Below are positions 1 through 40,563 of a stretch of 40,563 nucleotides of DNA, piece by piece (position 1 is the first letter of the stretch; each line of letters begins with the position of its first letter). Under the pieces are notes generated by a model. The model saw only the letters and a program-made list of their open reading frames with translations, did not search any database and was not told the DNA's origin. Source of the DNA: Tissierellales bacterium (GTDB lineage: Bacteria > Bacillota > Clostridia > Tissierellales > JAOAQY01); the NCBI GenBank assembly GCA_025210965.1, contig JAOAQY010000183.1, positions 1 to 40,563 on the forward strand, read 5' to 3'. The position numbers and the translations under genes are program-made.

Positions 1-899
1 TCTGTTGGTACACCGATTAAATCTAATTCGTTCGTTTCATATAAGTTTATTGGTGTATTTAAGTCAACGATCATATCGTACTCTATTCTATCGATGTTTA
101 CGTTTTCTTTATCCCAATAATTTTCATTCTTTTCAAGAATGATTTTTTGTTCTTGATTCCATGTCTTTATAACAAATGGACCGCTGCAAATCATATTATC
201 TACACCATTTGCAAAGTTTTCCTTATGTGATTCATGGAACTCTTTTTTTACTGGCATATATGCTGTATACGCTGTCAAGCTCAAGAAATAAGGTGTTGGT
301 CTCTCTAATGTTACCTTCAATGTCTTTTCATCAACTGCTTCAATAGCAACGTCAGCCTCACTACCTTCGCCTTTGTTATAAGCTTCTCCGCCTTTTATAG
401 AATAAAGTAAATAAGCTGATTTAGATGCAGTCTTTGGATTTAATGCTCTTTTCCAAGAATACACGAAATCTTCTGCTGTAATTGCAGTCCCATCTGACCA
501 AAGTGCATCTCTTAATTTGAATGTGTAAACTAATCCATCTTCACTGATATCCCATGACTCAGCTAAACCTGATCCTTCTTCTATAACTCCACCTTCTTGC
601 ATTCTAGCAAGGCCTTCAAGCATTTCGTTTAATACTTCACTTGACTGTGTATCAGCAGTAGTTTGAGGATCCATATCTGGTGGATTTGAATGTAAATTTA
701 ATCTCAAAACTTTTTCTTCATCTGAACTTGGTGCTGTATCTTGACCATCATCAGACGACTTTTCTGCGGTAGTTTCACTAGCAGTTGATTGATCCGCTGT
801 TCCCTCTGTTGTGCTTTCTGAATTAGCTCCGCATCCTGTCAAAGCCATAGTAGACACCATAAAGCATGTCATTAATAATGCCAGTACTCTTTTTTTCAT
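1..899 (-). CDS. OppA-like peptide-binding lipoprotein (5' part, truncated by window edge)
   Basis: The reading frame runs from an ATG at 899 without a stop to the left edge, giving 299 codons. The N-terminus has a lysine-arginine start, a hydrophobic stretch and a lipobox L-T-G-C with the lipidated cysteine at residue 23, followed by a low-complexity Ser/Thr/Glu/Asp linker to about residue 60. The rest reads as a family 5 extracellular solute-binding protein (LRLNLHSNPPDMDPQ, then RDALWSDGTAITAEDFVYSWKR split over residues of the usual W-S-D-G region). The role would be capture of oligopeptides for an Opp/Dpp ABC importer whose permease genes are not in the window. The family is usually about 540 residues, so a bit more than half is visible. 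A GGGGGAAG ribosome binding site precedes the ATG. Substrate cannot be told from sequence. Confidence 0.9.
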   Translation of the reverse strand, partial: MKKRVLALLMTCFMVSTMALTGCGANSESTTEGTADQSTASETTAEKSSDDGQDTAPSSDEEKVLRLNLHSNPPDMDPQTTADTQSSEVLNEMLEGLARMQEGGVIEEGSGLAESWDISEDGLVYTFKLRDALWSDGTAITAEDFVYSWKRALNPKTASKSAYLLYSIKGGEAYNKGEGSEADVAIEAVDEKTLKVTLERPTPYFLSLTAYTAYMPVKKEFHESHKENFANGVDNMICSGPFVIKTWNQEQKIILEKNENYWDKENVNIDRIEYDMIVDLNTPINLYETNELDLIGVPT

Positions 900-974
900 G
901 TCACTTCCCCCTAGTTAATTTTTTTTAATATTTAAGCATTTACTTCTAAACTAATTATGACATTTGTCGCCTAA

Positions 975-1004
975 ATTATAAGACTATATATAACAGTTTG
1001 TCAA
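975..1004 (-). promoter_or_regulatory. Sigma-A-type promoter of the OppA-like gene
   Basis: On the minus strand there is a TTGACA -35 (999-1004), an 18-base spacer and a TATAAT -10 (975-980). The start codon of the lipoprotein lies about 70 bases downstream. The octamer TCGCCTAA (plus-strand reading) occurs at 967-974 and again at 1009-1016, 42 bases apart, flanking the promoter, and may be a regulator site. The rest of the gap between 900 and 1096 holds no gene that I can see. Confidence 0.75.
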
Positions 1005-1096
1005 AATATCGCCTAATTATTAAAAGGTTTGTGACGAATTATTCATTGTTTTTTTGTTTTTTTAATATGATTTATGCGCTCTCTTAATTTAGATTC

Positions 1097-2554
1097 TTAT
1101 TTTATATCAAGGTTTAAATTTTTAGTGTCAAATATCCTAAGACTATTTTCTACATTCTCTTCTAACGCTTTTTTGCCATATTCATCTACTGCATTTCTAT
1201 CTTTTTTACCATGCTTTAATGATGCTGGACCACCTATACATCCTCCTTTACATGCCATTCCTTCGATGAAATTGCCATTTAATTTACCCACTTTGGCCAT
1301 TAATAAAGCTCTATCACATTCCTCCGCTCCATCACATTTTACTGGCTTAAATTCAACGTCAATTTTCTTTTCGTCAATTACATGTCTCACTGCTTCACTT
1401 ACTCCACCTGACCTAGCAAAAATTCTTCCAAAGAAAGATGCATTGTTCATATCTATTTCATCACATTGATTCAAGTTAATATCTGCAGCATCAAATAACG
1501 CTGACAATTCTTCAAATGTCATCACATAATCTGTACTTTCTTTTAAATTGTCTCTGTATATTTCCATTTTTTTCGCTGTGCACGGACCAATAAATACTAC
1601 TATTGCATCAGAATCCATACTCTTTATAAGTCTTGATGTAGCTATCATCGGTGATACGCTATTGGATATCTTGTCTTTTAGCATAGGATATTTTTGATTT
1701 ATTAGCGCTACAAAAGCTGGACAACAGGATGTAGTCATAATTCCTTTTTCCTCTATTGTTTCTGCAAATTCACTAGCTTCATGTTCTGCTATCAAATCTG
1801 CTCCTAACGCAGCCTCTACTATATCGTGAAAACCTATCTTTTTTAGTCCACTTATAACCTGCCCCACACTAGCATAGTCAAATTGACTAGAAACAGCTGG
1901 TGCTACAACTGCATATACGTTTGGACCATTTTTTTCTTTTGAATTTTTTAAAACCTCTATTATTCTTACAATATCAGATTTATCCTGAATTGCTCCAAAT
2001 GGACATTTATAGACACAAGCACCACATTGTATGCATTTTGAATCATCTATAACCGCCATTTTTTGCTCATTTATAGATATCGCTTTTGCAGGACATGCCT
2101 TTATACATGGTCTCATTATATCTGCTATCGCATTATACGGACATGCATCTCTACATTTACCACATTCAATGCATTTATTTTGATCTATATATGCCTTGTG
2201 ATCTACATATTGTATAGCTCCAACTGGACATACTTCCATACATTGATGTGCTAAACAACCTCTACATGTTTCAGTAACTACAAATCTATTCGCCGGACAT
2301 TGATCACAAGCAGATTCTAACACTTCTATTATGTTTTCTCTACTTCTATCCCCACCCATAGCAAGTTCTACTCTACTTTCAGTTATTGCTCTTTCATGAT
2401 ATATACAGCATCTTCTTCTAGGCTCCGGACCTGGATCGACTATTTTGGGTATATCTCTATAATTTTCAAACAGCTTTCCACTCAAAGCCATTTTAGAAAC
2501 CTCTCTCAAAACTTCATATTTTACTAACTGAACTTCACTCTCAAATTTTCTCAT
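1097..2554 (-). CDS. [FeFe] hydrogenase, group-B-like, with N-terminal 4Fe-4S clusters
   Basis: 485 residues. Reversible H2 oxidation or proton reduction at an H-cluster, cytoplasmic. The N-terminal half carries many cysteines: C83/C86, C97/C100/C105/C109, C128-x2-C-x2-C-x3-C138, C150/C154 and C174-x2-C-x2-C-x3-C184, consistent with several 4Fe-4S clusters. The C-terminal half has all three H-cluster signatures: TSCCPAF at 275-281, GPCTAKK with C325, and MACKGGC with C435 and C439. The proton-transfer cysteine (C277) is present, so this one should be catalytic. The TSCCPAF form and the domain layout resemble group B enzymes such as the second hydrogenase of Clostridium pasteurianum; that assignment is inference. 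It is the last gene of an operon with the sensory hydrogenase and phosphatase. The ribosome binding site (GGGAAAA) is weak, which may keep its level below that of the upstream genes. Confidence 0.92.
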   Translation of the reverse strand: MRKFESEVQLVKYEVLREVSKMALSGKLFENYRDIPKIVDPGPEPRRRCCIYHERAITESRVELAMGGDRSRENIIEVLESACDQCPANRFVVTETCRGCLAHQCMEVCPVGAIQYVDHKAYIDQNKCIECGKCRDACPYNAIADIMRPCIKACPAKAISINEQKMAVIDDSKCIQCGACVYKCPFGAIQDKSDIVRIIEVLKNSKEKNGPNVYAVVAPAVSSQFDYASVGQVISGLKKIGFHDIVEAALGADLIAEHEASEFAETIEEKGIMTTSCCPAFVALINQKYPMLKDKISNSVSPMIATSRLIKSMDSDAIVVFIGPCTAKKMEIYRDNLKESTDYVMTFEELSALFDAADINLNQCDEIDMNNASFFGRIFARSGGVSEAVRHVIDEKKIDVEFKPVKCDGAEECDRALLMAKVGKLNGNFIEGMACKGGCIGGPASLKHGKKDRNAVDEYGKKALEENVENSLRIFDTKNLNLDIK

Positions 2555-2590
2555 ATATTTTTTCCCACTTTCTCTTGATTATTCACCCAT

Positions 2591-3757
2591 CTAATAATAA
2601 TAAACATTAACTATTTTACCTAATTCTCTAACTACTCTAATTAAATTATCCACAACTTTTAATTTTATACTTAAGTCAATAGGAAAATCTGGATTTTGAT
2701 GTGCTGGATTTACAGCTTTTCCTATTCTTAAATTCAAATGAGTGCAATCTTCTATAAGCATTTTTGCCAAAACAGTTGCTCCATCTTTTTCTTTCAATGT
2801 AACAACCTCTTCAGATTCAACATTACAATACTCTTTTATAACATCTATAGCTCTGCTAAGTGTAAGAACGCCTTCTGTTACCAAATCAATCCCCTTTATT
2901 TTCGCAGTAGGTGGAACTTTAGGATTTATATAGTCTAAATTTATTTCCATCTCTCTATTTAATTCTCGAGATATAATCTTAGCTGCCGTTCCTCCACAGA
3001 CTATTTTCTTTCCCTTATCTCTCATAAATTGTTCTACCAAAACAGAATCATTGTCAGGATCTACTGGTGGTCCAGTAAATAAATCTATTATCTCTGGTTC
3101 TCTAATCTTTAATGCTGCAACAGTTGTATCATCTCCGGGCTTGTTTTCATATAAACATTTACATACATCTAGCAATCCTTTTGAAATATTTTCTGCGCAT
3201 TTTTCTTTTGTAACATTTTTCACCAAATAATCTGCTACATTTTCCCATTGCCATCCTAGATTCAATATAGCCCCCACACCAGCGTGGATAACTCCATCAC
3301 TTACCAATACCAATACATCATCTAGTTCTATATCAAAAAAACTTTCTTTAATAAGCCTTCCGTTTAATATATGGTCTTTCTTTTCAATATCTAATATTTC
3401 ACCATTTCTTATCACAAATACTGGTGGATTATCATATTCTATAATATGGCACTTGCTATCTTTACTTATTTGTATTATTCCAAATGTAGAATACGCTAGC
3501 TTTCTAACACTACATACTGGCAACGTATTAGTTATAGTATCAACAGTTTCCTCTATGCTAACCCCATCTCTAAGCATTGTACCTGCCATCTTACTAGTCA
3601 TAGTAGCTAATATATTTGCTTTAACCCCACTTCCTAGTCCATCTGCTAAAACTATGAATGTACTCTCTTCATTTTGGAAAATTTCAACATTATCCCCACA
3701 CAATTCTTCTCCATACTTGTTGACACTATCGTATGAAATGTCAATAAAGTAACTCAT
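2591..3757 (-). CDS. SpoIIE-family (PP2C-type) serine/threonine phosphatase
   Basis: 388 residues. Metal-dependent protein phosphatase, cytoplasmic, presumably acting on a phosphoserine or phosphothreonine partner such as an anti-sigma-factor antagonist. The catalytic domain spans about 1-215: GDN at 21-23, ADGLGSG at 38-44, SDG at 153-155 and GDD at 208-210, which supply the metal-binding aspartates. Residues about 220-388 form a second domain that I do not recognise (notable stretch CGGTAAKIISREL near 254-266). No membrane segment or PAS domain is present, so the input probably comes from the neighbouring HydS, whose gene ends 2 bases upstream. Tight packing between the sensory and catalytic hydrogenase genes suggests it carries the H2 or redox signal. 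Family call is firm; target is unknown. Confidence 0.88.
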   Translation of the reverse strand: MSYFIDISYDSVNKYGEELCGDNVEIFQNEESTFIVLADGLGSGVKANILATMTSKMAGTMLRDGVSIEETVDTITNTLPVCSVRKLAYSTFGIIQISKDSKCHIIEYDNPPVFVIRNGEILDIEKKDHILNGRLIKESFFDIELDDVLVLVSDGVIHAGVGAILNLGWQWENVADYLVKNVTKEKCAENISKGLLDVCKCLYENKPGDDTTVAALKIREPEIIDLFTGPPVDPDNDSVLVEQFMRDKGKKIVCGGTAAKIISRELNREMEINLDYINPKVPPTAKIKGIDLVTEGVLTLSRAIDVIKEYCNVESEEVVTLKEKDGATVLAKMLIEDCTHLNLRIGKAVNPAHQNPDFPIDLSIKLKVVDNLIRVVRELGKIVNVYYY

Positions 3758-3759
3758 TT

Positions 3760-5490
3760 TTATTCACCAGCCTCGCCCAATGTTATATTTTTTAATTTAG
3801 TCAATATGACTTTTGTTTCAGCTGTTGTTTCTCCCAGCAAACTAGCTATTTCTTGGGCAACTCTCATTTGCTTTTCAATAACTTCTTGAGCTGAATTTAT
3901 TGTCGTTTCTTTGACTCTTGCCAATTCTTTTCGGCTCTTTTCCTCTTGAGTAACATCTGTAAGAATTGCTAATACTATGCCTTCTTTTTCGATATATATT
4001 ATATTTTGATATATAACTGCTCCATAATTTGCGAATTCTTTTTTCTCACTTATTATATTTTTACCACTTTCAATGACTTTAGCAAAATCAGAATCGTCAA
4101 TGATCATAGATATTGGTTTGCCAACAAGATCCTCTGCCTGTACGTTAAATAACTCTTCTCCTGCTGGATTGATTTCTTTGACAAAAAGCTCTTCATCTAG
4201 CATCAATATTACATTTGGACTCCTTCCAAATATTATATTTCTAAGACTCTCTGCCTTCGCTCTCATATACGGTAAGCACATAGTTATATCACTCATTCCC
4301 TCATATACCGCCTGAGCCTTCTCTCTACAAGTCAAATATCCACAAGCATTGCAGTTAAGTTCATCTTCGGGTCTAAACTTGCCCATTTTTCTCAAAATAG
4401 CCGTTATCTCACTCTCACTTGCTTCTCTTCTTATTACTTTTCTATCAATAAATAACTTTCTATAATCCATTTCTTTTTGTTCTTTTGTAAATAATTCAGC
4501 ATTAACCTTCCAATAATCTTGCTCTTTTTCAACATATTCTCGTACTCTACGTTCCCTAACGTAATAATTATCCTTATTTTTAGGCATACCAGGACCATCT
4601 ACACAGCTCCCCATGCAAACATTTATTTCTATACAGCTTTTTGTGATATCTTCATTTTTCAGTGCATCTAATATATCCTTACATCGATCGACTCCATCAA
4701 CTCTAATAATTTCGTACTTATCTTTCGCAGCTTTTTTAACCTCTTCATTTATAAGTCCTCCCCCAATCGGAAAAGCTCTCCCCCTATGGTAAGATGCCTT
4801 ATCAAAATCAGTTATATTCAATTTTTTCAAATCTATATTGTCTTCAGAAAACCATTCGCTAAGCTCTTCAAACGTCAAAACAGAATCTATTAATGTCCTA
4901 TGTTCCGGTTCCTCTGCTTCAGCTTTTTTAGCTAGACATGGACCTATAAATACCATATAATTATCCATTCCATAGTGATGTTTCATGATTTTACCATGAG
5001 CTAACATGGGTGATACTACCGGCATCATATACTTAACTAATTCTGGATAATACCTTTCAATCATATAGTTAGCCGAAGGGCAACTTGTCGTTATAAGATT
5101 TTTTTTATCACCCTTTTCTATTTGCTTCTTATAATAATCGGAAACAATTTCTGCTCCTATAGCCGTTTCCTCGACTACATCAAATCCTAGTAATTTTAAC
5201 CCCGTAACGATCTGCCTAGCATCATCTAAATCAAATGCTCCTACAAAAGATGGTGCCAAACTTACTAGTACTTTTTTTTCACTGCTGATCGCCATCTTAA
5301 CTCTATCTATATCGCTTATTATAGTAAGTGCATTTTGCGGACATATCTCTTGACATTCTCCACATTTGATACACATCTCATCTACTATCTCAGCATAATC
5401 CTCCAATATAGTAATTGCTTTAGATGGACATTTTCTCAAGCATTTATAACAATGATTACATTTTTCGGTGTCAAAATGAATAAATTTCAT
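3760..5490 (-). CDS. hydS: Sensory [FeFe] hydrogenase with PAS domain (HydS-like)
   Basis: 576 residues. Domains in order: two 4Fe-4S ferredoxin motifs (C11-x2-C-x2-C-x3-C21 and C40-x2-C-x2-C-x3-C50); H-cluster domain about 70-310; a further 4Fe-4S motif (C380, C383, C388, C405); PAS domain about 411-515; a C-terminal amphipathic, probably coiled-coil tail. H-cluster signatures are TTSCPS at 134-139, GPCLAKK with C185, and VCMGSC with C292 and C296. The four cluster ligands are kept, but the cysteine that normally shuttles protons in TSCCP is a serine (S136). Known sensory (group C/D) enzymes also lack this cysteine and have low turnover, so this is very likely an H2 or redox sensor rather than a bulk catalyst. 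The PAS and coiled coil could pass the signal to the phosphatase encoded 2 bases downstream. A GGGAGG ribosome binding site precedes the ATG. Confidence 0.9.
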   Translation of the reverse strand: MKFIHFDTEKCNHCYKCLRKCPSKAITILEDYAEIVDEMCIKCGECQEICPQNALTIISDIDRVKMAISSEKKVLVSLAPSFVGAFDLDDARQIVTGLKLLGFDVVEETAIGAEIVSDYYKKQIEKGDKKNLITTSCPSANYMIERYYPELVKYMMPVVSPMLAHGKIMKHHYGMDNYMVFIGPCLAKKAEAEEPEHRTLIDSVLTFEELSEWFSEDNIDLKKLNITDFDKASYHRGRAFPIGGGLINEEVKKAAKDKYEIIRVDGVDRCKDILDALKNEDITKSCIEINVCMGSCVDGPGMPKNKDNYYVRERRVREYVEKEQDYWKVNAELFTKEQKEMDYRKLFIDRKVIRREASESEITAILRKMGKFRPEDELNCNACGYLTCREKAQAVYEGMSDITMCLPYMRAKAESLRNIIFGRSPNVILMLDEELFVKEINPAGEELFNVQAEDLVGKPISMIIDDSDFAKVIESGKNIISEKKEFANYGAVIYQNIIYIEKEGIVLAILTDVTQEEKSRKELARVKETTINSAQEVIEKQMRVAQEIASLLGETTAETKVILTKLKNITLGEAGE

Positions 5491-5493
5491 CGT

Positions 5494-5739
5494 CTAAAGC
5501 CTCCCTAATATATCTTTTCTAAAAAAGTCCTCCACTGTCTCTTCGCTTACAGAACACACATCATCTTCATTTACCTTCACAGATACTGCTTGAGTACACT
5601 CGCCTAAGCAAAATGCCGCTTTAACCATAACCTCTTCTTGCACATTGTTTTCTTGTATCATTTCCTGCAATCGATTAATTACATTATAAGACCCTTTTAA
5701 GTGACAAGCACTGCCAATACAGACATTAATAGTTACCAT
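5494..5739 (-). CDS. Thioredoxin-like [2Fe-2S] ferredoxin domain protein (HydC/NuoE C-terminal type)
   Basis: 81 residues counting from the ATG at 5739, which has an ideal GGAGG site 7 bases upstream; a longer reading from further upstream has no such site. Cysteines C-x4-C (C7, C12) and the CLGEC pair match the 2Fe-2S thioredoxin-like fold found at the C-terminus of NuoE and HydC. It would move electrons to or from the hydrogenase modules of this operon. It is first in the operon and ends 3 bases before hydS. A free-standing short version next to HydS suggests a dedicated electron donor for the sensor or for the final hydrogenase; that is inference. Confidence 0.85.
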   Translation of the reverse strand: MVTINVCIGSACHLKGSYNVINRLQEMIQENNVQEEVMVKAAFCLGECTQAVSVKVNEDDVCSVSEETVEDFFRKDILGRL

Positions 5740-5788
5740 AGTTAACCCTCCTAGAAATTTACATAATAAGTTCTGTTTAATCACCTTT

Positions 5789-5817
5789 AGTATATCTTAT
5801 TGTTAAGTATTTATCAA
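5789..5817 (-). promoter_or_regulatory. Promoter of the hydrogenase/HydS operon
   Basis: Minus strand: TTGATA (5812-5817), 17-base spacer, TATACT (5789-5794). Predicted transcription start is about 5782, some 43 bases before the first ATG. I see no clear operator palindrome on it. Confidence 0.75.
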
Positions 5818-5873
5818 TCTTTTTTATTTGGATTTCTTTTTACGCTTTTTTAACAATTTAGACTAAAATAAAT

Positions 5874-5904
5874 AAACCATCCTTTGCTTTAATAAGGATG
5901 GTTT
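5874..5904 (-). terminator. Terminator after fchA (end of histidine operon)
   Basis: Perfect 11-bp stem (5874-5884 with 5894-5904) and a 9-base loop, followed on the minus strand by a T/A-rich run. It lies 17 bases beyond the fchA stop codon and upstream of the hydrogenase promoter. Confidence 0.8.
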
Positions 5905-5920
5905 ACTACAATTATTCAAA

Positions 5921-6538
5921 TTAGAATTTTACTAATTCCAATATTTTTTCTTCTCTATTTGTTGCCAATTTCTCTAAAATTTCGATTTTCTTGTTCATTG
6001 CTTCTACAAATTCTTCGTCTTTTATCGATCCTAAATTGATTTTCACATTCAAAAGTGCTGATAATATAGCTGTTCTCGCCATCATAGCTGCTACTAAGCC
6101 ATCTGTAACTGCATTTTGATTTCCTTTTTTAACCAAAATTTCAATACCATCAAACAATTCAGCCGAAACTGCTGCTATTTCTAAAGGTACCTTCGCTGCC
6201 TCTTTAAAGCTTTTTTGCAAATATTCTTTTCTAGTCTTCTTATCTTCATCTGTTTCCTTAGGCAATTTAAATCCTTTCATAACAGCATTAAAAGATTCTG
6301 CATCTTCATCTATAAGATTCAGCAATGTAACTCTCTTGTCTTCAAAAGATGATGCTATCTTTTTCATATCTTCTTCTACTTCTATATATTTCTTTTTCCC
6401 AATAGTCAAATTAGCAACCATAGCTCCTAAACTACTAGCTAGAGCTCCACTAAGTGCTGCTACACTACCTCCACCTGGAACAGGTTCATTAGAAGCAGTC
6501 TTAGCTGTGAATTCATCCACATTTAAATTCTTTAACAT
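5921..6538 (-). CDS. fchA: Formimidoyltetrahydrofolate cyclodeaminase
   Basis: 205 residues. Converts 5-formimino-THF to 5,10-methenyl-THF plus ammonia in the cytoplasm. The N-terminal signature PVPGGGSVAALSGALASSLG (19-38) and the following helical pattern are those of the cyclodeaminase family; length matches the free-standing bacterial enzyme (about 210). It follows the formiminotransferase step (ftcD, two genes upstream). Its ATG lies inside the end of hutI, a 7-base overlap, implying translational coupling. Last gene of the operon, followed by a clear terminator. Confidence 0.93.
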   Translation of the reverse strand: MLKNLNVDEFTAKTASNEPVPGGGSVAALSGALASSLGAMVANLTIGKKKYIEVEEDMKKIASSFEDKRVTLLNLIDEDAESFNAVMKGFKLPKETDEDKKTRKEYLQKSFKEAAKVPLEIAAVSAELFDGIEILVKKGNQNAVTDGLVAAMMARTAILSALLNVKINLGSIKDEEFVEAMNKKIEILEKLATNREEKILELVKF

Positions 6539-7791
6539 AATTTTCTCCCCTTATCATAAATTACTTTTCCATTTTTTATAACAGTCTCAACACAATTAAC
6601 CCCAATATGATATGGTAAAAATTTATATGATTCATGTTCCAATATTATCATATCCGCCTGTTTGTTCAAATCCAAACTACCAAGTCTATCTGCTCTATCT
6701 AAAGCTGCCGCACCATTGAGTGTGAGAGCTGTAACTGTCTCTTCTATAGTAAGATTCATATAAAGTGTTGATAATGCAATTAGAAGTGGGATAGATTCAG
6801 TAAAACAACTTCCAGGGTTTAAATCAGATGCCAAAGCAACCGCGCAACCTTGATCTATCATATATCTTCCTCTAGCATAGTTTTCCTTTAAACTAAAAGC
6901 CGTAGCAGGAAGTAAGGTCGCGATAGTACCTGTATTAGCTAGCATATCTATTCCTTCATCAGATGCCTGTAACAAATGATCTGCTGATACAGCCTTTAAG
7001 TTTGCCGCCAGTTCTGCTCCTCCTAATTGAACTATTTCATCCGCATGTAACTTTAGTTTCAATCCAATTTTACAAGCCTCTTCTAAAAGATATTTAGAAT
7101 CTTCTATTTCAAAAACATTCTTTTCACAAAAAACATCGCAAAATTCAGCTAAATTCTTCTCTTTTATTTCAGGTAAAATTCGAATCATTTTTTCGATAAA
7201 TTTTCTTTCATTCCCTTTGTATTCGTTAGGAACCGCATGTGCTCCTAAAAAAGTTGGCACAATATCAAGTTCGTGAACCGAATTTAGTTCTCTCATAACC
7301 TCTAATTGCTTAATCTCAGTATCGTAATCTAATCCATAACCGCTCTTTCCTTCAACTGTAGTTACTCCAAATCTCATCATTGAGTCAAGTCTTTTTTCGC
7401 CTAGTTTTAAAAGCTCTTCATAACTCGCTTTTTTGGTTCCTTCAACCGAATTGACTATTCCTCCACCGCGTTCCATTATTTCCATATATGACTTACCCTC
7501 AAGTCTCCATGAAAATTCTTCTTCTCTATATCCTCCAAACACAAAATGCGTATGTGAATCTACAAAACCTGGCAAGACGCTCTTTCCTCTAGCATCTATA
7601 ATTTCATAATTGTCAAAATTAAACTTACTCTCAAGTTTATGGGTAGGTCCAATTGCAACTATAACTCCATTTTCAACAACAATCATACCATCTTCAATCC
7701 TAGTAAGTTTATTCATATCTTTACCTTTTTTTGCTTCATATCCTGAACTAAATACCAATTCAGATGCATTGTGAATAATTAAATTTCTCAC
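6532..7791 (-). CDS. hutI: Imidazolonepropionase
   Basis: 419 residues. Hydrolyses 4-imidazolone-5-propionate to N-formimino-L-glutamate, third step of histidine degradation. Amidohydrolase metal-site residues are visible: DSHTHF with H80 and H82, LHADEI with H249, SADHLL with H272 and ASDLNPGSC with D323. Length is typical (about 405-420). The start is a GTG at 7791 with a GGAGG site 8 bases upstream, 11 bases after the ftcD stop. It overlaps fchA by 7 bases at its 3' end. Confidence 0.96.
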   Translation of the reverse strand: MRNLIIHNASELVFSSGYEAKKGKDMNKLTRIEDGMIVVENGVIVAIGPTHKLESKFNFDNYEIIDARGKSVLPGFVDSHTHFVFGGYREEEFSWRLEGKSYMEIMERGGGIVNSVEGTKKASYEELLKLGEKRLDSMMRFGVTTVEGKSGYGLDYDTEIKQLEVMRELNSVHELDIVPTFLGAHAVPNEYKGNERKFIEKMIRILPEIKEKNLAEFCDVFCEKNVFEIEDSKYLLEEACKIGLKLKLHADEIVQLGGAELAANLKAVSADHLLQASDEGIDMLANTGTIATLLPATAFSLKENYARGRYMIDQGCAVALASDLNPGSCFTESIPLLIALSTLYMNLTIEETVTALTLNGAAALDRADRLGSLDLNKQADMIILEHESYKFLPYHIGVNCVETVIKNGKVIYDKGRKLC

Positions 7792-7802
7792 TTGAAAGCC
7801 TC

Positions 7803-8708
7803 CTATTCCATAAGCCTAGATTCTAAGACTTGATTCATAGAAAAATCTTCAATTTGTAAATAGTAAACCGCGCTGTCAATAAGAGCTTCCATAGGAGCTA
7901 ATCCTATGAGCTCACTTCCAATTATATTTACCCCGTATCTCCTAGCTTCGATTCTTATAAGCTCAACAACACTGTATATTGTAGTTTTGGTATAGTTTGT
8001 CAAGTTCATTGATACCTGAACTATTCCTCTATCTTCTAGCTCTACTCCCATAGCTTTGACAAACCTTAGACCGCCCCCTATATGTCTTACTTTTTTTGCT
8101 ATTTTATCTGCAACATCTAGATTGTTTGTCCCTAAATTTACATTGAAGGCAACCAAAGGCATTCTAGCTCCTACCGCTGTTACACCTGCTGAGGGATGTA
8201 CTTTGTTTAAACCAAAATCTGGATGCCAAAGTTCATCTTGCATTTTTTCATTCATTCCTTCAAACTGACCTTTTCTCACTTTTGCCAAGTTAGTTCTATG
8301 AGTTGCACTAGCTGCTTTTTCGTACAAGAATATAGGAATATCGTGAATTTTATTTACCTCTTCGGCTACTTCTTTAGCCAGTTCAATCGCCTCATCCATT
8401 TCCATATTTCTTATAGGAATAAATGGAACTACATCAGTCGCTCCCATTCTTGGATGTTGACCTTCGTGTTCTCTAAGATCTATTAATTCTTTAGCTACGC
8501 CAATTGCATCTATAACTGCCTTTTTTAAAGGTTCTACTTCACCAACCACTGTAACAACTGATCTATTATGATCTTCATCACTACTATAATCTAGTAACTT
8601 TACACCTTTTTTACCTCGAAAACAATCTACTATTTTTTCAACTTTTTTTAAATCTCTTCCTTCACTAAAATTTGGCACGCACTCTACTAATTTTTTGATT
8701 TCAGACAT
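7803..8708 (-). CDS. ftcD: Glutamate formimidoyltransferase
   Basis: 301 residues. Moves the formimino group from N-formiminoglutamate to tetrahydrofolate, giving glutamate and 5-formimino-THF. The N-terminus (VECVPNFSEGRD at 8-19) and EGQHPRMGATDVVPF are family signatures. It is only the transferase half; in animals it is fused to the cyclodeaminase, here separate as fchA. It lies 11 bases after hutU and 11 bases before hutI. A GGAGG site precedes the ATG. Confidence 0.95.
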   Translation of the reverse strand: MSEIKKLVECVPNFSEGRDLKKVEKIVDCFRGKKGVKLLDYSSDEDHNRSVVTVVGEVEPLKKAVIDAIGVAKELIDLREHEGQHPRMGATDVVPFIPIRNMEMDEAIELAKEVAEEVNKIHDIPIFLYEKAASATHRTNLAKVRKGQFEGMNEKMQDELWHPDFGLNKVHPSAGVTAVGARMPLVAFNVNLGTNNLDVADKIAKKVRHIGGGLRFVKAMGVELEDRGIVQVSMNLTNYTKTTIYSVVELIRIEARRYGVNIIGSELIGLAPMEALIDSAVYYLQIEDFSMNQVLESRLME

Positions 8709-8719
8709 AATAAAGCCTC

Positions 8720-10750
8720 CTAGTAATGTTTTTTGACTAACTCTTTGATCATTTTTTCATCTGTTACATATGGAATAGTTATATGATCTTTTCCACTCAT
8801 CTTTTCATTGTATTCAATTGATGTGCTCATAGAATTTTCATTTCTAGCCCAAGACCTTCTTGCAACTCCACCCATTACGTCCCATGGCATTGCAGATCGT
8901 ATAATTTCATCGGTTCTTTCACTTCCATCAAGTACTAGACCAAAACCACCATTTATTGATTTTCCTATGCCTACTCCGCCACCATTATGAAGTGCTATCA
9001 TCGTCATTCCTCTAGCAGCATTTCCTGCAAAACACTGTGTTGCCATATCTGCCATTATATTACTTCCATCTTTTATATTGGATGTTTCTCTATATGGCGA
9101 ATCTGTACCACCTGTATCATGATGATCTCTTCCAAGCATAATTGGACCAACTTCACCATTTCTAACCATTTCATTAAATTTAAGAGCTATATTCATCCTT
9201 CCAAGAGCATCTTGATACAATATTCTCGCTTGAGTTCCAACAACTAGTCTATTTTTATCCGCATCTCTAATCCAAACCCAATTATCTCTGTCTTGAAATC
9301 TTCTATCAGGATCAATACAAGACATAGCTGCTTTGTCGGTCTTTAATAAGTCTTCTGACTTACCACTCAAGCAAACCCATCTGAATGGCCCATATCCATA
9401 ATCGAATAGAAATGGTCCTAATATGTCTTCCACATATGATGGGAATATAAAACCATCTAACGTATTTTCTCCATTTTTACAAATTTCTTTAACCCCAGCA
9501 TCATATACTGCTCGCATAAATGAATTTCCATAATCAAAGAAATAAGTCCCTCTCTTAACAAGTTTTTTTATCAGTTCAAAATGCTTTTGTAAACTTTCAT
9601 CTACCTTCTTGCAAAAGAGATTTTTATTTTCTTTTAGCAATCTAGTTCTTTCCTCAAAATCAAGACTCTGTGGGCAATATCCACCTTCATATGCTGCATG
9701 ACAAGATGTCTGATCTGAAAGCAACTCTATTTCTATATTATTTTCAACAGCATATTCCAACAAATCTACAATATTCCCCTCATATGCTATTGCTTCTGCC
9801 TTATTTGATTTTTTGCACTCATTTGCTCTATCAAAAACTTCTTTCAAGTCCGAACTTACAAAACTTACCCATCCTTGCTCATATCTAGTTTGAATTCTAG
9901 ACGGATCAACTTCTGCAATAATGCCTACTCCACCGGCGATTTCAATAGATTTCCCCTGTGCACCACTCATTCCACCGAGTCCACTAGTCACGTATAAATG
10001 ACCTGCTAAATCTTTATCTTTAGGTATGCCAAGCTTTTCTCTTCCAGCATTCAATATAGTACTATACGTTCCATGTACTATGCCTTGCGGTCCAATATAC
10101 ATCCATCCACCAGCTGTCATCTGTCCATAATTTGCAACTCCTAATTGCATAGCCCTGTGCCAATTTTCATGGTCATCAAACGCTCCTATCATAAGCGCAT
10201 TTGTTATTATTGCTCTAGGCGCTCCTATATGCGAATGAAATAATCCAAGTGGATGACCTGATTCAACTACCAACGTCTGTGTTTCTTCTATTTCTTCTAA
10301 ATACCTCATTATCAATTGATATTGCATCCAATTCTGACAAACTTGTCCCGTCTCCCCATAAGTAACAAGTTCGTATGGATACAAGGCAATATCAAAATCG
10401 AGATTGTTATTAATCATAAGTTGTATAGATTTCCCCGCTATACAATTTCCTTTATAATCGTCTATGCTTCCACCCTTTATTTCTCCATCTGGTCTAAATC
10501 TGTAACCATAGATTCGGCCCATAGTCAAAAGCTCTTCTAAAAATTCTGGTGCCAATTGTTCCTGCCACTGTTCTGGTATATATCGTAGTGCATTTTTCAG
10601 TGCTAATTCAGTTTCTGTTTGTGACAATGTAAATTCTCTTTTTGGCGCTCTCCTTTTAGTATCGTCAAATTCTTTTTTACTTGGTAATTCAGAAAATATA
10701 TCCTCTAATTTAATTTTCATAGATGCTGATATTTGATCGTTGTTTATCAT
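8720..10750 (-). CDS. hutU: Urocanate hydratase (long form)
   Basis: 676 residues. Adds water to urocanate to give imidazolonepropionate, using tightly bound NAD+. Family motifs: YGETGQVCQNW (131-141), GGWMYIGPQGIVHGTYS near 214-230, and GLGGMSGAQ (257-265). The common proteobacterial and Bacillus enzyme is about 555 residues; this is the longer form of about 670 residues that also occurs in animals and some anaerobes. Second gene of the operon, 12 bases after fhs. No frameshift or missing motif seen. Confidence 0.96.
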   Translation of the reverse strand: MINNDQISASMKIKLEDIFSELPSKKEFDDTKRRAPKREFTLSQTETELALKNALRYIPEQWQEQLAPEFLEELLTMGRIYGYRFRPDGEIKGGSIDDYKGNCIAGKSIQLMINNNLDFDIALYPYELVTYGETGQVCQNWMQYQLIMRYLEEIEETQTLVVESGHPLGLFHSHIGAPRAIITNALMIGAFDDHENWHRAMQLGVANYGQMTAGGWMYIGPQGIVHGTYSTILNAGREKLGIPKDKDLAGHLYVTSGLGGMSGAQGKSIEIAGGVGIIAEVDPSRIQTRYEQGWVSFVSSDLKEVFDRANECKKSNKAEAIAYEGNIVDLLEYAVENNIEIELLSDQTSCHAAYEGGYCPQSLDFEERTRLLKENKNLFCKKVDESLQKHFELIKKLVKRGTYFFDYGNSFMRAVYDAGVKEICKNGENTLDGFIFPSYVEDILGPFLFDYGYGPFRWVCLSGKSEDLLKTDKAAMSCIDPDRRFQDRDNWVWIRDADKNRLVVGTQARILYQDALGRMNIALKFNEMVRNGEVGPIMLGRDHHDTGGTDSPYRETSNIKDGSNIMADMATQCFAGNAARGMTMIALHNGGGVGIGKSINGGFGLVLDGSERTDEIIRSAMPWDVMGGVARRSWARNENSMSTSIEYNEKMSGKDHITIPYVTDEKMIKELVKKHY

Positions 10751-10762
10751 AAATATCCCCCT

Positions 10763-12442
10763 TTAGAATAAACCTGAAATATTACCGTTCTTGTCGATGT
10801 CCATGCCATTTGCAGCAGGTTTTTTTGGAAGACCTGGCATAGTCATTATGTTTCCAGTTAAAACTACTACGAATCCAGCTCCACTAGATAATCTAATTTC
10901 TTTTATTTGGACTTTAAATCCTTCTGGTCTTCCTAATAACTGTTTTTGATCTGATAAAGAGTATTGGTTTTTAGCCATACAAATTGGTAAATTATCGTAT
11001 CCTAATTCCACTAATTTCTTCAATTGCTTCTTAGCTTTTGCTGAAATAGAAATTCCATCTGCTCCGTAAATTTCTTTGCTAATCGTTTCTATTTTTGCTT
11101 CAAGATTCATATCATCACTATACAATGTTTCAAAATGCGACTTCTCATTTTCTATAGTATCAACAACCGCCTTAGCCAATTCAACTCCGCCTTCGCCGCC
11201 TTTAGCCCAAACTTCTGTCAATATTACTTTTACATCCATAGCTTTACAGAGTTCCTGTAATTTCTGAATTTCAGCTTCCGTATCTGTAGGAAATTTGTTT
11301 ATAGCAACTACCGCTGGTACTTTAAATTTTCTAACATTTTCTATATGTTTTTCTAAGTTTGAAAATCCTTTTCCAAGAGCATCAATGTTTTCTTCACTTA
11401 AAAATTCTTTTCTTACCCCGCCGTGATGTTTAAGTGCTCGTATAGTAGCAACTACCACTGTACAATCAGGTTTTAAATTTCCTTGTCTACACTTTATATT
11501 AAAAAACTTCTCTGCTCCTAAGTCCGCTCCAAATCCAGCCTCTGTAACAACATAATCAGTCAGTTTTAATGCAGCCTTAGTTGCTATTAAACTATTACAT
11601 CCATGTGCTATGTTAGCAAATGGTCCACCATGTATTAACACTGGTGTATTTTCTACTGTTTGCACTATGTTAGGTTTAATAGCATCCTTTAATAAAAGTG
11701 TAACTGCACCAGTAGCTTCTATATCATCTGGTGTAATTGGATTCCCACTATAATCATATGCAATTGTCATTCTACCTATTCTATTTTTCAAATCATCTAA
11801 ATCACTCGCCAAACATAGAATTGCCATTATCTCTGATGCAACTGTAATATCAAAACCATCTTCTCTTGGCACTCCATTTGTCTTACCACCTAATCCAGCA
11901 ACTATATGTCTGAGTTCTCTGTCATTCATATCCAACACACGTTTCCAAACTATTTGTCTAGTATCTATATTCTTTGAATTTCCTTGATGAATATGATTAT
12001 CTAAAAGCGCGGCAAGTAGATTGTGAGCCGTAGTGATGGCATGTATATCTCCAGTAAAATGAAGGTTTATATCCTCCATTGGAACTACTTGAGAATATCC
12101 ACCTCCTGCCGCTCCTCCTTTAACTCCAAAACAAGGTCCTAAAGAAGGCTCTCTAAGTGCACTTATAGCTTTTTTACCAATTTTGTTTAAAGCCATTGAT
12201 AGCCCTATATTAACGGTAGTTTTGCCTTCTCCTGCCGGAGTCGGATTTATAGCTGTCACAAGTATTAGTTTACCATCTGGTCTGTTCTCTATGCTTTTTA
12301 GAAAATTCCCATCTATTTTTGCCTTGTACTTTCCATAAACTTCTAATTGATCAATTCCAACACCAATCTGTTCTGCAATCTTTTCAATGTGTTCCATTTT
12401 TGCATTTTGTGCAATCTCAATATCACTTGGTACCTTTGTCAT
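10763..12442 (-). CDS. fhs: Formate-tetrahydrofolate ligase
   Basis: 559 residues, a usual length. Catalyses formate + THF + ATP to 10-formyl-THF + ADP + phosphate, and is reversible. The P-loop [10 protein letters not shown] is at 67-76, with [20 protein letters not shown] after it, both diagnostic. As first gene of the histidine operon it most likely runs in the ATP-forming direction, taking the formimino carbon released by ftcD and fchA to formate. The methenyl-THF cyclohydrolase (folD) needed between them is not in the window. A weak promoter sits upstream; the divergent neighbour is the DUF3793 gene. Confidence 0.96.
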
Positions 12443-12498
12443 AGCATCCCCACCTTAATTCTCTAGTATTATATGTCATCAAAACATATCCTCACTAT

Positions 12499-12504
12499 AT
12501 TATA
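12499..12504 (-). promoter_or_regulatory. Probable -10 element of the fhs-hut operon
   Basis: A perfect TATAAT on the minus strand about 60 bases before the fhs ATG. The -35 region at the right distance (ACAATT) is poor, which suggests activator-dependent expression. I do not recognise a riboswitch in this leader. Confidence 0.45.
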
Positions 12505-12594
12505 CAACATAACCGCAAATGAATTGTCTGATTTTTTGCTATTATTAATTTTTTTTAACATTTCATATAAGACAATACATTATTCTTGGTCAAT

Positions 12595-12647
12595 TTTACA
12601 ATAACATGGTTATATGATATAATTAATTAAGAATGATTATCATTTTC
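12595..12647 (+). promoter_or_regulatory. Promoter with Fur-like box for the DUF3793 gene
   Basis: TTTACA (12595-12600), 17-base spacer, TATAAT (12618-12623). Predicted start near 12630. A Fur-like operator at 12629-12647 matches 15 of 19 positions of the classical GATAATGATAATCATTATC box and contains the inverted repeat AATGAT-T-ATCATT. It covers the start point, so iron-loaded Fur would repress. Confidence 0.7.
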
Positions 12648-12674
12648 TTTATCGATTATTTGAGAGGTGATCCT

Positions 12675-13259
12675 ATGACAATATGTAAAAATTGTACTCT
12701 ATGTGCACATCCAAAATCAAACTATATAAAATGGTTAGTAAATCTACTATCCCCTGTTATTTTTGGGCAAAAACCAAGCGAAATAATAAGCATCCCTAAA
12801 AGCAATTTTGAATCAATAGAAGAAATACAAGCGCATTTCTCTGCTTGTAGCAAAATCAAATTTAAAGTAATAGATTTTAGTCAATACAGCTATAAAGTGT
12901 TCTTTTTTCACCCTTCAAAATTAGAATCTACATTGAAGAATAAAAGTAATCTTATATTTTTATCAAAACTTGGCTATTCATCTTCTTTTGAAAAAATATT
13001 GTGTGAGCTTTTTTTAAAAATTTCATTTGGAAACATTCCAGATGAAATTGGTGTCTTTCTTGGATATCCTCTTAAAGATGTAATCGGATTTATAGGGCAT
13101 CCTTCTCTTCCATATGTAAAAACTCAAGCATGGCGAATTTATGGAAATCCAAGATTATCAGACCAATTGTACTCGCAATTTGTAAAATCTAAAGAAAAAA
13201 TGAGTTTTTTACTGGAAACTCAATCTATTGAAGATATATTTGCCTCATATTTACAATAA
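12675..13259 (+). CDS. DUF3793 family protein, Fur-controlled
   Basis: 194 residues from the ATG at 12675, preceded by AGAGGTGA. An upstream ATT/ATG reading would place the start inside the Fur box region and lacks a ribosome binding site. Features: two N-terminal C-x2-C-type cysteines (CKNCTLC), FHPSKLE, FLSKLGY, and the block EIGVFLGYPLKDVIGFIG, which I recognise as typical of DUF3793. No membrane segments or signal peptide. Biochemical function is not known. The Fur-like operator on its promoter and the convergent, also Fur-like controlled DUF2325 gene suggest a role in iron limitation or iron-sparing metabolism; that is inference. Confidence 0.8.
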   Translation: MTICKNCTLCAHPKSNYIKWLVNLLSPVIFGQKPSEIISIPKSNFESIEEIQAHFSACSKIKFKVIDFSQYSYKVFFFHPSKLESTLKNKSNLIFLSKLGYSSSFEKILCELFLKISFGNIPDEIGVFLGYPLKDVIGFIGHPSLPYVKTQAWRIYGNPRLSDQLYSQFVKSKEKMSFLLETQSIEDIFASYLQ

Positions 13260-13295
13260 CTTAGTGTTAATATTCCTAATAGAATTAATTCAAAC

Positions 13296-13344
13296 GAAAA
13301 AGCTGATTGTATTCAAAAAATCATTGAATACAATCAGCTTTTTC
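13296..13344. terminator. Bidirectional terminator between DUF3793 and DUF2325 genes
   Basis: Perfect 21-bp stem (13296-13316 with 13324-13344) and 7-base loop, with A-tract on the left arm and T-tract on the right, so it can stop transcription from both sides. Confidence 0.9.
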
Positions 13345-13353
13345 ATTTATTAT

Positions 13354-13635
13354 CTAACAGGCTAAACCGTCCATAGTTTGTTTTACACTACTAAGTGATC
13401 TCTTAGAATACAGTACTGGAACTTCCGCTATTCTAGCACGTTTTCTTATATTTTCCATCATTGCATGATTTAGAAAATCAGTTAAAATTAGAACATAATC
13501 TAATTTTTTTGATATCTTAAATTTTCTCTGTCCTTTTTTCCTTCCATTGTAGTGGTTAATTTCATCAAACCCTTTTCTATTGAGTTCATAACTTATTTTT
13601 TCAATATTGTCTCCACCTACAACCAAAATACTCAT
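13354..13635 (-). CDS. DUF2325 family small protein, Fur-controlled
   Basis: 93 residues from the ATG at 13635, which has a strong GGAGGTG site; a longer frame extends upstream but would run through the operator region. It begins MSILVVGGDNIEK and has YVLILTDFLNHAMM and RARIAEVPVLYSKRS, the pattern of the DUF2325 family: a small Rossmann-like fold with no assigned activity. It has a C-terminal cysteine (C93). Its promoter carries two Fur-like sites, and it converges on the DUF3793 gene. Likely an iron-response protein; actual function unknown. Confidence 0.78.
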   Translation of the reverse strand: MSILVVGGDNIEKISYELNRKGFDEINHYNGRKKGQRKFKISKKLDYVLILTDFLNHAMMENIRKRARIAEVPVLYSKRSLSSVKQTMDGLAC

Positions 13636-13649
13636 AATTACACCTCCAA

Positions 13650-13701
13650 TGATAATTATTATCTTTTGATACATATTATCATTTAGGTCTTTTTTTGTCA
13701 A
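13650..13701 (-). promoter_or_regulatory. Promoter with two Fur-like boxes for the DUF2325 gene
   Basis: Minus strand: TTGACA (13696-13701, overlapping the stop codon of the upstream kinase), 17-base spacer, TAATAT (13673-13678). One Fur-like site at 13650-13664 reads TGATAAT-T-ATTATCT, 13 of 14 defined positions of the 7-1-7 consensus. A second inverted repeat, TGATA-CATAT-TATCA, at 13667-13681 overlaps the -10. Confidence 0.75.
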
Positions 13702-16316
13702 GCTCTCTTTAAATTTTTTTCTAACTCTTCATACAATTCTTTGCATCCATCTACATCGTGTTTCCTCGATGTCATTTGTATTTTAAATGCATATTTCTTT
13801 ATAGTCATCTGATTTTCCTCTTCAGCTAAATATTTTACTTTTTTTGCCAAATTTTCTATTTCTCCAAAGTTATTTGAATTCTGTACTTTATTTCCCAAGA
13901 CTTCAAGCGTTTGTTTTAAACTACTTCCTATGATAGCAATCTCTGCTGTATTCCTCTTTTTATTTATACTATCCTTTGCTTTTTGGACTAACTCATCAAT
14001 TTGAACATTTTCTTTCTCCATCTTATCCGCATAGTAGCTAGTATATTTATTTATAACATCGTAAAATTTAGAAACTTCCAGTGGTTTTGACAAGTAATCA
14101 TCCATTCCAGCTTTTATAAATCTCTCCCGATCACCTTGCAACGCATGAGCTGTAATTGCAATTATAGGAACATGATTTTCAATATCTTTTTCCATAGCTC
14201 TAATTCTTTTTGTCGCTTCGATTCCATCCATTTCTGGCATCTGTATATCCATCAAAATTATATCGAAATATTCTTTTTCATATAGTTCTAGTGCTTCTAC
14301 TCCATTATTAGCTAATAGTATTTGGTGCCCTTGTTTTTGAACTAAATTTAATGTAACCATTTGATTTATTTGATCGTCTTCTACAAGCAAAACTTTCAAT
14401 TTTTTCAGCGCTTTTGGTATTACAAAATCATCCTCGCCTTCAACAGCTTTCACATCACTCGATCCTAGGTTTATACAAAATCTAAAACAAGTACCAACAT
14501 GTTCTTCGCTCTCTACTTCTATGCTTCCACCCATCAATTCAATTAATTGTTTAGTAATAGAAAGTCCTAATCCTGTCCCTCCAAATCTTCTAGTTATTGA
14601 ACCATCTACCTGACTAAAACTTTCGAACAATCTATCTAAATTGTGCTCAGCTATTCCAATTCCACTATCTCTCACTTCAAACTCCAAAACAACTTCATTA
14701 TTCCTTTTGCTCTTAAGTCTAGCATCTACTTGTATACTGCCAAACTCTGTAAATTTAAGTGCATTACTCAGTAAGTTATTTAGTATTTGTTGTATTCTAT
14801 TTGGGTCGCCAATAAAATTATTTTCACAACTAAAATGAATATTGTATTTCAACTCTAAACCTTTTTCATCCGATTTGAATTTAAAACTACTAATAATCTT
14901 CTTTATCAAATTTTCTAGATTAAATGGTATCTTTTCAAGAACTATTTTTCCAGCTTCTATTTTTGAAAAGTCCAATATATCATTTATCAATTTGATTAAA
15001 GTTTCAGCAGAGCTTTTTACCAAATCTAAATTTTCTCTCTGCTCTTCTGTCAAATCTGTCATCAGTGTTAAATTGGTCATACCAATTATTCCATTGACTG
15101 GCGTTCTTATTTCGTGGCTCATATTTGCAAGAAATTGGCTTTTAGCTTTATTTGCATGTTCTGCAACTTCCATTGCCTTTTTAAATTTTTCCTGTGCATC
15201 TTTTTTAATAGTTATATCCCTACAAGAATATATCTTTCCTTTTATACCCTCCTCTTCAATTTCATTTATTGCCGCCTCTATCCAAATATACGGTCCTCCA
15301 AACGTTTTAACCCTTATTTCCACAACTTCATCTAAATTTTTTTTACCGATTTTCTGTTGTGAAAGCCAGCTTCTATCTTGTGGATGAATAAATTCATGTA
15401 CTGGTTTTCCTATAACTTTATTGTAATTATAACCAAGCAGGCGTTCCGTTGATGGACTAGCATATTCTATTGTTCCTAGATCATCAGTTTGGATAATAGC
15501 ATCTTTCATATTTTTCGTTATTGTATTTAGTCGAGCCTCTCGCTCTCTTAATTTTTCTGCCATTTTTTTAGATTCTGTTATGTCTTGTTTTATACCTAAA
15601 AAACTAGTTACTTCACCATCATGATCGATTATAGGGGTGATCCACGCCTTCTCCCAATAAAGCGTTCCATCTTTTTTCCTATTCAGAAACTCTCCTTGCC
15701 AGGCTTTTCCACCTTCTATAGTACTCCACAATTCTTTATAGTAATTTTTATCATGATAGGATGATCTCAATATACTTGGATTTTTTCCAACTACTTCTTG
15801 AAAAGAATACCCCGTTATTTCTTCAAATTTTTGATTCACATACTCAATCTGTCCATTAGTATTTGTTATTAGTATAGATGTCGGATTTTGTTCAACCGCT
15901 CTCGAAAGCGTTCTTAGTTGTTGTTCGTTCTTTACCAATCTAGAAACATCTCGAAAAACAACAACCATACCAAATATCTTCTCACCAATTATTATAGGAG
16001 TACAATTTGCGGATAAATAATATGCATTTCCATGATTATCATATATAACCGAATTCCTTTTTAAATGCATTATTTGACCATTCTCCAAAACTTTTTCAAA
16101 TATATTTTCGATCAATATATTCTCTTTATAATCATATATTTTTAATACATTTCGAATATTTTTCCCAAGTAAATTTTTTTCAGTCTTCAATATCTCCAGT
16201 GCTTTAGGATTGTAAAAAATAATTTTTCCACCTGCATCTGTGTGAATCAATCCATCTCCGATGCTTTCAAGTACCTTTGCCAAAAACATAGGATTTCTCT
16301 CAAATTCTCCAATCAT
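13698..16316 (-). CDS. Hybrid sensor histidine kinase: three PAS, kinase, receiver, degenerate HPt-like tail
   Basis: 872 residues from the ATG at 16316; an ATG one codon upstream is also possible but sits too close to the GGTG site (residue numbers here count that extra Met). No membrane segments, so a soluble sensor. Domains: PAS about 10-130, PAS/PAC about 135-255, PAS about 260-375; HisKA with SHEIRTP and phospho-acceptor H402; HATPase with NALKF, DSGIGIA and GGTGLGL (to about 618); receiver about 640-760 with phospho-acceptor D691 and K746-type SKP. Residues 770-873 align with an HPt helix bundle, but the position of the phosphorylated histidine is F845 (KKYAFKIQM). It lies 5-8 bases after cheR, so both are probably cotranscribed. 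Signal and output partner unknown. Confidence 0.88.
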   Translation of the reverse strand: MIGEFERNPMFLAKVLESIGDGLIHTDAGGKIIFYNPKALEILKTEKNLLGKNIRNVLKIYDYKENILIENIFEKVLENGQIMHLKRNSVIYDNHGNAYYLSANCTPIIIGEKIFGMVVVFRDVSRLVKNEQQLRTLSRAVEQNPTSILITNTNGQIEYVNQKFEEITGYSFQEVVGKNPSILRSSYHDKNYYKELWSTIEGGKAWQGEFLNRKKDGTLYWEKAWITPIIDHDGEVTSFLGIKQDITESKKMAEKLREREARLNTITKNMKDAIIQTDDLGTIEYASPSTERLLGYNYNKVIGKPVHEFIHPQDRSWLSQQKIGKKNLDEVVEIRVKTFGGPYIWIEAAINEIEEEGIKGKIYSCRDITIKKDAQEKFKKAMEVAEHANKAKSQFLANMSHEIRTPVNGIIGMTNLTLMTDLTEEQRENLDLVKSSAETLIKLINDILDFSKIEAGKIVLEKIPFNLENLIKKIISSFKFKSDEKGLELKYNIHFSCENNFIGDPNRIQQILNNLLSNALKFTEFGSIQVDARLKSKRNNEVVLEFEVRDSGIGIAEHNLDRLFESFSQVDGSITRRFGGTGLGLSITKQLIELMGGSIEVESEEHVGTCFRFCINLGSSDVKAVEGEDDFVIPKALKKLKVLLVEDDQINQMVTLNLVQKQGHQILLANNGVEALELYEKEYFDIILMDIQMPEMDGIEATKRIRAMEKDIENHVPIIAITAHALQGDRERFIKAGMDDYLSKPLEVSKFYDVINKYTSYYADKMEKENVQIDELVQKAKDSINKKRNTAEIAIIGSSLKQTLEVLGNKVQNSNNFGEIENLAKKVKYLAEEENQMTIKKYAFKIQMTSRKHDVDGCKELYEELEKNLKRA

Positions 16317-16324
16317 CATTTCAC

Positions 16325-17128
16325 CTACTTTACATATATTGATGGTTTTACATACTTAAATGGAACTATGTTTCTGTCAATACTTTCAGAGTGACCTATA
16401 AACAAATGACCTCCACTATCTAATACATTATAAAATTTCTTCATAATCTCGTGCTTAGTTTGAAAATCGAAATAGATCATAACATTCCTACAAAATATGA
16501 CATCAAAATTCTTTTTAAACCTATAGTCGCTTAATAAATTAAGTCTTCTAAACAAAACCTCATCCTTTAACTTATTTGTTATATTGACCTCTGTACTTGT
16601 CAATTTATCAAAATACTTCTTGTAATAATAATTAGGTACTTCCATTACGTCATCCTTTTTATAAGAACCGGTTCTAGCTACAGCAAGTACCTTATCTGAT
16701 ATATCTGTGGCTAATATTTGTGTATTCCAAAGTGTTTTTTCTTTTCCAAAAAAATCATCAATAATCATAGCTAAAGTATATGCTTCTTGTCCTGAAGAGC
16801 ACCCAGCACTCCAAATTCTGAGGTCTCTATCTTTTTTTACTTTTTTCAAATATGGTAATACTTCATTTCTAAAGTATTCAAAGTGCTCTTTTTCTCTCCA
16901 AAAATAGCTATGATTTGTAGTTATTCTATTCAAAAACTCTTTCATTAAATTACCCGATTCATCACTTCTAACCGCATTCATATAACTCGAAAATGAATCA
17001 TATGATTTTTCTACAATATAATTTTCAAGCCTTGCCGCAACTAATGCTCTCTTCTTTTCCGTTAAGTTTATACCGTAATTTAACTTTACAAATTGTGATA
17101 TTTCTAAAAACTCCTTATTTGTAAGCAT
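16325..17128 (-). CDS. cheR: Chemotaxis protein methyltransferase CheR
   Basis: 267 residues. Transfers methyl groups from S-adenosylmethionine to glutamates on chemoreceptors. It has the N-terminal helical domain (about 1-75), then TTNHSYFWRE and the SAM-binding RIWSAGCSSGQEAYTLAM, and near the C-terminus FDVIFCRNVMIYF, all standard. No CheB, receptor or CheY is adjacent; the next gene is the hybrid kinase. The ATG has a GGAGG site. The promoter region contains a 22-base element nearly identical to one in front of cheA. Confidence 0.93.
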   Translation of the reverse strand: MLTNKEFLEISQFVKLNYGINLTEKKRALVAARLENYIVEKSYDSFSSYMNAVRSDESGNLMKEFLNRITTNHSYFWREKEHFEYFRNEVLPYLKKVKKDRDLRIWSAGCSSGQEAYTLAMIIDDFFGKEKTLWNTQILATDISDKVLAVARTGSYKKDDVMEVPNYYYKKYFDKLTSTEVNITNKLKDEVLFRRLNLLSDYRFKKNFDVIFCRNVMIYFDFQTKHEIMKKFYNVLDSGGHLFIGHSESIDRNIVPFKYVKPSIYVK

Positions 17129-17139
17129 ATGACCGCCTC

Positions 17140-17161
17140 CTCACTTTTATTAGATACCCAA
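17140..17161 (-). promoter_or_regulatory. Element upstream of cheR shared with cheA
   Basis: Read on the plus strand as CTCACTTTTATTA-GA-TACCCAA. The same sequence without the GA occurs at 27593-27612 as part of the cheA promoter. Here it may supply the -10 (TATCTA) of cheR, but I find no good -35. Confidence 0.4.
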
Positions 17162-17206
17162 CATATCAATTTTTTATATTTTTTTATATTTTTTTTATTT
17201 TTTTGC

Positions 17207-17235
17207 TTGACTAAAGCAAAGTGCTGCTATATAAT
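17207..17235 (+). promoter_or_regulatory. Promoter of the asnA T-box leader
   Basis: TTGACT (17207-17212), 17-base spacer, TATAAT (17230-17235). A run of A/T tracts at 17165-17204 directly upstream could act as an UP element. Predicted start about 17242. Confidence 0.85.
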
Positions 17236-17241
17236 CTATAT

Positions 17242-17523
17242 AAATCAAATATACAAATGCAGTGACAAGGAGAGTACGTTGAGTTGGTAGTTTTAGCGAG
17301 TCGATGATGGTGAAAGTTCGATACGGATACCCAATGGAAGAACACCTTTGAGCAGCTGTCCGAAACTTTTACGAAGTAGGCACAGCCGGTTCCAAACCGT
17401 TATTTTTGGTAGATATCGAGCTCTAGTCTCCGTATCGATGAGTGATTTTATTTTAAAATAATTTGGGTGGTACCGCGTAAGTTCAGTCTTTCGTCCCATA
17501 TGTGGGATGATAGACTTTTTTTA
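17242..17523 (+). promoter_or_regulatory. Asparagine-specific T-box leader
   Basis: A T-box riboswitch that senses uncharged tRNA. Seen: the conserved T-box GGGTGGTACCGCG at 17465-17477 followed by a terminator hairpin; stem I with the loop GGATACC near 17324-17331; and a specifier loop in which the codon AAC (17341-17343) is followed by A. AAC reads asparagine, matching the downstream asnA. When tRNA-Asn is uncharged, its acceptor end should pair with the T-box bulge and favour the antiterminator. Confidence 0.92.
17485..17523 (+). terminator. T-box attenuator terminator of asnA
   Basis: Hairpin with outer stem AGTCT/AGACT and inner stem TCCCA/TGGGA, loop TATG, then seven T residues. It competes with the antiterminator of the T-box. 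The remaining leader to the asnA ribosome binding site (17524-17592) holds nothing else I recognise. Confidence 0.9.
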
Positions 17524-17606
17524 TACCCAAAAATATTATTTTGCAAGCGTCCGGATGCTTATGCACTTATATTTTTATTTATACCATAATTTAAGGAGTG
17601 ATTTTA

Positions 17607-18617
17607 ATGGAAAAACTAATTATGCCAAAAGACTATAAAGGATCTCTTTCACTAAGAGAAACAGAACTAGCTATCAAGAAAACTAAGGATTTCTTTCAGA
17701 AGGAACTATCTAAAACATTAAACCTTACAAGAGTTTCAGCACCACTATTTGTAAGACCAGAAACTGGGCTAAACGATAACTTAAACGGAACAGAATCTGC
17801 AGTTAGTTTCAACGTCAAAGACGCCGACTCTTGCCATGCAGAAATAGTACACTCTTTAGCAAAATGGAAAAGAATGGCTCTTCATAGATATGATTTCGGA
17901 TTATATGAAGGACTTTATACTGATATGAACGCTATACGATGTGAAGAAGATTTAGATAACATTCATTCTATATATGTTGATCAATGGGATTGGGAAAAAA
18001 TAATACCAATGGTTGATAGAACAGAAGAAAAATTAAAAGAAACTGTTAGAAAAATTTATTCAGTTTTTAAGAGAACTGAACTTTATCTTTCTCTTGAATA
18101 CTCTACTCTTCACCCAATATTGCCTGAAGATATTTCTTTTGTAACAACTTATGAATTGGAAAGTCGCTTTCCAGATTTAACTCCAAAAGAAAGAGAATAT
18201 GAAATAGCTAAAGAAAAAGGAGCTGTTTTCATCATGAAAATTGGTGGAAAATTAGCTTCTGGCGAAAAACACGACGGTCGTTCTCCTGACTACGACGATT
18301 GGACTTTAAACGGAGACATCATATTCTATTACCCAGTTTTAGATATAGCTTTGGAACTTTCTTCGATGGGTATTCGTGTAGATGCCGAAGCATTGACTAA
18401 ACAATTAGAAATAGAAGGTTGTTCTGAAAGAGCATCTCTTCCTTTCCATTCAAAATTATTAGCAGGTCAACTTCCTCAAACAATGGGTGGTGGAATTGGA
18501 CAATCTAGAATATGTATGTTTTTCTTAAGAAAAGCTCATATAGGTGAAGTTCAAGCCTCGATTTGGCCTGAAGATATGCAATCTATTTGCAAAGAAAAAG
18601 GAATAAGACTTTTATAA
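17607..18617 (+). CDS. asnA: Aspartate-ammonia ligase (asparagine synthetase A)
   Basis: 336 residues from the ATG at 17607, which has AAGGAG 8 bases upstream; an in-frame GTG at 17598 overlaps that site and is unlikely. Makes asparagine from aspartate, ammonia and ATP; structurally related to class II aminoacyl-tRNA synthetases. Family blocks: LRETELAIKKTKDFFQ, KWKRMALHRYDFGLYEGL near 105-125, DQWDWEK, GRSPDYDDW and the C-terminal GGGIGQSRICMF motif 3. Single gene unit behind an Asn T-box, ended by a bidirectional terminator. Full length. Confidence 0.97.
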   Translation: MEKLIMPKDYKGSLSLRETELAIKKTKDFFQKELSKTLNLTRVSAPLFVRPETGLNDNLNGTESAVSFNVKDADSCHAEIVHSLAKWKRMALHRYDFGLYEGLYTDMNAIRCEEDLDNIHSIYVDQWDWEKIIPMVDRTEEKLKETVRKIYSVFKRTELYLSLEYSTLHPILPEDISFVTTYELESRFPDLTPKEREYEIAKEKGAVFIMKIGGKLASGEKHDGRSPDYDDWTLNGDIIFYYPVLDIALELSSMGIRVDAEALTKQLEIEGCSERASLPFHSKLLAGQLPQTMGGGIGQSRICMFFLRKAHIGEVQASIWPEDMQSICKEKGIRLL

Positions 18618-18628
18618 TCATTTAAACA

Positions 18629-18677
18629 AAAACACTGTTGAAATTTTAGTTATATAACAAAATCTCAACAGTGTTTT
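18629..18677. terminator. Bidirectional terminator between asnA and nitroreductase genes
   Basis: Outer 13-bp perfect stem (18629-18641 with 18665-18677), with an inner A/T-rich stem in between, flanked by A and T tracts. The two genes converge here. Confidence 0.85.
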
Positions 18678-18680
18678 CTA

Positions 18681-19310
18681 TTATTTAATTATCGTCACTA
18701 CCTCATCAATAGATTTTCTTGGAGGTCTTTTACCGATATATTCAGGAACTCCTAGCGGCGTTATCGCAACCAAGTGATACCCCTCTTTTTCAAGTCCTAT
18801 AAACGACTCTATTTCTTTTATTGCATAATTTGGACTTGTCATCCAGCATGTTCCATAACCTAAACTGCTAGCTGCAAGCATAAAGTTCTGAATTGCTGCT
18901 GCAACCCCATGTATTCCTGGCGCTGCCTTTTCTATAATTTCTGCGGTTTTTAAATCTCCCGATTTTCTAACTAGGTCTAAACCTGTTGGATTATAATTTC
19001 CTGCATAAACAAGTACCGTAACTGGAGCATTTTTGAATATAGTAGCATATTTAGAAAATTTAACAAACTTTTCTTTTTGCTCACCATTTAAAAATTGGCT
19101 CAACTCTTCATTCTTTTCAAGTACTATTTGTTCTAATCTCGCAATCATATCTCTGTTTTTCAAAATAACAAAATGCCAGTTTTGAAGATTTTTTGCAGAA
19201 GGAGCCTCTATAGCCGCTTCAATCATTTTTGTTAAATCTTTATCTTTAACATCCTCATCCTTGAACTTTCTAACACTTCTTCTTTCAAATATCATATTCA
19301 TATCGTTCAT
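18681..19310 (-). CDS. Nitroreductase family FMN-dependent oxidoreductase
   Basis: 209 residues from the ATG at 19310, placed by an AAGGAG site 7 bases upstream inside the end of galU; the frame is open further upstream within galU but without support. NAD(P)H-dependent flavoprotein. Seen: ERRSVRKF near the N-terminus, APSAKNLQNWHF, and GIHGVAAAIQNFMLAASSLGYGTCW, typical FMN-binding blocks of the family. Natural substrate cannot be predicted. It starts one base after the galU stop, so the two are probably cotranscribed. Confidence 0.9.
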   Translation of the reverse strand: MNDMNMIFERRSVRKFKDEDVKDKDLTKMIEAAIEAPSAKNLQNWHFVILKNRDMIARLEQIVLEKNEELSQFLNGEQKEKFVKFSKYATIFKNAPVTVLVYAGNYNPTGLDLVRKSGDLKTAEIIEKAAPGIHGVAAAIQNFMLAASSLGYGTCWMTSPNYAIKEIESFIGLEKEGYHLVAITPLGVPEYIGKRPPRKSIDEVVTIIK

Positions 19311-19311
19311 A

Positions 19312-20181
19312 TTATATCTCCTTGCATATGCCCTTAAGATACTCTTTAAAAGCATCTCCAACATCTTCGTGTTGCATCCCAAATTCAACAGTAGCTTTCA
19401 GGTAACCTAGTTTATCTCCAGTATCATAGCGTTGACCCTTAAAATCATATGCATATATATCTTCAAATTCAGCTAAAGCCTTTATGGCATCTGTCAATTG
19501 AATCTCTCCGCCTTTACCCGGTTCTGTTTTTTCTAATAACTCAAATATCTTTGGTGTAAGTATATATCTGCCTAGTATAGCTACATTAGAAGGAGCATTT
19601 TCTACAGAAGGTTTTTCTACCATATCATTTACTTTATATGTTCTATCTGATAGTTTTTCACCATCAACAATCCCATACTTGTCTACCTGACTTGGATCAA
19701 CCGTTTGAACTCCTAGTACAGACGCCCTTTCTTTTTCAAAAACATTTATCAATTGTTTAACACATGGTTCTTCAGAATGTACAATGTCATCACCTAATAG
19801 TACTGCAAATGGTTCTTCTCCGACAAATGTCTTTGCACACAATATAGCATGCCCTAATCCTTTTGGCTCTATTTGTCTAACATAGTGAAGATTAGCCATA
19901 TCTGTTATTTCTTCGACTTTTTGTAACAATTCTATTTTATTTTTTTCTTTAAGATTATGTTCAAGTTCAACAGCTCTATCAAAATGATTGATTATAGATG
20001 TTTTATTTCTACCTGTTATAATTAGTATTTCCTCTATTCCCGCTTTAATAGCTTCTTCTACTATATATTGAATTCCCGGTTTATCAACTATAGGTAACAT
20101 TTCTTTGGGTTGTGCTTTGGTTGCTGGCAAAAATCTAGTTCCTAATCCCGCCGCTGGTATAACTGCTTTTCTTACTCTCAT
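19312..20181 (-). CDS. galU: UTP-glucose-1-phosphate uridylyltransferase
   Basis: 289 residues, normal length. Makes UDP-glucose from UTP and glucose 1-phosphate. The nucleotide-binding signature GLGTRFLPATKAQPKEM is at 12-28, and LLGDDIVHSEEPC and VEKPSVENAPSNVAILGRYI follow. UDP-glucose would feed the glycosyltransferases encoded immediately upstream. The ATG has a GGAGGAGG site. It has its own promoter with a long palindrome at the start point, and is followed after one base by the nitroreductase. Confidence 0.96.
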   Translation of the reverse strand: MRVRKAVIPAAGLGTRFLPATKAQPKEMLPIVDKPGIQYIVEEAIKAGIEEILIITGRNKTSIINHFDRAVELEHNLKEKNKIELLQKVEEITDMANLHYVRQIEPKGLGHAILCAKTFVGEEPFAVLLGDDIVHSEEPCVKQLINVFEKERASVLGVQTVDPSQVDKYGIVDGEKLSDRTYKVNDMVEKPSVENAPSNVAILGRYILTPKIFELLEKTEPGKGGEIQLTDAIKALAEFEDIYAYDFKGQRYDTGDKLGYLKATVEFGMQHEDVGDAFKEYLKGICKEI

Positions 20182-20229
20182 TTTTACCTCCTCCTATATG
20201 CGAATTTATTTCCATTTATTCAAAAACAC

Positions 20230-20253
20230 AGGAGATTTGTATACAAATCTCCT
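20230..20253 (-). other. Perfect 24-base palindrome at the predicted galU start point
   Basis: Every base of 20230-20253 pairs with its mirror (core GATTTGTATACAAATC). On the minus strand it is followed by TGTGTTTTTG. It could be the terminator of the upstream glycosyltransferase operon, a repressor operator, or a 5' hairpin on galU mRNA. It lies just downstream of the predicted galU promoter, so a pure terminator would also block galU. Confidence 0.6.
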
Positions 20254-20259
20254 TTTATA

Positions 20260-20288
20260 ATTGTATCATTTTAATTTTATTTTGTCAT
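20260..20288 (-). promoter_or_regulatory. Promoter of galU
   Basis: Minus strand: ATGACA (20283-20288), 17-base spacer, TACAAT (20260-20265). Predicted start about 20253, leaving a leader of about 70 bases. Confidence 0.6.
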
Positions 20289-20307
20289 GAATTTATCTCA
20301 ACTGTGT

Positions 20308-22056
20308 TTATTCATTTGTCTTAATTTGTTCTGTATCTTTCATAACAAACTGTTTAACTAGCTCATTAGTATTGCTAAGTTTGAAGAATAGCTTATCTAA
20401 GAACATAAACAATATCTTATTTCCAACCTTAGGATCTTTTTGTATTAATTTTTCTATATCTTTTTGATCTACAGTCAATAGCTCAACAAATTCATCCGCA
20501 ACTGCATCTACATGATGATCTTCATTAACAATCGCTGTTTCTCCTAAGATTCCTCTACTACAAATCTTAGACAATGGTATTTCTTCTCCCATATCGTTTC
20601 TCTTTACAATTCTAACACATCCGCGTAATATTATATAAAGCCTAGAATCTTTGTCACCTTTTTTGAAAATAACCTCATCATTTTTATATGCTTTTATATA
20701 AGTTATTTGCGCTAATTCTGAAAGTTCAAAATCGCTAAATTCTTTAAATTCTGGCATACTCTTCATTATATCTTTTATTTCAACTGCACTTAAATCTTTG
20801 AAATGAGCAGGGTCTATTCTCTTGACATCATTCGTCAAATTATTAGTTTCTATTATCCCCCTAATTTCACGTCTATACGTAACCGTTGCTTCTATTAGTT
20901 TTTCCCAAGCTTTTTGAATTTTTCTGTATTCTGTAAATGTGTCCATCTTAGGAATTGCTTCATATTTACTCAAATAAATATTGTTAATCGCTTCTCTACA
21001 CGCTTCAACTTCTCCCTGTGCTAGATAATCAAGAGCTAATAATATATTAGTTTTAAAAATCTTATCCTCCAAATCTTCTTTCAAAAAATCTCCCGGATAT
21101 GGCTCGAAATCTTCTGCTGTAACCTTTCTCATATTCGCAGTTTCATATTGATTATCTATTTTCGATTTTTCATACAAGAACCTATAAATATCTTCTCTAA
21201 ATCGTTTCCATATTGGATGATTTTTTGGTGGTGGCAAATGTTTTATATTTAAAGTGTTATCCAAGAAGAAGTCATATCCAAACATCTTTGCATTCATTAG
21301 ATAATCTATATCTTCTCCTCTAGTTATACTTGGATCAAATGGCACTATTCTATACATATTTTTGTGAATTACCATTAGACCACCAAAAGCAAATGGTGTT
21401 TGCTTAAGTCTTGGATCACAAGATATTATTTTATCGAAAGCTTTAGCCTTGCTTCCAAATCTATCCCAATAAGTCATCCAAGCTTTCATGTCAACATCAT
21501 CATAATATTCGTCTTTTTTATTTAAATAATATCCAGCTACTCCAAATATACTTTTACCATACAATCTCTTTCCTATGAATTCTGTCGCTCTACCTATAAA
21601 ATCTGCTTTTTCAAAAACCTCATCATCATCTATCAAAATGGTAACATCTGATGACAATATATGAGCCGAATACAAACACATATTTCTAACATTTGAATAT
21701 CCTTTTAACTCTAAAAGATCAAGTGCTGATTCTTGCAAGCCTTTTTCTCTCAATAATTTTTCTATTGCTCTAGCATTCTTAGGAGTAAATAAATAGGTTT
21801 CAATATCTAATTCTGCCTTCTCTACGATTTCCCTAACTCTCTTTTCGGCAACTTCTTCGATTTCTCTTGTAGTTGGACAGATGGGTATTATTAGTTTAAA
21901 ATTTTTATCATTTAATCCTTTCATACTCTCCAAAGTTCTGCCAAGCGTATCTTCTCCATCTATATAAGTAGGATGGTCGTAAACTGCATCTCCCTCCTGC
22001 CAAGGTTCTCCTTTTTTTCTTCCCCAATATGTCGGTATTACAACACTAGTCCTCAT
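20308..22056 (-). CDS. Glycosyltransferase (GT-A fold) fused to a cyclic-nucleotide-binding-like domain
   Basis: 582 residues. N-terminal part about 1-300 is a GT-A glycosyltransferase: start VVIPTYWGR, metal-binding IDDDE (142-146), and TRGEDIDYL (245-253). Residues about 320-430 are helical linker. Residues about 437-555 look like a CRP/PKA-type cNMP-binding domain (ILRGCVRIVKR, GILGETAIVNEDHHVDAVA). The arginine that normally grips the cyclic phosphate (R-x-A after GE-A) is replaced by histidine (HHVDAVA, 514-520), so cAMP binding is doubtful; another ligand or a structural role is possible. No DNA-binding domain. The ATG has GGAGG. Last of three transferase genes, followed by galU. Sugar and acceptor unknown. 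Confidence 0.8.
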   Translation of the reverse strand: MRTSVVIPTYWGRKKGEPWQEGDAVYDHPTYIDGEDTLGRTLESMKGLNDKNFKLIIPICPTTREIEEVAEKRVREIVEKAELDIETYLFTPKNARAIEKLLREKGLQESALDLLELKGYSNVRNMCLYSAHILSSDVTILIDDDEVFEKADFIGRATEFIGKRLYGKSIFGVAGYYLNKKDEYYDDVDMKAWMTYWDRFGSKAKAFDKIISCDPRLKQTPFAFGGLMVIHKNMYRIVPFDPSITRGEDIDYLMNAKMFGYDFFLDNTLNIKHLPPPKNHPIWKRFREDIYRFLYEKSKIDNQYETANMRKVTAEDFEPYPGDFLKEDLEDKIFKTNILLALDYLAQGEVEACREAINNIYLSKYEAIPKMDTFTEYRKIQKAWEKLIEATVTYRREIRGIIETNNLTNDVKRIDPAHFKDLSAVEIKDIMKSMPEFKEFSDFELSELAQITYIKAYKNDEVIFKKGDKDSRLYIILRGCVRIVKRNDMGEEIPLSKICSRGILGETAIVNEDHHVDAVADEFVELLTVDQKDIEKLIQKDPKVGNKILFMFLDKLFFKLSNTNELVKQFVMKDTEQIKTNE

Positions 22057-22076
22057 GAATAATTCCTCCTCGATAG

Positions 22077-23282
22077 TTATTTTTTATTTAAGACATCTTG
22101 GTATAATTTCTCTAATTCTCCAATAGAATTTTTCCAAGAGAAATTTTCTTTTGCATATTTGTTACAGTACTTACTTCGCTCTTCTTTATCTACTCTTTCA
22201 AGCTCATTTACAACTTTTTTCGACAACTCCAATTCATCTTCAACCGGAATAAGTGCCCCTACATCTTCATTTATAAAATCAGGCAATCCGCCTTGATTCG
22301 TTCCAATCACTGGAGTTCCACAAGCTAGAGCCTCTACCGCAACAAGTCCAAATGGTTCAGTTCTCGATGGCACTACACTTACATCTGCTATATTGTATAT
22401 TTTAACTAATTCAGATTGAGACACATGTCCCAGAAAATGAACATTAGTAAGTTTCAAATCTGATTTCAGTTTATTCAATTTTGAATACAATTCGCCATTG
22501 CCAGCTATTATCGTAAGAACAGTGTGTCCATATCTTTTCTCATATATATGAGCTGCTTTTAATAAAACATCCACTCCCTTAAAATGAGTCAACTTTCCAA
22601 CAAAAGAAATAATATATTTTGGTTCTTCCTTTATATCAAATGATTTTAGTATCTCATATCTGTCTATAGTCTCGTCCATCACAAACAATCCATCATCATA
22701 CCCATTCATTATTCTAGTCCTTTTTTCTAGAGGCACATGATATAATTCTTCAACCTCTCTATCAACCTGCTTCGAAATTGTTATTACTCTTTCCGCTTTC
22801 TTTGCTCCTTCTAATGCGTATTTGTGATATCTACCATCTTTCTTAAAACCTTTCAGATCAGTTCCATGCGCTGTAACAACATATGGTATATTGGTTAGAC
22901 TCGCAATATATGGCGCTAGCCACAAATGCTGTGCATGAATTATATCAGGTTTAAATACTTCAATCTCCGCTTTTACTTTTTTCATAAATATGGAAATATA
23001 TTCTTCAATTTGATCATGATTCATGTCATAAAATGTATAATTACTTCTAGGATGACTTGTAAAACAAGGAAAATTAAAATCAACATCATAACTTTTTTGA
23101 TCTTGTTTTCCTCTAAATATAATTGGTACAGATTTAAATCCTTCATAGTTTACTTTTTCAATCTCTGGGAATACTACAACTACCTCGTTACCTCTTTCAG
23201 CCAATTCTTTCGCTATATTTCTCGTATAAATACCGCTACCTGATCCTTCCAATGGAAAATGATTGATCATAAGAATTTTCAT
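22077..23282 (-). CDS. GT4-family glycosyltransferase
   Basis: 401 residues from the ATG at 23282 (GGAGG 8 bases upstream; a TTG one codon earlier is less likely). GT-B fold, retaining. The N-terminus has the glycine-rich SGSGIYTRNIAKEL loop; the C-terminal half has SFVGKLTHFKGVD, and the nucleotide-sugar site RTEPFGLVAVEALACGTPVIG, the E-x7-E pattern of the family. Probably uses a UDP-sugar supplied by galU; acceptor unknown. No membrane segment. Twenty bases separate it from the next transferase gene. Confidence 0.9.
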   Translation of the reverse strand: MKILMINHFPLEGSGSGIYTRNIAKELAERGNEVVVVFPEIEKVNYEGFKSVPIIFRGKQDQKSYDVDFNFPCFTSHPRSNYTFYDMNHDQIEEYISIFMKKVKAEIEVFKPDIIHAQHLWLAPYIASLTNIPYVVTAHGTDLKGFKKDGRYHKYALEGAKKAERVITISKQVDREVEELYHVPLEKRTRIMNGYDDGLFVMDETIDRYEILKSFDIKEEPKYIISFVGKLTHFKGVDVLLKAAHIYEKRYGHTVLTIIAGNGELYSKLNKLKSDLKLTNVHFLGHVSQSELVKIYNIADVSVVPSRTEPFGLVAVEALACGTPVIGTNQGGLPDFINEDVGALIPVEDELELSKKVVNELERVDKEERSKYCNKYAKENFSWKNSIGELEKLYQDVLNKK

Positions 23283-23297
23283 CAATTGCTCCTCCTC

Positions 23298-24455
23298 TTA
23301 TAATAATTTAGTTGTTATTTCACTCCATGAATCTAAAGTATCTCTATATCTGTCAATCATATAATCTAATTGCCCATAAGAAATATCTAAAGCCTCTGAT
23401 AATTTCAAAAATCTGTCATCTTTCAAATAATTAGCTATAGCTTGTTCTCCTCTTATCAAAGCTTCTCTCTGCTTCTCATAAACATCATTTATATCTCTTT
23501 TATGCATCCAATTTAAAAATGGGTTTCTGCCTATCCATCCCATGCAAGCATAGAAAAATCTATCTGTAATGTTTTTGTCATTTATTATATCTGGTTTAAA
23601 CGGATAGTTATTAAATGTATCATGAAAAATTTTCATATCTATATCTATGCACTTCCTGTTTCCACGGTTAACTGCTAATCCCAATAAAGTATCTTCCCCT
23701 CGAGTTAAATAAGGCTTGTTATCAACAACCAAAACATCTGAAAAAAATGGTGGTAAATGCTTAAGTTCCTTTATATTAATTCCCAAATTTCCACCAAGTA
23801 CTTTATTAGTTTCAAATACATCACGTTTTACTGGTTTTCCAAAAACCAAACAACTATCTTCTCTACATGATTGAACCCGTTCATACATCATTTCTTTTTG
23901 TATTCCCTTAAATAAATCTTTCATTCCTTCAAATTTCATCATTGGTATTATGAAATACCCTGAATAATCGCTAGTTGTAATATCGACATTTTCTTTTTTC
24001 AAATAATTCAAGTGCTCGCCTACAAAATCTATATCAACTTGCTCTCGCTCATCCTCTATTTTAGATAAAATATAAGGATATACATCAGTATCTATAAATA
24101 GAAGAACGTCTGTTTTGTTCAAAATTGCTTTAACTAAAACATTATTTCTATTTTTGCCGTAAGGTACCATCCCAAAATCAATTAATTCCTGTGATTTCAA
24201 AATAAAATCACAACTTTTTTGAGAAACTCGGTATTCTAAAAGGTCTTTTACCATGCCCTCATTTTGATTTATCTTTATGAGTTCTATCTTTACCCGTCCC
24301 TGTAATCGTTCTACCATTTTAAAATCACAATCAAACGAATAAGCTACTATTACGCTATGTACTCGATGTCCATATTTTTCAGCATTATCTAAAAACAATT
24401 CTAAAGTCCCTGGAGTTGTAAAATTTTTAGTAATAATCCCAAACGACACATTCAT
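23298..24455 (-). CDS. Putative GT-A-type glycosyltransferase, unrecognised family
   Basis: 385 residues. No exact family recognised. It starts with a beta strand (MNVSFGIITKNFTTPGT), has a DxD-like motif in LLFIDTDVYP (residues about 118-127) and YLTRGEDTLLG (about 267-277). The last block resembles TRGEDIDYL in the fused transferase two genes downstream, which supports a GT-A nucleotide-sugar transferase. No signal peptide or membrane helix. First gene of the operon, with AGGAGG before the ATG and 12-15 bases to the GT4 gene. The function of the set (glycolipid, exopolysaccharide or compatible solute) cannot be decided from sequence. Confidence 0.65.
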   Translation of the reverse strand: MNVSFGIITKNFTTPGTLELFLDNAEKYGHRVHSVIVAYSFDCDFKMVERLQGRVKIELIKINQNEGMVKDLLEYRVSQKSCDFILKSQELIDFGMVPYGKNRNNVLVKAILNKTDVLLFIDTDVYPYILSKIEDEREQVDIDFVGEHLNYLKKENVDITTSDYSGYFIIPMMKFEGMKDLFKGIQKEMMYERVQSCREDSCLVFGKPVKRDVFETNKVLGGNLGINIKELKHLPPFFSDVLVVDNKPYLTRGEDTLLGLAVNRGNRKCIDIDMKIFHDTFNNYPFKPDIINDKNITDRFFYACMGWIGRNPFLNWMHKRDINDVYEKQREALIRGEQAIANYLKDDRFLKLSEALDISYGQLDYMIDRYRDTLDSWSEITTKLL

Positions 24456-24514
24456 ACAGCTACCTCCTCAGATATATTTGACGCTTAAAAAAAGCTTTAA
24501 TTTCATCTTATAAT

Positions 24515-24544
24515 TTTATACCCAAGTTTAGAAGTATTTAACAA
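24515..24544 (-). promoter_or_regulatory. Possible promoter of the glycosyltransferase operon
   Basis: Minus strand: TTGTTA (24539-24544), 18-base spacer, TATAAA (24515-24520), about 60 bases before the first ATG. Confidence 0.5.
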
Positions 24545-24674
24545 TCTAGTAAACTTCATCTATTTTATTCGTTTTTGCAATATATAAAGCTAAATAATTC
24601 ATTTGTCTAAAGGTTATTTTTAGTCAAAAGCAACTTTTCCTTCATTTTATGCTCATTGTGCAATATAAAAATTA
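24545..24674. other. Intergenic stretch with no recognised feature
   Basis: Between the divergent promoters of the glycosyltransferase operon and the small cysteine-rich ORF. AT-rich; no convincing ORF, hairpin or operator seen. Confidence 0.5.
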
Positions 24675-24703
24675 TTGTTTTAATCCTGTTTTGCGGGTAT
24701 AAT
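24675..24703 (+). promoter_or_regulatory. Promoter of the small cysteine-rich ORF
   Basis: TTGTTT (24675-24680), 17-base spacer, TATAAT (24698-24703). The leader to the ATG is about 55 bases. Confidence 0.65.
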
Positions 24704-24764
24704 GAATGTATAAGATTTAAAAATTGCACGGAACATTTAGTTTTTTATTTGAGGGGGAATTTTA

Positions 24765-24932
24765 ATGTTAGAAAAAAATGAAGGAACTACAAACAACACT
24801 TGCGAATCTGATTTTCTTTGTTTGAAAGTTTGTAATGTATGTACTTGCATACACTATGCGAATGGTCATTGTACTTCGTTTAAAGGTGATAATTGCGAAA
24901 TGTACGAAGTACAATTAATACAGGAAAATTAA
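24765..24932 (+). CDS. Small cysteine-rich protein, 55 residues
   Basis: The ATG at 24765 follows GAGGGGGAA at 6-7 bases. Seven cysteines lie at positions 13, 19, 23, 26, 28, 36 and 44, with a dense core C-x3-C-x2-C-x-C-x7-C-x7-C and a histidine at 30 and 35, suggesting zinc, another metal or a small Fe-S site. No signal peptide or membrane segment. It has its own promoter and ends directly at a strong terminator, which together with the ribosome binding site argues that it is a real single-gene unit. I do not recognise the family; it is not an obvious rubredoxin or ferredoxin. Confidence 0.72.
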   Translation: MLEKNEGTTNNTCESDFLCLKVCNVCTCIHYANGHCTSFKGDNCEMYEVQLIQEN

Positions 24933-24962
24933 AAAAACTGCCGCTATAGCGGCAGTTTTTTT
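24932..24962. terminator. Bidirectional terminator between the small ORF and cheW
   Basis: Stem CTGCCGC/GCGGCAG with loop TATA, preceded by an A-tract and followed by seven Ts. Serves the small ORF on the plus strand and cheA-cheW on the minus strand. Confidence 0.9.
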
Positions 24963-24969
24963 ATTTAAT

Positions 24970-25404
24970 TTATTGATCCTTAAACATTTCTTCCAAATCT
25001 AATATAAGTATAATGTCCTCTCCGTCATTTATCTTACCAACAGCACTTACAAACTTCTTAGTTTCATCACCTATGGTTAGTTCTCTGACATTTTCTAAAT
25101 TATCCTTATCAATCTCTTCTACTTCATTTACACCTTCAACTAATAATCCTGTCTTACCCTCATCATTAGCTATAATTATAATTCTTGACTCATCATTTCC
25201 TTCAGTCTGTCCCAATTCGAATTTAGTCTTAGCATCAATGATTGGAATTATTTCTCCTCTCAAATTAACTACACCACGCATATGCGTTTTTGACCTTGGA
25301 ACTCTACATATCACCATAAATTTCTCTATAGTCTGTACTTCCGTGATGTTAATTCCGTACTTTTCCGAGCCAATTCTAGCTATTACATACTTATTACTTT
25401 CCAT
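24970..25404 (-). CDS. cheW: Chemotaxis adaptor CheW
   Basis: 144 residues, single CheW domain. Links chemoreceptors to CheA. Seen: YGINITEVQTIEKF, the conserved MRGVVNLRGEIIPIID (about 42-57) and a final VGKINDGEDIILILDLEEMF. AGGAGG precedes the ATG; 12 bases after cheA. Distal gene of the operon, followed by the terminator. Confidence 0.94.
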   Translation of the reverse strand: MESNKYVIARIGSEKYGINITEVQTIEKFMVICRVPRSKTHMRGVVNLRGEIIPIIDAKTKFELGQTEGNDESRIIIIANDEGKTGLLVEGVNEVEEIDKDNLENVRELTIGDETKKFVSAVGKINDGEDIILILDLEEMFKDQ

Positions 25405-25416
25405 GCTCGTCCCTCC

Positions 25417-27546
25417 TTATGAAAGCTCTGCTGGATTAATAATTAGCGCAACTTCACCATTACCAAGAATAGTTGCTCCACTTACCAATTTAGAACGCTT
25501 CAACTCCGCTTTCAATGTTTTAATTACTATTTCCTGTTGTCCAATTAAAGAATCAACTACAACCCCAACTGTTTTATTACCTTTCTTAGCCATAACAACT
25601 GTAAGTTCCTCAGTTTCTTCCATAGCATCTGGTACTTCTAGCAACTCGCACAATCTGTAAATAGGAATAGTTTTATTTCTAAATACAACAACATCTTTTC
25701 CTGTAACTTGATGAATTGTTGATTTTTCTATAGTTTCAACACTTTCTACCGTATCAAGTGGCATAGCATAAATTTCGCTTCCTGATCTCATCATTAGCGC
25801 TTGCACTATGGCTAGTGTAAGAGGTAATCTGATAGTAAACACCGAACCCTTTCCAAGTTCAGTTTTAACACTCACATTTCCGCCTAAACTCTCAATAGTA
25901 GTTTTTACAACATCTAAGCCAACACCTCTTCCAGATAAATCCGAAAGCTGCTGTGCTGTTGAAAAACCAGCTCTAAATAGCAAATCAACCGCTTCATCAT
26001 CATTCATTTCTTGAGCTTCATGTTCAGTAATAAGACCCTTATCTATGGCTTTTTGCTTTACTTTTTCAACATTTATTCCGCCACCATCATCGGAGCACTC
26101 TATAAATACAGAATTTCCCTCTTGATATGCATGCATCTCTAGAGTACCCATATCACTCTTTCCTGCAGCTGCACGCTCTTCTGGCATTTCTAATCCATGA
26201 TCTAATGAATTTCTAACGATATGCAATAGTGGATCACCGATTTCATCAATAATAGTTCTGTCAAGTTCAGTCTCTTCACCACTTGTTATAAACTTAACCT
26301 GTTTTCCAAGTTTCTTAGAGGTATCTCTTACCATTCTAGGGAATCTACTAAATGTTTTCTCTATAGGTACCATACGCACATTCATAACACTATTGTGAAG
26401 ACTTGTAGTTATTCGCTCTAGATATTCAACAGAATCACGCAAGCCACTAACATTTTCAATAACAGTAATATCATGTAATCTAGTCTTTATTATAATAAGC
26501 TCACTAACTAAATTCATTAAATTATCTAATTTATTTATATCAACTCTAACTGTCTTATTAATTGCCCCAGTTTTTTTCTTTGTATCAGCTTTTTTTGATT
26601 CTGGCTTTGCTTTTTTCGCTTCCGCTACTTTTTGAGCTTTAACTTCCTCTTTAATTTCTACAGTTTCTTGAATCAATTCCTGCTCTTTAGGTTCTTCAGC
26701 AATTTCTACCTGTTCTTGTTCATCAGCTTCCTCGCTTGAAACATCCATAGACATATCGCCTAAATCTTTATCATCTATAAGTTTTACAGAGACACTGCTG
26801 ATTTCAACTATTTCGCCTACTTTTTTAGCAATTTCATCTATATCATGTTCTGTCACAAATAAAACGTAAAATTCATCACCATAATCATTATTCTCTATTT
26901 CTTCCGCTGATGGTAATGATTTAACTATATCAGATTCAAATGTTTCTTCAATTTCTTTAAAGACCATATATGCTCTTACAGCTTTCATTACACAGCCTTC
27001 TTCAACTACCACTTTCATTTGGCAAGCTTTTAATCCCTGATCTATAGCCTTAAACAAAGCAGCCTTAGTGTAGTTATCTAATTCAATTCCACCGTCCGAT
27101 TCTTCATCAGATTCATCGTCAACTTCAGCATTGTCATTGTCATCATCACTACTCTCAACATCTCTACCCTCTTGGATTGCAAGAAGTTTTTCAACTAGCT
27201 CGTCTACAAACACTTCCCCTTCTTCTTGGATAGACTCTATATTGTCAACAATTGACTCTAATACATCTAGACATTCAAATATGGAATCAATAATAGACTC
27301 GGTTGCCTCTAGCTTTCCATTTCTGATCAAATCTAAAACATTCTCCATTTTATGAGTTACACTCGACATTTTCGAAAAACCCATAGTACCAGCCATACCT
27401 TTTAATGTATGGGCCGAACGGAAAATTTCGTTAATAATATCCTTATCATCTCGACTTTTTTCCAATAATAGCACATTTTCATTCAACGATTGCAAATGCT
27501 CATGCGATTCATCCAAAAATACGCCCAAATATTCGTTATTATCCAA
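25417..27546 (-). CDS. cheA: Chemotaxis histidine kinase CheA
   Basis: 709 residues. Domains: P1 HPt about 1-125 with phospho-acceptor H46 in SAHTLKGMAGTMG; P2 response-regulator docking about 160-270; acidic/lysine-rich linker about 275-335; P3 dimerisation from VRVDINKLDNLMNLVSEL; P4 ATPase with HIVRNSLDHGLE, CSDDGGGIN and SGRGVGLDVVK; P5 CheW-like to the end. The start is a TTG at 27546 with GGAGGGG 6 bases upstream; no ATG nearby fits. Operon partner is cheW only; no receptor, CheY, CheC or CheD is adjacent. Complete. Confidence 0.95.
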   Translation of the reverse strand: MDNNEYLGVFLDESHEHLQSLNENVLLLEKSRDDKDIINEIFRSAHTLKGMAGTMGFSKMSSVTHKMENVLDLIRNGKLEATESIIDSIFECLDVLESIVDNIESIQEEGEVFVDELVEKLLAIQEGRDVESSDDDNDNAEVDDESDEESDGGIELDNYTKAALFKAIDQGLKACQMKVVVEEGCVMKAVRAYMVFKEIEETFESDIVKSLPSAEEIENNDYGDEFYVLFVTEHDIDEIAKKVGEIVEISSVSVKLIDDKDLGDMSMDVSSEEADEQEQVEIAEEPKEQELIQETVEIKEEVKAQKVAEAKKAKPESKKADTKKKTGAINKTVRVDINKLDNLMNLVSELIIIKTRLHDITVIENVSGLRDSVEYLERITTSLHNSVMNVRMVPIEKTFSRFPRMVRDTSKKLGKQVKFITSGEETELDRTIIDEIGDPLLHIVRNSLDHGLEMPEERAAAGKSDMGTLEMHAYQEGNSVFIECSDDGGGINVEKVKQKAIDKGLITEHEAQEMNDDEAVDLLFRAGFSTAQQLSDLSGRGVGLDVVKTTIESLGGNVSVKTELGKGSVFTIRLPLTLAIVQALMMRSGSEIYAMPLDTVESVETIEKSTIHQVTGKDVVVFRNKTIPIYRLCELLEVPDAMEETEELTVVMAKKGNKTVGVVVDSLIGQQEIVIKTLKAELKRSKLVSGATILGNGEVALIINPAELS

Positions 27547-27592
27547 TCTGCTCCCCTCCTACTTATAGAGAATCTTATTATTCTCCATTCAT

Positions 27593-27631
27593 CTCACTTT
27601 TATTATACCCAAAAACTATTCATTATGACAA
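27593..27631 (-). promoter_or_regulatory. Promoter of cheA-cheW, with element shared with cheR
   Basis: Minus strand: TTGTCA (27626-27631), 18-base spacer, TATAAT (27602-27607). The 20 bases at 27593-27612 match, apart from a two-base gap, 17140-17161 upstream of cheR. The remaining gap to 27740 shows no gene. Confidence 0.65.
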
Positions 27632-27740
27632 TTCTTTCTGGAATATATTTAAATATAAACCTATTTTTATTTCTTCAAGTCTAAACACTCACTCCTAAAA
27701 TTATCGACAATATATCCAAATACCTTTACCATTATTTTGC

Positions 27741-27771
27741 AAAAAAATTCCGTATAAACATACGGAATTTT
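27741..27771 (-). terminator. Terminator after nrdG
   Basis: Perfect 11-bp stem (27744-27754 with 27761-27771), 6-base loop, and a run of seven Ts on the minus strand after the stem. Confidence 0.9.
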
Positions 27772-27787
27772 AAACTATAATTCTTTC

Positions 27788-28468
27788 CTATCTAATTTTA
27801 AAATAATCAAATCTTTTAGTAAATAATGTTTCCAAACTCTTTAAGTGTTCATCATTCACACAATTTAGATTTCCTTTACCAGCTAAAACCTGATCTCCAT
27901 CTCTAAATTTTTGTAAATAAAATTTCTTAGCACCATTGATTATATCAATACATTCTTCAAAATCATGATCATTTAAGAGCTCTTCTGTAATAGTAGTTCT
28001 AAATTCATAATCAGGGGCTGTTTTAATAATCAAATCGGCAGATTCTTTTATTCTTTCAAACATTTCTACATCTTTTGAAAAATCTAAGTAAACACTAGCA
28101 GGCCCTTTTAAATCCATCGCCACATAGTCAACCAATTCATCTTGAATAATCTGTCTCAGCATTTTAGGATTCGAACCATTTGTATCTAGTTTTACCTTAA
28201 ATCCCTCTTGCTTTAATTTTCTCAAAAATTCAATTAAGTCACTATGCAATGTAGGCTCTCCTCCAGAAATCACTATAGCGTCTATATTTTTTTGCCTCGA
28301 TTTAAGCCACTGAATCCAATCTTTATCTTCCAATTCATAATTTTGGTTTAGTAGCTCAGAATTATGACAATAAGGACATCTAAAATTACATCCTGAAGTA
28401 AATAGCACTGTAGCTAGTTCGCCTGGATAATCAATAAATGAAGTCTTCTGAATACCAGCTATTTTCAT
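27788..28468 (-). CDS. nrdG: Anaerobic ribonucleotide reductase activating protein (radical SAM)
   Basis: 226 residues. Uses a 4Fe-4S cluster and S-adenosylmethionine to form the glycyl radical on NrdD. Radical SAM cysteines C27-x3-C31-x2-C34 (CNFRCPYC), SGGEPTLH for SAM contact and KLDTNGSNP are present. This is the longer form with a full radical SAM core, common in clostridia. It starts 2 bases after nrdD and ends at a terminator. Confidence 0.93.
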   Translation of the reverse strand: MKIAGIQKTSFIDYPGELATVLFTSGCNFRCPYCHNSELLNQNYELEDKDWIQWLKSRQKNIDAIVISGGEPTLHSDLIEFLRKLKQEGFKVKLDTNGSNPKMLRQIIQDELVDYVAMDLKGPASVYLDFSKDVEMFERIKESADLIIKTAPDYEFRTTITEELLNDHDFEECIDIINGAKKFYLQKFRDGDQVLAGKGNLNCVNDEHLKSLETLFTKRFDYFKIR

Positions 28469-28470
28469 TT

Positions 28471-30591
28471 TTAGATCACTTCTTTTTTCTCTATTTTTTC
28501 ACTAGTCAAACTTTTATCCGCTTCAAACGCCTTTCGCTCACTATATTCTTGCTTTTTACCTTTGTTCCATGCTTGAACCGGACGATGGAAGCCAACTACT
28601 CTAGTCCAAACCTCTGTGTCTTTTCCGCACTCAGGACAAGTCCATTGCTCTCCCTTCAAGTAACCATGTTCCATGCATATGCTATATGTTGGTGTAATAG
28701 TTAAATAAGGTATCTCATAATTTTCAAATGATTTCTTTATTAATTGCTTAACGACCTCTACATCTTCAATCTCTTCACCGATAAATCCATGAAATACTGT
28801 TCCACCAGTGTACTTTGATTGCAACCCTTCTTGTAAATCTAATGCTTCGAATAAATCAGCTGTGTGTCCTACTGGTAATTGAGTAGAATTTGTATAGTAC
28901 GGTTCATTGTCACCGGCAGTTATTATTCTAGGTAACATTTTAACATCCAGTCTAGCAAATCTATATGATGCCCCTTCTGCTGGCGCTGCTTCTAAATTCC
29001 ATAAATTGCCTGTTTCTTCTTGGAATATTGCTATAACTTTGTTCATGAAGTCCATAATTTCAACAGCAAATTCATGTCCCTCTTCAGTTGTTATATCTTC
29101 CCCTAAAAGGTTAAGACATGCCTCATTCATACCATTTAATCCAATAGTACTAAAATGATTCTTAAAGTACCCGCCTTGCATGTCTTTTACACCTCTCAAA
29201 TAGTGTTTAGAATAAGGATATAGTCCCTTCTCCATATACGCTTCAAGATATTCTCTCTTCAATTCACATATGTCTCTAGCTGTTTCCATAAGCATTCTAA
29301 CTCTACGTTTAAAATCTTGAATATCCTTAGCTTGGTATCCTATCCTAGCCATATTCAATGTAACTACATTTATTGACCCAGTAAGTGGATTTGCACCAAA
29401 TAATCCTCCGCCCCTTTTTCTAAGCTCTCTATTATCAAGTCTCAATCTACAACACATACTTCTTACATCTTCTGGTTTCATATCACTATTTAAGAAATTA
29501 GCAAAATAAGGAGTACCAAACTTTCTAGTCATATCCATTATATTGTTAACCGTATCTGAATCCCATGGGAAGTCTTCAGTAATATTTACAGTTGGAATAG
29601 GAAAACTAAAACTACGTCCAGCTCCATCACCTTCCATCATGACTTCGCAAAATGCCTTATTGAAAAGATCCATTTCTTTTTGGAAATCTCCATATACCTT
29701 ATCTTGAATTTGACCGCCTATTATAACATTGTGTTTCTTAAGCATTGGATGTGGTGATATATCTAGTGTTACATTTGTAAATGGAGTTTGGAATCCAACC
29801 CTTGTAGGTACATTTAAATTATAAATAAACGATCTAACAACTTTTTTAACTTGACCATAATCTAAGTTATCATAGTATATAAATGGAGCTGCATAAGTGT
29901 CTAATGAACTAACAGCTTGAGCTCCTGCTGCTTCTCCCTGTAAAGTATACAGCCAATTTACTAATTGACCTAAAAATGTCTGTAAATGTTTCGCTGGAGT
30001 TGATTGAATTTTACCAGTTACACCAGTAAATCCTTCCAATAACAATGTCTCCAGATCCCATCCACAACAATACGGTGCCAATAAACCTAAATCATGTATG
30101 TGTAAATCACCATTTATGTGATATCTTCTCATCTCTCTTGGATAAATCTTGTTAAGCCAATATTTTTTTGTCATCTCTTCTACTATATGGTTATTAAGTC
30201 CCTGTAGACTATAACCCATATTTGAGTTCTCATTAATTTTCCAATCTTTTAATGATATATACTCATCTATCAAATTTTCTGCATCTATAAATAAATTATT
30301 GTGATCTCTTAGTGCATTTCTACGATCTCTATAAAGAATATATGCCTTCGCCGTCTTTGCATGACCTTCTTCTATCAAAACCTTCTCTACTACATCTTGT
30401 ACATCTTCAACTGTTGGAATACCCACTCCATATGCTTCATCTACTATATTAGCCACCATATGTCCTAATCTCGATGCTTCAATTTTATCGTTGCCACCAA
30501 CTGCTTTTGCTGCTGCAAAAATAGCATCTTCTATTTTCTTCATGCAAAAATCTACAATATCGCCATTTCTCTTTTGTATTCTTCTTATCAT
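28471..30591 (-). CDS. nrdD: Anaerobic ribonucleoside-triphosphate reductase (class III)
   Basis: 706 residues. Makes dNTPs from NTPs without oxygen by glycyl radical chemistry. An ATP-cone allosteric domain spans about 1-95 (IRRIQKRNGDIVDFCMKKIEDAI). The barrel has DLHIHDLG-type NGDLHIHDLGLLAPYC. The C-terminus has a probable zinc site (C639-x2-H642 and C652-x2-C655) and RVVGF with the predicted radical glycine G667, then RPVQAWNKGKKQE. Full length. The ATG has a GGAGG site. A NrdR-like box lies 18-33 bases upstream of the start codon. Confidence 0.95.
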   Translation of the reverse strand: MIRRIQKRNGDIVDFCMKKIEDAIFAAAKAVGGNDKIEASRLGHMVANIVDEAYGVGIPTVEDVQDVVEKVLIEEGHAKTAKAYILYRDRRNALRDHNNLFIDAENLIDEYISLKDWKINENSNMGYSLQGLNNHIVEEMTKKYWLNKIYPREMRRYHINGDLHIHDLGLLAPYCCGWDLETLLLEGFTGVTGKIQSTPAKHLQTFLGQLVNWLYTLQGEAAGAQAVSSLDTYAAPFIYYDNLDYGQVKKVVRSFIYNLNVPTRVGFQTPFTNVTLDISPHPMLKKHNVIIGGQIQDKVYGDFQKEMDLFNKAFCEVMMEGDGAGRSFSFPIPTVNITEDFPWDSDTVNNIMDMTRKFGTPYFANFLNSDMKPEDVRSMCCRLRLDNRELRKRGGGLFGANPLTGSINVVTLNMARIGYQAKDIQDFKRRVRMLMETARDICELKREYLEAYMEKGLYPYSKHYLRGVKDMQGGYFKNHFSTIGLNGMNEACLNLLGEDITTEEGHEFAVEIMDFMNKVIAIFQEETGNLWNLEAAPAEGASYRFARLDVKMLPRIITAGDNEPYYTNSTQLPVGHTADLFEALDLQEGLQSKYTGGTVFHGFIGEEIEDVEVVKQLIKKSFENYEIPYLTITPTYSICMEHGYLKGEQWTCPECGKDTEVWTRVVGFHRPVQAWNKGKKQEYSERKAFEADKSLTSEKIEKKEVI

Positions 30592-30608
30592 GCTTCGGCC
30601 TCCTCTAT

Positions 30609-30624
30609 ATACTATATCTTGTGT
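30609..30624 (-). promoter_or_regulatory. NrdR-like operator upstream of nrdD
   Basis: The 16 bases read ATACTATATCTTGTGT on the plus strand, matching 14 of 16 positions of the known NrdR box pattern acaCwAtATaTwGtGt. Only one copy is clear; NrdR boxes are usually paired, and I found no second good copy at the usual spacing. Confidence 0.6.
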
Positions 30625-30636
30625 TTTACTTTATCC

Positions 30637-30665
30637 ATTTTAATAAATAACCCCTAGATTTACAA
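30637..30665 (-). promoter_or_regulatory. Possible nrdDG promoter
   Basis: Minus strand: TTGTAA (30660-30665), 17-base spacer, TAAAAT (30637-30642). The NrdR-like box would then lie just downstream of the start point. An alternative -10 (TATAGT, 30611-30616) inside the box has no good -35. Confidence 0.45.
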
Positions 30666-30697
30666 GTCATTTTATTCCATATTTCGCACTGACACAC

Positions 30698-30734
30698 AAA
30701 AAAAATAACGAAACCCACTCAATAAGTAGGTTTC
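30698..30734 (-). terminator. Terminator after the corrinoid transporter ATPase gene
   Basis: Nine-pair stem with one mismatch (30710-30718 with 30726-30734), then a run of eight or more Ts on the minus strand. Confidence 0.8.
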
Positions 30735-30774
30735 ATTTTTTCAAAAAAATTTCTTTCAAAGTGTGTTCTTTTTT

Positions 30775-31965
30775 TTAATACAAATCTTTTAACTTCTTAT
30801 AAAATGCATCCAAATTTGTAAGTTCTAAATTCGCATATTTTCTTAATATAGTTCTATCCTGACAAAAACTTATAATCTTTTTATTTTGATTGACTGCTGC
30901 TCTTAGCAATTCTTCATTTTTTTTATAATTGCCTTTAAAAGGCACACCAGTATCAATAACTACTTTTGCATTTTTAACTAAATCCATTGCTTCTGACAAT
31001 TTATTATTACTTATAGGCATAAATAGTTCCTCTTCAACAACTTTAAAACCAATTGATTTAGCTATAATTGCATCAATGTCTTCTTCATTCAAGACCCCTG
31101 TAATTACTGAATAACCAATTTTATTTAGCATCCTGTAAATATCAGCTGCATACCCACCACCGCCAATTACAAATATATCTTGCATATCTTCATTTGCCAA
31201 TACTGTTTTCCACTCCAATGTTCCAAGTGTTTTATTGTATGTAGCTTTTTCTATATCAAAAATATAATCAACTGCATGTTCGTTTACAAGTGCCTCCGGT
31301 GTTCCATAGCCAATTACCGCCCTGTCTTTTACAAACAAAACATAATCACTGTTTTTTAATGCTAAATCAATATCATGAAGTGATGCTATTACTGTTATAT
31401 TTTTTTTCTTACAAAGTCTTCTTATAATCGTCAGTACTTCTATTTTATGTTTAATGTCTAAATGAATAGTCGGTTCATCCATTATTATAATTTCTGTATC
31501 TTGCGCTAAGGCTCTCGCAATCATAACTTTTTGCTTTTCACCATCACTCAATTCTGAAAAGAGTCTTTCAGATAGCTCTATCGCTCCAACTAATTCCAAA
31601 GATTCTCTTATTATATTGTGGTCTTTATCATCTAAATTTCCCAAAAAACTAGTATGAGGATACCTTCCTAATGCAACTAAATCGTAAACTGTACAAAGAT
31701 TGTTTTGTGGTCTTTCTGTCAACACTAACGATATCTTCTTTGCATAATCTCTTTCACTATATGACTCTATATTTTTACCATCTAATTCTACATGCCCTTC
31801 TATTTTAGGGAGCATTCTAGCTAATGTTTTTATCAATGTAGTTTTTCCTGATCCATTTGAACCCATTATCGATACCAAATTACCTCTATCTACATCCATG
31901 CTAAATGCATTAATGACCTTCTCCTCGCCATATCCAACTACTAGCTCTTTAATACTTATCAACAT
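30775..31965 (-). CDS. btuD: ABC transporter ATPase, corrinoid/iron-chelate type, with extra C-terminal domain
   Basis: 396 residues, about 140 longer than the usual 255. ATPase domain 1-255: Walker A GSNGSGKT (35-42), signature LSDGE (139-143, in place of LSGGQ), Walker B IIIMDEP with E164, and H198 in the switch loop. Residues about 258-396 form a second domain: IFVIGGGGYAADIYRML (264-280) looks like a Rossmann nucleotide-binding loop, and VVIDTGVPFKGNYKKNEELL and KIISFCQD follow. I do not recognise it; it is not CbiZ. The start ATG overlaps the permease stop (TAATG). The cobalamin riboswitch upstream of the operon supports corrinoid import; the symbol rests on that. Confidence 0.85.
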   Translation of the reverse strand: MLISIKELVVGYGEEKVINAFSMDVDRGNLVSIMGSNGSGKTTLIKTLARMLPKIEGHVELDGKNIESYSERDYAKKISLVLTERPQNNLCTVYDLVALGRYPHTSFLGNLDDKDHNIIRESLELVGAIELSERLFSELSDGEKQKVMIARALAQDTEIIIMDEPTIHLDIKHKIEVLTIIRRLCKKKNITVIASLHDIDLALKNSDYVLFVKDRAVIGYGTPEALVNEHAVDYIFDIEKATYNKTLGTLEWKTVLANEDMQDIFVIGGGGYAADIYRMLNKIGYSVITGVLNEEDIDAIIAKSIGFKVVEEELFMPISNNKLSEAMDLVKNAKVVIDTGVPFKGNYKKNEELLRAAVNQNKKIISFCQDRTILRKYANLELTNLDAFYKKLKDLY

Positions 31966-32978
31966 TATACAAGAGACCTCCTTTTCAATATCAAATATAT
32001 CACTATAGGCGCTCCTATAACGGCTGTCATAGCACTGAGTGGGATCTCTGCAGGGGCTAATAATACCCTAGACATCATGTCGCAAAAAATAGAAATAATA
32101 GCCCCTAAAAACAATACTCCTGGTATTAACACTCTATTGTTCGATGTTCGAAATACAAGGCGTGTAATATGAGGTACAGCTAATCCAATGAATGAAATTG
32201 GTCCTGTAAAAGCTGTAATAATTGCAGTTATAAGACTCGATATAAGTATTATTATTCCTCGTATTCTCTTTATATTTACTCCCATACTTCTAGCATAATT
32301 CTCACCTAATACAAAAGCATTTAATGGTTTTGCTAATAATATCACAATCACTATCAGCGGACTCAAAATTTTTAACAATACAAAAATCTTTTCCCAGGAC
32401 ATACCACTATAACTTCCCATAGTCCAAATAACATATCCGTGTAATGCCTCTTTTTCTGCAAAAGCTACTAGACTGCTTGTTATAGCGCTTGTTATGTATC
32501 CCATCATGAGACCTATTACCAAAAGCGATAGACTATTCTGAATTTTGTTTGAAACCAAAAGCACCACAATCATAACAATCATCGCTCCAACAAAAGCTAT
32601 TCCAACCTGTATCGGTGATGATATTTTCTCAAATCCAAATTTTATTCCGCCAAGTATCAGCAAAGCCATAGCTAGAGATGCTCCTGAGGATATACCTAAT
32701 ATATAAGAATCTACCAATGGATTCTTAAACAAAATTTGTAACAATATACCTGCTGTTGCCAAACCTGCTCCGCAAATAAGCGCTCCAAAAACCCTAGGTA
32801 ATCTAATTTTCCAAATAATTGATGAAAAATCACTACTCCCATTACCAGTATTTATCAATGTATCTACAACATCTTTAAACGGTATTTTCACTGCTCCAAA
32901 CATAATACCAGCTAAAAAACTTATAATTAATATAAATGCCAAAAAAACAAATAGTAAGAATGTATTTCTGTTTTTCAT
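31965..32978 (-). CDS. btuC: ABC transporter permease, FecCD/BtuC family
   Basis: 337 residues from the ATG at 32978, with GGGGGAGAG before it; a longer frame upstream would cross the intergenic hairpin. About ten membrane helices. Seen: WKIRLPRVFGALICGAGLATAG, GISSGASLAMA, and near the C-terminus GLAVPHITRLVF, the conserved loop that contacts the ATPase. Moves the chelate or corrinoid through the membrane with the ATPase. Substrate inferred from the riboswitch. Confidence 0.93.
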   Translation of the reverse strand: MKNRNTFLLFVFLAFILIISFLAGIMFGAVKIPFKDVVDTLINTGNGSSDFSSIIWKIRLPRVFGALICGAGLATAGILLQILFKNPLVDSYILGISSGASLAMALLILGGIKFGFEKISSPIQVGIAFVGAMIVMIVVLLVSNKIQNSLSLLVIGLMMGYITSAITSSLVAFAEKEALHGYVIWTMGSYSGMSWEKIFVLLKILSPLIVIVILLAKPLNAFVLGENYARSMGVNIKRIRGIIILISSLITAIITAFTGPISFIGLAVPHITRLVFRTSNNRVLIPGVLFLGAIISIFCDMMSRVLLAPAEIPLSAMTAVIGAPIVIYLILKRRSLV

Positions 32979-33005
32979 GCTCTCTCCCCCTAAATATAAA
33001 AATAG

Positions 33006-33029
33006 AAAAGAGCGCAAAAGCGCTCTTTT
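33006..33029 (-). terminator. Intra-operon hairpin between binding-protein and permease genes
   Basis: Perfect 10-bp stem (33006-33015 with 33020-33029), AAAA loop, followed on the minus strand by CTATTTTTAT. Likely a partial terminator or 3' stabiliser that gives more binding protein than permease. Confidence 0.7.
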
Positions 33030-33036
33030 AAAGATG

Positions 33037-34479
33037 CTATTTCTTCATTTTTACAAAATGATTAATATCCTGTGTTTCAAATAATTCCGGATAGAACATC
33101 ATAGCCAAATCTTCTATATAATCATAAGTGTGAGCTAAATCTTGATAAAAATTAGGTGCTTGATACCAAGCATTATTTTCTTTAACAAACTTTGCATTTT
33201 CAAGAAGTGGTGTCTCTTCAACCAGTGATTTAATAGAATCTGGTCCTCCATACTGTGGCATAGAAGATGAAATCATTATTTCCGCATCCTTAAACTTCAA
33301 ATAGTATTCTTCCGCGCTTACATTTTTTTGATCTTTAGTAATAGCTTTTCCTAAATAATCTCCTCCAGCAAGATCAATCATCTCTGCTACATATGATTCT
33401 CCTGGTGCTATATTGTATGTCTTAGAATATGTTGAATACGCTCCCCAAGCAATCTTTTTTCTATTCTCAATTCCATCTATCCTCTGTTTTAAATGCTCAA
33501 GTTTTTCTACTTGTTCATCATAATATTTCATAGCAGCTTTATCTTTATTTAGAAGAGCGCCCCAAAACTTAACCGTCTCTAATCTTCCAAATGCCCTGTT
33601 CTCTTCATAATCGAAGCAGCCAATATATTTATAACCTAGCTCATCATATTTTGCTTTATCATCCCATGCTGATGTCATAAGTATAAGCTCTGGTTTAAGT
33701 AATTCTAACGATTCAAAGTTTATGCTCATACCATTTCCTACATTGGATACCTTGCCTTCCAATATCTTATTTTTCATTTCTTCAATTGTCCATACTTCAG
33801 CTGGATTAGTAACTCCTGTAACAACATCCATAGAACCAAGTGCATTTAACATGGACACTTGAGTTGTAGAACCAGCCATAACATTTTTCATAGGCGTTCT
33901 AATCACCTTCAAATTTTCATAACCATCTGGTATCTGATTGCCATTTGGAACTAGTAAAAATTCCTGTTCTAAAGAATCCTTTATTTTTTTATTACCATTT
34001 CCCAAATATTCGATTTCAAATTTAGTTGCATAATCTAAATCTGCTTTTCCAATAGGCATACTATCATTTATATTTACAGCGCTTTCTTTCTCATTCCATT
34101 TCACATCGCTATCTAAATTTTCTGCTACAAATCTAACTGGAACAAGTGTCGTACCAGACTCGACCTTAGGAGCAATTTCTAAACTTACACTTTCACCATT
34201 TACTAACGCTGTCTTTTTACCTATCTTTAATTCTATATTTTTGCTATCTTCTGCCAATTTTATAGTTTGATTTTCTTGATTCCAACTAACTTCTGCTCCA
34301 AGAGCTTCTGCTATAGCCCTAAGCGGCACTAATGTTCTACCATTTTCAATTTTTGACGAAACTGAAGTCTCTATGTGCTCTCCATTTACAAATAAATTTA
34401 CGACATTAGCTGCAAATACGTGCGTCGACATCAAAAGACTGATAGCAATAACATTCAATCCTAATTTCCATTTTTTCAT
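33037..34479 (-). CDS. btuF: Corrinoid/iron-chelate binding protein with N-terminal copper-amine-oxidase-like domain
   Basis: 480 residues. Signal peptide about 1-24 with a signal peptidase I-type site (VFA-AN) and no lipobox cysteine. Residues about 26-140 contain two copies of the stalk-type domain seen in clostridial surface proteins (VNGEHIET...GRTLVPLRAIAEALGAEVSW and VNGESVSL...GTTLVPVRFVAENL; PF07833 type). Residues about 190-470 are a class III periplasmic binding protein (PF01497 type: GVTNPAEVW, NFESLELLKPELILMTSAWDD, WGAYSTYSKTYNIAPGESYVAEMIDLAGGDYLG). First gene of a riboswitch-controlled operon. How it stays on the cell without lipid is unclear; the stalk domain may hold it in the wall. 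Confidence 0.88.
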   Translation of the reverse strand: MKKWKLGLNVIAISLLMSTHVFAANVVNLFVNGEHIETSVSSKIENGRTLVPLRAIAEALGAEVSWNQENQTIKLAEDSKNIELKIGKKTALVNGESVSLEIAPKVESGTTLVPVRFVAENLDSDVKWNEKESAVNINDSMPIGKADLDYATKFEIEYLGNGNKKIKDSLEQEFLLVPNGNQIPDGYENLKVIRTPMKNVMAGSTTQVSMLNALGSMDVVTGVTNPAEVWTIEEMKNKILEGKVSNVGNGMSINFESLELLKPELILMTSAWDDKAKYDELGYKYIGCFDYEENRAFGRLETVKFWGALLNKDKAAMKYYDEQVEKLEHLKQRIDGIENRKKIAWGAYSTYSKTYNIAPGESYVAEMIDLAGGDYLGKAITKDQKNVSAEEYYLKFKDAEIMISSSMPQYGGPDSIKSLVEETPLLENAKFVKENNAWYQAPNFYQDLAHTYDYIEDLAMMFYPELFETQDINHFVKMKK

Positions 34480-34499
34480 ATTTTACACCTCTTTACTTT

Positions 34500-34660
34500 T
34501 TTTGATGGCATAAAAATACGCAAAGCGTAGTTTTTATCATCCTCGTGATTCTGCGCTTAAATCTGAAATTGGTAGTCTGATTCGTATCTTTTAGATCATT
34601 ACAGTAGCGGGACTATATTGGAATCTCACCAAATTTCCCCAATCTCAAGTTTAAATTTCA
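34500..34660 (-). promoter_or_regulatory. Cobalamin riboswitch
   Basis: Minus-strand RNA with the cobalamin-aptamer core: GGGGAAATTTGGTGAGATTC, then a CAATATAGTCCCGCTACTGT block, then GAATCAGACTACC (B12-box type). A terminator hairpin ends it 30 bases before the binding-protein gene. When corrinoid is bound, transcription should stop. Confidence 0.9.
34512..34535 (-). terminator. Riboswitch expression-platform terminator
   Basis: TACGC/GCGTA stem with AAA/TTT loop, flanked by A5 and T5 tracts; on the minus strand it is followed by TTTTTAT. Confidence 0.75.
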
Positions 34661-34666
34661 TCATCA

Positions 34667-34696
34667 ATTATATCATATCTAAAATGATTATGAAGA
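34667..34696 (-). promoter_or_regulatory. Promoter of the riboswitch and corrinoid operon
   Basis: Minus strand: TCTTCA (34691-34696), 18-base spacer, TATAAT (34667-34672). The -10 is perfect, the -35 moderate. The rest of the divergent gap to 34780 holds a weak promoter for the exporter (TATACT at 34745-34750). Confidence 0.55.
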
Positions 34697-34786
34697 GTTT
34701 TCTCACTTTACTCTATTCGTATTTTAAATTATATTTAATAATGATATACTTTAATTATTACCATTACTAAATATTTGGGAGGACAT

Positions 34787-36565
34787 ATGATTACTAAATC
34801 TTTTAAGAATTTCAAAAACACATTTAGATTTCTAATTCCATTTCTAAAAGAAAATCGGATAAACTATTTTTTAGGTATCATATTTTTACTTGGTGCGGAT
34901 ATTTTACAATTGATTATGCCAAAAGTTCTAGGTATACTTACTGACAAACTTCAATCGTACCAACTCAATCAAAATGATTTTATTTATTACATAGCAATAA
35001 TTTTTTCAGTTGCCATAGGAGTTGCTATCTGTAGATTCAGCTGGAGAATGTTTATATTCGGTTCATCAAGAAAATTAGAATTTTCATTAAGAGAACTACT
35101 CTTTAAGCACTTAGAAACTCTGTCTCAAACCTTTTATCACAACTCTACAACTGGTGATCTTATGGCTCATGCTACTAATGATATTCAAGCTGTAAGAATG
35201 GCTTTTGGCGGTGGTATTGTAATGGCCGTAGATGCTTTTTTCTTGACACTATCTACTATATTTATGATGGCTATAAACATAAATTTGACTTTAACGTTAA
35301 TCGCTCTTATACCACTACCTATAATAGCAATATTAATTGGCCTGTTCGGGCCTAAGGTTCAAAACAGATTCAAAAATGTTCAGGAAGCATTTTCCCAACT
35401 AACTAATAAGGTTCAGGAAAATTTCTCTGGAATTAGGGTTATAAAATCTTTTGTACAAGAAAGAAATGTAAATAATGATTTTTGCGATGTAAATGATTTA
35501 AATCTAAGAAAAAATATGAATTTAGTTAAACTATTTGGGTTTATGATGCCAATGGTGACATTCGTTTCATCTCTTAGCTTTATTGTAGCTCTGTCTTTAG
35601 GTGGTTATATGGTAATTAATCTTCAAATCACACTTGGACAATTTGTTTCATTTGTAACATATCTTGGCCTTCTAACATGGCCTATGATGGCGATAGGATT
35701 CGTCGTAAATATATTACAGCGCGGAATGGCTTCAATGAAAAGAATAAATAAAATACTTGAAACTATGCCTGAAGTAACTGATAGAGCCGCTGATTTTTCC
35801 ATTAACGATTTTGATGGAACCTTAGAATACAGAAATGTTTCATTTTCATATCCTAATTCAGATTTCCCAGCGCTCGAAAACATATCATTTAAATTAGAAG
35901 CTGGCAAAACACTTGCAATAGTTGGGAGAACTGGCTCGGGTAAAACAACTCTAGTCAATTTGCTCCTAAGACGATTTACAGATTACAGTGGTTCTATAAC
36001 TATAGATCAAACACCGATAGAACATTACCCTTTAAAAATTTTAACTGAAAAAATTGGTTATGTTCCTCAATCTGTATTTTTATTTTCTACATCAATTGAA
36101 GATAATTTGAATTTTGCAGGATTAAACACTACAAGTGACTCTATGGAAAAAGCATGTTCTAACGCAATGATTTTGGATGAAATAAATAGATTTCCCAATG
36201 GTTTCAACACTATACTTGGAGAAAAAGGTGTAAATCTATCTGGTGGTCAAAAACAAAGACTATCTATTGCTAGGGCTCTCATAAAAAAACCTCGGATATT
36301 GATTCTTGATGATAGTCTTTCTGCCGTAGATACTAGTACTGAAGAACAGATTCTATATCATTTAAATATAAATACTAACGATTCTAGCACTATCTTAATA
36401 GCGCATAGATTGTCGACTCTCCAAAATGCAGATCACATAATCGTTTTAGATGAAGGTAAAATCATTCAAAGCGGTAATCATGAACAGTTAGTTACTAAAA
36501 ACGGTTTGTATAAAGATTTATATGAAAAGCAACAGCTAGAAGACATTTTGTCTAAGGAGGTCTAA
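34787..36565 (+). CDS. ABC exporter half, degenerate catalytic site (YheI/BmrC-like)
   Basis: 592 residues from the ATG at 34787 with GGGAGGA before it; an upstream TTG overlaps that site. N-terminal six-helix membrane domain (about 1-320), C-terminal ATPase. Walker A GRTGSGKTT (380-388), canonical signature LSGGQ (484-488), Walker B ILILDDS with aspartate D509 where the catalytic glutamate should be. This is the degenerate half of heterodimeric multidrug exporters such as BmrCD and TM287/288. The stop is one base before the partner gene. Substrate unknown; drug or lipid export is likely. Confidence 0.92.
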   Translation: MITKSFKNFKNTFRFLIPFLKENRINYFLGIIFLLGADILQLIMPKVLGILTDKLQSYQLNQNDFIYYIAIIFSVAIGVAICRFSWRMFIFGSSRKLEFSLRELLFKHLETLSQTFYHNSTTGDLMAHATNDIQAVRMAFGGGIVMAVDAFFLTLSTIFMMAININLTLTLIALIPLPIIAILIGLFGPKVQNRFKNVQEAFSQLTNKVQENFSGIRVIKSFVQERNVNNDFCDVNDLNLRKNMNLVKLFGFMMPMVTFVSSLSFIVALSLGGYMVINLQITLGQFVSFVTYLGLLTWPMMAIGFVVNILQRGMASMKRINKILETMPEVTDRAADFSINDFDGTLEYRNVSFSYPNSDFPALENISFKLEAGKTLAIVGRTGSGKTTLVNLLLRRFTDYSGSITIDQTPIEHYPLKILTEKIGYVPQSVFLFSTSIEDNLNFAGLNTTSDSMEKACSNAMILDEINRFPNGFNTILGEKGVNLSGGQKQRLSIARALIKKPRILILDDSLSAVDTSTEEQILYHLNINTNDSSTILIAHRLSTLQNADHIIVLDEGKIIQSGNHEQLVTKNGLYKDLYEKQQLEDILSKEV

Positions 36566-36566
36566 T

Positions 36567-38516
36567 ATGTCAACCAAACGTTCACATAATATATTCTTAC
36601 GATTACTAAAATATGCTAAGCCATATATTTCACTTTTATTGATTTGTCTACTATTTGTTTTTCTATCAACTGCTGCTGATTTAGCAAGACCATATTTAAT
36701 AAAAATAGCAATTGATGATTGTATAACACCATCAAATGAAATAGTTTCATATGATGGTAAAGATTATAAACTCTTGATATATGATAATTCTCCTCTTTTA
36801 ATAGATGCATCAAACGCAGACAAACCAATTTCATCTGTGGAATTTAATAACTCGTCTGTTATTGTACACTCATCTGAAGAAACATTTAACGCCAAGCAGT
36901 TGTCAAAGCTTGAATATGATAACCTCAGAAAAAATGATTTATCAAAACTTTTTAACATAACAATTATATTTTTGATAGTTCTAACTAGTGCAGCTATATT
37001 TAACTATGCACAAATATATATATTAAACTATGTTGGTCAAAAAGTAATATACAATTTGAGAGCTGAAATCTTTGCTCACATACAAAAGCTTTCTTTATCA
37101 TTTTTTAATAAAAATCCAATAGGTAAATTAGTAACTCGTGCTACTAACGATATGAAAAATATAAGCGAGCTATTCACAGATGTATTGATAACTCTGCTTA
37201 AAGATATGCTTTTAATACTTGGAACAATAGGTATCATGCTAAAAATAAACATGAAAGTAAGCCTCATATGTTTATCAACTATTCCTTTGTTGATATTATT
37301 ATCTTTCATCTTTAGAAAATTTGCGAGAAAGTCATTTTTAGAAGTCAAGAAAAAACTAGGTATTATAAATGCTTCACTAAGCGAAAACATAACTGGTATG
37401 TCCGTAATCCAAATTTTTGGTCAAGAAGAAAAGATGTTTAATAGATTCCACGACAAAAATAGGGATCACTATAATTCAAGTGTCAAACAACTTTTGATTT
37501 TTGCTATATTTAGACCATCTATGAATGTTATTTATACTATGAGCTTATGCTTATTGATTTGGTTTGGTGGAGGAGAAGTCCTTCGAAATGAACTTCCATT
37601 TGGGGTTTTATTTGCCTTCATAAACTATACCGAACAACTTTTTAGGCCTATATTTGATTTAAGTGAAAAATTCAACATACTCGAATCTGCCATGGCTTCA
37701 TCAGAAAGAGTTTTTCAGATTCTAGATACAAAAGAAGAAATTCCAAGAAACGGGTCTAAAATATTAGAATCAAATTTTGATGGAAAAATAGAATTCAAAA
37801 ACGTTTACTTTGCTTATGACAAAGAATGGATATTAGAAGATGTCTCTTTTGTAATAAAACCTGGACAAACAGCTGCTTTCGTTGGAGCTACAGGTTCTGG
37901 AAAAACAACTATAATGAGTTTGTTAACGAGGTTATACGATATACAAAAAGGTCAAATCCTAATTGACAATATAGATATAAGAGACTATGACCTTGACTAT
38001 TTGAGATCTCAAATAAATTCAGTATTGCAAGATGTATTCTTGTTTGCCGGAACTATAGAAGAAAACATACATCTAAATGACCCTAATGTTTCTTCAGATA
38101 CTGCTAGAAAAGCTGCTAAATTTGTAAATGCAGATACATTTATATCTAAATTTAATGATAACTATAATCATATGGTTGTTGAAAATGGAGCTACTTTATC
38201 TTCTGGTCAAAAACAGCTTATTTCTTTTGCTAGAGCACTTGCTTTTAGTCCATCTATATTGATACTTGATGAAGCTACTTCAAATATTGATACAGAAACT
38301 GAACTTTTAATTCAAGATGCAACAACAAAAGTAATGAAAGGCAGAACAACCTTAGTTGTTGCTCATAGACTTTCAACCATTCAACATGCTGATCAAATAA
38401 TAGTTCTTCATCATGGAAAGATAAAAGAAATTGGAACGCATCAAGAACTATTAAAACAAAACGGTATGTACCACACTCTTTATAAATTGCAGTATAAAGA
38501 ATCGCAAGTTTCTTAA
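36567..38516 (+). CDS. ABC exporter half, catalytic site intact (YheH/BmrD-like)
   Basis: 649 residues. Six-helix membrane domain then ATPase: Walker A GATGSGKT (440-447), non-canonical signature LSSGQ (544-548), Walker B ILILDEA with E569. The altered signature pairs with the degenerate site of the partner, as expected for an asymmetric heterodimer. Between helices 1 and 2, residues about 52-126 form a long outward-facing insert, also known in BmrD-type proteins. AAGGAGG lies 6 bases before the ATG, and the gap to the upstream gene is one base. Confidence 0.93.
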   Translation: MSTKRSHNIFLRLLKYAKPYISLLLICLLFVFLSTAADLARPYLIKIAIDDCITPSNEIVSYDGKDYKLLIYDNSPLLIDASNADKPISSVEFNNSSVIVHSSEETFNAKQLSKLEYDNLRKNDLSKLFNITIIFLIVLTSAAIFNYAQIYILNYVGQKVIYNLRAEIFAHIQKLSLSFFNKNPIGKLVTRATNDMKNISELFTDVLITLLKDMLLILGTIGIMLKINMKVSLICLSTIPLLILLSFIFRKFARKSFLEVKKKLGIINASLSENITGMSVIQIFGQEEKMFNRFHDKNRDHYNSSVKQLLIFAIFRPSMNVIYTMSLCLLIWFGGGEVLRNELPFGVLFAFINYTEQLFRPIFDLSEKFNILESAMASSERVFQILDTKEEIPRNGSKILESNFDGKIEFKNVYFAYDKEWILEDVSFVIKPGQTAAFVGATGSGKTTIMSLLTRLYDIQKGQILIDNIDIRDYDLDYLRSQINSVLQDVFLFAGTIEENIHLNDPNVSSDTARKAAKFVNADTFISKFNDNYNHMVVENGATLSSGQKQLISFARALAFSPSILILDEATSNIDTETELLIQDATTKVMKGRTTLVVAHRLSTIQHADQIIVLHHGKIKEIGTHQELLKQNGMYHTLYKLQYKESQVS

Positions 38517-38528
38517 AGCACTAGCCAC

Positions 38529-38559
38529 TATAGGATACAATTTCACCTCTTATCCTATA
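38529..38559 (+). terminator. Possible first terminator after the exporter operon
   Basis: Perfect 9-bp stem TATAGGATA/TATCCTATA with a 13-base loop, followed by AATTTATT. T-run is poor, so it may only be a 3' hairpin. Confidence 0.45.
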
Positions 38560-38642
38560 AATTTATTAAGCATCAAATTTTATAGAATAGCTTTTTCTCA
38601 TAAAAGAATTACATTAGTATATAGATTTTTTCACTTCATTAA

Positions 38643-38679
38643 AAAAGGTACTATCTGATTTTATCAGATAGTACCTTTT
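38643..38679. terminator. Bidirectional terminator between exporter and MFS genes
   Basis: Perfect 17-bp stem (38643-38659 with 38663-38679) and TTT loop, with T/A tracts on both sides. It abuts the stop codon of the MFS gene. Confidence 0.9.
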
Positions 38680-39867
38680 CTATTTTCTTTTATTTCCATA
38701 CAGTATCCAATAATTAAATAGTATACCTGCCGCTCCAACCGTACTTATGAGCTTAAAACTAATTTCCAATGAATATATTTCTGCTATTTTCCCAACTAGC
38801 GGAAATGCTATTATCATCATAAAACTAAATGCCATACTCTGTAACGATATAATAGATGCTCTTTGCTCACTTGGAATTAACTCTTGAATGTAAGTGCTCG
38901 TAGCTATAAATAACGCCGATTCAAAAACCATTATGCCAACATAGCCAACTATAGTCCATGAATTCCATCCTATAAACAACGCCATAATTAGTATTACAGC
39001 TGAACAAAGTGCTATTAATTTTTTATCTCCAATTTTCTTTTCTAATTTGTGGGTATGCATTGCAACAATTGCCCCTACACCTCCGGATACAGCAAATATT
39101 ATACCCATATCTAACTCACTAAGTCCTTTTAACTTCCAATAGTTCTGAAGGTAATAGTGAAAGCAAGCATTCATAGTCGATATATATTCCACTAAAACTA
39201 TAAACGCAGCAATTTTAGGCTTATTTTTTATGACTTGTATACTCTTTTCAAGTTGTTCTTTCATTGATTTAAATGGTGATTTTATCTCAGCTTTCTTCTC
39301 TGAAATAACTGGTTCTTCAAAAAATAACCCTATCACAAATGATATCAATCCCATAACTAATGTCATGTAAAACGCCCATTTATATGCTATTGTCGCTAGA
39401 TAACCACCAATCAATTTGGCTAATATAGCACTTACCTGATATATTACTTCTTCTTTGCCAACAACTTTCATATACTCATCTGATTTTCCATCAAGTTTCA
39501 AACTATCATACACTAACGCTTCACCAGAACCTGACTCTAAGTTATAAGAAAGAGCCGTTATAGCAAATGCAAATAGATACCCAATAAAACTTGAAGAGAA
39601 TATCATAAGCAACGTACTTATAACACTACAAATCCGTCCAATCAACCTGCTTACTTTTCTACCATATAGATCCGCTATTATACCTGTCGGAACCTCCATT
39701 GTAAATGAAACTAAGTGAAAAAAGCCTTCAAGTATGCCAAGTTCAGTAAGCGATAATCCTCTGTATGCCAAATAAATCATCCAAATTCCTTGTGTACAAT
39801 CTAGGAATTTGAAAAATGAAAATGCATAATGAATATTAATATTTTTTTTATAATTTTTTGTTAACAT
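38680..39867 (-). CDS. MFS transporter
   Basis: 395 residues from the ATG at 39867, which follows GGAGGG; an ATT further upstream is not supported. About 12 membrane helices. The loop between helices 2 and 3 reads GIIADLYGRKVSRLIGR, the MFS motif A (G-x3-D-x2-G-R-x3). A central loop near residues 190-215 is lysine-rich. It looks like a drug-efflux-type member; substrate unknown. A possible -10 (TATTAT, 39896-39901 on the minus strand) lies upstream without a good -35. Single-gene unit. Confidence 0.88.
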   Translation of the reverse strand: MLTKNYKKNINIHYAFSFFKFLDCTQGIWMIYLAYRGLSLTELGILEGFFHLVSFTMEVPTGIIADLYGRKVSRLIGRICSVISTLLMIFSSSFIGYLFAFAITALSYNLESGSGEALVYDSLKLDGKSDEYMKVVGKEEVIYQVSAILAKLIGGYLATIAYKWAFYMTLVMGLISFVIGLFFEEPVISEKKAEIKSPFKSMKEQLEKSIQVIKNKPKIAAFIVLVEYISTMNACFHYYLQNYWKLKGLSELDMGIIFAVSGGVGAIVAMHTHKLEKKIGDKKLIALCSAVILIMALFIGWNSWTIVGYVGIMVFESALFIATSTYIQELIPSEQRASIISLQSMAFSFMMIIAFPLVGKIAEIYSLEISFKLISTVGAAGILFNYWILYGNKRK

Positions 39868-40013
39868 CGTGCCCTCCAATATCGATTTTGTTTACATAAT
39901 ATTTTTTCAAATTTAAACTAAACCAATATCAATTGAGTTCCAGTTTTCATTTTTACGTAAACAACACTTCGAATATATCGAGTCACGATGACTTTCCCCT
40001 TCCTTTTTTACTT

Positions 40014-40563
40014 CTATCTAAAATAACCAATAACATCATTCCAAAACATAATATGAACCACGGATGCTGTATACCATCCTATTATAGCTCCAAATAAAAC
40101 ATCCGTAGGAAAATGAACTCCTAAATAAATTCTAGACACAGCTATTCCAAGTGCTATCACTAGTAGAATCTTCATTCCCGGAATATTAAGCATTAGTGTC
40201 ATAGCTATTGCAAATCCAGCTGTAGTATGACCTGATGGAAATGAATAGTCCTTAAGTTCTGAATGCAAATTATTTACATCGTCAAATTGATTAAATGGCC
40301 GAATTCTTCCAACTATTTTTTTCAAAACTTGAACAACTATTGCACTTAATACTAATGTCATTATAAGTTCAAATCCCACCAGTTTTGAATTATTTTTATC
40401 TATTACGATCAATGCTATTGGCAATATACATGAAAATAATAATCCTCCAAAGAATGTCAAAATAGGCATCACTCTATCAAATATTTGGCAATTCATATCA
40501 TGATGAATCAACTTTAAAATTGAATGATCTCCTTTTTTAAACCACTTCGCTACATCTTTAACA
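40014..40563 (-). CDS. PAP2-family phosphatase (5' end cut by window edge)
   Basis: The frame is open from the stop at 40014 to the right edge, so the start lies outside. A TTG at 40511 is possible but has no close ribosome binding site, and the residues before it (AKWFKKGDHSILK) look like coding sequence of such proteins. The three phosphatase motifs are present: KKIVGRIRPF, FPSGHTTAG with the catalytic-site histidine, and SRIYLGVHFPTD. Several membrane helices. Likely an undecaprenyl-pyrophosphate or phosphatidate phosphatase; which one cannot be told. Confidence 0.88.
   Translation of the reverse strand, partial: VKDVAKWFKKGDHSILKLIHHDMNCQIFDRVMPILTFFGGLLFSCILPIALIVIDKNNSKLVGFELIMTLVLSAIVVQVLKKIVGRIRPFNQFDDVNNLHSELKDYSFPSGHTTAGFAIAMTLMLNIPGMKILLVIALGIAVSRIYLGVHFPTDVLFGAIIGWYTASVVHIMFWNDVIGYFR

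What the first reader, a model, noticed from the sequence alone, without database searches (positions are those of the whole stretch)
1097..5739. Four-gene H2/redox-sensing operon: 2Fe-2S protein, HydS, PP2C phosphatase, catalytic hydrogenase
The sensory hydrogenase keeps all H-cluster cysteines but has serine (S136) at the proton-shuttle position, while the last gene keeps cysteine (C277). A SpoIIE-type phosphatase sits between them with 2- and 36-base gaps. Published HydS proteins are known to pair with a second hydrogenase or a phosphatase gene; here both plus a free-standing 2Fe-2S module form one transcription unit. Serine at the shuttle position is less common than alanine as I recall. 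This suggests a full sense-and-respond module whose phosphatase target is unknown.
Basis: partly seen in the sequence, partly recalled or inferred. Interest (0 to 1): 0.75.

Follow-up and report, generated by a model that had tools for sequence, protein, structure and literature searches.

The report
Known hydrogen-sensing hydrogenase operon (hfsABCD)
This is a normal copy of a four-gene operon, already known in ethanol-making and rumen bacteria as hfsABCD, in which a hydrogen-sensing protein and a phosphatase accompany a hydrogen-making enzyme; its supposedly unusual features are standard in its relatives.

Summary
On the minus strand, 5739..1097, four tightly packed genes encode a thioredoxin-like [2Fe-2S] protein, a PAS-containing sensory [FeFe] hydrogenase (Ser136 at the shuttle position), a SpoIIE-type PP2C phosphatase and a group B [FeFe] hydrogenase (Cys277). 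It matches the hfsABCD operon of Thermoanaerobacterium (hydS/hydA2 in Ruminococcus albus), which has published knock-outs and transcriptomes. In the window's order, 39 of 40 recovered loci keep hfsB-hfsC and 22 keep hfsD. Ser136 is the norm among the closest relatives (all of the top 12 hits). The position is labile (at least 22 changes on a 121-protein tree; Cys 70, Ala 24, Ser 15), and the other proton-pathway residues are replaced whichever residue sits there. Details added here: a Rex operator (5800-5817) over the operon promoter, as predicted for T. saccharolyticum; a conserved C-terminal phosphatase domain without a Pfam family; adhE, rex and an APH-fold kinase in the same operon of relatives. 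Verdict: new member of a known kind. The most surprising thing seen, a nuclease-dead-looking TnpB-like gene linked to hfs in 12 other genomes, is absent from this genome.

The parts
5494..5739 (-). hfsA: 81-aa thioredoxin-like [2Fe-2S] protein, first gene of the operon
   Evidence: PF01257 35.4 bits; four ligand-type Cys C7/C12/C44/C48; RBS AGGAGGG before ATG 5739
3760..5490 (-). hfsB/hydS: 576-aa sensory group C [FeFe] hydrogenase with C-terminal FeS motif and PAS; Ser136 at the shuttle position
   Evidence: PF02906 196 bits, PF04060, PAS_9/PAS; Cys conservation; active-site columns
2591..3757 (-). hfsC: 388-aa SpoIIE-type PP2C phosphatase (residues 1-221) plus conserved C-terminal domain (222-388) without a Pfam family
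   Evidence: PF07228 60.8 bits; invariant D22/D39/G40/D154/D209/D210; model pLDDT 86.8, PP2C match Z 24.8; no Pfam match for the C-terminal domain
1097..2554 (-). hfsD/hydA2: 485-aa monomeric group B [FeFe] hydrogenase, Cys277 at the shuttle position
   Evidence: TIGR04105 605.4 bits, cut-off 450; C277 and the E279/E282/S319 equivalents kept
5800..5817 (-). Rex operator TTGATAAATACTTAACAA (1 mismatch to TTGTTAANNNNTTAACAA)
   Evidence: the only site with at most 1 mismatch in the window; 8 such sites genome-wide against 0 for the reversed control
5789..5817 (-). sigma-A-like promoter TTGATA-17-TATACT, overlapped by the Rex operator
   Evidence: 10 of 12 matches; the number of promoter-like sites in the region is not above shuffles, so position and overlap are the argument
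5864..5905 (-). terminator-like hairpin of the upstream ftcD-type gene, separating it from the hfs operon
   Evidence: AAACCATCCTT...AAGGATGGTTTATTTATTTT read directly in the sequence; not picked up by the terminator scan

Best explanation
It is an hfsABCD operon under probable Rex control. Inferred working: when NADH is high, Rex leaves the operator and the operon is transcribed. HfsD evolves H2 from reduced ferredoxin. HfsB/HydS binds H2 at a slow H-cluster and passes a redox or occupancy state through its ferredoxin-like clusters, the extra C-terminal [4Fe-4S] cluster and perhaps HfsA to its PAS domain. The PAS domain switches the PP2C phosphatase HfsC. HfsC removes a phosphate from a factor that sets the balance between H2/acetate and ethanol formation (AdhE expression or activity, possibly HfsD itself). 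Shown by sequence: gene content, order, intact catalytic residues and the Rex-type site. Shown by others in relatives: the link between hfsA/B/C/D and adhE and ethanol. Inferred: H2 as the signal, HfsB-HfsC contact, and the substrate. Ser136 is a clade trait in a proton path that is dismantled anyway; it is not the key to the mechanism.
For: Domains and catalytic residues; the same four genes named hfsABCD with knock-out phenotypes and the R. albus cluster with adhE and phosphatase falling 111-fold at low H2; order kept in 39 of 40 (B-C) and 22 of 40 (with D) loci of the window's order and in 79 of 81 (B-C) and 30 of 81 (ABCD) in the class; Rex box over the promoter, Rex gene present, sites also before adhE and an Fe-ADH of this genome, 17 of 121 hfs loci with at most 1 mismatch against 0.8 expected, and a published prediction of a Rex site before T. 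saccharolyticum hfsABCD; adhE, rex and kinase genes inside hfs operons of relatives.
Against: No experiment exists for this organism. H2 as ligand of HfsB is not proven even in T. saccharolyticum, and there deletion of hfsB raised hydrogenase activity, which could have other causes. PMC13277313 suggests that HfsABC may itself evolve H2. Promoter and operator rest on sequence alone. The tight adhE/kinase arrangement of some relatives is not present in the window genome.
Confidence: 0.75

Rival explanations
1. HfsB is not a sensor but a working, slow hydrogenase; HfsA and HfsB (perhaps with HfsD) form an electron-transfer or H2-producing complex and HfsC only tunes that complex.
For: All cluster ligands are kept; residual H2 in hfsD hydA double mutants led others to propose an active HfsABC (PMC13277313); 70 of 121 HfsB even keep the shuttle cysteine.
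Against: The E279, E282, R286, S319, M353 and M497 equivalents are replaced in nearly all HfsB, with or without the cysteine; hfsA/B deletion has regulatory effects stronger than deletion of all four genes; HfsB carries a PAS domain.
Confidence: 0.15
2. HfsC works by classical partner switching: it dephosphorylates an anti-anti-sigma (STAS) protein that an RsbW-like kinase phosphorylates.
For: PP2C domain close to SpoIIE and RsbU-type domains; a HATPase-like gene sits next to the group D hydrogenase elsewhere in this genome (L168; assigned by eye).
Against: No STAS or RsbW-like gene was among the recurrent neighbours of hfs in 121 loci; the recurrent kinase is instead an APH/RIO-fold protein in 18 loci.
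Confidence: 0.2
3. Ser136 is a functional specialisation that sets this HydS apart (for example slower proton exchange giving a longer-lived signalling state).
For: Serine is consistent in the window's closest relatives (12 of the top 12 by score).
Against: The site changed at least 22 times on the tree, with Ser and Ala interspersed among closely related Clostridium species; no association of Cys with hfsD linkage (independent pairs, median p = 1); the A131C exchange in T. maritima HydS changed activity only by 20-40% (PMC10055695).
Confidence: 0.08

Closest known systems
hfsABCD operon of Thermoanaerobacterium saccharolyticum / thermosaccharolyticum
   Same: Same gene order and kinds: HfsB with PAS, HfsC serine phosphatase, HfsD ferredoxin hydrogenase; predicted Rex site upstream (PMC5707799, PMC11837493, PMC5886521)
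   Different: The GQ354412 proteins were not aligned here. HfsA is described there as matching no known protein well; here gene 1 is a clear thioredoxin-like 2Fe-2S domain
hydS-hydA2 cluster of Ruminococcus albus 7
   Same: Group C sensory hydrogenase, phosphatase and ferredoxin-only hydrogenase in one unit (PMC6776011, PMC10838669)
   Different: The R. albus unit has eight genes including adhE; here adhE is on another contig (C38), though also behind a Rex-type box
Thermotoga maritima HydS (group C, M2f)
   Same: Domain layout, altered C299/M353/M497 positions, lost E279/E282/S319 pathway (PMC10055695)
   Different: Ala131 and Ser267 there; Ser136 and Asn at the M497 position here
SpoIIE/RsbU-type PP2C phosphatases
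   Same: PP2C fold and metal-ligand aspartates
   Different: Carries a C-terminal domain of about 165 residues, conserved in HfsC, with no Pfam family; its model is Rossmann-like with a borderline resemblance (Z 8-10) to a domain of NuoG and formylmethanofuran dehydrogenase

Membership tests
hfsABCD operon | 2Fe-2S protein, PAS-hydrogenase, SpoIIE-type phosphatase and ferredoxin-type hydrogenase in this order on one strand | tested here: met
hfsABCD operon | Rex operator upstream of hfsA | tested here: met
   5800-5817, 1 mismatch, overlaps the promoter; binding itself not tested
hfsABCD operon | Effect on ethanol/adhE when hfsA or hfsB is deleted | not testable with these tools
   Shown in Thermoanaerobacterium only
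Group C sensory [FeFe] hydrogenase (HydS, M2f) | H-domain with the four H-cluster cysteines | tested here: met
   C137, C185, C292, C296, invariant in 121 of 121
Group C sensory [FeFe] hydrogenase (HydS, M2f) | Cx2Cx4Cx16C motif and PAS domain C-terminal to the H-domain | tested here: met
   C380/C383/C388/C405; PF04060 33.3 bits, PAS (PF00989) 23.5 bits over cut-off 22.6
Group C sensory [FeFe] hydrogenase (HydS, M2f) | Altered second-sphere residues (C299, M353, M497) | tested here: met
   S, G, N
Group C sensory [FeFe] hydrogenase (HydS, M2f) | Low turnover and shifted H-cluster potential | not testable with these tools
   Needs purified protein
Group B monomeric [FeFe] hydrogenase | TIGR04105 over cut-off; shuttle cysteine and E279/E282/S319 kept | tested here: met
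   605 bits against 450; C277 and the pathway residues
SpoIIE-type PP2C phosphatase | PF07228 over cut-off and metal-ligand aspartates | tested here: met
   60.8 bits against 25; D22, D39, D154, D209, D210 invariant; fold Z 24.8 to 3pu9
Partner-switching (SpoIIE/RsbU) pathway | Linked STAS anti-anti-sigma protein and RsbW-like kinase | tested here: inconclusive
   None among the recurrent neighbours of hfs in 121 loci; distant partners cannot be excluded

The most novel reading that the evidence does not exclude
HfsC acts directly on a fermentation enzyme (AdhE or HfsD) instead of on a transcription factor, making the operon an H2-gated, post-translational switch of electron disposal. The APH/RIO-fold kinase encoded beside it in 18 related loci would be the opposing kinase, and the family-specific C-terminal domain of HfsC would recognise the redox enzyme or a dinucleotide.
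Probability: 0.15. Interest if true: 0.6.

Novelty: new member of a known kind. Interest (0 to 1): 0.22.

Why it matters
The operon itself adds one more genome to a known H2-response module that decides between H2/acetate and ethanol in fermenting bacteria. What may be useful is narrower: the alignments show that the shuttle residue in this family is labile and that cysteine, not alanine, is commonest among PAS/phosphatase-linked HydS of Clostridia, so that residue should not be used to call a protein sensory or catalytic. The recurrent adhE, rex and kinase neighbours name concrete candidates for the phosphatase's partner.

Tried and rejected
(1) Raw counts suggested that HydS linked to hfsD keeps the shuttle cysteine (34 of 36 in the class sample). 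Rejected: on the tree the independent-pairs test shows no association, and Ser is linked to hfsD throughout the window's close relatives. (2) Ser136 as a rare or diagnostic feature: rejected. (3) The APH-fold kinase found beside hfs in many relatives was sought in the window genome: no match, so it is unlikely to be the universal counterpart of HfsC. (4) C-terminal domain of HfsC: no Pfam family; Foldseek E 0.014 at best, VIA-align Z 8-10 to a Rossmann-like domain of NuoG/FwdB, just above background, so no kinship is claimed. (5) For the TnpB-like gene in relatives, a guide match to the hfs promoter was sought: the 23-base match in L088 lies beyond the RNA's terminator and is a copy of a repeated AAAACCGTATCT operator-like element, not a guide. 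(6) The plus-strand ORF 1074-1469 lies antisense to hfsD and shows no sign of being a gene.

Full report
What is there. Four genes run on the minus strand from 5739 to 1097 with gaps of 3, 2 and 36 bases. In order they are an 81-aa thioredoxin-like [2Fe-2S] protein, a 576-aa PAS-containing [FeFe] hydrogenase, a 388-aa SpoIIE-type PP2C phosphatase and a 485-aa monomeric group B [FeFe] hydrogenase. A hairpin with a T-rich tail at 5905-5864 closes the upstream histidine-degradation-type gene, so the four genes form their own unit. The GTG start at 5784 for gene 1 is unlikely, because it falls at the expected transcription start; ATG 5739 has a clear ribosome site.

What it is. The same four genes in the same order are the hfsABCD operon of Thermoanaerobacterium, first reported in 2009, with HfsB = HydS and HfsD = HydA2 of Ruminococcus albus (PMC11837493, PMC5707799, PMC13277313). 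Single-gene deletions are published: loss of hfsA or hfsB raises adhE expression and ethanol yield about 1.8-fold, and this needs hfsC and hfsD. In R. albus an eight-gene cluster with the sensory hydrogenase, a phosphatase subunit, the ferredoxin-only hydrogenase and a bifunctional alcohol/aldehyde dehydrogenase falls 111-fold when a partner removes H2 (PMC6776011).

How common it is. In an even draw of 291 genomes of the class, 91 have a strong HydS match. Of 81 copies recovered with flanks, 79 are followed directly by the phosphatase, 69 have the 2Fe-2S gene in front, and 30 have the complete ABCD order; contig ends count as absence. In the window's own order, 58 of 150 genomes have a match. 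Of 40 loci recovered, 39 have hfsB-hfsC (the other is cut off by its contig end) and 22 also have hfsD. The same result shows that the arrangement is ordinary.

The shuttle residue. Among 121 HydS gathered here, nearly all linked to the phosphatase gene, the counts are Cys 70, Ala 24, Ser 15, others 12. In the window's order (window included) they are Cys 20, Ser 18, Ala 3, and the twelve closest relatives all have Ser. The residue changes at least 22 times on the 121-protein tree. The equivalents of E279, E282, R286 and S319 are replaced in nearly every HydS whatever the shuttle residue is, while the neighbouring HfsD keeps E279, E282 and S319. In T. maritima HydS, putting in the cysteine (A131C) lowered activity only moderately. 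Ser136 is therefore best read as a clade habit at a site that matters little.

Control by Rex. Within the window only one site matches TTGTTAANNNNTTAACAA with at most one mismatch: 5800-5817, lying over the -35 element and spacer of the promoter of this operon. The whole genome holds eight such sites and none for the reversed control pattern; others lie just before adhE (C38) and before an iron alcohol dehydrogenase gene (C34). A Rex gene is present. Across 121 hfs loci, 17 have such a site within 250 bases upstream, against 0.8 expected from random stretches of the same loci. A Rex site before hfsABCD was already predicted in T. saccharolyticum (PMC5886521), so this too confirms known biology.

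The phosphatase and its target. HfsC keeps the PP2C metal-ligand aspartates and the fold (Z 24.8 to 3pu9), so it is probably active. Residues 222-388 form a separate conserved domain (pLDDT 88) with no Pfam family; the nearest solved structures are Rossmann-like domains of NuoG and formylmethanofuran dehydrogenase at Z 8-10, which is only suggestive. In relatives the hfs operon also contains adhE (18 loci), an APH/RIO-fold kinase (18 loci, always with HGD..PSN and DW motifs) and rex (9 loci). These are the natural candidates for the phosphatase's circuit. The window genome has AdhE but shows no match to that kinase.

Verdict. Observation confirmed; interpretation partly supported; a new member of a known kind with low interest in itself.

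A side finding in relatives. Of 291 class genomes, 12 carry a TnpB-like protein, and in all 12 it lies on the hfs contig directly after hfsC or after an adhE that follows hfsC. Its C-terminal half matches TnpB (E 6e-7), and residues at the RuvC catalytic positions appear replaced (judged by eye against motifs known to me). Downstream of its stop is a conserved RNA-like element with a helix GGTG/CACC and a possible pseudoknot GCTGC/GCAGC that shows compensatory variants (GCTAC/GTAGC, GCTGT/ACAGC) and no Rfam match. No guide target was found. It is absent from the window genome.

Noticed in passing
L088:8898-10508, L094:8888-10441, and L089-L092, L098-L101, L105, L108 (not in the window genome): A TnpB/Cas12f-like protein of 486-539 aa, with residues at the RuvC catalytic positions apparently replaced, occurs in 12 of 291 class genomes and always directly downstream of hfsABC or hfsABC-adhE: a candidate domesticated, RNA-guided-type regulator of hydrogen/ethanol genes.
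   Followed up: partly
L088, L090-L092, L094, L098-L101, L105, L108: about the first 150 bases after the stop of the TnpB-like gene: Conserved structured RNA-like element (5' GGTG..TTTGCTGCC..CACC, 3' GCAGCTATCT, then a terminator) with compensatory changes in a helix and a likely pseudoknot; no Rfam family; no guide target found.
   Followed up: partly
L088, L089, L090, L092: about 100-140 bases upstream of hfsA: Two copies of AAAACC[GA]TATC(T) spaced about 33 bases apart upstream of the hfsA promoter, and a further copy behind the TnpB-like gene of L088: an unidentified operator-like repeat.
   Followed up: no
L168:8035-9276 (G000:C94), the window's own genome: A group D-like [FeFe] hydrogenase with histidine at the shuttle position (SSHCPAV), next to DRTGG-, HATPase- and PHP-looking genes and just upstream of an Rnf-type operon (neighbours assigned by eye only).
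   Followed up: partly
L041, L046, L052, L080: Tandem hfsB-hfsA-hfsB-hfsC arrangements with two HydS copies; in L080 one copy has Cys and the other Phe at the shuttle position, a natural paralogue pair for testing its role.
   Followed up: no
L044 (Clostridium tepidiprofundi) and L082: hfsA-hfsB-hfsD without the phosphatase gene between them: a natural loss of hfsC from the operon.
   Followed up: no
window 17253-17501 (+) and 34522-34662 (-): A T-box leader in front of asnA (17598-18617) and a cobalamin riboswitch upstream of the gene at 33037-34479.
   Followed up: no
window 13698-17128 (-): A multi-PAS hybrid histidine kinase (873 aa) next to a CheR-type methyltransferase gene.
   Followed up: no

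Follow-up and report, generated by a model that had tools for sequence, protein, structure and literature searches.

The window, that is, the whole 40,563-nucleotide stretch of Tissierellales bacterium DNA analysed here, contains a gene for a glycosyltransferase (GT) that is fused to a domain of the cyclic-nucleotide-binding (CNB) type lacking the phosphate-binding arginine. The fusion itself, its conservation, the three-gene unit to which it belongs and the consistent loss of the arginine are all real. The protein, found in an anaerobic bacterium, is encoded by a single open reading frame that begins with ATG, is preceded by a Shine-Dalgarno-like GAGGAGG and holds both domains. Its parts are as follows:

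20308..22056, minus strand: 582-residue fusion of a GT-A/GT2-like glycosyltransferase, a helical stretch and a CNB-like domain (open reading frame, Pfam, fusion alignment)
21097..22056, minus strand: GT domain, residues 1-320 (alignment; weak GT2 Pfam matches in relatives)
20770..21096, minus strand: helical stretch and linker, residues 321-429, evolving fast towards its end (alignment, dN/dS)
20434..20694, minus strand: core of the CNB-like domain, PF00027, residues 455-541 (Pfam)

Full-length fusions were found in ten places: the window, the sampled genomes G337, G427, G417, G019, G790, G519, G684 and G637, and Acetoanaerobium noterae. They are 578-587 residues long. An artefact of assembly or reading frame is ruled out by these ten proteins of similar length, nine of which come from other genomes or records. 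Their common architecture and the conserved GT genes upstream further show that the two domains were not brought together by chance or by an assembly join. The fusion is present in at least 3 of the 391 genomes of the class sample (the window's genome, G337 and G019) and in at least 5 of the 398 genomes of the phylum sample (the window's genome, G790, G519, G684 and G637), both counts being lower bounds, since at most three candidates were scored per genome. It occurs in 3 of 60 genomes of the close-relative sample (the window's genome, G417 and G427) and, among the 72,556 records that make up the plasmid collection, in a single one, that of A. noterae DSL2. Candidatus Petromonas tenebris has a fragment of the fusion, cut by the contig end. 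In G803 of the phylum sample the match covered no more than the CNB domain, and this genome was left out of the fusion count. A pattern fitted 18 stretches of the viral collection, none of them a relative. An earlier note, made from the DNA of the window, had proposed that a GT and a CNB-type domain reside in one protein and that such a pair is rare. The reading frame, the PF00027 match and the ten full-length fusions confirm the former, and the latter holds within the samples, the window's genome included in each count. The A. noterae record (L053, NZ_CP154629.1) is labelled as plasmid pTPELB2 and resembles a chromosome; its size of 2.63 Mb suggests that the label is wrong.

The GT half of the window protein has no Pfam model above cut-off and no GT2 match in the Pfam scan. 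Among 13 GT-domain relatives, GT2 models are reached weakly, PF00535 by five (best E 3e-4) and PF13641 by four (best E about 4e-5 to 5e-5). A profile search of the PDB with just this domain found no match better than E 0.13. The layout of the domain is as expected, with VVIPTYW near the N-terminus, IDDDE at residues 142-146, RGEDIDY at 246 and HLPPP at 273. DDDE, RGED and HLPP are invariant in all 13 aligned GT domains, and I142 is nearly invariant. Two of these motifs are located as follows:

21619..21633, minus strand: IDDDE (142-146), a putative DxD-type motif, which we take to bind metal and sugar nucleotide (alignment)
21310..21321, minus strand: RGED (246-249), an invariant acidic motif, probably on the acceptor side (alignment)

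Residues 1-320 are 57-75% identical to the window protein in eight other fusions. Nine of the ten fusions, with G417 left out as a near-copy of G427, share 103 invariant positions out of 320. Judged from its sequence, the GT half appears to be a catalytically intact GT-A enzyme that would transfer a sugar.

The CNB domain is matched by PF00027 (cNMP_binding) at residues 455-541 with E 2.2e-17 and 63.2 bits, against a cut-off of 27.5. The same model is matched at E<=1 by five of the seven members of relative set A1; of the remaining two, one is a fragment truncated by its contig and one a GT that is not fused. In a phmmer search of the PDB, the best solved structures were the CNB domains of cGMP-dependent protein kinase (PKG I; E 2e-11), with further matches to those of PKA and of CRP-type proteins. 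In PKG I a conserved glutamate and a conserved arginine of the phosphate-binding cassette capture the sugar phosphate, as described in the consulted part of PMC3080414. The corresponding region of the fusion is altered:

20497..20550, minus strand: degenerate phosphate-binding cassette, residues 503-520, ILGETA...HHVDAVA (alignment)
20515-20517, minus strand: H514, at the position of the arginine (alignment to L055, in which the position of the glutamate corresponds to E506)

The motif HHVDAVA occupies residues 514-520. Alignment with a control from the same genome, the C19 CNB protein (L055), which carries the cassette arginine (PRSAS), puts H514 opposite the arginine; the PKG alignment instead puts the adjacent histidine of the motif there. 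In the ten fusions the arginine column reads H, Y, Y, Y, H, Y, Y, Y, H and S, so that arginine is found in none, histidine or tyrosine in nine and serine in one. Two residues after this column all ten have valine or methionine, followed in all ten by aspartate, threonine or asparagine. The glutamate that contacts the ribose 2'-OH is kept in seven of the ten, including E506 of the window protein, and is replaced by L, L and M in G519, G684 and G637, respectively. Residues 431-582 of eight other fusions are 23-40% identical to the window protein, and 3 of 87 CNB core positions are invariant in nine fusions. AlphaFold2 gave a mean pLDDT of 39.0 for the whole protein, with an alignment of just two sequences, that of the window and the fragment from Petromonas, and of 35.5 for the CNB domain alone, modelled from the window sequence only. 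As far as these alignments tell, the domain is a member of the fold family that lacks a defining feature of the canonical cyclic nucleotide (cNMP) receptor.

The arginine that the earlier note found missing from HHVDAVA is thus missing as a trait of the whole family. The "CRP-type sensor" of that note describes the fold correctly, but the domain is not followed by a DNA-binding part and the nearest solved matches are CNB domains of the protein-kinase type. Overall, the domain pair and the missing arginine stand. Control of sugar transfer by another nucleotide or a sugar nucleotide is possible, and a domain that serves only for structure or for protein contacts would agree with the data just as well.

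Between the near-copies G417 and G427, dN/dS is 0.025 in the GT domain, 0.60 in residues 321-425 and 0.05 in the CNB region (426-580). The CNB region differs by 3 nonsynonymous and 11 synonymous codon changes, and its core (451-540) by none and six, respectively. A decaying or passenger CNB domain is ruled out by these ratios for one close pair with few changes, and purifying selection in this pair speaks for a function of the domain. In a tree of the GT domains the fusions cluster, and three unfused relatives form a group (89/99) on long branches. The label fused or unfused changes twice on the best tree, which allows the fusion to have arisen once but does not show it.

The fusion gene is the third and last of a conserved unit in the order GT385, GT4, fusion. 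The unit and its downstream boundary in the window are:

23298..24455, minus strand: GT385, a 385-residue putative GT-A glycosyltransferase, first of the three genes (profile, locus comparison)
22077..23285, minus strand: GT4 glycosyltransferase, directly 5' of the fusion gene (Pfam, locus comparison)
20230..20253, minus strand: hairpin resembling a terminator, 3' of the fusion gene, with a stem of 10 bp (-13.4 kcal/mol, z -5.1)
19312..20181, minus strand: galU (UTP-glucose-1-phosphate uridylyltransferase), next gene past the terminator (locus comparison)

GT4 precedes the fusion gene in all 11 loci, the Petromonas fragment included, and GT385 lies 5' of GT4 in all ten loci where the contig reaches, with only about the first 80 residues matching in G684. 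GT385 has no Pfam family. Its profile aligns with that of the fusion GT domain with an hhalign E of 2.5e-7 and a probability of 93%. At E 1e-10, GT385 is matched in 22 of 398 genomes. Besides that of the window, the matches in G637 and G519 have E <1e-100 and that in G684 is partial; 18 others are weak, stand alone and lie in genomes holding no fusion in the phylum sample. Inspection of six of these 18 by eye showed no common neighbourhood. Downstream, galU adjoins the fusion gene in two of the eight loci where this side is visible, and there is no other recurring neighbour of the unit among the genes examined. The unit is without annotation.

Several other features of the loci are worth recording. 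Just upstream of the unit in G519 (L047:14721-15083) there is a gene for a small CBS-domain protein, possibly a second nucleotide-sensing partner there. In the window the unit is flanked by cheA with adjoining cheW (24970-27546) and by cheR (16325-17128), about 8 kb off. At 1097-5490 a protein with a SpoIIE-phosphatase domain is encoded between two iron-hydrogenase-like proteins, one of which has a PAS domain; the arrangement suggests a signalling unit that senses hydrogen or redox state. Genes for histidine/urocanate degradation (urocanase, formiminotransferase, cyclodeaminase and amidohydrolase) are situated at 5921-12442 together with formate-tetrahydrofolate ligase, and no histidine ammonia-lyase was found among the open reading frames of the window that were scanned.

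Three relatives of the GT domain, in G409, G587 and G637 (contig C34), are not fused. They are 33-35% identical and have the same invariant motifs. Those of G409 and G637 adjoin GH13 genes that resemble sucrose or glucosylglycerate phosphorylase, and the G637 gene is also in one run with a match to NF041101 (mannosylglucosylglycerate synthase, E 3e-135), a LacI gene and an ABC transporter. The G587 gene sits with LacI and an ABC transporter. According to the consulted part of a review (PMC11009771), homologues of sucrose phosphorylase tend to be found near genes of glucosylglycerate metabolism. More distant relatives in G425, G401 and G414 (21-23% identical) are located beside LacI and GH13 genes resembling trehalose-phosphate hydrolase. 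Matches to NF041101 and to the phosphorylase occur in all six genomes with a close or distant unfused relative, and these six include G637, where a fusion is present as well; all the NF041101 matches are below the cut-off of the model. In the phylum sample NF041101 is matched in 4 of 398 genomes, among them both sampled genomes that have an unfused relative; the resulting association figure of 7.6e-5 rests on two genomes picked after the data were seen. NF041101 is matched in none of eight genomes that have only the fusion, A. noterae not being among the eight, and the phosphorylase match at E 1e-30 is absent from seven of nine such genomes, the other two having weak matches (35% and 27%).

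The unfused branch looks like a group of candidate glucosylglycerate synthases, since genes for mannosylglucosylglycerate synthase and glucosylglycerate phosphorylase are present in the same genomes. The three proteins (L034:8146-9312, L050:9855-11054 and L051:9633-10850) are GT-A candidates for which there is no Pfam or NCBIfam model. The distant relatives (L035:9301-10560, L036:8707-10053 and L037:7844-9082) belong to one genus and adjoin LacI and GH13 genes of the alpha,alpha-phosphotrehalase type, possibly forming a pathway for a phosphorylated glucoside. As the eight fusion-only genomes lack the mannosylglucosylglycerate synthase, the product of the fused branch is probably a different one, and the presence of both forms in G637 indicates that the two probably differ in task.

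The role that we favour, although we would put it no higher than an even chance, is that of the last enzyme of the three-GT unit, a GT-A transferase with a built-in CNB module for regulation or assembly that does not bind cNMPs in the canonical way. Catalysis, donor, product and the effect of the CNB domain on activity are envisaged as follows. The donor for the GT half is probably a UDP-sugar, UDP-glucose for example, and the transfer would be one of the steps by which the fusion, GT385 and GT4 jointly build a short glycoside or glycan in the cytoplasm. The CNB domain may form a dimer contact or dock a partner, with its pocket either filled from within or reading a metabolite other than a cNMP, and the module, acting by way of the helical stretch, might set how active the transferase is. 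Counted against this role are the glutamate kept in seven of the ten fusions, the structure models, which at pLDDT 39.0 and 35.5 support no contact between domains, and galU, which is adjacent in two of eight loci and separated by the terminator. The pairing suggests a possible and unusual way to control or to assemble a glycan-making enzyme.

What the CNB domain does can be read in more than one way. It might be a pure scaffold, serving to pair two copies of the enzyme or to anchor it to the GT4 and GT385 proteins without acting as a switch, a tentative reading to which we give some weight. It is consistent with the residues lost from the pocket (arginine in ten of ten fusions, glutamate in three of ten), with the faster divergence of the CNB part (23-40% identity, against 57-75% for the GT part) and with the strict neighbourhood of two other GT genes. 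KCNH channels offer a precedent, their CNB homology domain not being gated by cyclic nucleotides, according to the part of PMC7515569 that was consulted. A somewhat more doubtful reading is that of a metabolite sensor, in which the transferase would be gated allosterically by a ligand other than a cNMP, for example the glycoside product, a sugar nucleotide or a cyclic dinucleotide, bound in a remodelled pocket. CNB domains are switch modules. In favour of such a sensor are the non-random replacement of the arginine by histidine or tyrosine in nine of ten fusions and the restricted residues that follow in all ten, as well as the purifying selection in one pair and the 32 GGDEF matches in the genome. 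However, few residues of the CNB core, 3 of 87 in nine fusions, are strictly kept. That the His/Tyr pocket senses a sugar nucleotide, a cyclic dinucleotide or a glycoside, and that the fusions constitute a new class of allosteric transferase thinly spread through the phylum, is a bolder form of this proposal and would be a speculative choice. Canonical control by cAMP or cGMP through unusual binding residues is very unlikely, because the arginine is absent from all ten fusions and the glutamate from three. The window genome does contain one class III cyclase, with an N-terminus that we assume to be CHASE2-like, besides the GGDEF matches and eight PF00027 proteins, the fusion included. Cyclic nucleotides may therefore exist in the cell, and as the glutamate is retained in seven fusions, weak or different binding of a nucleotide could persist.

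Other alternatives concern the product rather than the pocket. The fusion could be a compatible-solute enzyme similar to a glucosylglycerate synthase and under sensor control, as might be expected from the 33-35% identical unfused relatives in loci of the glucosylglycerate type and from NF041101, which is matched in so few genomes of the phylum sample and yet in both of those with an unfused relative. This is improbable in view of the fusion-only genomes, where NF041101 is not found (0/8) and the phosphorylase match is mostly lacking (7/9), of G637 with its two forms that probably differ in task, and of NF041101 matches that stay below the cut-off. A role of the three genes in the glycosylation of flagellin, or of some other protein of the cell surface, is even less probable. 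A flagellin or hook-associated-type gene (PF00669, L046) adjoins the fusion in G790, the cheA, cheW and cheR genes are near it in the window, and a flagellin-type gene is present in nine of ten fusion genomes or records, a count that has no background rate beside it. However, G684, which is 97% complete, has no flagellin match, the flagellin genes of the other eight lie elsewhere, and no other flagellar neighbour is shared among the genes examined.

CNB domains occur attached to diverse effectors. We know of no example in which a fused CNB domain directly controls a glycosyltransferase, and no description of a GT-CNB fusion was found in the literature searched, which consisted of titles and the beginnings of abstracts and included few subscription journals. 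The pairing is real and conserved and apparently undescribed, and may well be present, unnoticed, in domain databases. The regulatory subunits of PKA, PKG I and the CRP/FNR proteins share the PF00027 domain with the fusion at the level of sequence (E 2e-17 in Pfam, E 2e-11 in the phmmer search of the PDB). Unlike them, the fusion lacks the arginine (10/10) and in part the glutamate (3/10), is joined to a GT and has no DNA-binding or kinase part. The CNB homology domains of KCNH channels likewise have the CNB-type fold and are not gated by cyclic nucleotides (PMC7515569, in the part consulted), but KCNH is an ion channel whose pocket is filled by an intrinsic ligand strand, whereas the pocket of the fusion is known from sequence alone. 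The shell proteins of Family 2B encapsulins are an example of a bacterial non-regulator with a CNB-type domain, as given in the consulted part of PMC8049743, and NF041163 matches the CNB domain of the window protein with E 9e-9. There the partner of the domain is of the capsid type; in the fusion it is a candidate sugar-transfer enzyme. The unfused GTs (L034, L050 and L051) resemble the fusion in their GT domain, but they have no CNB domain and are found in sugar-uptake or glucosylglycerate loci, in contrast to the three-GT unit of the fusion; they point to a candidate family of glucosylglycerate synthases. If the pocket without arginine reads another metabolite, the fusion would represent a second-messenger receptor retuned inside an enzyme. 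If the CNB domain is only structural, it would be a bacterial counterpart of the ligand-free CNB homology domains.
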